A stretch of 64,000 nucleotides of DNA from Notolepis coatsorum (taxonomy: Eukaryota > Chordata > Actinopteri > Aulopiformes > Paralepididae). Below, piece after piece: positions 1-64,000 of this stretch. Each line of letters opens with the position of its first letter. The stretch's first letter is position 1. The position numbers were made by a program, and so were the translations under genes. The notes beneath the pieces were generated by a model. It did not search any database. It worked only from the letters and a program-made list of their open reading frames with translations, and was not told the DNA's origin. The stretch covers positions 154,418,177-154,482,176 of the forward strand of contig OZ020590.1 of assembly GCA_963971535.1 (NCBI GenBank). The letters run 5' to 3'.

Positions 1-329
1 AGGCCCGAGTACCAGGCCACTCTGCTGGGGTACCAGGGCAGAGTACCAGGCCACTATGCTGGGGAACTATGCTGCATTGCTGCAGTGATGTTCCTCGCGT
101 TGTGGTGCAGACACGCCATAAAGTCCCCCTCAACTCCTGACTTGGCTTCTTTTAACCGTTCCACGAGGTGGTCTGCTGTATGCCGACCCGGCAAGCTTCT
201 CGTTAGCAACACCGCAGTGGTGATTTGTGATGTAGTGCCAATCTAAACTTACCCTGCAGACTGAGGTACAGCGTACTGTAATTCAATCGTGGCATTCACT
301 GTCCTAGGACAGGCTATGTAATAGACATT
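1..329. other. Window start, no gene; short two-copy tandem repeat
   Basis: No coding signal is visible. A stretch of about 24 bases beginning gagtaccaggccact occurs twice (about 7-30 and 41-64), a two-copy tandem repeat with a period near 34 bases. The rest, up to the LINE tail at 330, is unassigned. Confidence 0.5.
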
Positions 330-895
330 AAGATAAGATAAGATATTCCTTTATTGATCCCCTTGGGGAAATTCAGGCATCATGGGGGATGGGGGGTACA
401 GGTAGTAAAAACAACACAAGCAGTGTAAACAAATAAGTCAATATAATTTACTATCTAACTAACTGAAATATACAGTATTCACAGTGTCACATAAGGTGCA
501 GTATGCATGAGGTAGTGTTATAATTTACTGTCTAACTAACTGAAGTATACAGCATTGACAGTATCACAGTATTCACATAAGGTGTACATAAGGTATGCAT
601 AAGGTAGTGTTATTGTCCTCCTTGGGTTCCTATTAGTTCGAGTTGGATGTCTGGCAGCAGTCCCTGCCCACTGTTGTGGAGCCTGATGGCCGCTGGTATG
701 AAGGCCTGTCCGAGGCGGTTAGTTGAGTGTCGGGGGGGTATGGGTCTGTGGCTGAACGTGCTTCTCATCTTGACTAGCTCGTCGTAGAGGGGGTGGGAGG
801 GATTCTCCAGGATAGCAGCCAGCTTCCTTCTCATCCCTCTCTCTGCCATCACCTCTATCTAGTCTGACCAGTTCGACTCCCACCACGGAGCTAGT
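330..895 (-). mobile_element. LINE 3' end (CR1/L2/Rex1-type), truncated
   Basis: Read on the minus strand, about 610-852 encodes a typical LINE reverse-transcriptase C-terminus (HSTNRLGQAFIPAAIRLHNS), followed by an AT-rich 3' UTR, an AATAAA-containing stretch (ggatcaataaaggaatatc) and a short tandem tail of TATCT-type repeats at about 330-350. Only the last few hundred bases survive, as expected for a copy truncated at its 5' end during target-primed reverse transcription. The same tail occurs at 10420, 44175, 51346 and 56330. The exact clade cannot be set without a library search. Confidence 0.75.
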
Positions 896-1316
896 CAAGT
901 CAAGTCAAGTCAAGAGTTTTATTTGTCACGGCATACAAGTATACAGTGAAATGCGGGGAGTCATGCCTGCAGCGATTGTGCAATAATACAGTAATAAGAA
1001 TAGGATGAGAATAAGACATTTGTGCAATAATACAAGTAATAAGAATAAGACATAACAGGTATATGTACATAACGTTTACAAAAAGCATGGTAGACATGCT
1101 AAGGTCCTGCGATAGTGCAATACACTGTTAGCTACGGATGAGGCACTGCATCTTATGTACACTACTACTATACAATGCTATACTATACAATCTACAGTTA
1201 TACTATGTGTCCTTATGCTAGCTTGCTATATCCATCTGTTTACTATACAAGAACCATTCCCGTTCTTGTTTTTAAAGTGACCTTTTCATTGTGTAAAGTG
1301 ACCGTTGAGTGTGAGC
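894..1316 (-). mobile_element. LINE 3' end with CTTGA-type tail
   Basis: A tandem tcaag tail at 894-915 is followed by ttttatttgtcacgg...cagtgaaatgcgg and a run of ataagaata-like sequence. The same order recurs at 61863-62817, including a shared block near gttagctacg and another near actatacaagaacca, so both are copies of one retroposed family in minus orientation. No coding part remains here. The right end is cut off by the next LINE. Confidence 0.65.
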
Positions 1317-2062
1317 CATGTACATGTCAAAATACTTCCCAAAGGTCAGTGAATACCACGATCACAACACCAGAGGGAGCTCCACAAATCATGTAAAACC
1401 CAGATTCGGCTCAAACAAGGGACTAAACACGTTTCGCAATTATGCCACAACAATGTGGAACGCCCTACCCAAAGCTGTAAAGGAATGTGAATCACTACCC
1501 ACCTTCAAAAACACTCTCAAAGAACACCTACGGGAGACTGCAATTCAAAACTGGCCCCTACAAATGTCCTAACCCAGTTGTACAATAAAGACCAAGCATG
1601 GCTTTGTCAGTATTCCAATGTACAGCCCCACCCAACCCCACCCCACCTACCCAACCTCCTCCAATGTACAGTTTCTATGTCAAATGTATGTCAGTATTCC
1701 AATGTACAGTGTCCCCCCCCCCCACCTCCAATGTACAGCCCCACCCCACCTACCCAACCTCCCCCAATGCACAGTTTCTATGTCAAATGTATATACACTA
1801 TTTTTCTGGATTTTTTTAGTATCACAAACAGTACTGTATTTGAAAATCTGGTATGTCATAAATGTATAGATGTAGCAGTACTGTCTATCTGTATGTCGTG
1901 TGTGTCATATGATGAATTGAAAATGGGGGACCCTGATGGAAACAAGACGAAAGTCTTTCTCAGGTCTGCATCCTCTTAACAATTGTATGTATTGAGCTGT
2001 ACTGTACTGTACCCATTCTGCAATCTGTTAATAAACTTTTCAATCAATCAATCAATCAATCA
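1317..2062 (+). mobile_element. LINE 3' end with (CAAT)n tail
   Basis: About 1330-1560 encodes a LINE reverse-transcriptase C-terminus: YHDHNTRGSS, then TMWNALPKAVKECESLPTFK and KEHL, the usual pattern of CR1/L2/Rex1-type LINEs. The 3' UTR contains a C-rich duplicated unit of about 84 bases (1607-1790), then gttaataaacttttcaatc and a (CAAT)n tail ending at 2062. The same 3' UTR and tail appear at 35241-35827 (+) and 57264-57415 (-), so this is a family with several copies in the window. It is a 5'-truncated, dead copy. Confidence 0.8.
1607..1795 (+). repeat. C-rich tandem duplication in LINE 3' UTR
   Basis: Two copies of about 84 bases, each running from gtcagtattccaatgtacag through a C-rich stretch to cagtttctatgtcaaatgta. 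They lie inside the LINE 3' UTR. The copy after the N gap shows related C-rich expansion, so this is probably a hot spot of the family. Confidence 0.7.
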
Positions 2063-2581
2063 GCATGTGCAGCACTCCTCACCAGCTTGTTCAGTTGGTT
2101 GGTGTCCCTCGAGTTGATGTTGACGTTGTATACAGCGGTAACCCTTCAATGGTCTTGTGGCTACAACTAAAGTTTGACTAATACAGGATATACCTGGCCT
2201 CTCCCATACAGTATGACTTCTAAACAGTGGCGTCCTTTCAGTAAAAGGCAATGGTATGGCGAGGAGGGAGGGGGGGGGTGAAGGGGCGGTTTTCCCCCCT
2301 TGGTGGATTTTTATGTCAAATCAGTTGTGCAATAGTCACTTTTGGTGAGTTGTTTCTATACAATTCAGTTATATGACATTTAGGTATGACACAGGACTAC
2401 ACAAGCATTTTTAGTATAGAAATGTGTCAACAGACTAAAGCAGGGAACCACAATATTTTGCATACGAATTATGCAGAATGTAATATCATAACTGTCTATT
2501 TTCTTGCAATTGAGCCAATTTTCCTTAGGTACGGTTTTGAGGTGTGTGTTCAACAGAATGTAGTATCAAAAACACATTCAC

Positions 2582-3977
2582 TGTTGTGAAGGATCAGATT
2601 AAACCGAATATATATATTTATTTATGGATATATATTTAATAGTATTTGTATATCGTTTGATATCCCCTGTATATTCCTTGTACAATATGCACTGAATATC
2701 CCTTTAGTCTACTAACAGCCCATAATAGTTTCATTCTACCATTGGACGAGAACCTGGCGCCAGCAGCCATGCCCCTTGGTTCAAGTTCAATCGTGCCGAC
2801 CAACATGTCGTGGCAAGCCCGGTTCCGCGTAGGAATACGTCTGGCGAAATACGAATGGTACTATTTGTTCACAGCGCATATATATATGGCGCAAGTAAAG
2901 TAGAACTTTCTTTTAGTCCATTAGTCCTTTACCCTCCAACCTAGTAACAGACGCGAAGCCTCACCCACGACGCACGTGTGGTGCAGTAAGGCCTACTTGG
3001 CCTCAGAATAGGCATTGAGACATCGTGTGGATTAATAGTTGAATTGTCATAGTTTGGCACTATACCGTCGAGTTGGACGTATTTCTATTAAGCTAATAAT
3101 AGTCTATTATGTATGGTGCATCGTTCGGTTAGAGTTATAAAGTGAGCAGTACCCCCATCGTTCCTGACGTTATCTGGAGTCTTAACCAGGCTGGGCAGAC
3201 CACGTGTGGTGCTTGCATCCGAGGAGCTCCGGGCCAGGACGAGTGGACCTGTACATTGGATTACTTTACCCGGACGACGGCGAGCCTTCCACGGCTTGGA
3301 TTATCTACATGCTTTGGGTGCTTTGATTATTCCATGGATAACGGCCAACACTGCGGAGTGTTGGAACTACCCCCCGGAGAGGAGTCCAGGTGAGACGGCG
3401 CTCTACCCCGAGTGAGGTCGCCTCACGTCTCTTCGTTGTAGACCGGCAGCTACCGTCCACCAGAGGGTCCGGCTGTATTCATCTGCGGACCGAGGTTCTG
3501 TGGGCATCGTGTTCAGGACTCTGAATTCTCCCAAGAAATCGTCGGCCAGATGGGATACCGCCAGCGGCTCTTCTAACCCCCCCCCCCTACTGTCTTACAA
3601 CCAGCGGGACCCCCCCTTTAGTGTATCCAGCTATAATCATTTAAGTACCATCGGTATAGTTCCCTAAAGAACCAGGTTGTATACTTACTCCCTGCGTAAC
3701 CAGAGATTGGACATTCAATGTTGATTTACCTACGAATACTCATTTGCCTTACAAGTGCATTTCAAATCATAAATGTCATTAAGTGAACGTTGTATATACC
3801 CTTTGCTATATAAAATATTCGATTTATACATTTGTGTGGACTTCGTTTCATCAGGTGGGAAAGTGTTCATCATATCTATATCATGTACTGGATGGCCAGA
3901 AGTTAAAGTACAAGCGGTAGTGGTTTAATAATACCATACTTATCAATACAGTCAGGGAATTGTACCCCTCAGTTACA
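2582..3977 (+). repeat. 5' LTR of BEL/Pao element 1
   Basis: 1396 bases, TG...CA ended, matching 8312-9707 almost base for base. A TATA-like stretch followed by atggcgcaag lies at about 2877-2896. The same TATA plus ATATGGCGCAA arrangement is kept in the LTRs of elements 2 and 3, so it is probably the core promoter of the family. Confidence 0.95.
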
Positions 3978-3979
3978 AT

Positions 3980-3996
3980 TGGTCCTTCGAGCCGGA
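3980..3996 (+). promoter_or_regulatory. Primer-binding site, tRNA-Tyr
   Basis: TGGTCCTTCGAGCCGGA lies two bases after the 5' LTR and is the reverse complement of the last 17 bases of vertebrate tRNA-Tyr (ending CCGGCTCGAAGGA plus CCA). It primes minus-strand DNA synthesis. The assignment rests on recalling the tRNA-Tyr acceptor stem CCTTCGA. Confidence 0.88.
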
Positions 3997-4038
3997 TGGT
4001 AACTAGTGTAATATTAATATAGTGTTATTAATATTGAA

Positions 4039-7000
4039 ATGGCCTATGATGAACACTCCACGAAACGGTCCTCCTAACGTAGAACGCCCGCAGCGCAGAC
4101 GACAGCCACCTCAGTACTTAGAGGACTACGCTGTCAGTCAACTACCTAGCCTTCTACAAACGGTAAACGCGGTAAAAGTAGAAAGTAAAATTATGTCTGA
4201 CCTTAACGACCAGGTTTCCCCGACCACAAAGGCCCTAGTGGGTTCTAATGTAACTGACCAAGCTCACGGTGGGGACCAGGAGGGAGCTGACATGCCTTTA
4301 CCCCCCGCCAATACCGAAGAAGTAGTCCCCGACCAGCCCCGGGAGGAAGACAACCCTACAGAGAGAGAACTCTGCACGGAAAAAGAGGAGGAGAGCGCCG
4401 AGGAAATAGAGCTCCAGGACTCCCCAACGAGCGGCTCACCCAGGAGCGGCTCACCTCTACAACCGTCTTCCCCCAGCGAAGCGGAGAGGATGCTACAACA
4501 GGCGTTCCTCGTCAGCCTGACAGCCTCTACCGAACGCGATCGACTTCAGAGTGAACGCGATCGACTTCAGGGCGAACGCGATCGACTCCAAGCACAGCAA
4601 CGGAGCGAAGAAGAGCACATACGCCTGGAGATGAGACGCCTTCAGACGGAAGAGAATATGGCAAGAGACTGGGCCGACGCCCAGCGCGCCGCTGCCGGTG
4701 CCCAAAGAGAAGCAGATCTCACCAAGCGCGAAGTCGAGCGCGACAAGTTACAAGCGCAGCTAATGGAGCAGCTGATCCTCAAGGCAACACCCTCTCCCTC
4801 CGCCAGGGGTTCAAGGAACTCGTCGAGACAACAGTCAAGGGCAGCGTCTCCTAACCGAGCAAGCGACCCTGAACTTGACCAACAGACCAAGCCTATACCC
4901 CCCGCAGACCCCCTTCCCAGACCGGTCCAAGCGAGACCCAGCTACAAGGAAGGAGCGGCATACACTGCGTCCGCTGCGGCCCAGCTGGGACTGCAGGGGA
5001 GCGAGAACCAAATGACGATTCGGACAATAAGAAGAGATTTAAAGACGATAAAGGGCGAGAATGTCTCCTTCACTATCGCAGCAAGCGGGCAGCCAGAGCG
5101 ACGGTATAGGATTACAAATGCTTTCACCAGCCAAGAAATAGGACTATCGCAGTACACCTACCCCATCGCCAAGCTGATGGATAAATATGTGCACCTGCGT
5201 CAACTACCTATCCCGCTCATAGACGGCGCCACCCCGACCCTGCTGATAGGCTCCGACCATGCAGAACTCATAGTCCCGATTGACCGGGTCCATACAGGAC
5301 CCCGAGGCTGTCCTGCAGCAGTCGAGACCCGCCTAGGGTGGACACTACAAGGCCCCCTCGCTAAATCTCTCAACCGAACAGCAGCCACTAGCTGCCTCCA
5401 CTCCAGAACGACAGAAGGAGACACCACACTCCTGCAGCATGTCGAGAAGAAAATTGACTGGCGACGTCGTGCGCTGCTCCGCGCCTCCCTGATCAAAGAC
5501 GGCTTTGATCTCCGGCAGCGGGCCAGCAGCGACCCCCCAGTATTGCGCAACCTCAACCCAGAGGTCGCAGAGGACCCAGCAGCAGATGAAGAGGTCCGAC
5601 ACAGTGTGAAGAACAGTTTCTACGTGGACAACTGTTTACAAAGCGTTTCGACTCAAGAAGAAGCCGAGGCTCTCCTAATCAAGCTACGCGCCTCCCTGAT
5701 CAAAGGCGGCTTTGATCTCAGGCAGTGGGCCAGCAGTGACCCGCACGTATTGCGCAGCCTCTCCCCCGCGGACAAGGCTGCCAGCAGCGAGACCTGGATG
5801 GCGACCATCCCAGGAGAAGCCCAAGAAATGACACTAGGACTAGTCTGGCGCTTCAAAACAGACTCGCTCCACTATAGACACAAACCCCTGACTCCAGAGC
5901 AGGGAAGGTCGACGGCGACACCGACCACCAGACGGAGTGTGTACAGAACACTCGCCAGACAATATGACCCGTTGGGATGTATTCTACCTTACACCACCAG
6001 GGCAAAGATGATTGTACGAGCACTATGGGACAAGGACCAGGGCTGGGACGACCCAATACCCGCACACCTTGCCTCCACATGGAGAGAGTGGGAGACGGAA
6101 CTCCGCTCACTCCCAGGCGTCAATATACGCCGCAGCTACTTCCCACCCACGGTGAGGCCAGAGACATGCAAGATGGATCTACACGTCTTCAGCGACGCCT
6201 CCGAAGTAGCCTATGGATCGGTGGCCTACTTGCGTGCCCAAGAGAAGGGAGGAGAGATACACACCGCTTTCATCCTGGCTCGCTCAAGAATAGCCCCACG
6301 AAAACAACAATCTATCCCGCGTCTAGAGCTCTGCGCAGCCCTAGCAGGAGCGCATCTAGCCACGTTAATCCAACGTGAACTCACCATTCCGGTGCACAGA
6401 ACAATCTTGTGGTCAGATTCCACGACAGTACTCACATGGATCAAGTCTGATTCATGCAGATACAAAGTCTTCGTGGGAGTCAGAGTCACCGAGATTCAAG
6501 AGTTAACAGAAGCAGCGAGCTGGCGGTATGTGGACACCAAACACAACCCAGCTGACGTCATCACCCGGGGAATGTCCCTGGATGACCTCACCCGTCGCAA
6601 CATCTACAGTGACGGACCAGAATTCCTCAAGCTCCCGGAAGAAGAGTGGCCTACGCCCACCCCACGGGAAGCAAGTGAAGAGGAGGCTGAGAACAAGAAA
6701 CCTATGTTCTGTGGACTGAGCACAGTCGCCTCCACAGACCCCAACATAGATGACTGCATTACCCTACAGAGTGCGCAGCTAAAGACATTCCTGTGGCACC
6801 ACCCAGAGATTCAGTCCACCACTGACATTTCAGCAGCTGACTACGAAGAAGCAGAACTTCTTCTACTACAACGAGCCCAGAGAGACTCGTTCCCCGACGA
6901 GCTAGACTGTCTACAGGGAGGAAAGCCCGTCCCATCAGACAGCAGACTGCTCCACCTGGCACCCGAGAGTGACGCCCATAATCTCATCAGAGTGGGTGGT

Positions 7001-8218
7001 CGCCTGCGGAGAGCCCCCGATCTACCGGATGACATTAAGTACCCGATAGTCTTGAACAGCCGACACAAGGTCACAGAGCTGATCATAAAGAGATACGACG
7101 AGGATGTACACCACGCAGGAGCAGAGAGAGTCTTCGCGGAGATCAGACGTCGCTATTGGATACTTCAAGGAAGAGAAGCGGTGCGACGCTTCCAGCGAAC
7201 CTGTCTAGACTGCCGAAAGTGGCGCGCGCAGCCCAGCATACCACGGATGGCTGACCTACCCCCCTGTCGCCTCCGACTCGGCGACAAGCCATTCCACTCC
7301 ACAGGCATGGACTGTTTTGGCCCGTTGTATATAAAGAGAGGAAGAGGAACCGAGAAGCGGTGGGGTATTGTATTCAAATGCATGACCACCAGAGCGATAC
7401 ATATCGAACTCCTTCCGACCATGAGCACAGACTCATTCCTTATGGCCTTCCGAAGATTCACATCACGGAAAGGAAAACCGTCTACATTGTTGTCTGATCA
7501 CGGGACAAACTTCAAAGGCGGAGAAAGAGAGCTGAGAGAGAGCTTCCAAGCTATGGGCCCAGAACTTAAGACCCACCTCGCTCCATCCCAGATTGACTTC
7601 GAGTTTAATCCCCCGAACGCACCCCACTTCGGTGGAACCTGGGAACGAGAAGTACGTTCTATAAAGACAGCCCTGTATGCCGTGCTTGGGGCCCAGACTG
7701 TGGCGGAGGAAGTCCTAATGACAGTCCTCACGGAGATCGAGGGAGTATTGAACTCCAAGCCCCTCGGCTACGTCTCCAGTGATGTAGCAGATGTCGACCC
7801 AGTCACCCCCAACACACTCCTAATGGGGCGGCTGGACCCCGCGCTACCCCAGACAATGTACAGGCCTGAAGAAGCGAACGGCCGAAGAATGTGGAGGTAC
7901 AGCCAAGTACTAGCTGACAAGTTTTGGAGCAGCTTCCTACTCCACTACCTACCGTCTCTACAGACCCGCCAGAAGTGGGTAAAAGAGAGAGACAATTTGA
8001 CAGAAGGAACAGTCGTCATGATTGTCGACCAGTCACTACCCAGAGCTATGTGGCCGGCTGGCCGCGTAAGAAAAGTGATCACCGGTGCCGATGGCAAGGT
8101 CCGAGCAGCTGAAGTGCTCGTCCAGGGGCGAACTTACACACGACCCGTGGCGAGGCTAATAGAACTGCCCCGACTCCCAGACACTATCGATGACGACCAT
8201 GACCCCATGACTTTGTGA
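4039..8218 (+). pseudogene. gag-pol region of BEL/Pao element 1 (broken)
   Basis: The parts that can be recognised, in order, are a Gag N-terminal region with charged coiled-coil repeats of the RDRLQGE type (about 4530-4760), the end of a retropepsin-like DUF1758 domain (about 4960-5390), the Pao-type A17/RNase H region with VFSDASEVAYGS (about 5830-6560), an integrase with a HHAGAERVF and CLDC zinc-binding part and a catalytic core (GMDCFGPL, LLSDHGTNF, GGTWEREV; about 7060-7700), and a C-terminal DUF5641-like domain (about 7900-8200). Domain order (integrase after RNase H) and DUF1758/DUF5641 are BEL/Pao hallmarks. The region is broken at about three places compared with its relatives and is treated as a fossil. 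Confidence 0.9.
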
Positions 8219-8311
8219 GTTGACTGACCCTTACAGCGGACCTTGAGTGGTAGACAGTGCGGTTAATCTGTCTCTGCTTAGCTAATTAGGTGGGACTAAT
8301 TAGGGGGCGGC

Positions 8312-9707
8312 TGTTGTGAAGGATCAGATTAAACCGAATATATATATTTATTTATGGATATATATTTAATAGTATTTGTATATCGTTTGATATCCCCTGT
8401 ATATTCCTTGTACAATATGCACTGAATATCCCTTTAGTCTACTAACAGCCCATAATAGTTTCATTCTACCATTGGACGAGAACCTGGCGCCAGCAGCCAT
8501 GCCCCTTGGTTCAAGTTCAATCGTGCCGACCAACATGTCGTGGCAAGCCCGGTTCCGCGTAGGAATACGTCTGGCGAAATACGAATGGTACTATTTGTTC
8601 ACAGCGCATATATATATGGCGCAAGTAAAGTAGAACTTTCTTTTAGTCCATTAGTCCTTTACCCTCCAACCTAGTAACAGACGCGAAGCCTCACCCACGA
8701 CGCACGTGTGGTGCAGTAAGGCCTACTTGGCCTCAGAATAGGCATTGAGACATCGTGTGGATTAATAGTTGAATTGTCATAGTTTGGCACTATACCGTCG
8801 AGTTGGACGTATTTCTATTAAGCTAATAATAGTCTATTATGTATGGTGCATCGTTCGGTTAGAGTTATAAAGTGAGCAGTACCCCCATCGTTCCTGACGT
8901 TATCTGGAGTCTTAACCAGGCTGTGCAGACCACGTGTGGTGCTTGCATCCGAGGAGCTCCGGGCCAGGACGAGTGGACCTGTACATTGGATTACTTTACC
9001 CGGACGACGGCGAGCCTTCCACGGCTTGGATTATCTACATGCTTTGGGTGCTTTGATTATTCCATGGATAACGGCCAACACTGCGGAGTGTTGGAACTAC
9101 CCCCCGGAGAGGAGTCCAGGTGAGACGGCGCTCTACCCCGAGTGAGGTCGCCTCACGTCTCTTCGTTGTGGACCGGCAGCTACCGTCCACCAGAGGGTCC
9201 GGCTGTATTCATCTGCGGACCGAGGTTCTGTGGGCATCGTGTTCAGGACTCTGAATTCTCCCAAGAAATCGTCGGCCAGATGGGATACCGCCAGCGGCTC
9301 TTCTAACCCCCCCCCCCTACTGTCTTACAACCAGCGGGACCCCCCCTTTAGTGTATCCAGCTATAATCATTTAAGTACCATCGCTATAGTTCCCTAAAGA
9401 ACCAGGTTGTATACTTACTCCCTGCGTAACCAGAGATTGGACATTCAATGTTGATTTACCTACGAATACTCATTTGCCTTACAAGTGCATTTCAAATCAT
9501 AAATGTCATTAAGTGAACGTTGTATATACCCTTTGCTATATAAAATATTCGATTTATACATTTGTGTGGACTTCGTTTCATCAGGTGGGAAAGTGTTCAT
9601 CATATCTATATCATGTACTGGATGGCCAGAAGTTAAAGTACAAGCGGTAGTGGTTTAATAATACCATACTTATCAATACAGTCAGGGAATTGTACCCCTC
9701 AGTTACA
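8312..9707 (+). repeat. 3' LTR of BEL/Pao element 1
   Basis: 1396 bases, same ends and same length as the 5' LTR. It follows the polypurine tract directly and is followed by the 5-bp target duplication ttcac. Confidence 0.95.
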
Positions 9708-10062
9708 TTCACAAAAAGTATGGGTTACTGAATGCTGAACTGCACTATTATAATCACTAAGCCAGACCTTACCTGTGTCCCTGTATCACATGTCTCTGCT
9801 GCCCTTTGATAAAAAAACTTCCCTATGTCCATTTTCCTTTTTTTTTGGCATATTTTCAGTTAGTCACAGTAAAAGTCACCTAGTAAAAGTGAGATAATTG
9901 ACAATATCAAAACATGCTAGGGCTGTACCGAATAGTTCGAAGCTTCGTTCATAATGTTGACATTCGAATTCTAAATCAACATTTTTTTTTTTACATTTTT
10001 ATTTGCCAAGGTATGGCGAGTGCCATACCTTGCCATACCAAATGGACGCCCCTGCTTCTAAA

Positions 10063-10419
10063 ACTAGGTCCAACCTAGTACCTCTAGAGAAGGATTTCTA
10101 AATACATTCACATCCACACAGAAGGACTGTTGTTCAGAATGATTGCCGTTTGTGATGTCACAAGGGAGGAACAACCAATACATTTGCTTTGATCTGTAAA
10201 GTGTGCCTTTTGGAGCTAATAACACTGCTAATGTTCTCCCCAGTTTGTAAATAATGTAAAGTGTGTGTACTATACCCATAGGTGGCAACTGAAACAGGCC
10301 CCAGATTGACAAAGCAAACGCACCCTGGATGGATAAAGCAAACGTGCACACACTGTGGAAACGCTACGCGAGGCGGAAACGCTTGAAAAGGCACATCACC
10401 AACACAGAAAGATGTTTAC
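10063..10419. other. Unassigned spacer
   Basis: Mixed-composition sequence with no LINE tail, tandem array or convincing reading frame that I can recognise. Confidence 0.4.
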
Positions 10420-10458
10420 GGGACAAATAAAGGAATATCTTATCTTATCTTATCTTGT
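10420..10458 (+). mobile_element. Tail of a LINE 3' end
   Basis: gggacaaataaaggaatatc followed by four TTATC units matches the polyadenylation signal and tandem tail of the LINE family at 330 and 56330. Only the last few dozen bases are present. Confidence 0.6.
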
Positions 10459-10489
10459 AGAAGAAACCTTGCTCCTCACATTAAACCAA

Positions 10490-10957
10490 GTCAGACCAAC
10501 AAACAGGTGTGTTCGACACACAGACCAACAAACAGGTGTGTTTGACACACAGACCAACAAACAGCTGTGTTCGACACACAGACCAACAAACAGGTGTGTT
10601 CGACACACAGACCAACAAACAGGTGTGTTCGACACACAGACCAACAAACAGGTGTGTTCGACACACAGACCAACACACAGCTGTGTTCGACACACAGACC
10701 AACAAACAGCTGTGTTTGACACACAGACCAACAAACAGCTGTGTTCAACACACAGACCAACAAACAGGTGTGTTCGACACACAGACCAACAAACAGGTGT
10801 GTTCGACACACAGACCAACAAACAGGTGTGTTCGACACACAGACCAACAAACAGCTGTCTTCGACACAGAGACCAACAAACAGCTGTGTTCAACACAGAC
10901 CAACAAACAGCTGTGTTCAACACACAGACCAACAAACAGCTGTGTTCAACACAATGG
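10490..10957. repeat. 29-bp minisatellite, about 16 copies
   Basis: A unit beginning gaccaacaaacaggtgtgtt repeats every 29 bases, with variants that swap aggtg for agctg and ttcgac for tttgac or ttcaac. Because 29 is not a multiple of three, all frames cycle through the same three peptides and stay open on both strands, producing several long but meaningless frames. The array ends 25 bases before the Harbinger-like element. Confidence 0.95.
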
Positions 10958-10982
10958 AAGCACTAGAAAATCATGACAATTA

Positions 10983-11965
10983 AGGGGTCCCCACACGGCA
11001 AGCGATTTTAGCCAGGCGACCGATTTTTTTAGCGAGCCGACAGACAGAATTGTATCGCCTTCATTGTTATGAATGAGAGAACCCACACGGCAGGAGATTC
11101 TGAAGCGACGGTCGCGCAGGTATTTCTGTCGCCTCGCTCAAAATCGCCTCGATCCTATTTTTGGAGGCGACGGCAGGCAGGACAATGAGGAAATAACATG
11201 ACTTCTACAGTAGTTCTACTGGTGTATCATTTGTACACCATTAATGTATCATTCAATACATTCATTGATCAATAACCTCCGTATTATTACCATGGTACTT
11301 ATGTTCATTATTATTAATGGGAACAATTTAAATAAATAACGTTAGTTTGAGAAGCTGTAGTGGCCGCTTGTCATTAACTAATAAATGAACAAAGCGCCAC
11401 GATGCATCTACTAGTGTTTTTATACTCGGGTAACAAAAGAAGTTGTGGATGTTGACAGAGTTTAATGTCCAGGCTGCAGCTGATGTAGTTTGTAAGGTTT
11501 ATTGTCCAAAGAAAATTATGGTTGAGAACAAAACAGTTTGCGTCTTCCGTGAAAAATACAATCTCTCAGCAGCTGCATAACAATACTTGTCCAATCGTTG
11601 GTAATGAACGTATCGTAGCGATCAGGCATGCAGTAATGTCAGGAAGAATGAGGAGAGGTTGTATTCGTATATGGTGGTTTAATTCCAGCTCAATATGGGT
11701 TTTACAGGTTAATATTCCCTCGTAACGCGCAACACAGCTACCTGCTAGTGCTAGTGAAGAGCTGCTAATATGCTCACTTCACAACAACATGACGTCCGGT
11801 CCCGGCGGTCCGTCCTCCTATATCTCCCGGGGGGAAACAAGTAACCACAGCCCCAGCTAGACAGAGCGACGGTCGCCTCTGGTGTGGGGGAATAAGCGAT
11901 TGTCGTTGAGCAACAGGCGATCGCATCGCCAGGCGACGTCTGTCGCCCGCCGTGTGCAGACCACT
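10983..11965. mobile_element. Non-autonomous PIF/Harbinger-like element
   Basis: The 983-base unit starts AGGGGTCCCCACACGGC and its other end, reverse complemented, is AGTGGTCTGCACACGGC (14 of 17 matching). It is flanked on both sides by the trinucleotide TTA (10980-10982 and 11966-11968), the target duplication expected for PIF/Harbinger. Both ends continue into sequence rich in GGCGAC and TCGCC motifs, giving subterminal partial symmetry. The interior has only short frames (for example 67 codons at 11522) without a recognisable DDE transposase or Myb-like domain, so it depends on a helper. Confidence 0.75.
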
Positions 11966-12515
11966 TTAGACTTGTTTCTTTGTATAAAATGTAACATGTT
12001 CCAAAGATTCAAGGAAATCCTATTAAACTGTAAATTAAGCACAATGACTTTTCTCTCAACCTAACTTTTCAGCATTTCAGAGCTTTGTTTGAGCTGCCAG
12101 TTTCATAGTTAATTAATTCCTCCTGCACACCCAGTTTCACGGGGAATTGAGCCGGAGAAATGCCCAATTAACCTATCTCAAGCCTTCTTTGGACAAAGGT
12201 GATGATGAGCACCAGAGTGATAATCTGGACCTATTTCCGTGATGGCTATGTATCAGTTCTTTCTAGTCCCACTAGTGCGAGCTAGCAAGGGGCTCTTGGG
12301 ACGTCGCCACTTTGGTTAAAACCACTTTGGTTCTAGTTAGAACTTTAGTGAGACATCTCAAAGTAACGGGCAGATTGGGGCACGGGATTTGCGGTGCACA
12401 TTCATGATCCCAAGAGGAAGAAAACCTATTGATTTTGGTGACTGACTTTATAGTTATTGTGCCACCAGCGGACCCCCCCCCGACGCGAGTTGTATAGTCA
12501 CAAAATGTCAAATTG
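11966..12515. other. Unassigned spacer
   Basis: No coding signal and no recognised repeat. A short C run lies near 12474-12482. Confidence 0.4.
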
Positions 12516-12760
12516 ATATTTACATTTACATTTAGTCATTTAGCTGACGCTTTTATCCAAAGCGACTTACAAGTTTTGTAGTATGACAAGTCATCAGGAA
12601 GGGCACAAAAAAGGGGGTAGGGACCGCACTCAAGGAATATCGTAAGTCATCAGGAAGGGCACAAATCTATCAGCTGAGTAACAATGTTCATCAAAGTGTT
12701 GAGTGCTATCGTGTAGGTTAGTATATTAGTAAGTGCATGACAATACGGTTAGTTAGGGTT
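12516..12760 (-). mobile_element. LINE 3' UTR with conserved fish tail
   Basis: acatttacatttagtcattt followed by agctgacgcttttatccaaa and gcgacttacaag is a very common teleost retroposon 3' end. Beyond it, ctatcagctgagtaacaatg and gttgagtgctatcgtgtagg match 51680-51750, where the same 3' UTR leads into a LINE coding fragment. This copy has an internal direct duplication of about 22 bases (aagtcatcaggaagggcaca, 12587 and 12645). It is 5'-truncated within the UTR. Confidence 0.7.
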
Positions 12761-12893
12761 AGATTTTCATTGTGTGCTATGGCCATATATTGCCGAAGGC
12801 TGATTGGTCGCTTGGTCAATGGTTGAATATACATTGGTCCTGTTGTGTTAGGAGCTAACCTGGGGGGCTAGTGGGGCTTTTATGGATTATAAT

Positions 12894-12973
12894 TAGGGAT
12901 GTCCGATATAATCGGCCTACCGATATTATCGGCCGAGATTGGCATTCAAATGTGATATCGTAAATCGGTATCG

Positions 12974-13004
<31 letters not shown>

Positions 13005-13262
13005 TTTATTTAACCTTTATTTACCCAGGCAAGCAAGTAAGAACAAATTCTGATTTTATTTATTGTCAAAAGTATGCATAATGTTGTGTTAATTCCATGA
13101 CAAGAGATATGTAATGTTAATGACCTGAAACTATTCTGTTTTTTGGGGGGGGGGGGGGGGGGGGGGGACCCTGCATATATCAGTATCGGTTGATATCGGT
13201 ATCAGAAATTAAGAGTTGGACAATATCGGTATCGGTAAAAAAGCCAATATCGAACATCCCTA
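12894..13262. mobile_element. hAT-type MITE, copy A
   Basis: The 369-base unit begins TAGGGATGTCCGATAT and ends ATCGAACATCCCTA. It is flanked by perfect 8-bp target duplications attataat (12886-12893 and 13263-13270). The interior is built of tatcgg and gatatcgg motifs around a long T run (about 12975-13000), the block acatttatttaacctttatt, and a G run (about 13144-13167). It has no coding capacity. Copies B (16643) and C (62124) share ends and core. Confidence 0.9.
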
Positions 13263-13438
13263 ATTATAATGTGTTATAATGTGTTATGTAAACCACATTT
13301 CTATATAATTTATATTTAATTATTTAAAGCAAAATATGAGTTTTCTTTCCATCTAATTTGTGTGTAGCCTACATGTACACATTTGTGATTTTATTTCATG
13401 TTTGCTGTTGAGATTTGCTTTCCAATACCAATGCAAGT
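13263..13438. other. Short AT-rich spacer
   Basis: AT-rich sequence containing the MITE target duplication and a repeated taatgtgttata. No gene or repeat family is recognised. Confidence 0.4.
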
Positions 13439-13606
<168 letters not shown>

Positions 13607-13679
13607 CGTTCCCCCACTTGGACCACAGGAGCAATTGATGGGAGGTTACTGCCAATGTATGGACTTCTGTTCTGTCATG

Positions 13680-13947
13680 TAGTGGTTCGGGAGGTAGAGC
13701 AGTCGTCTGGTAATCCAGAGTTTCCCGGTTCGATTCCAGAGGTTCCCGGTTCGATTCCAGCTCCTCTCGGGCAGCATGTTGAAGTGTCCTTGAGCAAGCA
13801 ACTTAACCCCTAACTGCTCCCGATGAGCAGGTTGGCTCCTTGCGTGGTCGCCTCCGCCATCGGTGTGTGAATGTGTGAGTGAATGGGTCAAATGTGAGGA
13901 ACAAATTGTAAAGTGCTTTGGATAAAAGTGATTTACCATTTACTGTA
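13680..13947 (+). mobile_element. tRNA-headed SINE, family 1
   Basis: The head has a Pol III A box (gtggttcgggaggtagagca) and a B box (ggttcgattcc), and the B-box segment is tandemly duplicated (about 13728-13760). The body contains gcatgttgaagtgtccttga, gcaacttaacccctaactgc and tgtgtgaatgtgtgagtgaa, ending aagtgctttggataaaagtg. This is the order of a widespread teleost tRNA-derived SINE. Related copies lie at 41443 and 53253, both joined to minisatellites. Confidence 0.85.
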
Positions 13948-14736
13948 TATGTACTGTAGGCAGGCTACTGTCATGTAGGCTACAAATCATACAATTTCCT
14001 CTGCTATATATTTACTGCATAACTGTCTTCTCACAATAAAAATCTATTTCAAGAATGTTATTTGTAGATTCATGAAGAAGTAATGAAGTACAATAATTAT
14101 GTCCGAGGACATTATGGATTCGGTAGCGTGTGTGTGTGTGTGAATCCGTGTAATATCTCGCAAACTATAGGGCCGATCACCCTGTGCTTTGGTGCAGAAG
14201 GTTACAGAGGCACAAGGATGTGCGTGTGGGAATATGTTTCACATCAGGTAACGGGAAGTATTTTGGGGGAACAGCAGACAGATTTCACCATTGAAATCTA
14301 CGCTAATTGTATGTCATAACCAGCTGGTGTTTCACTGGTTGTCACTAAGTTGCGTTTTGAGAAATCATAACAGGATTTGCAGCTGTGCTTGAGACTTGAG
14401 GGTAATCACATGTCCACCTCTTTTCAAGTGGGCCCTGGTCAAGAAGGCAGCATACTGAAAATGTTCACATATAGAAAGAACAACATTAAGACAAACACAA
14501 ATAAAAACAAGATAGTGAGAGCACAGAAATACTTAAAAAAGAGACAAATTTCTTCACATTTCTATGAAAACATGATCACTCCGTGGCAAAACGATGTCCA
14601 ATCTTTTTCTTTAAAATGATCAATTCCAATGAGGGACTCAAGCACCTGTTCTAGTTGTTCATGTAACAGTTATATATACCTACTAGAAAATTTGCCAAAC
14701 TATAAAAAAGAAAATATCAATAAACCACTTAAGACA
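13948..14736. other. Unassigned spacer
   Basis: AT-rich sequence with a short (GT)n run at about 14129-14141. The frames at 14083-14319 and 14377-14619 are short and have no recognised homology. Confidence 0.4.
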
Positions 14737-15600
14737 CATTAATGAATGAATGAATGAATGACCTTTATTTATATAGCACCCTTCACAGCACGAATGCACA
14801 GGGTGCTTTACACTACAGCTTAATATAAAAACACAATAAAACAAAATCTGAAATAAATGACAACAACAACAAACAGCAGTTAAAAACAGTGAAACCAAAT
14901 AGAAAAAGTAGAATAAAAGAATTTGGATAAAATCATGAGTCACTAATTAAAACAAAACTATAGAACAGTGAGGACAAGAAAAAGTGCCTGTGTGTGACCA
15001 AAGGCCTGTCTGAACAAATGTGTTTTTAGTTGTTTTTTAAAAGAGTTTTCAGAGGGGGCAGGGCCAGGGGGAGAGCGTTCCAGAGCCTTGGTGCCGTCAC
15101 CTCGAAGGCTCGATCACCCCTTGTTTTTAGCCTGGACCTGGGGACCACCAAGTTTCAAGTTCAAGTTTCTTTAATAGTTGTCATACAGAAGTACAGAATA
15201 CTTTTATACAAAATGCTTCTTACTGTTACGCTCCAGAGACTGTGCAAGACAAGATAAGTATGAAATAAAATAACATAGTATAGCATGTAAATTAGAAGTA
15301 AAATTATTGTACTGATCCGCAGATCTGAGTGAGCGGGTGTTGGTGTAGGGATGGATGAGTTCAGTGATGTAGATAGGGGCCTGACCGTGAAGTGCTCTGA
15401 AAGTGAAAGTGAGGACTTTGAAGTGAATTCTATAGTGTACCGGGAGCCAGTGCAGGGATACCAGAATGGGAGTGATGTGACATGATTTTTTTGACCTTGT
15501 GAGTAGCCTGGCTGCAGCATTTTGGACCATTTGTAGTTTGTCTGTGGAAAGAGATGCTGAAGAAACTGAATGTCCTCGCTGGTGATGCACGCCAACGTTC
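14737..15600 (-). mobile_element. LINE 3' end (CR1/L2-type), interrupted
   Basis: On the minus strand this encodes a LINE reverse-transcriptase C-terminus: MVQNAAARLLTRSKKSCHIT, ILVSLHWLPVHYRIHFKVLT and HPYTNTRSLRSADQ in about 15320-15560, then LVVPRSRLKTRGDRAFEVT and WNALPLALP at about 15020-15150, then a 3' UTR and a (CATT)n tail at 14741-14760. The two protein pieces are adjacent in intact LINEs, but here they are separated by a 160-base insertion (15156-15317). The copy is 5'-truncated. Confidence 0.8.
15156..15317 (-). mobile_element. Small LINE 3' end inserted in another LINE
   Basis: aagttcaagtttctttaata followed by gttgtcatacagaagtacag resembles the CTTGA-tailed family at 894 and 61863. 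It separates the SLRSADQ and LVVPRSRL parts of the host LINE, which shows that it arrived later. I could not define clear target duplications by eye. Confidence 0.6.
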
Positions 15601-15641
15601 CTTTCAACTCCTTCCTCCGCCCCACAGTCAACGAGTAGGGT

Positions 15642-15822
15642 AAAACTGCAGTGCCGCAGCCCCATACATAGGAGGGGCCTGTACTGTGCGTTGGGGGCCT
15701 GCACTGTGCGTTGGGGGCCTGTACTGTGCGTTGGGGGCCTGTACTGTGCGTTGGGGGCCTGCACTGTGCGTTGGGGGCCTGTACTGTGCGGTGCACTGCT
15801 GCGCATGCGAGAAACAAAGTAA
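15642..15822 (+). repeat. 20-bp minisatellite, left arm of an inverted pair
   Basis: About six copies of ggggcctgtactgtgcgttg lie between aaactgcagtgccgcagccc and gcgcatgcgagaaacaaagt. The whole unit reappears inverted at 16103-16245, including the non-repetitive edges, with about 280 bases of AT-rich spacer between. Confidence 0.9.
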
Positions 15823-15912
15823 CATATAATATAGGACACTAGAAACATAAAGTAACATACGGAACATAAAGTAACATACAGAAAATAGGACCTAATGTCC
15901 AAAATATTTGAG

Positions 15913-16021
15913 TCTTAAACTGAATATCAATTGGATTAGGAGTAACCAAATAAAGCATTCAATGCAACCAATTGTCTATAGACTAGAATTTTCTTATCTT
16001 AAACTGAATATCAATTGGATT
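15913..16021. repeat. 25-bp exact direct repeat
   Basis: Starting tcttaaactgaatatcaatt, the same 25 bases occur at 15913-15937 and 15997-16021 in the spacer between the two inverted arrays. Confidence 0.9.
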
Positions 16022-16102
16022 GCCAGCCCTGACTGTTACTCTAAGCTTAACCTATTCTGGATGAGGGCCTAAACTTAACCCTTAGACTAGATTAGAATGA
16101 CT

Positions 16103-16245
16103 TTACTTTGTTTCTCGCATGCGCAGTAGTGCACCCAACGCACAGTACAGGCCCCCAACACACAGTACAGGCCCCCAACACACAGTACAGGCCCCCAACG
16201 CACAGTACAGGCCCCTCCATATATGGAGTTGGCCACTGCAGTTTA
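16103..16245 (-). repeat. 20-bp minisatellite, right arm of an inverted pair
   Basis: The mirror image of 15642-15822: ttactttgtttctcgcatgc, then about four copies of the inverted 20-base unit, then a degenerate match to the left arm's outer edge. Together the arms could form a long hairpin. Confidence 0.88.
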
Positions 16246-16612
16246 ATGCTATTGCAGTCAACACACAATCCGTTGCACTTCTTGTGATTTTCCTTGGGCT
16301 TATTCCCTGTGAGTCCTCCCACTTGGCTCTGTGTTTGCCTCCCTGGAGAGAGGGGAAGGGTGATGGGTGCGTGAGGGGAAGGCTGTGCGCTAGCCTTGGA
16401 TGCTTCTTCAGCTGCAGCGCCCTTTGTTTCCAGGTAGTTATCACACGACTCCCATGCCAGGCCCATGATGATAAAATCCCTCCTGCGCTCTGTCTTGTCA
16501 AGTCACTGCTTGTACAGAACGTGTGCGTCGGTGGCAGCCGGGTCAAGGATGTTATAAAAAAACGGCAACAGGCCATTTGATCGAGCACATCAACGCCTGG
16601 CACGACTCACAG
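16246..16612 (-). pseudogene. piggyBac transposase remnant, C-terminal part
   Basis: Minus-strand translation gives GVDVLDQMA, then (in another frame) YNILDPAATDAHVLYKQ, then RRDFI and MGLAWESCDNYLE, and further on KKCNGLCVDC. These match the end of piggyBac (PGBD4-like) transposases: the VDxLDQM motif, the FYNILD segment, the RRDFI block and the C-terminal cysteine-rich region that binds DNA. The pieces are in different frames and an in-frame stop lies after LYKQ (around 16496), so the gene is dead. No N-terminal DDE-containing part is present. It directly abuts the inverted array arm at 16245. Confidence 0.75.
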
Positions 16613-16624
16613 TGTGTACAGAGA

Positions 16625-17190
16625 CTAGGGATGGGTACCAAATAGGGATGTCCGATATTATCGGCCTACCGATATTATCAGCCGATATTGGCATAAAAAT
16701 GTGATATCGGAAAATCTCGGTATCGGAAAATTTCATTTATTTTTTATTTTTACATTTATTTAACCTTTATTTACCCAGGCAAGCGAGTAAGAACGAATTA
16801 TTATTTTTATTTATTGTCAAAGTATGCATAATGTTGTGTTAATTACACGACAAGAGATATGTAATGTTAATTACCTGAAATTATTCCGTTTTTTGTCGGG
16901 GGAAACCCTGCATATATCGGTATCGGTTGATATCGGTTGATATCGGTATCGGAAATCAAGAGTTGGACAATATCGGTATATCGGTATCGGTAAAAAAGCC
17001 AATATTGAACATCCCTAGTACCGAATCCGGTACTTTTTAAGGGTATCGACCCAATCACGTCGGTACTACCGAGTAACGATTCAGGTGAGATCCACCGGCC
17101 CCACATTTCGGTAATGCAACAAAAAAGAAATCCGATAACATCAACGTTTCGTTTATGAAACCTATGAAGGTATAAGTATAGAGTATAGTA
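16625..17190. mobile_element. hAT-like fragment (host of MITE copy B)
   Basis: ctagggatgggtacc (from 16625) and ccgaatccggtactttttaa (from 17021) read as one hAT-like terminal region once MITE copy B is set aside. No opposite end was found, so the right boundary is a guess. Confidence 0.45.
16643..17017. mobile_element. hAT-type MITE, copy B (nested)
   Basis: 375 bases, TAGGGATGTCCGATAT to CATCCCTA, flanked by 8-bp duplications gtaccaaa (16635-16642) and gtaccgaa (17018-17025), which match at seven of eight positions. Same tatcgg-rich core as copies A and C. It was inserted into another hAT-like element. Confidence 0.88.
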
Positions 17191-17194
17191 TTTT

Positions 17195-17606
17195 GGTTTG
17201 CTTTGGTTAATGCAATCATTAGTGATGAATCTGAGGGCAGAGTGATACACAGAGTCCAAGGATGTAAGGGTTGAGGCCGCAGCAGGCCTATAAACTACGT
17301 CACCATAGTCCAGGACTGATAAGAAAACTGCTTCGACAACTCTCTTCCTACTAGTCAAACTGCTTCTGTATAGGAAGCCCATTTTCTGTCACAACTTGGA
17401 GACACTGTTGTCCACATAGGAATTTAAATGTAAATTTCTCATCGAGCCACACACCAAGATATTTATATTCAGTGACTCTCTCGATGCTATTAGAACCACT
17501 TGCATATTACTTAACATATTCAATGTTTCTGGCTCTAGAAAACAGCATACATTTAGTTTTACTAGCATTAAGAACCAATTTAAGCTTAATAAGAGCATGA
17601 GGAAAG
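17195..17606 (-). mobile_element. LINE reverse-transcriptase fragment
   Basis: Minus-strand frames contain LKLVLNASKTKCMLFSRA, then ERVTEYKYLGVW, then MGFLYRSSLTSRKRVVEAVF and LSVLDYGDVVYRPAAASTLT and SALRFITNDC. These are the thumb and post-RT segments of a LINE reverse transcriptase common in teleosts. The frame changes near 17520 and again near 17390, so it is a dead fragment with no 3' tail. Confidence 0.75.
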
Positions 17607-17738
17607 AGGAACATGAGGAAAGCCAAAGTGATGCTTTTTGGTTCTAGGAGGAAAAGGCTCTTTGAATCCCCTCTATGACTGAGTGTAGGGGGGATCATAA
17701 TAGAGCAGGTGAAGGAGAACAAACTAGTGGGAATACAG

Positions 17739-17742
<4 letters not shown>
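17607..17742 (+). mobile_element. LINE reverse-transcriptase fragment, opposite strand
   Basis: Plus-strand translation gives KAKVMLFGSRRKRLFESPL, a stop, then LSVGGIIIEQVKENKLVGIQ, a short stretch of CR1/L2-type reverse transcriptase. It lies tail-to-tail with the minus-strand fragment to its left and runs into the (GAT)n repeat. Confidence 0.65.

Positions 17743-17812
<70 letters not shown>
17743..17812. repeat. (GAT)n microsatellite
   Basis: About 23 copies of GAT, giving a poly-Ser frame on the minus strand that is not a gene. Confidence 0.98.
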
Positions 17813-17813
<1 letters not shown>

Positions 17814-17857
17814 TAGTTTATTTTCTGTCTTTGTTTACAGATCAATCAAAAACGATA

Positions 17858-18141
17858 GGTTATGACTATAACCAAGTTCTGTTAGTTAGGGGCGATGCTT
17901 GGCATCGCTACTGCACTATCTCGCGTACGTGCACGCGTACTGAATAAACCACAAATGTACCTCTAATACCAGTATTAGTCTGACCACACCCCTCATCAGC
18001 TTACCTTCATAAGCAGGTGTGTGGTCACCTGCTCTCCTCCTTCCCAAGCTTTCACCACAAGGTGAGGACAAGGGCTGCAGCGGCCGTCCGATGCCAAGCA
18101 TCGCCCCTAACTAACAGAACTTGGTTATAGTCATAACCTAA
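17858..18141. mobile_element. Small inverted-repeat element (MITE-like)
   Basis: A 284-base unit has terminal inverted repeats of about 53 bases (17858-17911 and 18088-18141), beginning around taggttatgactataaccaa and including ctaactaacagaac. Its interior (17898-18062) is nearly identical to the inverted copy at 22981-23143. No coding capacity and no clear target duplication. The family is not recognised. Confidence 0.65.
17898..18062 (+). repeat. Left arm of the long inverted repeat
   Basis: From cttggcatcgctactgcac to ttcaccacaagg. Its reverse complement at 22981-23143 differs only around one short site over about 160 bases. Confidence 0.92.
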
Positions 18142-18671
18142 CGTTCTGTATCGTTAGTGGCTTAGCTTGGCATCGCTACTGCACAAGGGAGGCCAAGCGG
18201 AGCCACTTGGCTGACAAATACACCCCGCTGACAGCCCCCCAAAACCATCAGAACAGGGAGGGCCGAGCCCCCCCGACCCCCCCTAATGGAGGGTAGCCCC
18301 CCTATTAGGGACGTCACGGGAGGGCGACGGACCCGACCGTGCGAAGAGGCACTCAAGCAACTCAACGCACAGGGTGAGCAGACCGTGGCTCGACCCCACG
18401 ACTACACACACGCACAACCCGCATGCCACCCGGGAACGAACGGAGGAACAACCTCGTTACTGCCCCCAGAATCACGGGGTCAAGGGCAAACCCAACCCCG
18501 TGGCAAGGCCGTAGCAGCGGAGCACGAAGGAAGACCCAGACCCACCAAAAGGACTGGACTCCCTAGAATGGGGGCCCGGAGAAGTCCATGATGCCAGCAT
18601 CAAGACCCCACCAGGTGGGCACGTAGTGCCCCGCCCCCCACATCGCCAGCGTATTCGGACAAAGGCCCCTC

Positions 18672-18776
18672 AGTTACTGCACCTGGTATTCCCAGGCGGA
18701 ACCAACCAGGCCAGAACCTGCCCAGCTTCCGAGATCGGACGAGATCGGGCGTGTTCAGGTCGGTATGGCCGTAAGC
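18672..18776 (-). pseudogene. 5S rRNA-like sequence 1
   Basis: Read on the minus strand it runs from GCTTACGGCCATACC through CTGAACACGCCCGATCTCGT, CGATCTCGGAAGCT and GGCCTGGTT to CCGCCTGGGAATACCAGG. It matches vertebrate 5S rRNA from its first base to near its last, but lacks about 16 bases in the middle, including much of the box C internal control region. It is either a 5S pseudogene or the 5S-derived head of a SINE3-type element. No SINE body follows it. Confidence 0.8.
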
Positions 18777-18840
18777 CGAGCGGGCCCCGTCCCCCCAATA
18801 GCACACCGCCTGGCACACTGACCCTGCAGAATAGGCAGTC

Positions 18841-18855
18841 AGCATGGCCGTAAGC
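18841..18855 (-). other. Possible 5S fragment
   Basis: The minus strand here reads TGCTTACGGCCATGC, matching the first 12 bases of 5S rRNA. It is too short to be certain and may be chance or a third degraded copy between the two longer ones. Confidence 0.25.
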
Positions 18856-19433
18856 ACACAAAAAGGTTAACCAACGGAAGCAGGCAGCGCACCGGGGAAA
18901 AACCAGGCAACAGGCTGTTAACCCTAGCCTGGAGACTGCGGACGAGACAGGCGCCAGAGGGGACAGCTGAACACAGCCGCCCCGGCGGAAGGAGCGTAAG
19001 CTGGCGGTGTTGCATGACCAAGCCTCCATTTAACAACCCCCACCCAGAGGGGTCGAGGCAGAGAAGGCTGACACGATTGGCAGACGTCACGAACGTGCAG
19101 GGGCACCCTCAAACGGTGAACCCGGGAGTTGACACTGCTCCAACACACCAGGGAATCAACCACCTCGGTGTTACCCAATGCGGTGGTTGTTCCTATAACC
19201 CCTCAAGAAAAAACTCCAAAACACACCTGCGGGTATACACCGGCTATACCGCAGTACAAGTGTTTCAGTTTCCAAAAAGGGTTAACCCAGGCCTACGGGT
19301 CGCAAACATCACTTCGGACCGGGCCTGGCGGTACGGGAAGCACAGGGTCACCAGAGGAGGTCAAAAAACCACCCCCACAGGCCCCTCTTCGCCATGCGTG
19401 AGAGAGGAGCGAAAAATAATGGAGAACCAGCCC

Positions 19434-19554
19434 CTAAGCACACCGTACCTGGTATTCCCCGGCGGTCTCCCAACCAAGTACTAACCAGGACCAACCTGTG
19501 TAGCGGCCGAGTTCCGACGAGATCGAGCGCGTACAGAATGGCATGGCTGTAAGC
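19434..19554 (-). pseudogene. 5S rRNA-like sequence 2
   Basis: A full-length (about 121 bases) minus-strand match to 5S rRNA: GCTTACAGCCATGCC, CGATCTCGTCGGAACTCGG, CCTGGTTAGTACTTGG and TTGGGAGACCGCCGGGGAAT are clear. By eye roughly 80-85 percent of positions agree with vertebrate 5S, and the box C promoter region is better kept than in copy 1. The substitutions across the stems argue against a working ribosomal gene. Confidence 0.8.
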
Positions 19555-20749
19555 CATGACGACAGTGCTGAGTAAAAACATACCCAACCAGGGTCTCCAT
19601 AGCGCTTAACCCTGTGACACCCAGACCGACCTGGCATTTTTCCCCCTGAAAAAAGCCCAAGTCCCTCAGGGTACCAGAACAGCAGATCTGCATCCCCGGC
19701 GGACAACGGGTTCAACTGATCTGGACCAGCGTGACCAGAACCAGTCCCGTGCCCTAACCACGCCGACATGCCTACTCCAGGAGAAGGGCAGATATGCGTG
19801 TTGATCTTAACATGAAAAGAAGGCGCCACCCAGACGTTCGGACGAACCGCGCCTGGTGGCCCACCCCAAGGGCGTGAGACCCCACTACATATGTTCAGAT
19901 CCATCCCGTCATCATCCCCCAGACATGAACGAGAATCCGTCGACAACCCACCCAGGTCATGGGATGTGGTCGCCGGAAGAGGAAAAACCCCCATCTCAGT
20001 TGCTTTATAAAAACGCTGTTTCAACCACAAGCAACCAAGGCGTGCCAGTCAATCGCCTGTTTACAGCGAGCTAGCACTATACGTGCGTCGGGACACACCC
20101 CCATCAATGAACAGGCTATTTAGACCTGTCATTGAATCCCCAAGGCGCCCAGGGGAACGACAAGAGGGGTGTGACACTCCCTAACTCCAACACTTCTGGA
20201 ATAGAAAGAAGGAAGCATCAACAGTATGTATCCCAGTCTACACAGCCGGGGTAAAAAATGTTCACATTTTTACATCCCACCACCCTCCCATAGGAAAGAG
20301 ACGGGGATCCCCAGAGAGACTTCCCACGCGAGCTGTACAGATTGAAAAGAATATATTGCACCTTGAGCCATGTAAAAAACTGGTTTTAGGGCCTCCGGGG
20401 AAGAGGCACCGAACCCATACACACTCAATAAACGAATTGAATCGAATATACATACAATAGAAAAGGACCCTTCTAGAGGGTCCACTCACTTTGACAATCT
20501 GAGGAGGAAGGCTCTGTACTCTGATGGAGGCTTCCTCACATGGAAGAAGGAGTCCGAACTCACAGAAGGCCTGAGTAGGCGCTTGGTGAGGAGGAGCCCT
20601 GACCACCCCCCCTGAAAACAGATCCATCACATGGACCTGAACAGCACACGGAAGTCCTACCAACAGAGACGCGCACGGTGACGTACTCTATGGCGGGGGA
20701 ATTCCTGCGGTGCACACGCCCAATATACCAGGCCGTGGGACCAGGAACT

Positions 20750-20776
20750 CCCTCCCCCCCCCCCCCCCCCCCCCCC
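20750..20776. repeat. C homopolymer run
   Basis: A run of about 20 C after ctccctc. Such runs are frequent in this window (also 33737, 35350, 53096, 63915) and mark possible sequencing or assembly uncertainty. Confidence 0.9.
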
Positions 20777-22019
20777 GTAACGTGCCGAACCGCCACGTGA
20801 CGGGAACCTTGAAGGACAGGGGGTGTACCCCTGACCGACAGAACAATGGGGAGAGGAAAGGTTACCAGTTCACCCCTTTACGACCCCACACCCATGATAC
20901 GACGTAACGACAAAAAGAGAATATGACACAGTCATAGTCAGCTCTATGAAGCGTTTCACAGCTCCACACAGCGCACGAGCTAACCTGCTATCTGATTTTT
21001 ACTAAGGAAAAACACAGAATAGAGAGGGCTCTAAGAACCCCGGTCCAACATACACATGTGCTTCTGTGGCCAGTACAACCCAGTCGTAGGTCACATGACA
21101 CACACAACCCATCATCACCTACAAAAAATGGCAAAAACACTCAACAGAGGAACGCCGTTTTTTTCACAATGAGAGAATACATCATTCTCGATTAGTATCG
21201 ACCACAGGCCTTGCTAAGCACACATGACAGCAACCAAACCAATTTCCCTTTAGGAAATAAGTTTCTCCAGCAGATTTAGCACAACCTCAGCAATCAAGCT
21301 GAGAGTTACATCGTATCCCTACCACACAAAAGACACAATTAATGCACAACATGTCTGATAGGAGGTGATAAAGTCCCCAGGGAACCGGGGGGGGAAACAC
21401 AATCCTCCTATTTTACCCTCAATACGGCCAGTTAAAACAGGAAAACCTGTTAATGTGTGAACTCACTGTTCATTGTCATTACAGTCTGAGAAAGAACATT
21501 CTTTTACTCACTCGTCACCAAGCATAGCTTCATAGGTTAGTTGCCTTAGTAGTGAGTACACGGTACACATAAACACCATGATGTTTCTCACACAACAACC
21601 AGATCAATACATCACGATCTGCACGGAGAAGCTAACTGCCAGTGACAAAAACAGCTCACACACAACCCGCAACGTATCCCAAATGCATTGCAACAACACA
21701 CGTTTTGGGAAAAAACACCGTTATTCACAATACATTTAGCAAGGTAAAACCAGAAGACGTGTTATGAGGTCTGGCCAACCCCGTACCTACCCGGAACGCA
21801 GATCAGCGAAGTGCAGTCACAAGACACCGTAGAACACAGCCGTCCTGTGTTGTTCGATCCGGGCAGCGTCGCCGCTCCACCAGTCGCTACAGTCCTCTTT
21901 GTTGACGCAATCCCCGTCTAGGCTCAGGTAGGGTCGACGAACATCCCCTGTCAAGGATGACGTCGTGGTCAAGAGTGTAAAACATGTTAAAATCAAAGCA
22001 CGTTCAACAGAATAGCATC

Positions 22020-22170
22020 AAGCTAACGGCTGCTCCAACCGTTCGGGTGCTATTGCTTCCGCTCGCGAGACGCCGATCTAACGACGCACGCGATCAGGAG
22101 CGAGCTCCCGGCGGCGCGCGAGAAGCCAAGCTACCCCGCGCCAGGCCACCGACCGGCTAACCGTAAGCTA
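22020..22170. promoter_or_regulatory. CpG-rich patch
   Basis: Dense CG dinucleotides (for example gctcgcgagacgccgatcta and cggcggcgcgcgagaagcc). This could be an unmethylated promoter-like patch inside the inverted-repeat-bounded block, but no gene is seen next to it. Confidence 0.3.
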
Positions 22171-22980
22171 TGAACATGTAAACAATGACATAACACTCAC
22201 CCAGACAGGCCGCCGTTCTGAACCCTCCTCACTTTTTAAGAGAAAAGAGAAAACAAGACGTCAACACCGCTTCACAACGGTGACATTACCACGTCCGGCG
22301 GAATCAGCACAGTACCAACTGGCCTGTATAGCTGACTTTGAACATGAATCTGCCGCTATCGCACATTACATGCACATATCCCCTCGTGAAGGAATACTCT
22401 CATTTGGATATGAAAGATGGGGTCTTAACACGGTGACAGAGAGAATCCACTCGTCCAGAACACACAGGGATCACCAGTGTCAATGGTCGCGGCCCACTAG
22501 TTAAAACTATAATGGTCGCCAGACCAAGGCCTTCTGTCGCCTAGACGGCTAAACAAAGGACCCTAGCCTGGGGCCGGTTTCCATAAACTTTGTCAAGTAG
22601 CCCCCATAGCACTAACAGACAAGTGGAGCCCGCCAGCAAAACACTACTCACCCAACCTGGAACGCACCGCTCCTCACAACAGCGGCATGTCCGACAGTTC
22701 AGCTGTGGCCTGACAGGTTTCACCCCAACAAACACAGCAAGGAACTGCAGTTGAGAAGCATGCAGCGGCGTGCTCCCAATACGAAAACCGGTGGAGGGTT
22801 TGTAGAATGATCATCATCTTCTAGACACTCCAGTACGAAGACAATATCGCCGTATTTTCTCGAAAATAGTGAGAGAGAAAATAAAGATATGATGTCAACG
22901 TATCCTTGTTTCCCAAGCTGTTCCTAATCCAATTTCTTCCATCATGGTGTCAAGTGTGGGGATCTACCGAGGCACCTCTT

Positions 22981-23143
22981 CCTTGTGGTGAAAGCGAGAA
23001 GGAGGAGAGCAGGTGACCACACACCTGCTTATGAAGGTAAGCTGATGAGGGGTGTGGTCAGACTAATACTGGTATTAGAGGTACATTTGTGGTTTATTCA
23101 GTACGCGTGCACGTACGCGAGATAGTGCAGTAGCGATGCCAAG
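22981..23143 (-). repeat. Right arm of the long inverted repeat
   Basis: The reverse complement of 17898-18062, from ccttgtggtgaaag to gtgcagtagcgatgccaag. The two arms are about 4.9 kb apart. Confidence 0.92.
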
Positions 23144-23403
23144 CTAAGCCACTAACGATACAGAACACACTTGTGTGGACTTTCAAAAAAAAAGAAATCA
23201 CAAATGTACATATTCAAAGTAAGCTCACACACAAAATCCAGACTCAATGACCGAAAAAAGGAATAGGCTGAAGCACATGCTTAATGTTTGATGTTTTACT
23301 CAAAAAAATAATTCTTAAGAAAAATCATTGATGATGAAATTCAATGCATTTCTTTCTTTTCTGTGAAGTCTAAACAAAACGACTAATGGTGATAATTAGG
23401 GAT

Positions 23404-23516
23404 CTGCTCTCTGTCCATGGAGCTGAAATATACGGCTCTCTGTCCACAATGCTGAAATACGGCTCTCTGTCCATGGAGCTGAAATACGGCTCTCTGTCCA
23501 CAATGCTGAAATATGT
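23404..23516. repeat. 27-bp tandem repeat, four copies
   Basis: Units starting ctctctgtccatggagctga alternate with units having ctctgtccacaatgctgaaa, so the real period is a 54-base dimer present twice. Confidence 0.85.
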
Positions 23517-23639
23517 GCCAAATACTGTAGATAGGATGAAAGATGTGTTTTCACTGCTCTCTCTAAGCCCGGCATTACATGCAAACATTAGACATTGTGG
23601 ATGTGAGAGAGAGGCAGATGGATTTGTATTGCCATGTTA

Positions 23640-23777
<138 letters not shown>

Positions 23778-23827
23778 CTATCTGTGGCTTTATTATCTAT
23801 GTTGTCTAAATTGATTTGCATTGTTAA

Positions 23828-25193
23828 TGTTGTGAAGGATCAGATTAAACCGAATATATATATTTATTTATGGATATGTATTGAATAGTATTTGTATATC
23901 GTTTGATATCCCTTGTATATTCCTTGTACATATACACGGAATATTCCTTTATTCTACTACAGCCCATAATAGTTCATTCTCTTATTGGACAAAAGGACCA
24001 GGCGCCAGGGACCAGCCCCTGGCGTTCAAGTTCAAAGGTACCGACGAGACATGCCCTTACTAGCCCCGGCTCCGCGCAGGAATACGGCTACCGAAAGCAG
24101 AGTGGCACTATTTGTTCACTGTGCATATAAATATGGCGCAAGAAATGTAGAATTCCTCTTATCCCTTCGTCTTCTACCCAACTAAGTAACAGAACGTGAA
24201 GCCTCACCCCACGATACCGCGTGCGGTGTAGTATGGTCTGTTTGGCCTTAGAATAGCAGTGAGACCTTGTGCGAATTAATAGCTGAATTGCCAGAGTTTG
24301 GCACCGTATTTCTATTAAGTAATAATAGTCTATTATGTATGGTGCATCGTGCGGTTAGAGTTCTAAAGTGAGCAGCACCCCCATCGCTTCCTCGTGTTAT
24401 CTAGAGTCTTAACCAGGTTGGGCAGACCACACGTGGTGCTTTCATCCGAGGAGTTCTAGGCGAGGACCGAGTGGACCTGTACATTGGATTACCTACCCGA
24501 CGACTGCTGAGCCCTATGCGGCATGGAATATATATTTGCTTTGGTACTTTGATTTGTGGAGCGGATAATCGCCAACACTGGTGAGTGTTGGACCTACCCC
24601 GAAAGGAGTCAAGGTGAGACGGCGCTCAGACCAGACTGAGGTCGCCTCGCTTCTTCTTCACTGTGGAGCTACAGCTACAGCCTACAAGAGAGCCAAGGTG
24701 TATTCATCTGTGGATCAAGATTCTACTGCACTGTCTTCTGTACGTGAAGTCTCCCTAGACATCGTTGACCAGACGGGATACGGCCGACGGCTCTCCTACC
24801 CCCCCTACCGGCCTACAACCGGGAGGACCCCTACAGTATATCCAGCTATAATCATTAAGTGACCATAGATATAATTCCCTAAGAGCCAGGTTGTATACTT
24901 GCTTCCTGCGTAACCAGAGATTGGACATTCAGTGTTGATTTGCCTACGAGTACTCATTTGCCTTACAAGAGCATTCAAATCATAAATGTAATGGTGAATA
25001 TTATATGTACCTTTTGCTATATATTAAATATTTGATTATTACCTTTGTGTGGACCTGGTTTCATGGTGGGAAAGTGTTCATCATATTTAGATATCGTGTA
25101 CTGTATGGCCAGTAGTTAAAGTACATAAAGCGGTAGTGGTTTAATGATACCATACTTATCAATACAGTCAGGGAATTGTACCCCTCAGTTACA
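23828..25193 (+). repeat. 5' LTR of BEL/Pao element 2
   Basis: 1366 bases with the same ends as element 1's LTR but clearly diverged from it (roughly 80 percent by eye). It keeps the TATA-like box plus atggcgcaag at about 24125-24142. Confidence 0.95.
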
Positions 25194-25195
25194 AT

Positions 25196-25212
25196 TGGTC
25201 CTTCGAGCCGGA
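25196..25212 (+). promoter_or_regulatory. Primer-binding site, tRNA-Tyr
   Basis: TGGTCCTTCGAGCCGGA, identical to the site of element 1 and at the same two-base distance from the LTR. Confidence 0.88.
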
Positions 25213-25254
25213 GGGTAATTAGTGTAATATTAATATAGTGGTATTAATATTGAA

Positions 25255-28200
25255 ATGGCCTATGATGAACACTCCACGAAACGGTCCTCCTAAAGTAGAA
25301 CGCCCGCAGCGTAGACGACAGCCACCTCAGTACTTAGAGGATTACGCTGCCAGTATACTACCTAGCCTTCTACAAACGGGAAACGCGGTAAAAGTAGAAA
25401 GTAAAATTATGTCCGACCCTATCAACCAGGATACCCCGACCACAGAGGCCCTAGTGGGTTCTAATGTAACTGACCAAGCTCACGGTGGGGACCAGGAGGG
25501 AACTGACACGACTTTACCCCCCGCCAAGACCGAAGAAGTAGTCCCCCAAGAGCTCCGGGAGGAAGACAACCCTTCAGAGATGGAACTCTGCACGGAACAA
25601 GATGAGGAGAGCGCCGAGGAGATAGAACTCCAGGACTCCCCGCAGGGGAACGCATCCCCGACCGGTACTGCCAGGAGCGGCTCACCTCAACAAGCGTCTT
25701 CCCCCAGCGAGGCGGAGAGGATGCTGTCACAGGCGTTCCTCGCCACCCTGACAGCCTCTACCGAACGCGATCGACTTCAGGGTGAACGCGATCGACTTCA
25801 GGGTGAACGCGATCGACTCCAAACACAGCAACGGAGCGAAGAAGAGCACATACGTCTGGAGCTGAGACGCCTTCAGACGGAAGAGAATATGGCAAGAGAC
25901 CGGTCCGACACCCAGCGCGCCGCTGACGGTGCCCAAAGAGAAGCAGAGCGCGACATCGCTCTCATCCAGCGCAAAGCCGAGCGCGACAGACTACAAGGCG
26001 AGCGCGACAGACTACAAGCCGAGCGCGACAGACTACAAGCGCAGCTAATGGAGCAGCTGATCACCAGGGCAACACCCCCTCCCTCCACAAGGGGTTCCAG
26101 GGCCTCGTCAAGACACGTGTCAAGGGCACCCTCCCCTGACCGAGCAGGCGACCTTGAACCCGACCGCCAGAGAGAGCCCACACCCCCCTCCGAACTCCTT
26201 CCCCGACCGGTCCAAGTGAGACCCAGCTACAAGGAAGGAACAGCGGACACCGCGGAGAGGCTAAATAGACGACTACAGGATCTAGAAGACCTGGCAGAGG
26301 AAGAAGAGGGAGAAGAGGAGAGTCAAGCCCGACAGCAGCACATTACTCCACAGGACCAGGAGGTCCAGTACAGCCCAGGCTATACCCCCGCGGCTCTGCG
26401 CTACAGACCCCCGACTCGACTCACGGGTGAGCATGACGCACGACCAGTCCCGAGGAATAGCACCTGGACCAGCGGGCCATGGTACCCCGCCAGTACCAGC
26501 CCACCGAGAGGCGTAAGAGGAGACTCGCCCAGGAGGCCTCTCTTCCAACGCTCACCGATGTGCCAGCCATCCACGGCGTCATACATTGGCACACCGACGT
26601 TTCCAGACTTCACCCATGAGAACCGAGCACAGTACACGGAGCTACGGATGTGCTTAGAGACAATGATGGTGGATGTAGCTGATGAACGCCACAAGTATGC
26701 GATCCTATTGAAGCACCTGAAAGTACCCAGAGCGCACAACATAGCGCTGGCCTATGCCACCTCTACTACCCCATACACCGCGGCTCTAGCAGCACTAGAC
26801 CAAAGATATGGACGTATATGGGATTACGTAATACAAGAGATAAGGCATATTGACCGCCTACCCCCAGCAACAGACAATCGCTCACCAGACGACCTGTCTA
26901 TCAAAGTACAATCCCTGGTAGGGATGCTGGGGGCGCAACGAGAAAAGGGTATGCACGAACTATACGCAAACTTTTAGAGAAGCTGCCGCCCGCCCGACAG
27001 GAGCGCTTCAGGCGGCAAAGAGACCACCGTGATCCTAACGGTCCCGAGCCATCCCTCCTAGACCTAGCCGACTTCCTGGCGAGAGAAGTCAGCAGCCTAC
27101 GGCTGGATACGTTCGTGCGGAGCACACCAAGCTCCAGAGAGGGACCTAGGAGAGTAAACGATGGCCGAAGATCGGTGACTGTCATGCACCAATCAGAATC
27201 AGTACCGAGCAGCAAGAACCACAGTACCCCCTCGATGAAAGAGAAGTGGAAGATGGTGTGCCCGTACTGCGAGAAGGAACACTGGTTGTCACAATGTGAC
27301 CAGTTCAAGAAGATGACCGCTGAAGAAGTGAGTCACTGGATAAAGTCCAACAGGCGCTGTTACCGATGTGCGCGCAGTCACATGGCAGCCGAGTGCCGCC
27401 TAAAGAAGAGGTGTAGTCGGTGTGACGGAGCCCATCTGGATGTCCTACACGACAGTAACAAAAAAAAGCCTGCACCATCCAGCAGCACAAAGGCAAGTGT
27501 TATGTACATTGACCCCGCTAGCAGCAGCGGCGCCCAGGTGCTCTTAAAGGTGGTCCGTGTAACACTGAGTTACCAAGATAAGATCATGGACACTTACGCC
27601 GTCCTTGATGACGGGTCAGAGAAGTCCCTTCTCCTCGCGTCCGCTGCGGCCCAGCTGGGGCTACGGGGGAGCGAGAACCAGATGACTATTCGGACAATAA
27701 GACGAGATCTAAAGACGATAAAGGGCGAGAATGTCTCCTTCACTATCGCAGCAAGCGGGCAGCCCGAGAGACGGTACAGGATTACTAATGCTTTCACCAG
27801 CCAAGAAATAGGACTATCGCAGTACACCTACCCCATCGCCAAGCTGATGGAGAAATATGTGCACCTGCGTCAACTCCCTATCCCGCTCATAGACGGTGCC
27901 ACCCCGACCCTGCTGATAGGCTCCGACCATGCAGACCTCATAGTCCCGATAGACCGGGTCCATACAGGACCCAGAGGTTGTCCTGCAGCAGTCGAGACCC
28001 GCCTAGGATGGACATTACAAGGCCCCCTCGCCAAGTCTCTTAACCGAACAGCAGCCACTAGCTGCCTCCACTCCAGAGCGACAGAAGGAGACACCACACT
28101 CCTGCAGCATGTCGAGAGGCTATGGACACTAGAGACAATGCCCTTTAAGAACGAAAAGAAAGACATTCGTTCTAAGGAAGATATCTACGCTATAGCCCTC

Positions 28201-31200
28201 CTCGAGCACGGGACAAAGAGAGTCAACGTCAACGGAGTGATGAGATACGCAACTCCACTCCTGAGGCGAGAGGGAATGCCCACCTTTCGTGCTACAAAAG
28301 AGGCGACGGAGCGGTAACTATTGAACACAGAGCGGCGCCTAGCCAAAGACCCCGCTCAAGAAGCTGTGTACCGCGCTGAGATTAACAAATTAATCACAGC
28401 GGGACACATAAAGAAAATTGACATTAAAGAGGCCGATCAGACGACCGAATCATGGTACGTGCCGCACCACAAGGTCCACCACAACGGCAAGGATCGCATT
28501 GTGTTTAACTGCAGCTACCAGATCGGATCACAAAATCTGAATAAAGAGCTCTTGGCCGGCCCAACACTCGGCCCCTCCCTACTAGGCGTGCTACTACGCT
28601 TCCGCCAGGACAAGGTGGCTATCAGCGGCGACATCAAAGGGATGTTCCTGCAGGTGAGACTAGTGGAGGAGGACAAGCCCCTGCTGCGGTTCCTATGGAG
28701 AGAGAGGATCGGAGATGAGCACCCAGCCATCTATCAATGGGAAGTCCTCCCTTTCGGAACCACATGCAGCCCATGCTGTGCTACGTTTGCACTGCAAAAG
28801 CACGTCGCAGAGGACCCAGCAGCAGATGAAGAGGTCCAACAAAGTGTGACAAATAGTTTCTACGTGGACAACTGTTTACAAAGCGTCTCGACGCCAGAAG
28901 AAGCCGAGGCTCTCCTACTCAAGCTCCGCGCCTCCCTGATCAAAGGCGGCTTTGATCTCAGGCAGTGGGCCAGCAGCGACCCGCAAGTACTGCGCAGCCC
29001 CTCCCCCGAGGACAAGGCCGCGAGCAGCGACACCTGGATGGCGACCATCCCAGGAGAAGCCCAAGAAATGACACTAGGACTAGTCTGGCGCTTCAAAACA
29101 GACTCGCTCCATTATAGACACAAACCCCTGACCAAGGAGCAGGGAAGGTCGACGGCAATACCGACAACCAGACGGAGTGTATACAGAACACTCGCCAGAC
29201 AATATGACCCGTTGGGATGTATTCTACCTTACACCACCAGGGCAAAGATGATTGTAAGAGCGCTATGGGACAAAGACCAGGGCTGGGACGATCCCATACC
29301 CGAACACCTTGCATCCACATGGAGAGAGTGGGAGATGGAACTCCGCTCACTCCCAGGTGTTAATATACGCCGCAGCTACTTCCCACCCACAGTTAGGCCA
29401 GAGACATGCAAGATCGACCTGCACGTATTCAGCGACGCCTCCGAAGTAGCCTACGGTTCGGTGGCTTACTTGCGTGCCCGAGAGGAGGGAGGAGAAATAC
29501 ATACTGCTTTCATCCTGGCTCGCTCAAGAATAGCCCCACGCAAGCAACAATCTATCCCGCGTCTAGAGCTCTGCGCAGCCCTAGCAGGAGCGCAGCTCGC
29601 CACGTTAATCCAACGTGAACTCACCATCCCGGTGCAAAGAACAATCTTGTGGTCAGACTCCACGACCATACTCACATGGATCCGGTCTGATTCGTGCAGA
29701 TACAAGGTCTTCGTGGGAGTCAGAGTCACAGAGATTCAAGAGTTAACAGAAGTAACCAGCTGGAGGTATGTGGACACCAAACACAACCCAGCTGACGTCA
29801 TCACCCGGGGAATGTCCCTGGATGACCTCACCCGTCACAACCTCTACAGTGACGGGCCAGAGTTCCTCAAGCTCCCCGAAGAAGAGTGGCCTACACCCAC
29901 CCCACGGGAGGCGAGTAAAGAGGAGGCAGAGAACAAGAAACCTATGTTCTGTGGGTTGACACACACACTCGTCCCCACAGACCCGGTTCTAGACGATTGC
30001 CTCACCCTAGAGAGTGCGCAGCTAAAGACATTTCTGTGGCACCACCCAGAGGTTCAGCCCACAACTGACATTTCAGCAGCTGACTACGAAGAAGCAGAAC
30101 TCCTTCTACTACAACGAGCCCAGAGAGACTCGTTCCCCGAGGAGCTAGCCTGTCTACAGGGAGCAAAGCCCGTCCCATCAGACAGCAGACTGCTCCACCT
30201 GGCACCCGAGAGTGACGCCCATAGTCTCATCAGAGTGGGTGGTCGTCTGCGGAGAGCACCAGACTTACCGGATGACGTTAAGTACCCGATAGTCTTGAAC
30301 AGCCGACATAAGGTCACAGAGCTGATCATAAAGAAATACGACGAGGATGTGCACCACGCAGGGGCAGAGAGAGTCTTCGCGGAGATCAGACGTCGTTATT
30401 GGATACTGCAAGGGAGAGAAGCAGTGCGGCGCTTCCAGCGAACCTGTCTAGACTGCCGTAAGTGGCGCGCGCAGCCCAGTATACCCCGGATGGCTGACCT
30501 ACCTCCCTGTCGCCTCCGACTCGGCGACAAGCCCTTTCACTCCACCGGTATGGACTGTTTTGGCCCGCTGTATATAAAGAGAGGAAGAGGAACCGAGAAG
30601 CGGTGGGGTATTGTATTCAAATGCATGACCACCAGAGCGATACATATCGAACTCCTCCCAACCATGAGCACAGACTCATTCCTTATGGCCTTCCGAAGAT
30701 TCACATCACGGAAAGGAAAACCGTCTACATTGTTGTCTGATCACGGGACAAACTTCAAAGGCGGAGAAAGAGAGCTGAGAGAGAGCTTCCAAGCTATGGG
30801 CCCAGAACTTAAGACCCACCTCGCTCCATCCCAGATTGACTTCCAGTTTAATCCCCCGAACGCACCTCACTTCGGTGGAACCTGGGAACGAGAAGTACGT
30901 TCCATAAAGACAGCCCTGTACGCCGTGCTTGGGGCCCAGACCGTGGCGGAAGAAGTCCTAATGACAGTCCTCACGGAGATCGAGGGAGTATTGAACTCAA
31001 AGCCCCTCGGTTACGTCTCAAGTGATGTAGCAGATGTCGACCCAGTCACCCCCAACACCCTCTTGATGGGGCGGCTGGACCCCGCGCTACCACAGACAAT
31101 GTACAGGCCTGAAGAAGCGAACGGCCGAAGAATGTGGAGGTACAGTCAAGTACTGGCTGACAAGTTTTGGAACAGCTTCCTACTCCACTACCTACCGTCT

Positions 31201-31461
31201 CTACAGACCCGCCAGAAGTGGGTAAAAGAGAGAGACAATTTGACAGAAGGAACAGTCGTCATGATTATCGACCAGTCACTACCCCGAGCTATGTGGCCGG
31301 CTGGCCGCGTAAGCAAAGTGATCACCGGTGCCGATGGAAAGGTCCGAGCAGCTGAAGTGCTCGTCCAAGGACGGACTTACACCCGACCCGTGGCGAGGCT
31401 AATAGAACTGCCAAGGCTCCCCGATACTATCGATGACGACCATGACCCTATGACTTTGTGA
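25255..31461 (+). pseudogene. gag-pol region of BEL/Pao element 2 (broken)
   Basis: The domain series is that of BEL/Pao: a Gag N-terminus with several RDRLQGE coiled-coil repeats (about 25750-26050), a DUF1759 Gag core (FPDFTHENRAQYTELRMCLE, about 26590-26980), zinc-knuckle-like cysteine clusters including CYRCARSHMAAEC (about 27255-27450), a DUF1758 retropepsin-like domain (YAVLDDGSEKS, about 27540-27900), reverse transcriptase (ISGDIKGMFLQV, LPFGTTCSP, FYVDN; about 28430-28900), the Pao A17/RNase H region (FSDASEVAYGS), integrase (HHAGAERVF, GMDCFGPL, LLSDHGTNF, GGTWEREV; about 30290-30920) and a DUF5641-like end. It would encode a single Gag-Pol polyprotein in the intact ancestor. About two breaks; treated as a fossil. 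Confidence 0.93.
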
Positions 31462-31554
31462 GTTGACTGACCCTTACAGCGGACATTGAGTAGTGGACAG
31501 TGCGGTTAATCTGTCTCTGCTTAGCTAATTAGGTGGGACTAATTAGGGGGCGGC

Positions 31555-32926
31555 TGTTGTGAAGGATCAGATTAAACCGAATATATATATTTATTTATGG
31601 ATATGTATTGAATAGTATTTGTATATCGTTCGATATCCCTTGTATATTCCTTGTACATATACACGGAATATTCCTTTATTCTACTACAGCCCATAATAGT
31701 TCATTCTCTTATTGGACAAAAGGACCAGGCGCCAGGGACCAGCCCCTGGCGTTCAAGTTCAAAGGTACCGACGAGACATGCCCTTACTAGCCCCGGCTCC
31801 GCGCAGGAATACGGCTACCGAAAGCAGAGTGGCACTATTTGTTCACTGTGCATATAAATATGGCGCAAGAAATGTAGAATTCCTCTTATCCCTTCGTCTT
31901 CTACCCAACTAAGTAACAGAACGTGAAGCCTCACCCCACGATACCGCGTGCGGTGTAGTATGGCCTGTTTGGCCTTAGAATAGCAGTGAGACCTCGTGCG
32001 AATTAATAGCTGAATTGCCAGAGTTTGGCACCGTATTTCTATTAAGTAATAATAGTCTATTATGTATGGTGCATCGTGCGGTTAGAGTTCTAAAGTGAGC
32101 AGCACCCCCATCGCTTCCTCGTGTTATCTAGAGTCTTAACCAGGTTGGGCAGACCACACGTGGTGCTTTCATCCGAGGAGTTCTAGGCGAGGACCGAGTG
32201 GACCTGTACATTGGATTACCTACCCGACGACTGCTGAGCCCTATGCGGCATGGAATATATATTTGCTTTGGTACTTTGATTTGTGGAGCGGATAATCGCC
32301 AACACTGGTGAGTGTTGGACCTACCCCGAAAGGAGTCAAGGTGAGACGGCGCTCAGACCAGACTGAGGTCGCCTCGCTTCTTCTTCACTGTGGAGCTACA
32401 GCTACAGCTACAGCCTACAAGAGAGCCAAGGTGTATTCATCTGTGGATCAAGATTCTACTGCACTGTCTTCTGTACGTGAAGTCTCCCTAGACATCGTTG
32501 ACCAGACGGGATACGGCCGACGGCTCTCCTACCCCCCCTACCGGCCTACAACCGGGAGGACCCCTACAGTATATCCAGCTATAATCATTAAGTGACCATA
32601 GATATAATTCCCTAAGAGCCAGGTTGTATACTTGCTTCCTGCGTAACCAGAGATTGGACATTCAGTGTTGATTTGCCTACGAGTACTAATTTGCCTTACA
32701 AGAGCATTCAAATCATAAATGTAATGGTGAATATTATATGTACCTTTTGCTATATATTAAATATTTGATTATTACCTTTGTGTGGACCTGGTTTCATGGT
32801 GGGAAAGTGTTCATCATATTTAGATATCGTGTACTGTATGGCCAGTAGTTAAAGTACATAAAGCGGTAGTGGTTTAATGATACCATACTTATCAATACAG
32901 TCAGGGAATTGTACCCCTCAGTTACA
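31555..32926 (+). repeat. 3' LTR of BEL/Pao element 2
   Basis: 1372 bases. It differs from the 5' LTR by one additional copy of a 6-base gctaca repeat and a few substitutions. Confidence 0.95.
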
Positions 32927-32931
32927 GTTAA

Positions 32932-33164
32932 TATGGTCGTATGTGAATGTATACTAGTGTCACAGTGAGGGAACTCCCAATGTGATGGTTGCTTTTAGAT
33001 CTCCAACACTTGGCTGACAAGGGAGGAACAGTGCAAACACAACTTTATTACAGTGAAACTGTCACACGAGGTATTGTGTTATTTTCATTTAAAGGTGGGC
33101 GGGAAGGGCGGGCTTTCTTTGACTGTTTTTGGTATTTTTTGTACTTTTGCCGGATATGTTTTGT
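32932..33164. other. Unassigned spacer after element 2
   Basis: No gene is recognised. The right half already resembles a LINE 3' region, but I cannot place its start. Confidence 0.35.
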
Positions 33165-33370
33165 ACTGTCGAAGGACTACAGATGAAAATGAGCTTTCTG
33201 CTAAATCCGGTGCAACCATCTTGTTTACTACACGTTATTAATAGATGTCTACCGCGCTCCCTACCTGTGGAACAAATTACCTGCCGTCATCAGGGGCGCC
33301 TGCTCTGTCGAAGCTTTTAAATCCCTGCTTAAGACTCATCTTTTCTCTCTCTCCTTCAACCTACCTTGAT
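33165..33370 (+). mobile_element. LINE fragments
   Basis: gaaggactacagatgaaaat and gagctttctgctaaatccgg match a frequent fish LINE 3' UTR motif also seen at about 51045. Directly after it, plus-strand translation gives VYRAPYLWNKLPAVIRGACS and VEAFKSLLKTHLFSLSFNLP (33248-33365), a CR1/L2-type reverse-transcriptase C-terminus. Two truncated retroposed pieces therefore lie end to end. Confidence 0.65.
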
Positions 33371-33414
33371 CTCACCTGGTCGGGGACTGACCTTTAGATT
33401 AATCTGTGTAGTTT

Positions 33415-33698
33415 AGTTATGGTACAGGGTACTACATGGTACCACTGGGTAGTTTACTATAGGGTAGTTTAGTTAGGGTACAGGGTACTACATGGTACCA
33501 CAGAGTACTACATGGTACTGCATGGCACTACAGGGTACTACATGGCTCTACATGGCACTACATGGCACTACATGGCACTACAGGGTACTACAGGGTACTA
33601 CGGGGTACTACATGGCACTACGGGGTACTATAGGGTACTACATGGCACTACGGGGTACTACATGGTACTACATGGCACTACAGGGTACTACATGTCTG
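33415..33698. repeat. 10-bp minisatellite
   Basis: Decamers of the tacatggcac, tacagggtac and tacggggtac types repeat from about 33480 to 33698. A looser beginning at 33415 contains ggtacagggtactacatggt twice. The period of ten keeps the frame open without coding for anything. Confidence 0.9.
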
Positions 33699-33733
33699 CT
33701 CCTTTGCAGCACCACAAACATGGGAACTCTCTA

Positions 33734-33787
33734 ACCCCCCCCCCCCCCCCTCTTTCCCCCCCCCCCCCCCTCTTTCCCCCCCCCCTC
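33734..33787. repeat. C-rich runs
   Basis: Three C homopolymer runs are separated by tcttt. Base counts here are likely uncertain. Confidence 0.9.
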
Positions 33788-33821
33788 TTTGCGCCGCCCC
33801 TGTGCCTCAAATAGATCCGCT

Positions 33822-33913
33822 ATTAACTCTATCTTTAATCTTTCAAAATGTTCAGTTGCTATCGCTATTAGCTCTATCTTTAATCTTTCAAAATGTACAG
33901 TTGCTATTGCATG
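33822..33913. repeat. 46-bp tandem duplication
   Basis: Two copies of about 46 bases containing ctatctttaatctttcaaaa. Confidence 0.85.
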
Positions 33914-33949
33914 CACTCATCTGTGTTTCACCACACACATGAGTGCATG

Positions 33950-34303
33950 CTTACCAACTGTCCGTCTGCAACACTACTATCACCAACATCTAAGAAGGGA
34001 GATCCCCCCTTGAATGGCCCTTCTAAGGTTTCTCTCCTCCACACTGCCTGTGGAGCTTTTTTCCCTATTGTTAGGTTTTAGTGAGTTTTTCCTTACCTTC
34101 GCGTGGGATATGTCTGGGAGTGCTTGCATTCTTTCATTTATTTGCATTCATCTAAAAATGTTTGGACCTTATGGTGTTCTTGTTCTGTTCTTGACTTATT
34201 GTTATGTTTTCTTCTTGACTTGTTTAAAGAAGACCTGTACGGCCCATGGGGACATTAACGTGTGTTGTCGGGCCCTATAAATACATTTGATTTGATTTGA
34301 TGT
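33950..34303 (+). mobile_element. LINE 3' UTR with TTTGA tail
   Basis: ggtttctctcctccacactg, gtgagtttttccttacc and, at the end, cgggccctataaatacattt followed by gatttgatttga are the standard 3' UTR and tail of a widespread teleost CR1/L2/Rex1-type LINE. No coding part remains. Confidence 0.75.
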
Positions 34304-35040
34304 GCACACTATCCTTTTCATAAACCAATACAACAATTTTTAATACAGGCACTACTATGGAGGGGGATCTCTAGGCCGGGGCAACCAAAAAACACAATAA
34401 CACTAACAAAAGAAACAAATAGAAATAACCACAACTCAAAAACAGGGTAGCACACTCGGTTAGAACAATCCTTAACGTCTAGACATGACAAAGTGTTGCT
34501 TCTTTCTGTTCTGTTAGCACTCTTTGTCTACAAGGCCCTCTACTCTACTCTGGACCAGGGATGCGTCGCTCATGGGACGGGGTTGCACGACGTGCAACCA
34601 TGCTTTTGTGAGCAGAAGCGCGTGCACGCACATGCACGGACGTGCACACCGGAATGCGCTGCACTCGACTGATGCGCCAACTCGCTAAGTACCCACCTGG
34701 CTACTTTGCATATCAATAGCGCCGGTCGTCAGGTGTGTGTGTCCCCCATACATTCACACAAAACTTGGCACTGTCTTTAGTCTCTGCTTACGCGATCAGA
34801 GGAACATTTATGCGGCGCATGCGCCCGGGAGCGCGTGCACGTGGCGTCATTAGCGTGCGTGCAACCAGTCAGCCAATCAGCAATGCAACACTGCTCTGGA
34901 CGACAGTTGTTGCACGACATACACTGATAAAAACGGTTCCACTCTATTCCCTCACAAGGACTTTATACGTTACCGGATGTAAACACCTACTGTAGCTGGT
35001 TTAGCTCTGGGATTCACAGTCTGTGCACGACAACAACTTG
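34304..35040. other. Unassigned sequence before the gap
   Basis: No gene is recognised. A stretch near 34600-34700 and 34820-34860 is rich in CpG and gcacg motifs. The 86-codon frame at 34735 has no known match by eye. Confidence 0.4.
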
Positions 35041-35240
35041 NNNNNNNNNNNNNNNNNNNNNNNNNNNNNNNNNNNNNNNNNNNNNNNNNNNNNNNNNNNN
35101 NNNNNNNNNNNNNNNNNNNNNNNNNNNNNNNNNNNNNNNNNNNNNNNNNNNNNNNNNNNNNNNNNNNNNNNNNNNNNNNNNNNNNNNNNNNNNNNNNNNN
35201 NNNNNNNNNNNNNNNNNNNNNNNNNNNNNNNNNNNNNNNN
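35041..35240. other. Assembly gap (200 N)
   Basis: Exactly 200 undetermined bases, probably a fixed-size placeholder. The sequence after it starts inside a LINE, so the true missing length is unknown. Confidence 1.
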
Positions 35241-35741
35241 CTACCCACCTTCAAAACCGCTCTCAAAGAGCACCTACGGGAGACTGCAACTCGAAACTGA
35301 CCCCTGTAAATGTCCAAACCCAACCCCCTCCAATGTACAGTTTCCCACCCCCCCCCCCCCCCGCCAACCCCCCCCCCCCCCTCCCATCCACCCAACCACG
35401 TCCAATGCACAGTCCCCCCCCCCCAGTTCCCCCCCCCCCCCACCCCAACTACCCAACCTCCTCCAATGTACAGTTTCTTCCCCCTCAAATGTATATACTC
35501 TCTTTGTAAACTCTTTTTGTACTCATAATCAGTACTGTATATTTGTAGATCTGGTATGTCATAAATGTATAGATGTAGCAGTACGGTCTATCCGTATGTC
35601 GTGTGTGTCATATATGTTATGATGAATTGAAAATGGGGGACCCTGATGTAAACAAGACGAAAGTCTTTCTCTGGTCTGCATCCCCTTAACAATTGTGTGT
35701 ATTGAGCCGTACTGTATTGTCTGCAATCTGTTAATAACATT

Positions 35742-35810
<69 letters not shown>

Positions 35811-35827
35811 ATCAATCAATCAATCAA
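35241..35827 (+). mobile_element. LINE 3' end with (CAAT)n tail, second copy
   Basis: It begins inside the coding end (LPTFKTALKEHLRETAT) and continues with the C-rich UTR, tgtgtgtcatatatgttatg, cctgatgtaaacaagacgaa and gttaataacattttcaatca into a (CAAT)n run of about 85 bases. It corresponds closely to 1500-2062. Its 5' part may lie in the gap. Confidence 0.8.
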
Positions 35828-36560
35828 GGCAACTAGCCAGAGGTGGAGGGGGCAAGAAGTAGGAAGACTTCAGGGCACAAATCAACCAAAACCACACAAC
35901 GAAAACCCAGTCAACCCTCCTCCAATCATCTCTTAGCACATTATGTACAACTCCCTCGCCAATGTCCTGGTTGCCCAAATACGGACTTCCTCAATCCCAG
36001 AGTCAATCAACACTGCCATTGCCTGCTCATATATGGACTTCCTCTGACCTAAATGCAGTTTCTAGAGGGAACATAAGCTGAGTTAGTGGGAAGTTAGTAT
36101 CTCACCAGTCACTGTGACACATGCTCTTGGTCTACTCCCTAACTGAACAGGCACACATCGCGCGTGGAAGCGCCCCGAATGGTCCAGATGCGCCGGGATC
36201 AGCGGCAGCCAGTTTCCTTCCGGCACCCTTGTTAACAGATTAGACCACTCGTGATCTGCAGCGATGGTTCCGTCATCTGATCTTTTTTCTCTGTGAGCCT
36301 CTGTACCTCTGTGAGGTAATCTTTTTTTTTTTTGTAATTTTTTTTTTTTTATGGCTTTTACCTCTTCATAGTTCTCTAACGTTAGTCTTACTTTCCTCAA
36401 CGCTCAATTCTATAAACACTTGACCGATACCCATCAATGCACAGCGCTCTAGCATGTTCTGACTGTGAACACCTAAAGCTGAGGCTCAGACCGACCGACC
36501 GTTTTAGATTTTTGCCTCATTTTCCCTTATGTTAGAATTTTTTTTATGTAAAAATAATGG
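35828..36560. other. Unassigned spacer
   Basis: No recognised repeat apart from two T runs near 36320-36350. The minus-strand frame of 105 codons (36083-36400) has no clear homology. Confidence 0.4.
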
Positions 36561-36700
36561 TTGCAGATATAGAGGGGGGCGCCAAAACTGCACAGAGAAA
36601 AAAAAATTAAACAAATTTTTATTTTTTTTTCTGGCGCCCCCCTCTGGGTGGCGCTCTAGGCGACCGCCTATATCGCCTGTAAGAAGGTCCGCCCCTGTTT
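36561..36700. repeat. Hairpin-forming repeat with hAT-like end
   Basis: agaggggggcgcca (about 36572) pairs with tggcgcccccctct (about 36633) around an AT-rich loop. Further right, ggtccgcccctg resembles the terminal repeat of a fish hAT element. Only one end is recognisable. Confidence 0.45.
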
Positions 36701-36754
36701 ATATATAAATGCAGTCCCTTTGCGGTGAGGATAGGAGGAGGGAAAGCAGAGGAA

Positions 36755-36870
36755 GACACACATAGAGGGGAGGGGTTGTGGGACAGTGGAGTGGAGAGAC
36801 AAGGGTAAGAGGAACAGCGCAAGGTGATGGGAGAGATACAATGGAGAGAGACACTTTCTCTCTCTGGTCA
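36755..36870. repeat. Dispersed repeat shared with 56588
   Basis: gtggagagacaagggtaaga, gggagagatacaatggagag and gacactttctctctctgg match 56588-56675 with scattered differences. Family unknown. Confidence 0.6.
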
Positions 36871-36916
36871 GAGTGTCAGAGACAGGTATAAACAGAGGCA
36901 GAATGGTTTAAATTCA

Positions 36917-36999
36917 TGGATTTAAAAAGGCCCAAGAGTTACAATACCAAGCTCTTGATTTTTAACCCATGATAAAGATCAGCTCTACATGTGATTATG
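36917..36999. repeat. Dispersed block shared with 54968
   Basis: ccaagagttac, aagctcttgattttta, acccatgataaagatcagct and ctacatgtgattat recur in the same order at 54968-55052. The block contains the near-palindrome caagagtta...aagctcttg. Confidence 0.65.
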
Positions 37000-37591
37000 G
37001 CTCGTAGGGAAGTCGCCGCTGGTGTGAACAACCAGGCTATGAATTTCTGTTCCCTTCAACGGTGGTGTGTTTGCGGTGTAATTGTGCCATACCCTGGCTT
37101 TGGCCGAAACAATGCCACTGCTTGGCGCCTGACTCCTCAGCAGGTGGTAATTCCACCGTTGCAGGTATAGTGTTGTACCGGTGATGTGTTTCACCGCCCT
37201 CTGCAGTGCTTTACTGCGATGCAGTTAGTGAGTGCGCTTTCTATGGCGGATTGGTAGGAGTTCACCAGAATCTGAGGAGACAGATTGGCTCTGGTTCCTC
37301 AGGAAGTAGAAATGCTGGTGAGTTTTCCTGCTCAGGGGAGGTCCTCGGGGATGTGGACACCCAGGAATGGGGTTAATGGGGATATCGCGTTTCACCAATG
37401 ATTTTTGTGAACGTTTTGTTAACGTTCCACTTTTTAAAAGCCAAATTGCTAAAACTAACCCTAAATTACCGGATGTTGCAGAGAACACGCACTGACACTG
37501 GTGACCTGATCTGCAATGCCAAGCTAGTTTTACTGTAGCTAGCGGTTTTAACTGGAATTCAAAATCCCCTGCCTTATCAGAGAGACACATT

Positions 37592-38060
37592 TTCATTTTC
37601 ATTCCAAACCTTTATTTAAACTCGAAAGGCAACTGAGGTTTCCCGCATTTACAGTCACGTTGAGTGTACAGTACAGAAATGAGCTACAACAATAAGCATA
37701 TAAAATCACGCAGCGTATAAAATCACAACAATAAGACAAGTAAGGATAACAATCAATTAAAACGTGTACAACTTGATTGACAAAGGTCGGAGATCAATGT
37801 TTTAAACTGCAATAGAGGGGAGACTCTCAAGCTCTCAAGTTCATTCCTGACTCGAGGAACCTCCTGCAGTCCTGCAAATATTACATAAAACGTCTGTCGA
37901 TTGCATACTGAAAGTAAATTGGACACTATTCTGGAACCATTTGTAGCAGATGAAGTCTGGCCTCTTTTGAAAGGAAAGATAATCACTCTGAGTGCTATTG
38001 TCATAGAGTTACAGAGGTTTGAACAGACTGAAATAAAAGTTTTTTTCATTTTCGTTATTT
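37592..38060 (-). mobile_element. Unidentified retroposed 3' end
   Basis: The minus strand has a 98-codon frame (37753-38049) containing LQEVPRVRNELESLRVSPLL and FKTLISDLCQSS, then an AT-rich UTR, gtttaaataaaggtttggaa and a short gaaaat tail. The polyadenylation signal plus tail suggests a LINE or retroposed transcript. I do not recognise the peptide with certainty. Confidence 0.45.
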
Positions 38061-38313
38061 TGCAAACAGATGCCTGCCTATCTACTCTATAGTTATTAGC
38101 TGAACACTGCTGGGGCTGGGGCCATAGCCGGAAGTCTTACCTAGAACATGTCCAAAGTTGATAACAATATCACAAAAACTTGTGTTTTACACATTATGTA
38201 ATAGTATGTTTAGGCGTTTTTCCCATAAATCTGTGAGGGGAGTCAACACTACCTCAGTCCTACAGTAATCTCTTGTCACGTACACCACCTTTTCACACAA
38301 CAACAGATCAGCG

Positions 38314-38732
38314 TTGGCGGCTGGGTGGCGCAGCGGACATTGCGCTTGTCACCAATGCAAGAGACACCGGGTTCAAATCCGGCTGTTGGCGTTGCCTCCG
38401 GCTTGGGCCGGCCGTCATACTAACTCAATTGGCAGAGTTAGCGGGTGGAAGTCGATGGGGTGGGGATTTGGACGTTGTGGACAGCGACTCCTACAGGTCG
38501 GTTGGGGGACGCCTGCACAGCAGAGACAGGAAATGGCGGGGGGGTAGTGTGAGCCTCCCACACGTTACACCTCGCCAATGAGACACGTGATGCAAGGCTT
38601 CTATCCTCTCTACAACTGGCCAGTTGGGGGCATATGCGAGCAACGCTCAAGACAGGGGAGGGGAGAATTGGCACAGCGAAATTGGGATGCGAAAAAAAAA
38701 TAGAAAAATAGAAAAAAAAGTGGATAAAAAAA
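38314..38732 (+). mobile_element. tRNA-headed SINE, family 2, copy 1
   Basis: The head gcggctgggtggcgcagcgg (A box) and gggttcaaatccgg (B box) is tRNA-like. The body includes gtcgatggggtggggatttg, gacgttgtggacagcgactc and ctacaggtcggttgggggac, and ends in A-rich gtggataaaaaaaag. It is flanked by 9-bp direct repeats agatcagcg (38305-38313 and 38733-38741), the mark of LINE-mediated retroposition. Confidence 0.88.
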
Positions 38733-38741
38733 AGATCAGCG

Positions 38742-39376
38742 CAACAACAGATTAGCGCAATTTGCGCTGCGGAGAGGGAGGCGCGCGTTCATTCTCTGAC
38801 GTACGGTACGCTTTACTGGTTCTACCGTTTCTCGGTCTCAGAAAACCAACTCAAGTAAGATGTCATTCTTTTCAGAATTTCATTGGCTACACAAACGGCC
38901 AATACTTTTCAGCATCAGTGGTGATTTGTCCGGTCATTGAGAGGCGAAACCGGAGGTGGTTGTCAAAATCGTTGGCTGTTTTGTCTCATAACCCGAGATT
39001 GGAAGCACGTAATAGGTCAAGCGGTGTGTCAAACGGCAGCCATTTTAGCTTTCAACTGCTGTGTCTTTGAGTGGCAATAACACAGCGTGACGCCGACAGG
39101 CGGCTGTGAAGTGTGTTGTGACGTGCGACGGCCCGTGCGCGTGGTACAATGGCCCGGAACGTTAAGGGGTTGACCAGCCAGTCACTAGCACGGGTTCCAT
39201 AGGTACCAACATCTCTATTAGAAGCTATACAGCCTGCATATATTAGAAGGACCACAGCCTGCATGAACACAGACGAAGCTAAGAGCGATCTATAAATAGT
39301 CCACTTGTCCTCCTATAGCTGTGTCACAACGACTAGAGAGATGGGAGCAGCCCACCCCCCCATGAAAGGTTTATGG
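38742..39376. other. Unassigned spacer between inverted SINEs
   Basis: About 630 bases with no recognised gene. It includes a CpG-rich stretch near 39110-39150. Confidence 0.4.
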
Positions 39377-39855
39377 CTAAGTCTTTTTTTATCCACTTTT
39401 TCTCCTTATTTAAAATGTTTCTCCCATCCCAATTTCGTGTTTCCAATTCTCCCCTCCCCTGTCTTGAACGTTGCTCGACTATGCCCCCCACTGGTCGGTT
39501 GTAGGGAGGATAGAAGCCTTGCATCACGTGTCCCCTCCGGTACACGAGGAGGCAGCCTGTCACATCTTTTCACCTGCCAGCGCGGACTCTCAGTGGCGAG
39601 GAGGAGTAACGTGTGGGAGGCTCACACTGCCCCCGTTACTTCCTGTCTCTGCTGTGCAGGCGTCCCCCAACCGACCTGTAGGAGTCGCTGTCCACAACGT
39701 CCAAATCCCCACCCATCGACTTCCACCCGCTGGCTCTGCCAATTGAGCCAGTATGACGGCCGGTCCAAGCCGGAGGCAATGCTGACACCCGGATTCGAGA
39801 CCGGAGTCTCTTGCATTGGTGACGAGCGCAATCTCCGCTGCGCTACCCAGCCGCT
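39377..39855 (-). mobile_element. tRNA-headed SINE, family 2, copy 2
   Basis: The reverse complement matches copy 1 throughout, starting agcggctgggtagcgcagcg, with an additional block of about 60 bases in the body that copy 1 lacks. Target duplications ggtttatgg flank it (39368-39376 and 39856-39864). Confidence 0.88.
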
Positions 39856-39864
39856 GGTTTATGG

Positions 39865-40267
39865 TCTTTAACTTCTAACAGTCATTTAACACAAAGCATC
39901 AGGTCAACGGCTAAAACAAACACTAATAGACCTCACCTACAACACAAACTTATTCAGGTGTGCTTAGCTCAACATACGTCAGTTTGAGGAACAACTGAAA
40001 CAAACCATTTAAATACTGAACAAGACAATAGAGGCAAGGATGCTCCTCTCTGATGAAACCACTCAGGTGTGGACGAGGCCTAATCAGGCGGCGTTGTCGG
40101 CCACTTGCTTCACTGATGAGCTGACTGCCGGGATGGTGAGACGAGTAGCTCTCCCTCCCACAAGAATATAGAATATCTACGACATGCTACACACATTGAG
40201 TTAATGGATTTCTTTCATATACAGTACATGGTGAGATGCAACCAAGTAGCACAGTCTCTAGTAGAAA
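39865..40267. other. Unassigned spacer
   Basis: AT-rich sequence with no recognised gene or repeat. Confidence 0.4.
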
Positions 40268-41462
40268 CAGTGGCTCAGTCAGGAGGTAGAGCGGTCTAGA
40301 GACAGTGGTTCAGGAGATAGAGCTGGTCTAGAGACAGTGGCTCAGTCAGGAGGTAGAGCGGTCTAGAGACAGTGGCTCAGTCAGGAGGTAGAGCTGGTCT
40401 AGAGACAGTGGCTCAGGAGGTAGAGCTGGTCTAGAGGCAGTGGCTCAGTCAGGAGGTAGAGCTGGTCTAGAGACAGTGGCTCAGGAGGTAGAGCTGGTCT
40501 AGAGTCAGTGGCTCAGGAGGTAGAGCTGGTCTAGAGACAGTGGCTCAGGAGGTAGAGCTGGTCTAGAGACAGTGGCTCAGGAGGTAGAGCTGGTCTAGAG
40601 ACAGTGGCTCAGTCAGGAGGTAGAGCTGGTCTAGAGACAGTGGCTCAGGAGATAGAGCTGGTCTAGAGACAGTGGCTCAGTCAGGAGGTAGAGCTGGTCT
40701 AAAGACTGGCTCAGGAGGTAGAGCGGTCTAGAGACAGTGGCTCAGGAGGTAGAGCTGGTCTAGAGACAGTGGCTCAGGAGGTAGAGCTGGTCTAGAGACA
40801 GTGGCTCAGGACAGGAGGTAGAGCAGGTCTAGAGACAGTGGATCAGGAGGTAGAGCTGGTCTAGAGACAGTGGCTCAGAAGGTAGAGCTGGTCTAGAGAC
40901 AGTGGATCAGGAGGTAGAGCTGGTCTAGAGACAGTGGCTCAGGAGGTAGAGCTGGTCTAGAGGCAGTGGCTCAGGAGGTAGAACTGGTCTAGAGACAGTG
41001 GATCAGGAGGTAGAGCTGGTCTAGAGACAGTGGCTCAGGAGGTAGAGCAGGTCTAGAGACAGTGGATCAGGAGGTAGAGCTGGTCTAGAGACAGTGGCTC
41101 AGGAGGTAGAGCGGTCTAGAGACAGTGGCTCAGGAGGTAGAGCTGGTCTAGAGACAGTGGCTCAGGAGGTACAGTGGTCTAGAGACAGTGGCTCAGGAGG
41201 TAGAGCTGGTCTAGAGACAGTGGCTCAGGAGGTACAGTGGTCTAGAGACAGTGGCTCAGGAGGTAGAGCTGGTCTAGAGACAGTGGCTCAGGAGGTAGAG
41301 CTGGTCTAGAGACAGTGGCTCAGGAGGTAGAGCTGGTCTAGAGACAGTGGCTCAGGAGGTACAGTGGTCTAGAGACAGTGGCTCAGGAGGTAGAGCTGGT
41401 CTAGAGACAGTGGCTCAGGAGGTAGAGCTGGTCTAGAGACAGTGGCTCAGGAGGTAGAGCGC
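40268..41462 (+). repeat. 32-bp minisatellite built from a SINE head, about 38 copies
   Basis: The unit begins gtggctcaggaggtagagct and continues with ggtctagagaca. Its first 19 bases are the A-box region of SINE family 1, and the array runs directly into a SINE body at 41443. Variants carry ctcagtcagg, ggatcagg or gtacagtgg. The array probably arose by repeated slippage or unequal exchange at the 5' end of that SINE. Confidence 0.93.
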
Positions 41463-41675
41463 TCGTCTGGTAATCCTGCTCCTCCCAGCAGTGTGTTGAA
41501 GTGTCCTTGAGCAAGACACTTAACCCCTAACTTCTCCTGATGAGCAGGTTGGCACCTTGCATGGTTGCCTCCTCGGTCTGTGTGTGTGAATGTGTGAGTG
41601 AATAGGTGAATGTGAGGCATAAATTGCAAAGCGTGTTGGATACAATCTGTATGCAGTCCATGTACCATTTAGCCT
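41443..41675 (+). mobile_element. tRNA-headed SINE, family 1, copy 2
   Basis: After gtggctcaggaggtagagcg it continues ctcgtctggtaatcctgctc, gtgttgaagtgtccttgagc, gacacttaacccctaacttc and tgtgtgtgaatgtgtgagtg. The B-box segment present at 13730 is missing here (around 41475). Confidence 0.85.
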
Positions 41676-41939
41676 AAACAAAAACAATGTAACATACCTT
41701 GGCTATACTATAGATGAGCTATCTACATAATCAATGAGTCGGTGTGTCTGCCTCTTAACCACCAAAACCTGCACGGACTACAATGTATGACATGTATCAT
41801 GCCAGCTAGGGTACCTTGTGTATACTGTTTACTTGTACTCTTACTCATAGTCTACATTCCGATTCAATTCTTTAGTGTCGATATTTATTGTAATGGATGA
41901 TATTAACTGATAGGGCATACAGACTCTCATCGTTATTTT
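41676..41939. other. Unassigned spacer, old LINE-like
   Basis: ggactacaatgtatgacatg, tatcatgccagctagggta and gtatactgtttact resemble parts of 55108-55135, 56095-56130 and 56503-56530, so this is probably an old retroposon UTR. Confidence 0.4.
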
Positions 41940-43352
41940 TTGTTCAAACCCACCGCTCCCAGTTCAAACCCACCGCTCTCAGTTCAAACCCACCGCTCCC
42001 AGTTCAAACCCACCACTCCCAGTTCAAACCCACCACTCCCAGTTCAAACCCACCGCTCCCAGTTCAAACCCACCGCTCCCAGTTCAAACACACCGCTCCC
42101 AGTTCAAACCCACCGCTCCCAGTTCAAACCCACCGCTCTCAGTTCAAACCAGCCACTCCCAGTTCAAACCCACCACTCCCAGTTCAAACCCACCGCTCCC
42201 AGTTCAAACCCACCACTCCCAGTTCAAACCAGCCACTCCCAGTTCAAACCAGCCACTCCCAGTTCAAACCCACCACTCCCAGTTCAAACCCACCGCTCCC
42301 AGTTCAAACCCACCACTCCCAGTTCAAACCAGCCACTCCCAGTTCAAACCAGCCACTCCCAGTTCAAACCAGCCACTCCCAGTTCAAACCAGCCACTCCC
42401 AGTTCAAACCAGCCACTCCCAGTTCAAACCTACCACTCCCAGTTCAAACCAGCCACTCCCAGTTCAAACCAGCCACTCCCAGTTCAAACCCACCACTCCC
42501 AGTTCAAACCAGCCACTCCCAGTTCAAACCAGCCACTCCCAGTTCAAACCAGCCACTCCCAGTTAAAACCAGCCACTCCCAATTCAAACCAGCCACTCCC
42601 AGTTCAAGCCAGCCACCCCCAGTTCAAGCCAGCCACTCCCAGTTCAAACCAGCCACTCCCAGTTCAAACCCACCGCTCCCAGTTCAAACCCACCACTCCC
42701 AGTTCAAACCAGCCACTCCCAGTTCAAACCAGCCACTCCAAATTCAAACCAGCCACTCCCAGTTCAAACCTAAGAGTTCTGGTTCAAGCCCACCACTCCC
42801 AGTTCAAACCAGCCACTCCCAGTTCAAACCAGCCACTCCCAGTTCAAACCAGCCACTCCCAGTTCAAACCTAAGAGTTCTGGTTCAAACCCACCACTCCC
42901 AGTTCAAGCCAGCCACTCCCAGTTCAAACCAGCCACTCCAAATTCAAACCCACCACTCCCAGTTCAAACCTAAGAGTTCTGGTTCAAGCCCACCACTCCC
43001 AGTTCAAACCAGCCACTCCCAGTTCAAACCAGCCACCCCCAGTTCAAACCAGCCACTCCCAGTTCAAACCAGCCACTCCCAGTTCAAACCAGCCACCCCC
43101 AGTTCAAACCAGCCACTCCCAGTTCAAACCAGCCACTCCCAGTTCAAACCTAAGAGTTCTGGTTCAAGCCCACCACTCCCAGTTCAAACCAGCCACTCCC
43201 AGTTCAAACCAGCCAGTCCCAGTTCAAACCAGCCACTCCCAGTTCAAACCAGCCACTCCCAGTTCAAACCAACCACTCCCAGTTCAAGCCTAAGAGTTCT
43301 GGTTCAAATCCACCACTCCCAGTTCAAGCCAGCCACTCCCAGTTCAAACCAG
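41940..43352. repeat. 20-bp minisatellite, about 70 copies
   Basis: The unit agttcaaaccagccactccc (or cccaccactccc) repeats every 20 bases for 1.4 kb. A variant unit containing taagagttctggttcaa recurs at about 42770, 42870, 42970, 43150 and 43290, a higher-order pattern. Three of six frames stay open and encode repeats such as QFKPATPSSNQPLPVQTSHS, a by-product of the period. Confidence 0.97.
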
Positions 43353-44174
43353 CGACAGTTTCACGGACTGAGCTTGAAGATGATTGATTTTCACAGATCC
43401 AAAGCAAGCAGCAGGACTGACTGGTTTTATACATCACTGCTCTGTCATTTCATTTCATTCCATTTATTTGGAATGAAGGGTTCCATTAGCAGCCAGTCTT
43501 CTTGGGGTCCACAAAGAATTTTGAGGCAGTGCTTCAATGTCAGATGTAATATCACCACCAACAGCACCACCAACATTTATGGATACGGTTTATGTAGAGT
43601 AATCTTTATTTTTAAAATGTTTATAAAGAATACATCCACAGAGTTTTAGAAAGGTGAGTAATAGAAGTATTGCTTTTCTCCCCAGAAAATTATTAATGAA
43701 TGAATTTATCATTTAAACATTTTGGCGGGTCCAAAATGTATGTTACGTGCATGTATCCCCTCCCTACTTCCCATTTCTCCACGTGGAAGGCACCTGATTG
43801 GATCAAAGACATGGTGGTGCTCTAGTGCGACATCTAGTGGCAATGTTATCTATAGCACCTTTAATAATAGTTGTGTGTTTTTCCAATCACCCAAAGAAAC
43901 ATGGTGGTGTCCCTGAGAGGTACCTCTATGACGACGCTCAAGTCTCCATTCACTCACGGTTAGCCACACTGCCCCTAGTGGCGGCTTACACACAATGCAC
44001 ATTGTGTAAGACTAGTTAGATTTGCATCTATAACACTGTACTGTTTGCCCTTGTTCAATTTCCACGTCAACTAATATGCTCCTAACCAGTTTGTTAAAGA
44101 TAGACTCTGTAATGCCACCGAACAACGACCTCTAGACGTGTTTTTTGTTGTGGTCTGATGTGTCGGTTGGAGTT
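43353..44174. other. Mostly unassigned; fragment of a common fish retroposon
   Basis: tttcattccatttatttgga and ggttccattagcagccagtc plus cttcttggggtccac (about 43445-43520) belong to a widespread retroposon 3' end. The rest, including the frames at 43374 and 43722, is unrecognised. Confidence 0.4.
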
Positions 44175-44277
44175 GAGTGAGATTTATTGATCCTGATTGG
44201 GGAAATGTGGGCGTCATAGCAGGAGGAGGGGAGGTACAGGTATGGGCAGGGTAATAGTAGAAAGACATAATGATAGG

Positions 44278-45540
44278 TGTAACTGAGGGGTACAATTCCC
44301 TGACTGTATTAATCAAGTATTGGTATCATTAAACCACTACCGTCTTATGTACATTACTGGCCATACTGTACACAAGTATATCAGATGAGAACACTTCCAC
44401 AATGAAACGGTTTCCACACAAATACTTGTTTAGAATATTTATTACAGCAAAGGATATTATAACAATACTTTAATTGCGCTTATAAGGCAAATAGAATGTG
44501 CATAGGCAAATCAATAATGAATGTTAGGAATTATCTATGGTACTCAGGGGAGATACTGGAGATACTGAAAGGGGGGTACTACCGGTTGTAAGCCAGCAGG
44601 GGGAGGCAATGCTCTATACAAAGTCAATGGTTCCACAGGGAGCTTCAATAGGCACCTGGAGACGGTATATTGCTCCCTGCTCCGCGGGGAAAAGCAGCCG
44701 CTGTAATTCCAGTATGCAGCAGCACAGGTGGAAGCCGTGGAGTCTCTGCTCCGACAGAGACGGGCTCGAGTGATGTCCTCACGGGCATGTGTAGATCCCA
44801 CAGCAGTGGGTGTAGACGGTTCTCTGCTCCAGCAGCTTGGTCAAAGTAATGAAGAATAATAATCCTGCCGGAAAGGGCTCTGCAATCACCGGTGTAAATC
44901 CTCCGTGTAAATCCTCCGTGGTCCACGGTAGTTCACAGTTGAACTTGACGTTACTATCCTATTAGCACGCGGCAATAAGTGCTCTATGTAGACACACAAT
45001 TACCCACTTCACGTGGTCTTTGACTCGTAATGAAGGCTTACTAGTAAATAGCGAACGATACGTTGAACAAACGTAGTAGGATAACACGACTCTATTTGAG
45101 GCAATACGAGCCCTACTCTACCGCACGTTGCATAGTGTGGTCAGGCGTCACTTGGGTAACTGAACACGACTGAACTCCAACTCGAACCGAAAGGGACTGA
45201 AAAGGAAAACCTGTATTCGTTGCGCCATATTTATATGTACGGGGGATAAACGAGTGCCAGCCTGCTCACTGTCTCGTAGCCTTGGGCAGAAGCGGGCATG
45301 CACAGACATGTCGTGTCGGTAGCTTTCAAGTCGGCTCTGGGGGGTAAGTCACTGGCGCCTGGTGGCACGCCATCCAATAGGAGAATGAAATATTATGGGC
45401 TGTGTAACTACTAGGTTAAAGGGACATTCCGTGTATATGTACAAAGAATACACAAGGGATATCAAACGATATACAAATATTATGCAATATATATCAATCA
45501 ATAAATACATATATTCGGTTTAATCTGACCCTTTGTAACA
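44278..45540 (-). repeat. 3' LTR of BEL/Pao element 3
   Basis: 1263 bases. It is distantly similar to the LTRs of elements 1 and 2 at its ends and around the TATA plus ATATGGCGCAA motif (complement of about 45223-45240), and otherwise diverged. Confidence 0.94.
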
Positions 45541-45634
45541 GCCGCCCCCTAATTAGTCCCACCTAATTAGCTAAGCAGAGACAGATTAACCGCACTGTCC
45601 ACTACTCAATGTCTGTTGTGAGGGGTCGGTCAGT

Positions 45635-48600
45635 TCACAAAGTCAGGGGTCATGGTCGTCATTAAGCGAGTCGGGGAGCCTTGGCGACTCTATCAGCCTC
45701 GCCACGGGTCGGTTGTAGGTCCGCCCTTGGCCGAGCACTTCTGCCACTCTGACCTTTCCGTCGGCACCAGTGGTCACTTTGCTTACGCGGCCGGCCGGCC
45801 ACGCAGCTCGGGGTAGTGACTGGTCTATGGTCATGACGACTGGACGGGATGAAGGGGGGCTTAGGAGGGAGCGGGCCTGAGACTGCTTTGATCTGTGCTT
45901 GGCTGTGCTTTCTCCTCCTCCGTCTGTTTCTCTTGTTTGCTCTGTACCCCGTCTGAGGAGAAGCCGGTCCCGGCCGCCCCGTCAAGGAGTCGCTTGGGGT
46001 GCTGGGTTCGAGGTCAGCTACGTCTGGAGCGCAGCTGAGGGGGGTGGAATTCCGAACTCCCTCTGGTACCCACGGTTCTCTCACGGGCCTCTCGCTTAAT
46101 GTCAATAGCCTCTGCTGTACGGGGGAGAGGCCGGTGTCGCTCGCCTCTGTGTGTAGGCAGCGTGTAGACGTGGGTTGACTGTCAAGTCCGTAGAGGGGGC
46201 CCTGGAGCGTCCATCCCAGTCGGGTCTGAACCGCGACTGGGCATCCTTTGGGTCCGACGTGGGCCGCCTCAATTGGGAGAATGAGGTCCGCGTGGTCGGA
46301 GCCGATGAGCAGGGTCGGTGTGGCGCCGTCGATAAGCGGTATAGGTAGTTGACGTAGGTGCACATACTTAGCCATCAGCTGTGGGATGGGGTAGGTGTAC
46401 TGAGACAGGCCTATGTCGTGGCTAGTGAAGACGTTAGTTATACTATACTGCTTCTCGGGCTGGTCCACCGCTGCTATCTTGAAGGAGACCCTTTCACCCT
46501 TTATGGTCTTCTGGTCCCTTCTGATGGTGCGTATGGTCATTGTATCTTTGACACCTCGCAGGCCCAACTGGGCTGCTGCGGAAGCGAGGAGGAGAGTCTT
46601 TTCAGACCCATCGTCCAGGACGGCGTAAGTGTCCAGGACCTTGTCCTCGTAGCTCAGGAGCACTCTGACCACTTTGAGGAGCACACGGGGGGTCCCGCTA
46701 TGCTGGTCAATGTGGAGCACTCCTGTTGGTTGGTGGCCTTGGACCTTCTGGTGGGCTCCGCACCATGCTGCGCGGTAAGCGGCGCCCGCCTGGGCCGCCC
46801 CTGCGTGGTAAGCGGCGCCCGCCTGGGCCGCCTCACGCCACTGGTCCACTTGGACGGGGTTCAGTGTCTTATATTCGGCGCACTGTGCCAGCCAGTGTCC
46901 GCCGTCGCAGTAGGTACAGTAGGGAGCGGTCTGGTGGCTCTTCGGTACTGGTGCCACCGCCTCGGCATGGTACATCACCGCGACGGGCCCACTCTGTTGT
47001 CCTGGCTGACGCCTGTTGATGTCATGCAGGACCTCCAGGTGGGTGCCACCGCACCTGCTGCACTTCTTTTTCAAGCGGCACTCAGCTGCTAGGTGGCTGC
47101 GCGCGCAGCGGAAGCAGCGGCGGTGGTCCTTGACCCACTGACTCACATCATCCGTGGTCAGCTTCTTGAAATCTTCGCACTGATACAGCCGATGTTCTCC
47201 CTCACAGTACTGGCACTCAATCTTCCACTGGTCCTCTTTCGTCGAGGGGGTACTGTGGTTCTTGCTGCTCGGTACTGATTCTGATTGGTGCATGACGGTC
47301 ACCAATCTGCGGTTATCCGTTTGTCCCCGAGGTCCGAGTCTTGGGCTTGGTCCACTCCATACGAACGTGTCGAGTCGTAGGCTACTGACCTCCCTGGCGA
47401 GGAACTCAGATAGGTCTAGGAGGGATGCCTCTGGACCGTTGGGGTCGCGGTAGTCTCTCTGCCGCCTGAAGCGCTCTTGTCGGGCGGGAGGGAGCTTCTC
47501 TAATATCCTCTCTACGTTAGAGTTAGCGTACAGTTCGTAGATACCCTTTTCCTTTTGGGACCCCAGCATCCCTACCAGGGACTGTACCTTGACAGACAGG
47601 TCATCTAATGCTCTGTTGTCTCTGGCTGGGGGGAGACGGTCAATGTCTCTTATCTCCTGTATCACATAGTCCCATACGCGTCCATAACGTTGGTCGAGTG
47701 CTGCTAGAGCCGCTGTGTATGGGGTAGTAGAGTTGGCATAGGCCAGCGCTATATTGTGCGCTCGGGGCACCTTGAGGTGCTTCAGTAGGATCGCATACTT
47801 GTGGCGTTCATCAGCTACATCAACCATCATTGTCTCTAAGCACATCCGTAGCTCCGTGTACTGTGCTCGGTTCTCATGGGTGAAGTCTGGAAACGTCGGT
47901 GTGCCAAGGTACGATGCCATGGATGACTGGCACATCGGTGAGCGTTGGGGAAGAGGCCTCCTAGGCGAGTCTCCCCGTTCGTGTCGTCTTGGGCTGGTAC
48001 TTGGTGGGTACCGAAGGTCGGGTACCCAGGTGCTGTCCCTCGGGGCTGGCGGTGCGTCAAACTCACCCGTGAGTTGAGTCGGGGGTTTGTAGCGCAGGGC
48101 CTCGGGGCTGACTTCTGGGCTGTACTGGACCTCCTGGTCCAGAGTACGTTGCTGCTGGTCGGGGCTGTACTGGGCCTCCTGGGCCAGAGTACGTTGCTGC
48201 TGGTCGGCTTGACATTCCTCCTCTTCCTCCTCCTCTCCCTCTGCTAGGACCTGGAGTCTTCTGTTCAGTCTCTCGGCGTGGTCCGGTTCTTCCCGGTTGC
48301 TGGGTCTCGTATGGACCGGCCGGGAAGGGGGTTCGGAGACGTGGACAGGATCCTCCTGTTGGCGGAGTCCCGGGTCGCTTCGTCGGGTAGGGGAATGTGT
48401 CCTAGACCCATGTCTTGACGATCTCTGAGAGCTCTGTGCGGAGTGAGGGGGTGTCGCCATGGCAACCAGTTTGTCCATTAGCTCCGCCTGCAGCCGGTCG
48501 CGCTCTGCCTCGCGCTGGGCATGGGCTGCGTCGCGCGCTGCTTCGCGCTGGGCATTGGCGGCGTCGCGCTGCGCATTGGCGCTGGCCTGGGCGGCGTTGC

Positions 48601-49399
48601 GCTGTGCGTTGGCGGCGTTGCGCTGGGCATTGGCGCTGGCATGGGCGGCGTGGAGCTGTGCATTTGCGACGTCGCGCTGTGCATTGGCGGCGGCGTGCTG
48701 TGCATTGGCGGCGGCGTGCTGTGCATCGGCGCGGCTTCTCTCAATGTTCTCTTCTGTCTGGAGGCGTCTGGTCTCCAGTCTTATGCGGTCGTCTTCACTC
48801 CTTTGTTGCGCCTGGAAGCGCTCTCGCTCGCCTGCAAAATGTTCGCGCTCGCGCGTCTGTTGCGCTTGAAGTCGATCGCGTTCGGTGGAGGCTGCCAGGG
48901 TGGCGATGAGTGCTTGCGCCAGCATCTTGTCCGCCGCGCTGGGGGAAGACGCCGTTCGGGGCGATCGGCTCCCGGCAGTACTTGTTGGAGATCCGTTCTC
49001 CTGTTGCGTACCGAGGAGATCCATCTCCTGGGTGCGCGTCTCTTCTTGTGGTGGGTCGGGTTCCATCCCGGGAGGGCTTTCTTTATCCTGGAGCTCTCCG
49101 GGGACTACCTTGTCGACGTTGTCGGGGGATAAAGTCGTGTCAGTTCCCTCCTGGTCCCCACCGTGAGCTTGGTCAGTTACATTAGAACCCACTAGGGCCT
49201 CTGTGGTCGGGGTATCCTGGTTGATAGGGTCTGACATAATTTTACTATCCGCTTTAGTTATTTTATCCGTATTTAATTTCCCTTTAAAGCTAGGTATTGG
49301 ACTGACAGCGTATGCCTCTAGATAGGGAGGTGGCTGCCGTCTGCGCTGCGGGCGATCTAGCTTAGGAGAACCGTTTGTGGAGTGTTCGTCATCGGCCAT
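45635..49399 (-). pseudogene. gag-pol region of BEL/Pao element 3 (broken)
   Basis: Minus-strand frame beginning MADDEHSTNGSPKLDRPQRR. Recognised parts are a long alanine- and glutamine-rich coiled-coil with many NAQRNAA and NAQHAAA repeats (about 48480-48850), a DUF1759 Gag core (FPDFTHENRAQYTELRMCLE, about 47520-47930), two cysteine-rich zinc-knuckle regions (CFRCARSHLAAEC, and a further CTYCDGGHWLAQC; about 46880-47220), a DUF1758 retropepsin-like domain (YAVLDDGSEKT, about 46200-46690) and sequence like the end of the polyprotein near the polypurine tract. The extra zinc-knuckle and the coiled-coil expansion distinguish it from elements 1 and 2. About two breaks; fossil. Confidence 0.9.
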
Positions 49400-49443
49400 G
49401 TCAATATTAATATTATATTAATATTACGCTAATTATAATCCGG

Positions 49444-49457
49444 GGCTCGAAGGACCA
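49444..49457 (-). promoter_or_regulatory. Primer-binding site, tRNA-Tyr
   Basis: The complement of ggctcgaaggacca: 14 bases match the tRNA-Tyr 3' end, two bases from the 5' LTR. The match is shorter than in elements 1 and 2. Confidence 0.82.
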
Positions 49458-49459
49458 AT

Positions 49460-50694
49460 TGTAACTGAGGGGTACAATTCCCTGACTGTATTAATCAAGT
49501 ATTGGTATCATTAAACCACTACCGTCTTATGTACATTACTGGCCATACTGTACACAAGTATATCAGATGAGAACACTTCCACAATGAAACGGTTTCCACA
49601 CAAATACTCGTTTAGAATATTTATTACAGCAAAGGATATTATAACAATACTTTAATTGCGCTTATAAGGCAAATAGAATGTGCATAGGCAAATCAATAAT
49701 GAATGTTAGGAATTATCTATGGTACTCAGGGGAGATACTGGAGATACTGAAAGGGGGGTACTACCGGTTGTAAGCCAGCAGGGGGAGGCAATGCTCTATA
49801 CAAAGTCAATGGTTCCACAGGGAGCTTCAATAGGCACCTGGAGACGGTATATTGCTCCCTGCTCCGCGGGGAAAAGCAGCCGCTGTAATTCCAGTATGCA
49901 GCAGCACAGGTGGAAGCCGTGGAGTCTCTGCTCCGACAGAGACGGGCTCGAGTGATGTCCTCACGGGCATGTGTAGATCCCACAGCAGTGGGTGTAGACG
50001 GTTCTCTGCTCCAGCAGCTTGGTCAAAGTAATGAAGAATAATAATCCTGCCGGAAAGGGCTCTGCAATCACCGGTGTAAATCCTCTGTGTAAATCCTCCG
50101 TGGTCCACGGTAGTTCACAGTTGAACTTGACGTTACTATCCTATTAGCACGCGGCAATAAGTGCTCTATGTAGACACACAATTACCCACTTCACGTGGTC
50201 TTTGACTCGTAATGAAGGCTTACTAGTAAATAGCGAACGATACGTTGAACAAACGTAGTAGGATAACACGACTCTATTTGAGGCAATACAAGCCCTACTC
50301 TACCGCACGTTGCATAGTGTGGTCAGGCGTCCAACTCGAACCGAAAGGGACTGAAAAGGAAAACCTGTATTCGTTGCGCCAGATTTATATGTACGGGGGA
50401 TAAACGAGTGCCAGCCTGCTCACTGTCTCGTAGCCTTGGGCAGAAGCGGGCATGCACAGACATGTCGTGTCGGTAGCTTTCAAGTCGGCTCTGGGGGGTA
50501 AGTCACTGGCGCCTGGTGGCACGCCATCCAATAGGAGAATGAAATATTATGGGCTGTGTAACTACTAGGTTAAAGGGACATTCCGTGTATATGTACAAAG
50601 AATACACAAGGGATATCAAACGATATACAAATATTATGCAATATATATCAATCAATAAATACATATATTCGGTTTAATCTGACCCTTTGTAACA
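49460..50694 (-). repeat. 5' LTR of BEL/Pao element 3
   Basis: 1235 bases, almost identical to 44278-45540. Confidence 0.94.
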
Positions 50695-50740
50695 ATAGGC
50701 AATACAATTTGATCTGAATATAAAAATGAGAAAAAAAAGC

Positions 50741-51229
50741 TTTGTTTTATTTGTCACATATAAGGTACATGTACATTACAGTGAAATGCTTGGTTCTGTA
50801 TGTGTGTTAGTAGTGTGAGTTACATAATGTCTGTTTGCATGCCTACATGTTGCTGATGTTACATTGTCCCTGTCAGCATTCTTTTTCCTGTATTCTGTAT
50901 TGTATTCTCCCATCCTATTATGTATATCCCCACTTTTGCCAATAGCCCTAACCACTTTTAACTATGCTGTTATATTCAAATACTGTTATAATTATGCTCT
51001 TAAAATGTCTAAAATGTCTCTCTCTATTCTGGCATTTAACAGCTTGCCTAGGGACTACAGTTGAAAACGAGCTACCCGGCTAACACTGGCATAATTATTT
51101 ACAGTGGTGGTACTTTGTCTTATTACTGTAGAATAATGTGCACTGTCAAACCTGTCCCTAGTCAAATACACTTAAATACTAAAAAATTATAATAATAAAA
51201 GACTGGTGGGGAGAATTAGACCGAATACA
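50741..51229 (+). mobile_element. Retroposon UTR fragments
   Basis: ttttatttgtcacatataag and cattacagtgaaatgcttgg form a common fish retroposon piece. From about 50870, a LINE 3' UTR runs through cctagggactacagttgaaa and cgagctacccggctaacact to an AT-rich end near 51200. No coding part is visible. Confidence 0.55.
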
Positions 51230-51343
51230 CAAAAAATAAGCTGTGGATTTTCTAGCCAAGAACGAGCCAATTATCGCAAACCCAGCTGACAAAGGAGGCA
51301 CAGCGGTGTTAATGGAGAAGGACCAATATGTTGAAGAAGCCTG
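51230..51343 (+). mobile_element. Penelope-like element fragment
   Basis: Plus-strand translation gives FLAKNEPIIANPADKGGTAV and LMEKDQYVEEAW. PADKGGxxVxM followed by a tyrosine and an EA pair is the start of the Penelope-like (Neptune/Poseidon type) reverse transcriptase. Only about 35 codons remain. Confidence 0.6.
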
Positions 51344-51345
51344 GA

Positions 51346-51425
51346 TAAGATAAGATATTCCTTTATTGATCCCCTTCAGGCATCATAGCAGCATGGGGGG
51401 AGGGGAGGTACATGGTAGTAGAAGA
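51346..51425 (-). mobile_element. LINE tail fragment
   Basis: gataagataagatattcctt and tattgatccccttcaggcat match the tail and UTR of the LINE at 330. Confidence 0.7.
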
Positions 51426-51614
51426 CTTCGTGAAACAGGTGGTCTTTCAGACTGTCTCCCGGCTGAGATCCGCTTCACCCACATCCTTGGACTTGTGGAG
51501 GAATAATATACTGTCCTCTCCCTCAGTTGAGGTCTTTCACCCTCCCCCCCCCCAAATGTGTATCCCATCCCTTCCCCCAAATCTACAGTTTATGGTGTGT
51601 GTCCCCTTCTGACT

Positions 51615-52150
51615 ATACATTTACATTTTACATTTAGTCATTTAGCTGACGCTTTTATCCAAAGCGACTTACAAGTTCTGTTGTTCTATCAGCTGAGTAA
51701 CAATGTTCATCAGAGTGTTGAGTGCTACAGTGTAGGTTAGTATATTAGGACAAGTGCATGACAGTAAGGTTAGGATTATTATAATTTAATTTGTATCTTA
51801 TTTTTTTTCATTTCAGATAATGGTTGAAGAAGTGCGTCTTTAGTCGACGGCGAAAGATTGGACGGGTTTCGGCTGTCCTAACTGTGGTGGGCAGGCAGTT
51901 CGTTCCAAAGGGCGGCTTCTCCTTGATGACCCTCCCGGAGCTCGGATAGGAGTGGGTCTGAGGCGGCCAGAAGACGCAGAACGTAGGGGTCTTGAGGGAG
52001 TTTGTAGTTAGAGACCATTGACCGGAGGTAGGCGGGAGCGGTTCCCTTTGCCGCACGGTATGCCAGGTCGAGGGCTTTGAAGCGGATACGTGCGACAATG
52101 GGGAGCCAGTGCAGGTCCCTGAGAAGTGGGGTGACATGGGCCGACTGCGG
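51615..52150 (-). mobile_element. LINE 3' end (CR1/L2-type)
   Basis: Minus-strand frames encode HVTPLLRDLHWLPIVARIRF, KALDLAYRAAKGTAPAYLRS and, after a frame change, VRTAETRPIFRRRLKTHFFN, the reverse-transcriptase C-terminus. The 3' UTR follows, ending in the conserved fish tail (complement of acatttagtcatttagctga). The same family is at 12516 (UTR only) and 62962 (plus strand). Confidence 0.8.
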
Positions 52151-52151
52151 T

Positions 52152-52351
52152 AGGTTTGAAATCTATGACTATAAAGGAGCCCCTCTCTCTCTGATTCTCT
52201 CTCTCTTACTTCCGGGTCTCTTAGCTAGTAGCTTGGACGAGAGCCATTCAGCCATACCTCTGACTATTTAGTGTGTATTGATCATTCTGAGTTAATAAAT
52301 CGTATTAACCGAATCCATTCGGACTGAGTAAGTTATTACGCGTTTCCCACA
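52152..52351 (+). repeat. Possible LTR fragment
   Basis: A TATA-like ctatgactataaaggagccc, a pyrimidine-rich stretch, gagttaataaatcg (polyadenylation-like) and an end in cgtttcccaca resemble the promoter-to-end half of an LTR. No partner LTR, primer site or target duplication was found, so it is at most a truncated solo LTR of an unknown family. Confidence 0.3.
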
Positions 52352-52352
52352 G

Positions 52353-52500
52353 ACTCCTTCAAGACGGCCCCGAAAACCCACCTGTACACACACGAAGGCC
52401 TATGGCCTCTAGTCGTCTCCCCGTCCTTTATTGTGATTGTTATTCATTATGTGTCTTTTGTTGCCTTGTAAAGCATCCTTGGGTTTCTGGAAAAGGCGTC
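52353..52500 (+). mobile_element. LINE 3' end fragment
   Basis: Translation gives DSFKTAPKTHLYTHEG, then a UTR with tgtaaagcatccttgggttt, typical of CR1/L2-type LINE ends. Confidence 0.55.
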
Positions 52501-53095
52501 ATCGTCACGGCCCTGGCCTCGAGGACCCTGCCGTGCGCTGCGACATGTTCAAGTGCCCTCGCTCCTCGACTCCCAAGGAGAGCCATAAAGGTCAAAGCAG
52601 CAGTTTATTGATTTCTTTCTTTAATGATTCAGAGCAGAGCAGTGCCCAAACAAAACCAACATCACTTACTTTAAATCCCTAAGCCTCCTAACAAAAACAA
52701 AATGGAAATACTAAATCAAACTTGTAAATAGAAAAACACGAGGAAATAAGTGTTCAAAGTAAAACACATCTGTTTTTTTATTTTATTAGACAAGGTTATT
52801 TACCTTATGTTTAAAGAGAAAAAGACATACTCTATATACTACCACTGTAACCTTTCACCACAGGTCACATAATACTACAAAATGAAAGTTGTGGGTTACC
52901 AGCATCACACAGTATTACAAAGTCAGCGCTGCAGGATCAAAACACAAATCATCAGAAGGTTGTTAGGAGTGGAGGAGCGACAGAGAGAGGACTTGACAGG
53001 ACTGGAGTTTAAATCTACTGGCTGGACCAATCAGCTCCTCTCTCTGGGAATCAGTCCGCCAGCCAATCAGAGGAACCCCACCTGCAGCTTATCAC
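52501..53095. other. Unassigned spacer
   Basis: No recognised repeat or gene. The short frames (81 codons at 52437 and 96 codons at 52882) show no familiar motif. Confidence 0.4.
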
Positions 53096-53139
53096 CCCCC
53101 CCCCGCCCCCCCCCCCCCCCCCCCACACACACACACAGA
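53096..53139. repeat. C run followed by (CA)n
   Basis: C-rich runs at 53096-53124 and a short CA repeat at about 53125-53139. Confidence 0.9.
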
Positions 53140-53252
53140 CTAATTGCTCACACTGGGAAGGAAGAGGAGTAGGTTAACTGACAATACATTACAATAAATT
53201 AGCCAAGGGTCATCATAACACTATATAAATCCAAGTTATTATTATTATTATT

Positions 53253-53404
53253 ATTAGTGGCTAAGGAAGTAGAGCGCTCATCTGGTAATCAGAAGGTTCG
53301 CTGTTTGATTCCAGCTCCTCCCAGCAGCGTGTCGAAGTGTCCTTGAGCACTTAACCCCCGAACTGCTCCCGAATAGCAAGTTGGCACCTTCCATGGTTGC
53401 CTCC
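53253..53404 (+). mobile_element. tRNA-headed SINE, family 1, copy 3
   Basis: gtggctaaggaagtagagcg, ctcatctggtaatcagaagg, tttgattccagctcctccca and gtgtcgaagtgtccttgagc follow the SINE order. The copy stops after tggttgcctccgtg, where the family normally continues with tgtgtgaatgtgtg, and a 27-bp array takes over. Confidence 0.82.
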
Positions 53405-54207
53405 GTGTAGTCAGACAGGCAGGGGTCATACATGGAGTCAGACAGGCAGGGGTCATACATGGAGTCAGACAGGCAGGGGTCATACATGGAGTCAGACAGG
53501 CAGGGGTCATACATGGAGTCAGACAGGCAGGGGTCATACATGGAGTCAGACAGGCAGGGGTCATACATGGAGTCAGACAGACAGGGGTCATACATGGAGT
53601 CAGACAGGCAGGGGTCATACATGGAGTCAGACAGGCAGGGGTCATACATGGAGTCAGACAGGCAGGGGTCATACATGGAGTCAGACAGGCAGGGGTCATA
53701 CATGGAGTCAGACAGACAGGGGTCATACATGGAGTCAGACAGGCAGGGGTCATACATGGAGTCAGACAGGCAGGGGTCATACATGGAGTCAGACAGGCAG
53801 GGGTCATACATGGAGTCAGACAGGCAGGGGTCATACATGGAGTCAGACAGGCAGGGGTCATACATGGAGTCAGACAGGCAGGGGTCATACATGGAGTCAG
53901 ACAGGCAGGGGTCATACATGGAGTCAGACAGGCAGGGGTCATACATGGAGTCAGACAGGCAGGGGTCATACATGGAGTCAGACAGGCAGGGGTTATACAT
54001 GGAGTCAGACAGGCAGGGGTCATACATGGAGTCAGACAGGCAGGGGTCATACATGGAGTCAGACAGGCAGGGGTCATACATGTAGTCAGACAGACAGGGG
54101 TCATACATGGAGTCAGACAGACAGGGGTCATACATGGAGTCAGACAGGCAGGGGTCATACATGTAGTCAGACAGACAGGGGTCATACATGGAGTCAGACA
54201 GGCATGG
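53405..54207. repeat. 27-bp minisatellite, about 30 copies
   Basis: The unit gtcagacaggcaggggtcat plus acatgga repeats with few variants (g to a at one site, tgtag for tggag). Nine codons per unit keep both strands open, for example PCLSDSMYD on the minus strand. Confidence 0.97.
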
Positions 54208-54229
54208 GTAGTAGCACACAGCAGGGTCC

Positions 54230-54487
54230 TCCTTCCAAAACAGATCATACACTACAGATTCCTCCTTCCAAAACAGATCATACACTACAGATTCCTCCTT
54301 CCAAAACAGATCATACACTACAGATTCCTCCTTCCAAAACAGATCATACACTACAGATTCCTCCTTCCAAAACAGATCATACACTACAGATTCCTCCTTC
54401 CAAAACAGATCATACACTACAGATTCCTCCTTCCAAAACAGATCATACACTACAGATTCCTCCTTCCAAAACAGATCATACACAGCA
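54230..54487. repeat. 33-bp minisatellite, about 8 copies
   Basis: The unit begins ctccttccaaaacagatcat and continues acactacagattc, nearly invariant. It lies about 20 bases from the 27-bp array. The minus-strand peptide YDLFWKEESVV is a by-product. Confidence 0.96.
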
Positions 54488-55130
54488 GAACGTTGTGTTC
54501 TCTCTACTCATCACGTCCACCAGGAATTTGGCGGTCAAGGTTCTCAAATTTGAATTAGACACAGGTGCCGTTACTCTGGTCGATTGGGCCGGGCTTCGGC
54601 CTGATTGTTGTAAAGGCTGGTTTTGTCACTGGAACTCCTAATATGGGCATGTACACACACACATGTAGAAACGATTGAAATGTATGCAATTCAGTAATAT
54701 ATGTTATATGATTGCAATGAGTTACGAAAGCTGTGAGAAACTTCGTTTTGGAATGTTTTTCAAATGTGATTGTAAAGGTGAGTTACAATCATGTGGTCAG
54801 ATACACTGTATTGTGACTTTATGCATTGCAACAACATTATGTTAGAATGATATTATTTCATTTGAATTGGTTGTTAAATTAGGTGTGTATGGACATAAAT
54901 GTGTGGCCATACAGTTACGCACAGGTAAGTATTCTTTAGCTACTTCATATAGTTTGATTATTGTATCATGGAGCGATTTAAAATGTCCAAGAGTTATCAA
55001 GCTCTTGATTTTGAATTTAACCCATGATAAATATCAGCTCTACCTGTGATTATTAAGAGCAGCAGAGTAGACTGGTGCGTGAGGGAATCGCTGCTCTCCG
55101 TAGTATCTGTGGTATGACGTATATCATGCC
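54488..55130. other. Mostly unassigned, with block shared with 36917
   Basis: ccaagagttatcaagctctt, aacccatgataaatatcagc and tctacctgtgattatt (54985-55052) match 36917-36999. The rest is unrecognised AT-rich sequence. Confidence 0.5.
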
Positions 55131-55132
55131 AG

Positions 55133-56065
55133 TTAGATTAGATTAGATTAGATTCTTTAATGACCGCCCAGCCAGGCTGGTGGAATTAGTTTTCAGTGCA
55201 GCATTGTTCCAACATAGAACATATAACATCACTTACAATACATACATACTACATGCAGTTAAATACATAGATACATAATTACAAAGACCACAATATCACA
55301 GTTTATGTCCATGTCCATAGCAACAGAGGTAGGGGGGGGGGGTGCTACAGGGAGTTCAGTGTCCGTGTTATGTATACTTTCACATGGTGGATTACTGTCT
55401 GTGGTGTATATTCACATTGTGGTTTAAGTGTGTTGTCACTAGTTGGTGGTTGTGATTGACACACTGTTTCTTTCTGTGTTTTTTTCCCCCTTGTAATTAA
55501 AATTGCCGCTTTTTGTAATTAACCCATGTGTGGTGATGAGGCACCACGCCCTATGTAACCAGGCCAGAGTGCAGTCTGCAGCTGTCGCTCGTGTCGCTCG
55601 TCACAGTTCTCCAGAGTCTCACCTGAAGTGCTCACTTGTGCTCTCACTGCCTTTCCACCATTTTGACAATTTTAGCTGTTTGTCCATTTTTGCTTTGTTC
55701 TATTTTTTGCCAATGTGCCTTATTTTTGTTATATCCTGAACTATGGAGTCTGGAGCACCCAGCGTCCCATTCTTTTTTGTTCTTCAAATAGTTATCAAAT
55801 AAATACTGTTATTTTTGGTAACACTTGTCCGTTTTCCCGTGTCCACCATTTTACATTCAAGGCCTACCGTGGAAACAAGCCATATTTTCCTGACTGCTCA
55901 GGCCTTAGGGCAAGTCAACTATAGGCTTGAATGTAACAGTCCGTATGGCAGTGGGGAAGAAGCTGTTTTTAAAGCGGGATGTTTTGGTGGTCAGGGATCT
56001 GTAGCGCCTCCCGGAGGGCAGCAGCTGGAAGATGTGGTGTGCTGGGTGAGTGGGGTCAGAGATGA
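55133..56065 (-). mobile_element. LINE 3' end with TTAGA-type tail, interrupted
   Basis: gattagattagattcttta, atgaccgcccagccaggctg and gtggaattagttttcagtgc form the 3' end. Beyond about 55360 the sequence departs, and at about 55935 agtccgtatggcagtgggga and agaagctgtttttaaagcgg resume the LINE C-terminal region (complement). About 570 bases are therefore probably inserted between them. Confidence 0.5.
55851..55936. repeat. Short inverted repeat (hairpin)
   Basis: ttacattcaaggccta and taggcttgaatgtaa form an inverted pair about 85 bases across, at the right edge of the probable insertion. Confidence 0.7.
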
Positions 56066-56289
56066 TTTTTCACGTCCTTGTATCTTGTGGGTATCTTGTG
56101 TACACTGCACCTGTGTATACTGTTTACGCTACTTTACCCATAGTATATTATATTCAGATTTGAATTATTTATCGCCCATATTGTAACATATAATATAACT
56201 GATAGGGTATACAGATCTGCACCTTTTATTACACTGTTTACTCTCTCATATTCTTATATTAATTAAATGTATTAGGTTATCTATTAAAT

Positions 56290-56458
56290 TAATTAAAAAC
56301 TGTTCATTTTTATTATAATTGTATAGCCTATATTTATGTCTTTCTACTATTACCCTGCCCATATCTGCTGTACCCCCCCCCCCACCCCCCTGCCCCATGC
56401 TGCTATGACGCCCACATTTCCCCCAAGGGGATCAATAAAGGAATATCTTATCTTATCT
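56290..56458 (+). mobile_element. LINE 3' end, TTATC tail
   Basis: tgtctttctactattaccct, a C run, gctgctatgacgcccacatt, aaggggatcaataaaggaat and atcttatcttatct: the plus-strand version of the family at 330 and 44175. Confidence 0.75.
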
Positions 56459-56587
56459 CTTTCACCTTGCTGTTCCTCTCTCTCTCTCTCCACTCACCGC
56501 AAATGGACTACGATGTATGCGTATATATCATTGACAAAGAACATCCCACCTTTCATCTGTACCTTCACACGCACTGTACATAATAGA

Positions 56588-56675
56588 GGGGAGTGGAGAG
56601 ACAGAGAAAAGAGAGAGGAACAGAAAGATGATAGAGAGATACAACGGAGAGAGACACGTTCTCTCTCTGGTGCGT
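56588..56675. repeat. Dispersed repeat shared with 36755
   Basis: gtggagagacagagaaaaga, agagagatacaacggagaga and gacacgttctctctctgg. See 36755-36870. Confidence 0.6.
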
Positions 56676-57039
56676 GTGAGTGAGTTTCATCGACCAGTGT
56701 AGCAGCAGTGCTGCAGAGATGTTCCTTTCGGATGTTTCACACGGAGGCTTTGCCCTTCTAACCAATCAGAGAAGCTAAAAGAGATTACGTTCAATGAGCA
56801 CCTAATTTAATGGTTGAATCAGAACGGTCTTCACTTTGTCTGGCTGCCGGCAACATTAAACGATGTTCTCATTGAATCGCAATTTGTATGTGGTCCCAAG
56901 TCTACATGGTCCTCATTCCGAACCATCAATGGGCCAGGTCAAACGTCCTGCCGTAATGTAATTGTGGTGGAAGCGTGTCTGGTTCTTCCCTGAAATACAT
57001 GTTCCCCATTGTCTACCATTCCCCCTCACGTCTACCCAG
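56676..57039. other. Unassigned spacer
   Basis: No recognised gene or repeat. Confidence 0.4.
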
Positions 57040-57620
57040 GCACGTGCACACATGGAGCCCAAAGGGTGCTCGAGCACCTGCCCTTTTGTGCCTCTTTTTA
57101 TGCCAAGTTTTTTTTTTTTTTATTAAACAATACAGAATATACAGCACTTCTTGGGGTCTGTAGGGTAAGCACTTATTCCCTCCCCCCTGAACATTTATGG
57201 AGATGTATGGGCCTTTTAAGTCAGTGATAAACGTGTCTTTCAAGGATAAGTGAGCTCCTGCATTGATTGATTGATTGATTGATTGAAAACTTTATTAACA
57301 GATTGCAGAATGGGTACAATACAATACGGCTCAATACACACAATTGTTAAGGGGATGCAGACCAGAGGAAGACTTTCGTCTTGTTTACATCATTTTCAAT
57401 TCATAATGGATATTGCACTAATGCACTGATTATTATAGTTCAATATTCAATATTTGATCGCCAAAACCCCCCAAAAAGCATAAAAAGGGACCCCCCGCCC
57501 AAAAAGGGACCCCAAAAATCGGGCGTGTGCACTCGCTTCACACGAGCACAGGACCAGTGCCCTTTTCAGCCTTTGAGCACCTGCCCCTGCGTTTAAATCT
57601 CGCACAGGGCCTCGCATTTC
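57040..57620. mobile_element. hAT-like non-autonomous element, interrupted
   Basis: The left end caggcacgtgcacac and the right end caggcggccctg resemble the ends of a fish hAT-type repeat. Inside, cgagcacctgcccttt and gagcacctgcccctg repeat. A LINE tail (57264-57415) has inserted within it, and the 51-bp array starts at its right end. Confidence 0.4.
57264..57415 (-). mobile_element. LINE 3' end with (CAAT)n tail, third copy
   Basis: gattgattgattgattgaaa, actttattaacagattgcag and gaagactttcgtcttgttta are the reverse complement of 1920-2062. Only the last 150 bases are present. Confidence 0.85.
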
Positions 57621-59886
57621 TCCCAGGCGGCCCTGGGCACAAGCATGTATTTATATCAGATCAAACTAAATATCTCACTGTAGCAAGGCACAAGCATGCA
57701 TTTATATCACATACAACTAAATATCTCACTGTAGCAAGGCACAAGCATGCATTTATATCAGATACAACTAAATATCTCACTGTAGCGAGGCACAAGCATG
57801 TATTTATATCACATACAACTAAATATCTCACTGTAGCAAGGCACAAGCATGCATTTATATCAGATACAACTAAATAGCTCACTGTAGCAAGGCACAGGCA
57901 TGTATTTATATCAGATACAACTAAATATCTCACTGTAGCAAGGCACAGGCATGTATTTATATCAGATACAACTAAATATATCACTGTAGCGAGGCACAGG
58001 CATGTATTTATATCAGATACAACTAAATATATCACTGTAGCGAGGCACAGGCATGTATTTATATCAGATACAACTAAATATATCACTGTAGCGAGGCACA
58101 AGCATGTATTTATATCAGATACAACTAAATATCTCACTGTAGCGAGGCACAAGCATGTATTTATATCAGATACAACTAAATATCTCACTGTAGCAAGGCA
58201 CAGGCATGTATTTATATCAGATACAACTAAATATCTCACTGTAGCGAGGCACAGGCATGCATTTATATCCGATACAACTAAATATCTCACTGTAGCAAGG
58301 CACAAGCATGTATTTATATCAGATACAACTAGATATCTCACTGTAGCAAGGCACAGGCATGTATTTATATCAGATACAACTAGATATCTCACTGTAGCGA
58401 GGCACAAGCATGTATTTATATCAGGTACAAATAAATATCTCACTGTAGCGAGGCACAGGCATGTATTTATATCACATACAACTAAATATCTCACTGTAGC
58501 GAGGCACAAGCATGTATGTATATCAGGTACAACTAAATATCTCACTGTAGCAAGGCACAAGCATGTATTTATATCACATACAACTAAATATATCACTGTA
58601 GCAAGACACAAGCATGTATTTATGACATACAACTAGATATCTCACTGTAGCAAGGCACAAGCATGTATTTATATCAGATACAACTAGATATCTCACTGTA
58701 GCGAGGCACAAGCATGTATTTATATCAGATACAACTAAATATCTCACTGTAGCAAGACACAAGCATGTATTTATGACATACAACTAGATATCTCACTGTA
58801 GCAAGGCACAAGCATGTATTTATATCAGATACAACTAGATATCTCACTGTAGCAAGACACAAGCATGTATTTATGACATACAACTATAGATATCTCACTG
58901 TAGCAAGGCACAAGCATGTATTTATATCGGATACAACTAAATATCTCACTGTAGCAAGGCACAAGCATGTATTTATATCAGATACAACTAGATATCTCAC
59001 TGTAGCAAGGCACAAGCATGTATTTATATCAGATCAAACTAAATATCTCACTGTAGCAAGGCACAAGCATGTATTTATATCAGATACAACTAAATAGCTC
59101 ACTGTAGCAAGGCACAAGCATGTATTTATATCACATACAACTAAATATATCACTGTAGCGAGGCACAAGCATGTATTTATATCAGATCAAACTAAATATC
59201 TCACTGTAGCAAGGCACAGGCATGTATTTATATCAGATACAACTAAATAGCTCACTGTAGCAAGGCACAAGCATGTATTTATATCACATACAACTAAATA
59301 TATCACTGTAGCGAGGCACAAGCATGTATTTATATCACATACAACTAAATATATCACTGTAGCAAGGCACAGGCATGCATTTATATCACATACAACTAAA
59401 TATCTCACTGTAGCAAGGCACAGGCATGTATTTATATCAGATACAACTAAATATCTCACTGTAGCGAGGCACAAGCATGTATTTATATCAGATACAACTA
59501 AATATATCACTGTAGCAAGGCACAGGCATGCATTTATATCGTCATACAACTAAATATCTCACTGTAGCGAGGCACAGGCATGCATTTATATCAGATACAA
59601 CTAAATATCTCACTGTAGCGAGGCACAAGCATGTATTTATATGAGATACAACTAAATATCTCACTGTAGCGAGGCACAGGCATGTATTTATATCACATAC
59701 AACTAGATATCTCACTGTAGCAAGGCACATGCATGCATTTATATCACATACAACTAAATATCTCACTGTAGCGAGGCACAGGCATGTATTTATATCAGAT
59801 ACAACTAGATATCTCACTGTAGCAAGGCACAAGCATGTATTTATATCAGATACAACTAGATATCTCACTGTAGCAAGGCACAAGGC
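57620..59886. repeat. 51-bp minisatellite, about 44 copies
   Basis: The unit aggcacaagcatgtatttat, atcagatacaactaaatatc, tcactgtagca repeats with linked variants (caagc/caggc, agca/agcg, tgtat/tgcat, cagata/cacata). A shortened unit with tatttatgacatac appears near 58620, 58770 and 58872, showing internal block duplication. Seventeen codons per unit give long minus-strand frames of the CLATVRYLVVSDINTCL type, which are not genes. Confidence 0.97.
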
Positions 59887-60604
59887 TTATTTAACATCTT
59901 CCCTGGAGTTAGACAAGAAGATAGATACATACCTTTTTCGTCTCTCTGCATGCATTGGGCTTAGGGAACGCCTGGACCGTTAGCCTAGCTTAGCATCATC
60001 ACTGGAAGTGGGGCAGACATCTAGCCTAGTTCACTACAGTCAGGAAATATACTCCAAATCCAATCAAAATACCACTCCCAAACGTTCCTGTAAACATGTT
60101 GTGACCTGTGTATTTACCACGTATACATATAAGCCTGTTCATTCATTACGCACATAGACTATACAGTATGTGCGTGCTCGCGTGCGGCAGGTGGCCAGGA
60201 GCGTGCAACAAGATGGTATAAATATGGAATATTAATACAGTATAGTCCACTATAGGTATGTAGTGTGCTGTGTGATGACAATACATTTGAATCGAATCTA
60301 ATTTTGATCCGTCGCAAAGCGCTTCCTCGCTACCTGTTGAATACAGGGCAATGCCGACCCTCTTTTTCCCCGCACGGCCCTCGCATTATAATGAGCTGGA
60401 CGGGCGTGTCTGTATGCAAATGAAGTAAACTGGAACGCGCGTTCAAGTTTGTGAATGAGGTGACGTATCTCATTCTGGGCATCGCAGCAGCCGTGATCGT
60501 TGTGACGAGTTAAGTCAGCCTCTCCACACGTTGGTGAATCCGGGGGTAAATGTCGTCGACCTTCCAAGGAGGTTGTCGTAAGAGAAATCTTATGACAATG
60601 TTGG
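59887..60604. other. Unassigned spacer with one unrecognised frame
   Basis: No repeat is recognised. A minus-strand frame of 106 codons (60298-60618) starts MDLIHQHCHKISLTTTSLEG and has no familiar motif. I see no splice or promoter evidence and would not call it a gene. Confidence 0.35.
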
Positions 60605-60619
60605 TGAATGAGGTCCATT

Positions 60620-61182
60620 GGCCATGTAACAGTATGCTCTAATGTTGTGATATGTGCTCTAATGTAACAGTATGCTCTAATGTTGTGATATGTGCTCTAA
60701 TGTAACAGTATGCTCTAATGTTGTGATATGTGCTCTAATGTAACAGTATGCTCTAATGTTGTGATATGTGCTCTAATGTAACAGTATGCTCTAATGTTGT
60801 GATATGTGCTCTAATGTAACAGTATGCTCTAATGTTGTGATATGTGCTCTAATGTAACAGTATGCTCTAATGTTGTGATATGTGCTCTAATGTAACAGTA
60901 TGCTCTAATGTTGTGATATGTGCTCTAATGTAACAGTATGCTCTAATGTTGTGATATGTGCTCTAATGTAACAGTATGCTCGAATGTTGTGATATGTGCT
61001 CTAATGTAACAGTATGCTCTAATGTTGTGATATGTGCTCTAATGTAACAGTATGCTCTAATGTTGTGATATGTGCTCTAATGTAACAGTATGCTCTAATG
61101 TTGTGATATCTGCTCTAATGTAACAGTATGCTCTAATGTAACAGTATATTCTAATGTAACAGTATTCTCTAATGTTGTTATA
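60620..61182. repeat. 38-bp minisatellite, main block
   Basis: The unit tgctctaatgtaacagta plus tgctctaatgttgtgatatg is repeated about 13 times with almost no change, then degenerates from about 61110. It is a dimer of two related halves sharing tgctctaatgt. Confidence 0.96.
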
Positions 61183-61279
<97 letters not shown>

Positions 61280-61725
61280 TCTTAAATTTATATAGCGCCT
61301 TTCAGGAGACCCAATGCGCTTAACAGCTAAGGGAGGGGGACAGGGAACAACGTAACAAAAAAAATTATCAAAAGGAAAGAAAAGAAAGAAAACGAAAGAA
61401 AAAGGGGAAATCAGGCAGAGTCATTTACAAATTTGGTGAAAAGGTGGGTTTTGAGTTGGGATTTGAGCGCTATGGCCCTAGCCGAAGGCAGTGCAGTCTC
61501 TTGATCACATGTGTGGACAGTGCGACTTTCAGCAGGGTTGTTTGTGCAGTGATAACAGTGCAGGGATGTAGCACTTCGTATGTTTGGAGGGAATGAGTTC
61601 CAGAGGGTGGGTGCGGCCACAGAGAAAGCTCTGGGACCAACAGTCCGCATGTTGGTGGTGGGGATGGAGAGGAGACCGGAGTCAGAGGACCGCAGCCTCC
61701 GGGGCGGAATGTAGGGATGGAGGAC
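61183..61725 (-). mobile_element. LINE 3' end with (TAA)n tail
   Basis: A (TAA)n run at 61183-61279 is the tail. cttaaatttatatagcgcct is the conserved end of the UTR. Minus-strand translation of 61411-61650 gives VGPRAFSVAAPTLWNSFPPN, IRSATSL and, further on, LKSQLKTHLFTKF, the reverse-transcriptase C-terminus with an extra stretch of about 28 codons in the middle. It interrupts the 38-bp array. Confidence 0.8.
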
Positions 61726-61862
61726 AGTGTGATCTAATGTTGGTATATGTGCTCTAATGTAACAGTATGCTCTAATGTTGTGATACCTGCTCTAATGTAA
61801 CAGTATGCTCTAATGTTGTGATACCTGCTCTAATGTAACAGTATGATCTAATGTTGTTATAT
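61726..61862. repeat. 38-bp minisatellite, second block
   Basis: About three and a half more units in the same orientation as 60620-61182, with tgatacctgc variants. Confidence 0.9.
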
Positions 61863-62817
61863 CAAGATTCAAGATTCAAGAGGTCTATTTGTCACATACA
61901 GTAGCTACCAGGGCATACAGTAAAATGCGGGTGGCCATGCCCGCTTTGATTGTGCAATAATACTAAATAATAAAATAGACATAATAAACAGGTAATAAAA
62001 ATAGACATAAAATAGACATGATGAAATAGACATGTTAAAGTCCTGAGATACTGCAATACAATGTTAGCTACGAAATAAGGCACTGGGTCCTATGTACACT
62101 ACTATACAATATACAGTTTTTTCTAGGGATGTCCGATATTATCGGCCGACCGATATTATCGGCCGATATCGGCAGTAAAATGTGATATCAGAAAATATCT
62201 GTATCGGTTTAAAAAAAGAAAAAAACAATAACAATATTTGTTATATATATATCCAGTGAAATTATTAGTTACCTGAAATTATTCAGTTTTTTGGGGGGGG
62301 GAAACCCTGCATATATCGGTATCGGTTGATATCGGTTGATATCGGTATCGGAAATTAAGAGTTGGACAATATCGGAATATCGGTATCGGTAAAAAAGCCA
62401 ATATCTAGCATCCCTAGTTTTTTCTCTATATCATTATGCTATACTTGCTATTTCTAAACTATACTATACAAGAACCACAACAGTTCTTTCCTTAAAGTGA
62501 CCTTTATTTTCCTCGTTCCTTTAAAGTGTCCTTTCCATTGTGTTTAAAGTGACCGTTTGTGTGTTGAGCGAATGCAGAATGTGTGTTGTGTGTGTGTACA
62601 GTATTTGTGTGCTCATGTGTGCTTGTGTGTGGAGAGTTTAGTGTTCAATGTTCTGATGGCCTGGGTGAAGAAGCTGAGCCTTAGTCTCTCTGTTCTTGCT
62701 GCATGAGTGTGTAGGCGCTTGCCTGACCACAGCAGCTTGAACAGTGGTGGGGTGGTCTTTCATTATTCTGCAGGCTCTGGATTTGCACCTCCTGTTATAT
62801 AAGTCCTGCAGGGGTGG
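61863..62817 (-). mobile_element. LINE 3' end with CTTGA-type tail, carrying a MITE
   Basis: caagattcaagattcaagag, ctatttgtcacatacagtag and acagtaaaatgcgggtggcc begin the 3' end. The block near 62450-62560 matches 1200-1316. At 62640-62815, gatggcctgggtgaagaagc, ctgagccttagtctctctgt and ctggatttgcacctcctgtt are the complement of the coding end of the LINE. MITE copy C (62124-62416) lies inside. Confidence 0.7.
62124..62416. mobile_element. hAT-type MITE, copy C (nested)
   Basis: 293 bases from TAGGGATGTCCGATAT to CATCCCTA, with perfect 8-bp target duplications gttttttc (62116-62123 and 62417-62424). It is shorter than copies A and B because the acatttatttaacc block is missing. Confidence 0.92.
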
Positions 62818-62960
62818 TCTAATATCTGTGATCTAATGTAACAGTGTGATCTAATGTAACAGTGTGATCTAATGTAACAGCATGCTCTAGTCTATGCTCT
62901 AATGTTGTGATATCTGCTCTAAGGTAACATTATGCTCTAATGTTGTGATACCTGCTATAA
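62818..62960. repeat. 38-bp minisatellite, third block
   Basis: Degenerate units (gtgatctaatgtaacagt repeated, then tgctctaatgttgtgatatc) continue the array after the LINE. Confidence 0.85.
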
Positions 62961-62961
62961 T

Positions 62962-63320
62962 ACAGAGCTCCAGGAGGGTCATCAAAGAGAAGCCGCCTAT
63001 TCTCGGTCCTTCCTCCACAATGGTGGAACAAACTTCCCACCACAGTTAGGACAGCCGAAACCCGAACAATCTTTTGCCGTCGACTAAAGACACACTTCGT
63101 CAATCTATATCTAAAAATAATAATAATAAAAATAATAATAACAACCATACTGTCCTCTACCGTCACACACTCTTCTTACTGCACTCAACACTGCAGCACT
63201 CAAGTTTGAAGACTTTGGTGAACATTGTTACTCAGCTGTTAGAGTTGTACCCTTCCTGCTGACTTGTCGTACAAAACTTGTAAGTCGCTTTGGATAAAAG
63301 CGTCAGCTAAATGTAAATGT
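62962..63320 (+). mobile_element. LINE 3' end (CR1/L2-type)
   Basis: agagctccaggagggtcatc, ccgcctattctcggtccttc and acagttaggacagccgaaac encode the reverse-transcriptase C-terminus (PSTKDTLRQSI in one frame). The UTR ends aagtcgctttggataaaagc, gtcagctaaatgtaaatgt. Same family as 51615. Confidence 0.8.
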
Positions 63321-63400
63321 AACAGTATGCTCTAATGTTGTGACATGTGCTCTAGTCTAGAGTCTACTGTAACAGTGTGCTCTAATGTAGCAGTATGCCG
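63321..63400. repeat. 38-bp minisatellite, last degenerate block
   Basis: aacagtatgctctaatgttg, tgacatgtgctctagtctag and gtgtgctctaatgtagcagt are decayed units of the same array. Confidence 0.8.
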
Positions 63401-64000
63401 TGATATCGTGTAAGAGGAGAGAGGACCCCACGCATCACCTCCACTTGTTTATTATGAGCTTATGTCACAGATATATTATTATATTATTATTAGAGATATA
63501 TTATGACAGCACAGGTAAACATCGCTTCAAACACACGGATGCCTTCTCCCCAGGGATTGAGGGATGGAGGGATAGAGGGGTGGGGGGGGGCTGTAGATAA
63601 ACGTGTTGTCTGAGAGGGTGTGAGAGAGCACATTAAACGCGCATTGGCAATTCATCTGCCGGGCTTTATACCAACAGTACCAAGGTTGCTGCAAATTATC
63701 CCTAAGTGAAATCCACCATCCATAATCGCTTCCCCTCGCGACAGACTAATCAATATTGTAAACGGTGATCATTACACAAATGAACCGTTAATCATAAACA
63801 TTAGCGTTTTTAATAACCGAGTAAACACACGTGAAACAATGAAAACTCTATTAACAGTGAGACATAATTTATAGTGGTGCGACCCCCCCCCCCTCCCCTA
63901 CCGGGGATTATAAGACCCCCCCCCCCCCCCCCCCCTGTCACGTTAAGCGACGTGACCGCCAGGCGATCATAATCACTTGACCCATCGAGCTCGTTAGGGG
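63401..64000. other. Unassigned end of window
   Basis: No recognised gene. C runs at about 63885-63893 and 63915-63936, and a G run near 63583. The rest is AT-rich. Confidence 0.45.

Follow-up and report, generated by a model that had tools for sequence, protein, structure and literature searches.

The end plan described for DIRS1-like retrotransposons consists of inverted terminal repeats (ITRs), an extension at one end, and two internal complementary regions (ICRs) that overlap on a 3-bp circular junction (PMC3266345). In the same account, an identical trinucleotide stands at both ends and is complementary to the junction, and insertion occurs at a GTT target without duplication. For the stickleback element GaDIRS1, that source gives a length of 5,322 bp, the trinucleotides GTT/GTT/AAC, a divergent ITR part of 19 and a conserved one of 148, an extension of 27 and ICRs of 46–56 (PMC3266345).

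Here we examined a 64,000-nucleotide stretch of the fish Notolepis coatsorum (contig OZ020590.1; the whole stretch is called the window below), in which positions 17851–23166 make up one mobile-element copy of 5,316 nt. Its sense strand is the minus strand, with the 5' end at 23166 and the 3' end at 17851. The measures of this element are nearly those of GaDIRS1: 5,316 bp, GTT/GTT/AAC, and, counted from the alignment, an ITR tip of 22 followed by 147 identical columns, with an extension of 25 and ICRs of 42–57. We consider it very probable that this 5-kb block belongs, as one copy, to a young and very large family of DIRS1-type retrotransposons that are non-autonomous. The features of the element are as follows.

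17851–23166, minus strand: whole element; borders sharp against unrelated flanks in 20 loci, 29 full-length copies aligned
22981–23166, minus strand: left (5') ITR, starting with GTT at 23164–23166
18185–22980, minus strand: non-coding body, from Pfam, six-frame search and stop-free runs
18143–18184, minus strand: left ICR, exact complement of the element's first 42 nt
18089–18145, minus strand: right ICR, complement of the element's last 57 nt with 1 mismatch
17876–18062, minus strand: right (3') ITR, from alignment to the left ITR
17851–17875, minus strand: right extension, 25 nt; the minus strand ends in GTT (AAC at 17851–17853 of the plus strand)

Terminal repeats, internal complementary regions and body

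The initial annotation had reported near-identical long arms and an exact 42-base inverted pair around an interior with no recognised transposase. We confirmed the arms as 17876–18062 against 22981–23166 (188 columns, 95.2% identity), and the 42-base pair (18143–18184 and 23125–23166) is exact. A third inverted pair, absent from that annotation's list, joins 17851–17907 to 18089–18145 (57 nt, 98%); it is the key to the structure of the element. Because of this pair, the left 295 bp, judged from the window only, could be taken for an independent MITE. Along the minus strand the order is left ITR, body, left ICR, right ICR, right ITR and 25-nt extension, the left ICR complementing the left tip and the right ICR the right tip. 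The two ICRs overlap on 18143–18145, which reads AAC in sense and corresponds to the circular junction.

These ends were nearly constant among the 29 full-length copies. The element started with GTT in 28 of them and with CTT in one, and it ended with GTT in 28 and with GAT in one. Left and right ITR cores within a copy showed no difference in 22 of 29 cases; one copy had 10 differences and another 71, the latter probably reflecting a failed anchor. The 20-base core of the tip occurred three times in the window (≤3 mismatches) and in none of 100 shuffles. As an exact 20-mer it had no occurrence in viral and prokaryotic contig collections and no match in phage records, collections that say little on this question. 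A DNA search with the ITR matched nothing, by a procedure that skips very common words, so this blank does not argue for absence.

When ten open reading frames of the block were compared with Pfam, the only row was a sub-threshold one (FbpC-like_RD, E 0.041, 14 bits against a cut-off of 27), and the six frames of 18185–22980, with X at stops, gave no Pfam match at E 0.1. The statement that the interior holds no recognised transposase thus stands, and the gag, reverse transcriptase/RNase H and tyrosine recombinase of DIRS1-like elements were likewise not detected in the six-frame Pfam search. The longest stop-free stretch, 220 codons, is within chance (reached by 28 of 300 dinucleotide shuffles). 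Our label of a putatively non-autonomous element is structural, drawn from the DIRS1-like ends and a six-frame translation free of protein matches.

Copies, insertion sites and proposed route of movement

Searching the 3.42-Gb host assembly with 18143–23166, we scored at least 33 near-complete places. In the first 20 loci, which include the window copy as L001, the apparent MITE at the left end was attached at the same position every time and the outer borders were sharp. Ten further loci brought the set to 30, and one incomplete locus (L022) was left out. The remaining 29 full-length copies, a non-random set because similarity to the window copy was the basis of choice, measured 5,300–5,401 nt and had a mean pairwise identity of 99.1% (minimum 98.3%).

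Genome-wide, a 30-mer across the ICR junction (≤2 mismatches) matched 3,834 + 3,792 = 7,626 places, and a 30-mer of the 5' body (≤2 mismatches) matched 2,900 + 2,889 = 5,789 places; reversed controls gave 0 for both. If every junction represented a full copy, the family would make up about 1.2% of the genome, which is an upper figure, as many copies may be truncated. An exact 5' tag lay in position for 55 of 100 listed exact junction places, all on one contig. We also sampled 16 bodies beside the junction, taking 1.2–1.6 kb each of the portion before the ICR, and all 16 were non-coding relatives. The first eight belonged to the same family (seven at 95–99.6%, L035 at 79–95%), and the other eight, picked because the 5' tag was missing, were 75–97% alike.

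To find empty sites, we built for each of the 29 copies a join of its two flanks with a single GTT between them and searched the fetched loci for relatives of it. Matches across the join were obtained for 11 loci, from which L011 and L017 were dropped as matches to the element's own tip. The other nine copies (L006, L007, L010, L013, L018, L019, L020, L023 and L027) have related empty sites, each with one GTT-type trinucleotide and no duplicated target, which is integration at an identical trinucleotide in the DIRS1-like manner. The fetched loci showed no empty relative for the other 20 copies. CTT stands both at the start of the element in L027 and at its empty site, as though the bases exchanged had come from the host. 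The initial annotation was thus right in suggesting a mobile element that is recent and non-autonomous and has arms of near identity, and the assembly search proposed there yielded several full-length, sharp-ended copies; the target duplications that it expected of a transposon were absent from all nine empty sites.

Following the published DIRS model, an autonomous DIRS partner would supply the enzyme that reverse-transcribes the minus-strand RNA, both ends would pair with the ICR to give a circle carrying a single GTT junction, and the partner's tyrosine recombinase would recombine this GTT with a GTT of the host. No such partner was found with two Pfam families (PF05869 and PF00589) or among the 16 sampled bodies, and we therefore infer mobilisation in trans by a helper. 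PF00589 gave 33 places in the genome, and the three inspected all lacked the element's ends. These three appear to resemble Crypton enzymes. PF05869, a methylase family of a kind reported in DIRS elements (PMC9210276), had no match in the genome, in a search whose control was positive only in E. coli.

5S rRNA-derived sequences and a one-strand mutation bias

The body carries sequences derived from 5S rRNA, all in the sense orientation where scored.

19437–19554, minus strand: 5S rRNA-derived copy 1 (older), sense orientation, Rfam 67.6 bits
18671–18776, minus strand: 5S rRNA-derived copy 2 (younger insertion, with an internal deletion here), sense orientation, Rfam 55.4 bits
18841–18855, minus strand: possible third relic (weak), 15 nt that match only the start of 5S, with 2 mismatches

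As host reference we used a 5S array of the same genome with units of about 232 bp, which at 116.9 bits ranked first among 47 scored matches. Identity to host 5S is 112 of 119 positions for copy 2 of L021, whose first 63 nucleotides do not differ at all. For the window's copy 2, which has four A-to-G changes besides its internal deletion, it is 97 of 106. Copy 1, in its L002 version, agrees at 98 of 118 positions and is partly deleted in L043, L045 and L047. Copy 2 scored 84.6–94.9 bits in six of 13 loci scanned. It was absent from eight of the 16 sampled bodies (L035, L043 and L045–L050) and partly deleted in L031 and L036.

Comparison of the empty junction (...CGCTCGGCT|GAGG...) with the filled one (...CGCTCG[5S]GAGG...) showed that the insertion begins at 5S nucleotide 1, in sense, with GCT common to insert and target; there was no duplication and no A-tail at the junctions. 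Genome-wide (≤1 mismatch), filled junctions numbered 1,544 + 1,580 = 3,124 and empty ones 2,025 + 2,037 = 4,062, with reversed controls of 0. Together they amount to 7,186, a sum of places not paired one by one that is near the ICR junction count, which suggests that coding partners sharing this ICR make up only a small minority. Insertion of copy 2 is likelier than its precise loss, since more diverged copies are among those lacking it and the insert closely matches the present host 5S. The 5S sequence may have entered when the reverse transcriptase switched template to 5S RNA. That the 5S stretches are instead insertions of a 5S-headed SINE seems rather unlikely to us. Such SINEs occur in fish, and a loose first look at the genome gave 112,738 5S-like candidates, 47 of them scored; however, copy 2 consists of 5S alone, from nucleotide 1 to within the last 5S bases, and has no SINE body, A-tail or target duplication.

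The aligned copies also revealed a one-strand bias. Singleton changes, their direction taken from the other copies, included 63 A-to-G at 964 A columns of the sense strand and 8 T-to-C at 1,546 T columns (P = 5e-19), together with 33 C-to-T (21 at CpG) and 29 G-to-A (13 at CpG). The sense strand is poor in A (the window's plus strand in T), for which a lasting A-to-G excess would account. The excess fits an RNA or cDNA intermediate, a strand-specific intermediate being its natural source. ADAR editing was considered and rejected: it predicts few changes with a 5' G neighbour, but G preceded 17 of the 63 changed A positions, against 263 of the 957 A positions of the window copy. Changes numbered 0–7 per copy without obvious clusters, and the bin with the right ITR, the last one, had the lowest rate. 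The simplest explanation left would be error by the reverse transcriptase. Variable columns of the element divide into 164 A/G versus 68 C/T. The control, differences between BEL pairs of the window, was only partly clean, at 78 versus 84 in the closest pair and 158 versus 125 and 98 versus 55 in the other two, which also lean towards A/G.

A further-reading view, which we hold only tentatively and think more doubtful than probable, is that a satellite DIRS lineage in a vertebrate-type genome has repeatedly captured host 5S, that it owes part of its success to the 5S sequence, and that the A-to-G signature of its replication has reshaped the whole body. If true, the 5S domain would act in the RNA, as a pol III start or by binding 5S partners for traffic, and the family would be a full-length DIRS counterpart of plant Cassandra. 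Alternatively, the 5S parts may be passengers.

Alternative readings and comparison with known systems

The DIRS1-type reading rests on the end plan, GTT at the ends, insertion at one GTT without duplication, near-identical non-coding copies, host-like 5S that is present or precisely absent by subfamily and lies in sense, and the one-strand mutation bias. Long near-identical inverted ends, a non-coding interior and many copies would also suit a large DNA transposon of the cut-and-paste kind that is non-autonomous and ends in long inverted repeats, much as the initial annotation had suggested, but we regard this as very improbable. At the nine empty sites no target is duplicated beyond one shared trinucleotide, and mutations are in excess on one strand. 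An internal region complementary to both ends is not known to have a role in cut-and-paste transposition. In the description of DIRS1-like elements, such a region, overlapping on AAC, is a defining trait (PMC3266345). That the block is part of a satellite, also proposed, is not borne out either. Helitron-like ends and several DNA-transposon end types were considered and dropped once the ICRs were seen. A Dada-type insertion into 5S was rejected as well: Dada transposons are described as inserting inside a small RNA gene with a 6–7 bp duplication (PMC8869645), and here the borders lie in unrelated flanks and the 5S sequence lies inside the element.

The third proposal, a host segment trapped between two MITE-like units, draws on the resemblance of the left unit to a complete MITE within the window; it is hardly credible, as all 20 loci carry the two units and the body joined together, and the interior, which this proposal expects to be single-copy, is found at the many places counted above. 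Nor do we favour decayed autonomous DIRS copies, whose body once coded for gag, reverse transcriptase and tyrosine recombinase and then eroded. The length of the element is nearly that of coding fish DIRS (PMC3266345), and strong A-to-G drift of the sense strand could erase homology; nevertheless this origin is quite unlikely, given that the 29 copies, 98–100% alike, have one common non-coding body, that the six-frame search was without a match, and that the more diverged copies (75–95%) are also non-coding over the 1.2–1.6 kb sampled.

Full-size non-autonomous DIRS elements seem little described in the literature, and the family may be listed in Repbase. Among the literature titles listed, by which we mostly judged, none points to a DIRS element with 5S sequence. 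Thousands of copies, with clean empty and filled 5S states, make the DIRS1-type family tractable for asking by what steps DIRS RNAs are copied and made circular, whether movement in trans needs more than ends and ICR, and how retroelements gain pol III genes; it also bears on the cause of the one-strand A-to-G bias. For annotation the family is a trap, because its copies may be mistaken for inverted-repeat DNA of no known class and contribute 5S-like matches.

LARDs such as Dasheng have LTRs around kilobases of non-coding body and are presumed to be moved in trans. The element likewise carries kilobases of non-coding sequence between functional ends and would be moved in trans, but its ends are ITRs. 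It is like the fish elements GaDIRS1, GaDIRS2 and TnDIRS1a in ITRs, extension, ICRs on AAC, GTT ends, size and target, as these are described (PMC3266345); unlike them, it is without detected gag, reverse transcriptase/RNase H or tyrosine recombinase, and its body has 5S-derived sequence. Both it and SIRE, the non-autonomous form of VIPER in trypanosomes, are non-autonomous representatives of the tyrosine-recombinase retrotransposons; SIRE corresponds to a short portion of VIPER and has split direct repeats (PMC6681497), whereas the present element is of full length and combines ITR/ICR ends with an unrelated body. Long direct terminal repeats with small-RNA sequence, a trait of TRIMp3 (PMC10886601), were not among the element's direct repeats. 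Finally, the 5S-bearing TRIMs Cassandra and Ajax are, like the element, non-autonomous retroelements with 5S rRNA-derived sequence, but they are described as LTR elements of about 420–860 bp with 5S in the LTRs (PMC10886601), whereas here the 5S sequence lies in the body of a 5.3-kb element.

Insertion surroundings and 5S-like sequences

Tandem repeats rich in GTTAAC-like motifs surround the DIRS1-type element in the flanks of five fetched genomic loci (L002, L006, L018, L019 and L023), where they offer repeated GTT targets. Within the element, the stretch at sense positions 1017-1136 (numbering of the window copy) differs in a subfamily comprising the copies at L021, L023, L024, L026, L028 and L022. 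A loose first look at the whole genome assembly with 5S rRNA returned 112,738 candidates, 47 of which were scored; 5S-like repeats may be very abundant in this genome.

Other repeats in the window

Long minisatellite arrays:
40279-41460, 32-bp unit
41942-43353, 20-bp unit
53409-54209, 27-bp unit
57636-59884, 51-bp unit
60624-61182, 38-bp unit

UnaL2-type LINE 3' ends (two, scoring above the Rfam gathering score):
12530-12583, minus strand
51632-51685, minus strand

BEL/Pao-type retrotransposon regions with long frames:
4007-8218, plus strand
25223-31461, plus strand
45662-49417, minus strand

Pfam matches to Peptidase_A17, DUF5641 and Integrase_H2C2 were found in two of the three BEL/Pao-type regions; the third, which had no Pfam match, is similar in sequence to the other two.

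Tyrosine-recombinase frames elsewhere in the genome

One locus fetched from the assembly, L039, carries an intact frame:
L039, 3612-4868 (plus) and 1480-3366 (minus), 419-aa tyrosine-recombinase frame with adjoining reverse-transcriptase frames

Among the 33 places in the genome that match the tyrosine-recombinase family PF00589, several share with L039 both this 419-aa open frame and its score. The L039 recombinase frame looks Crypton-like.
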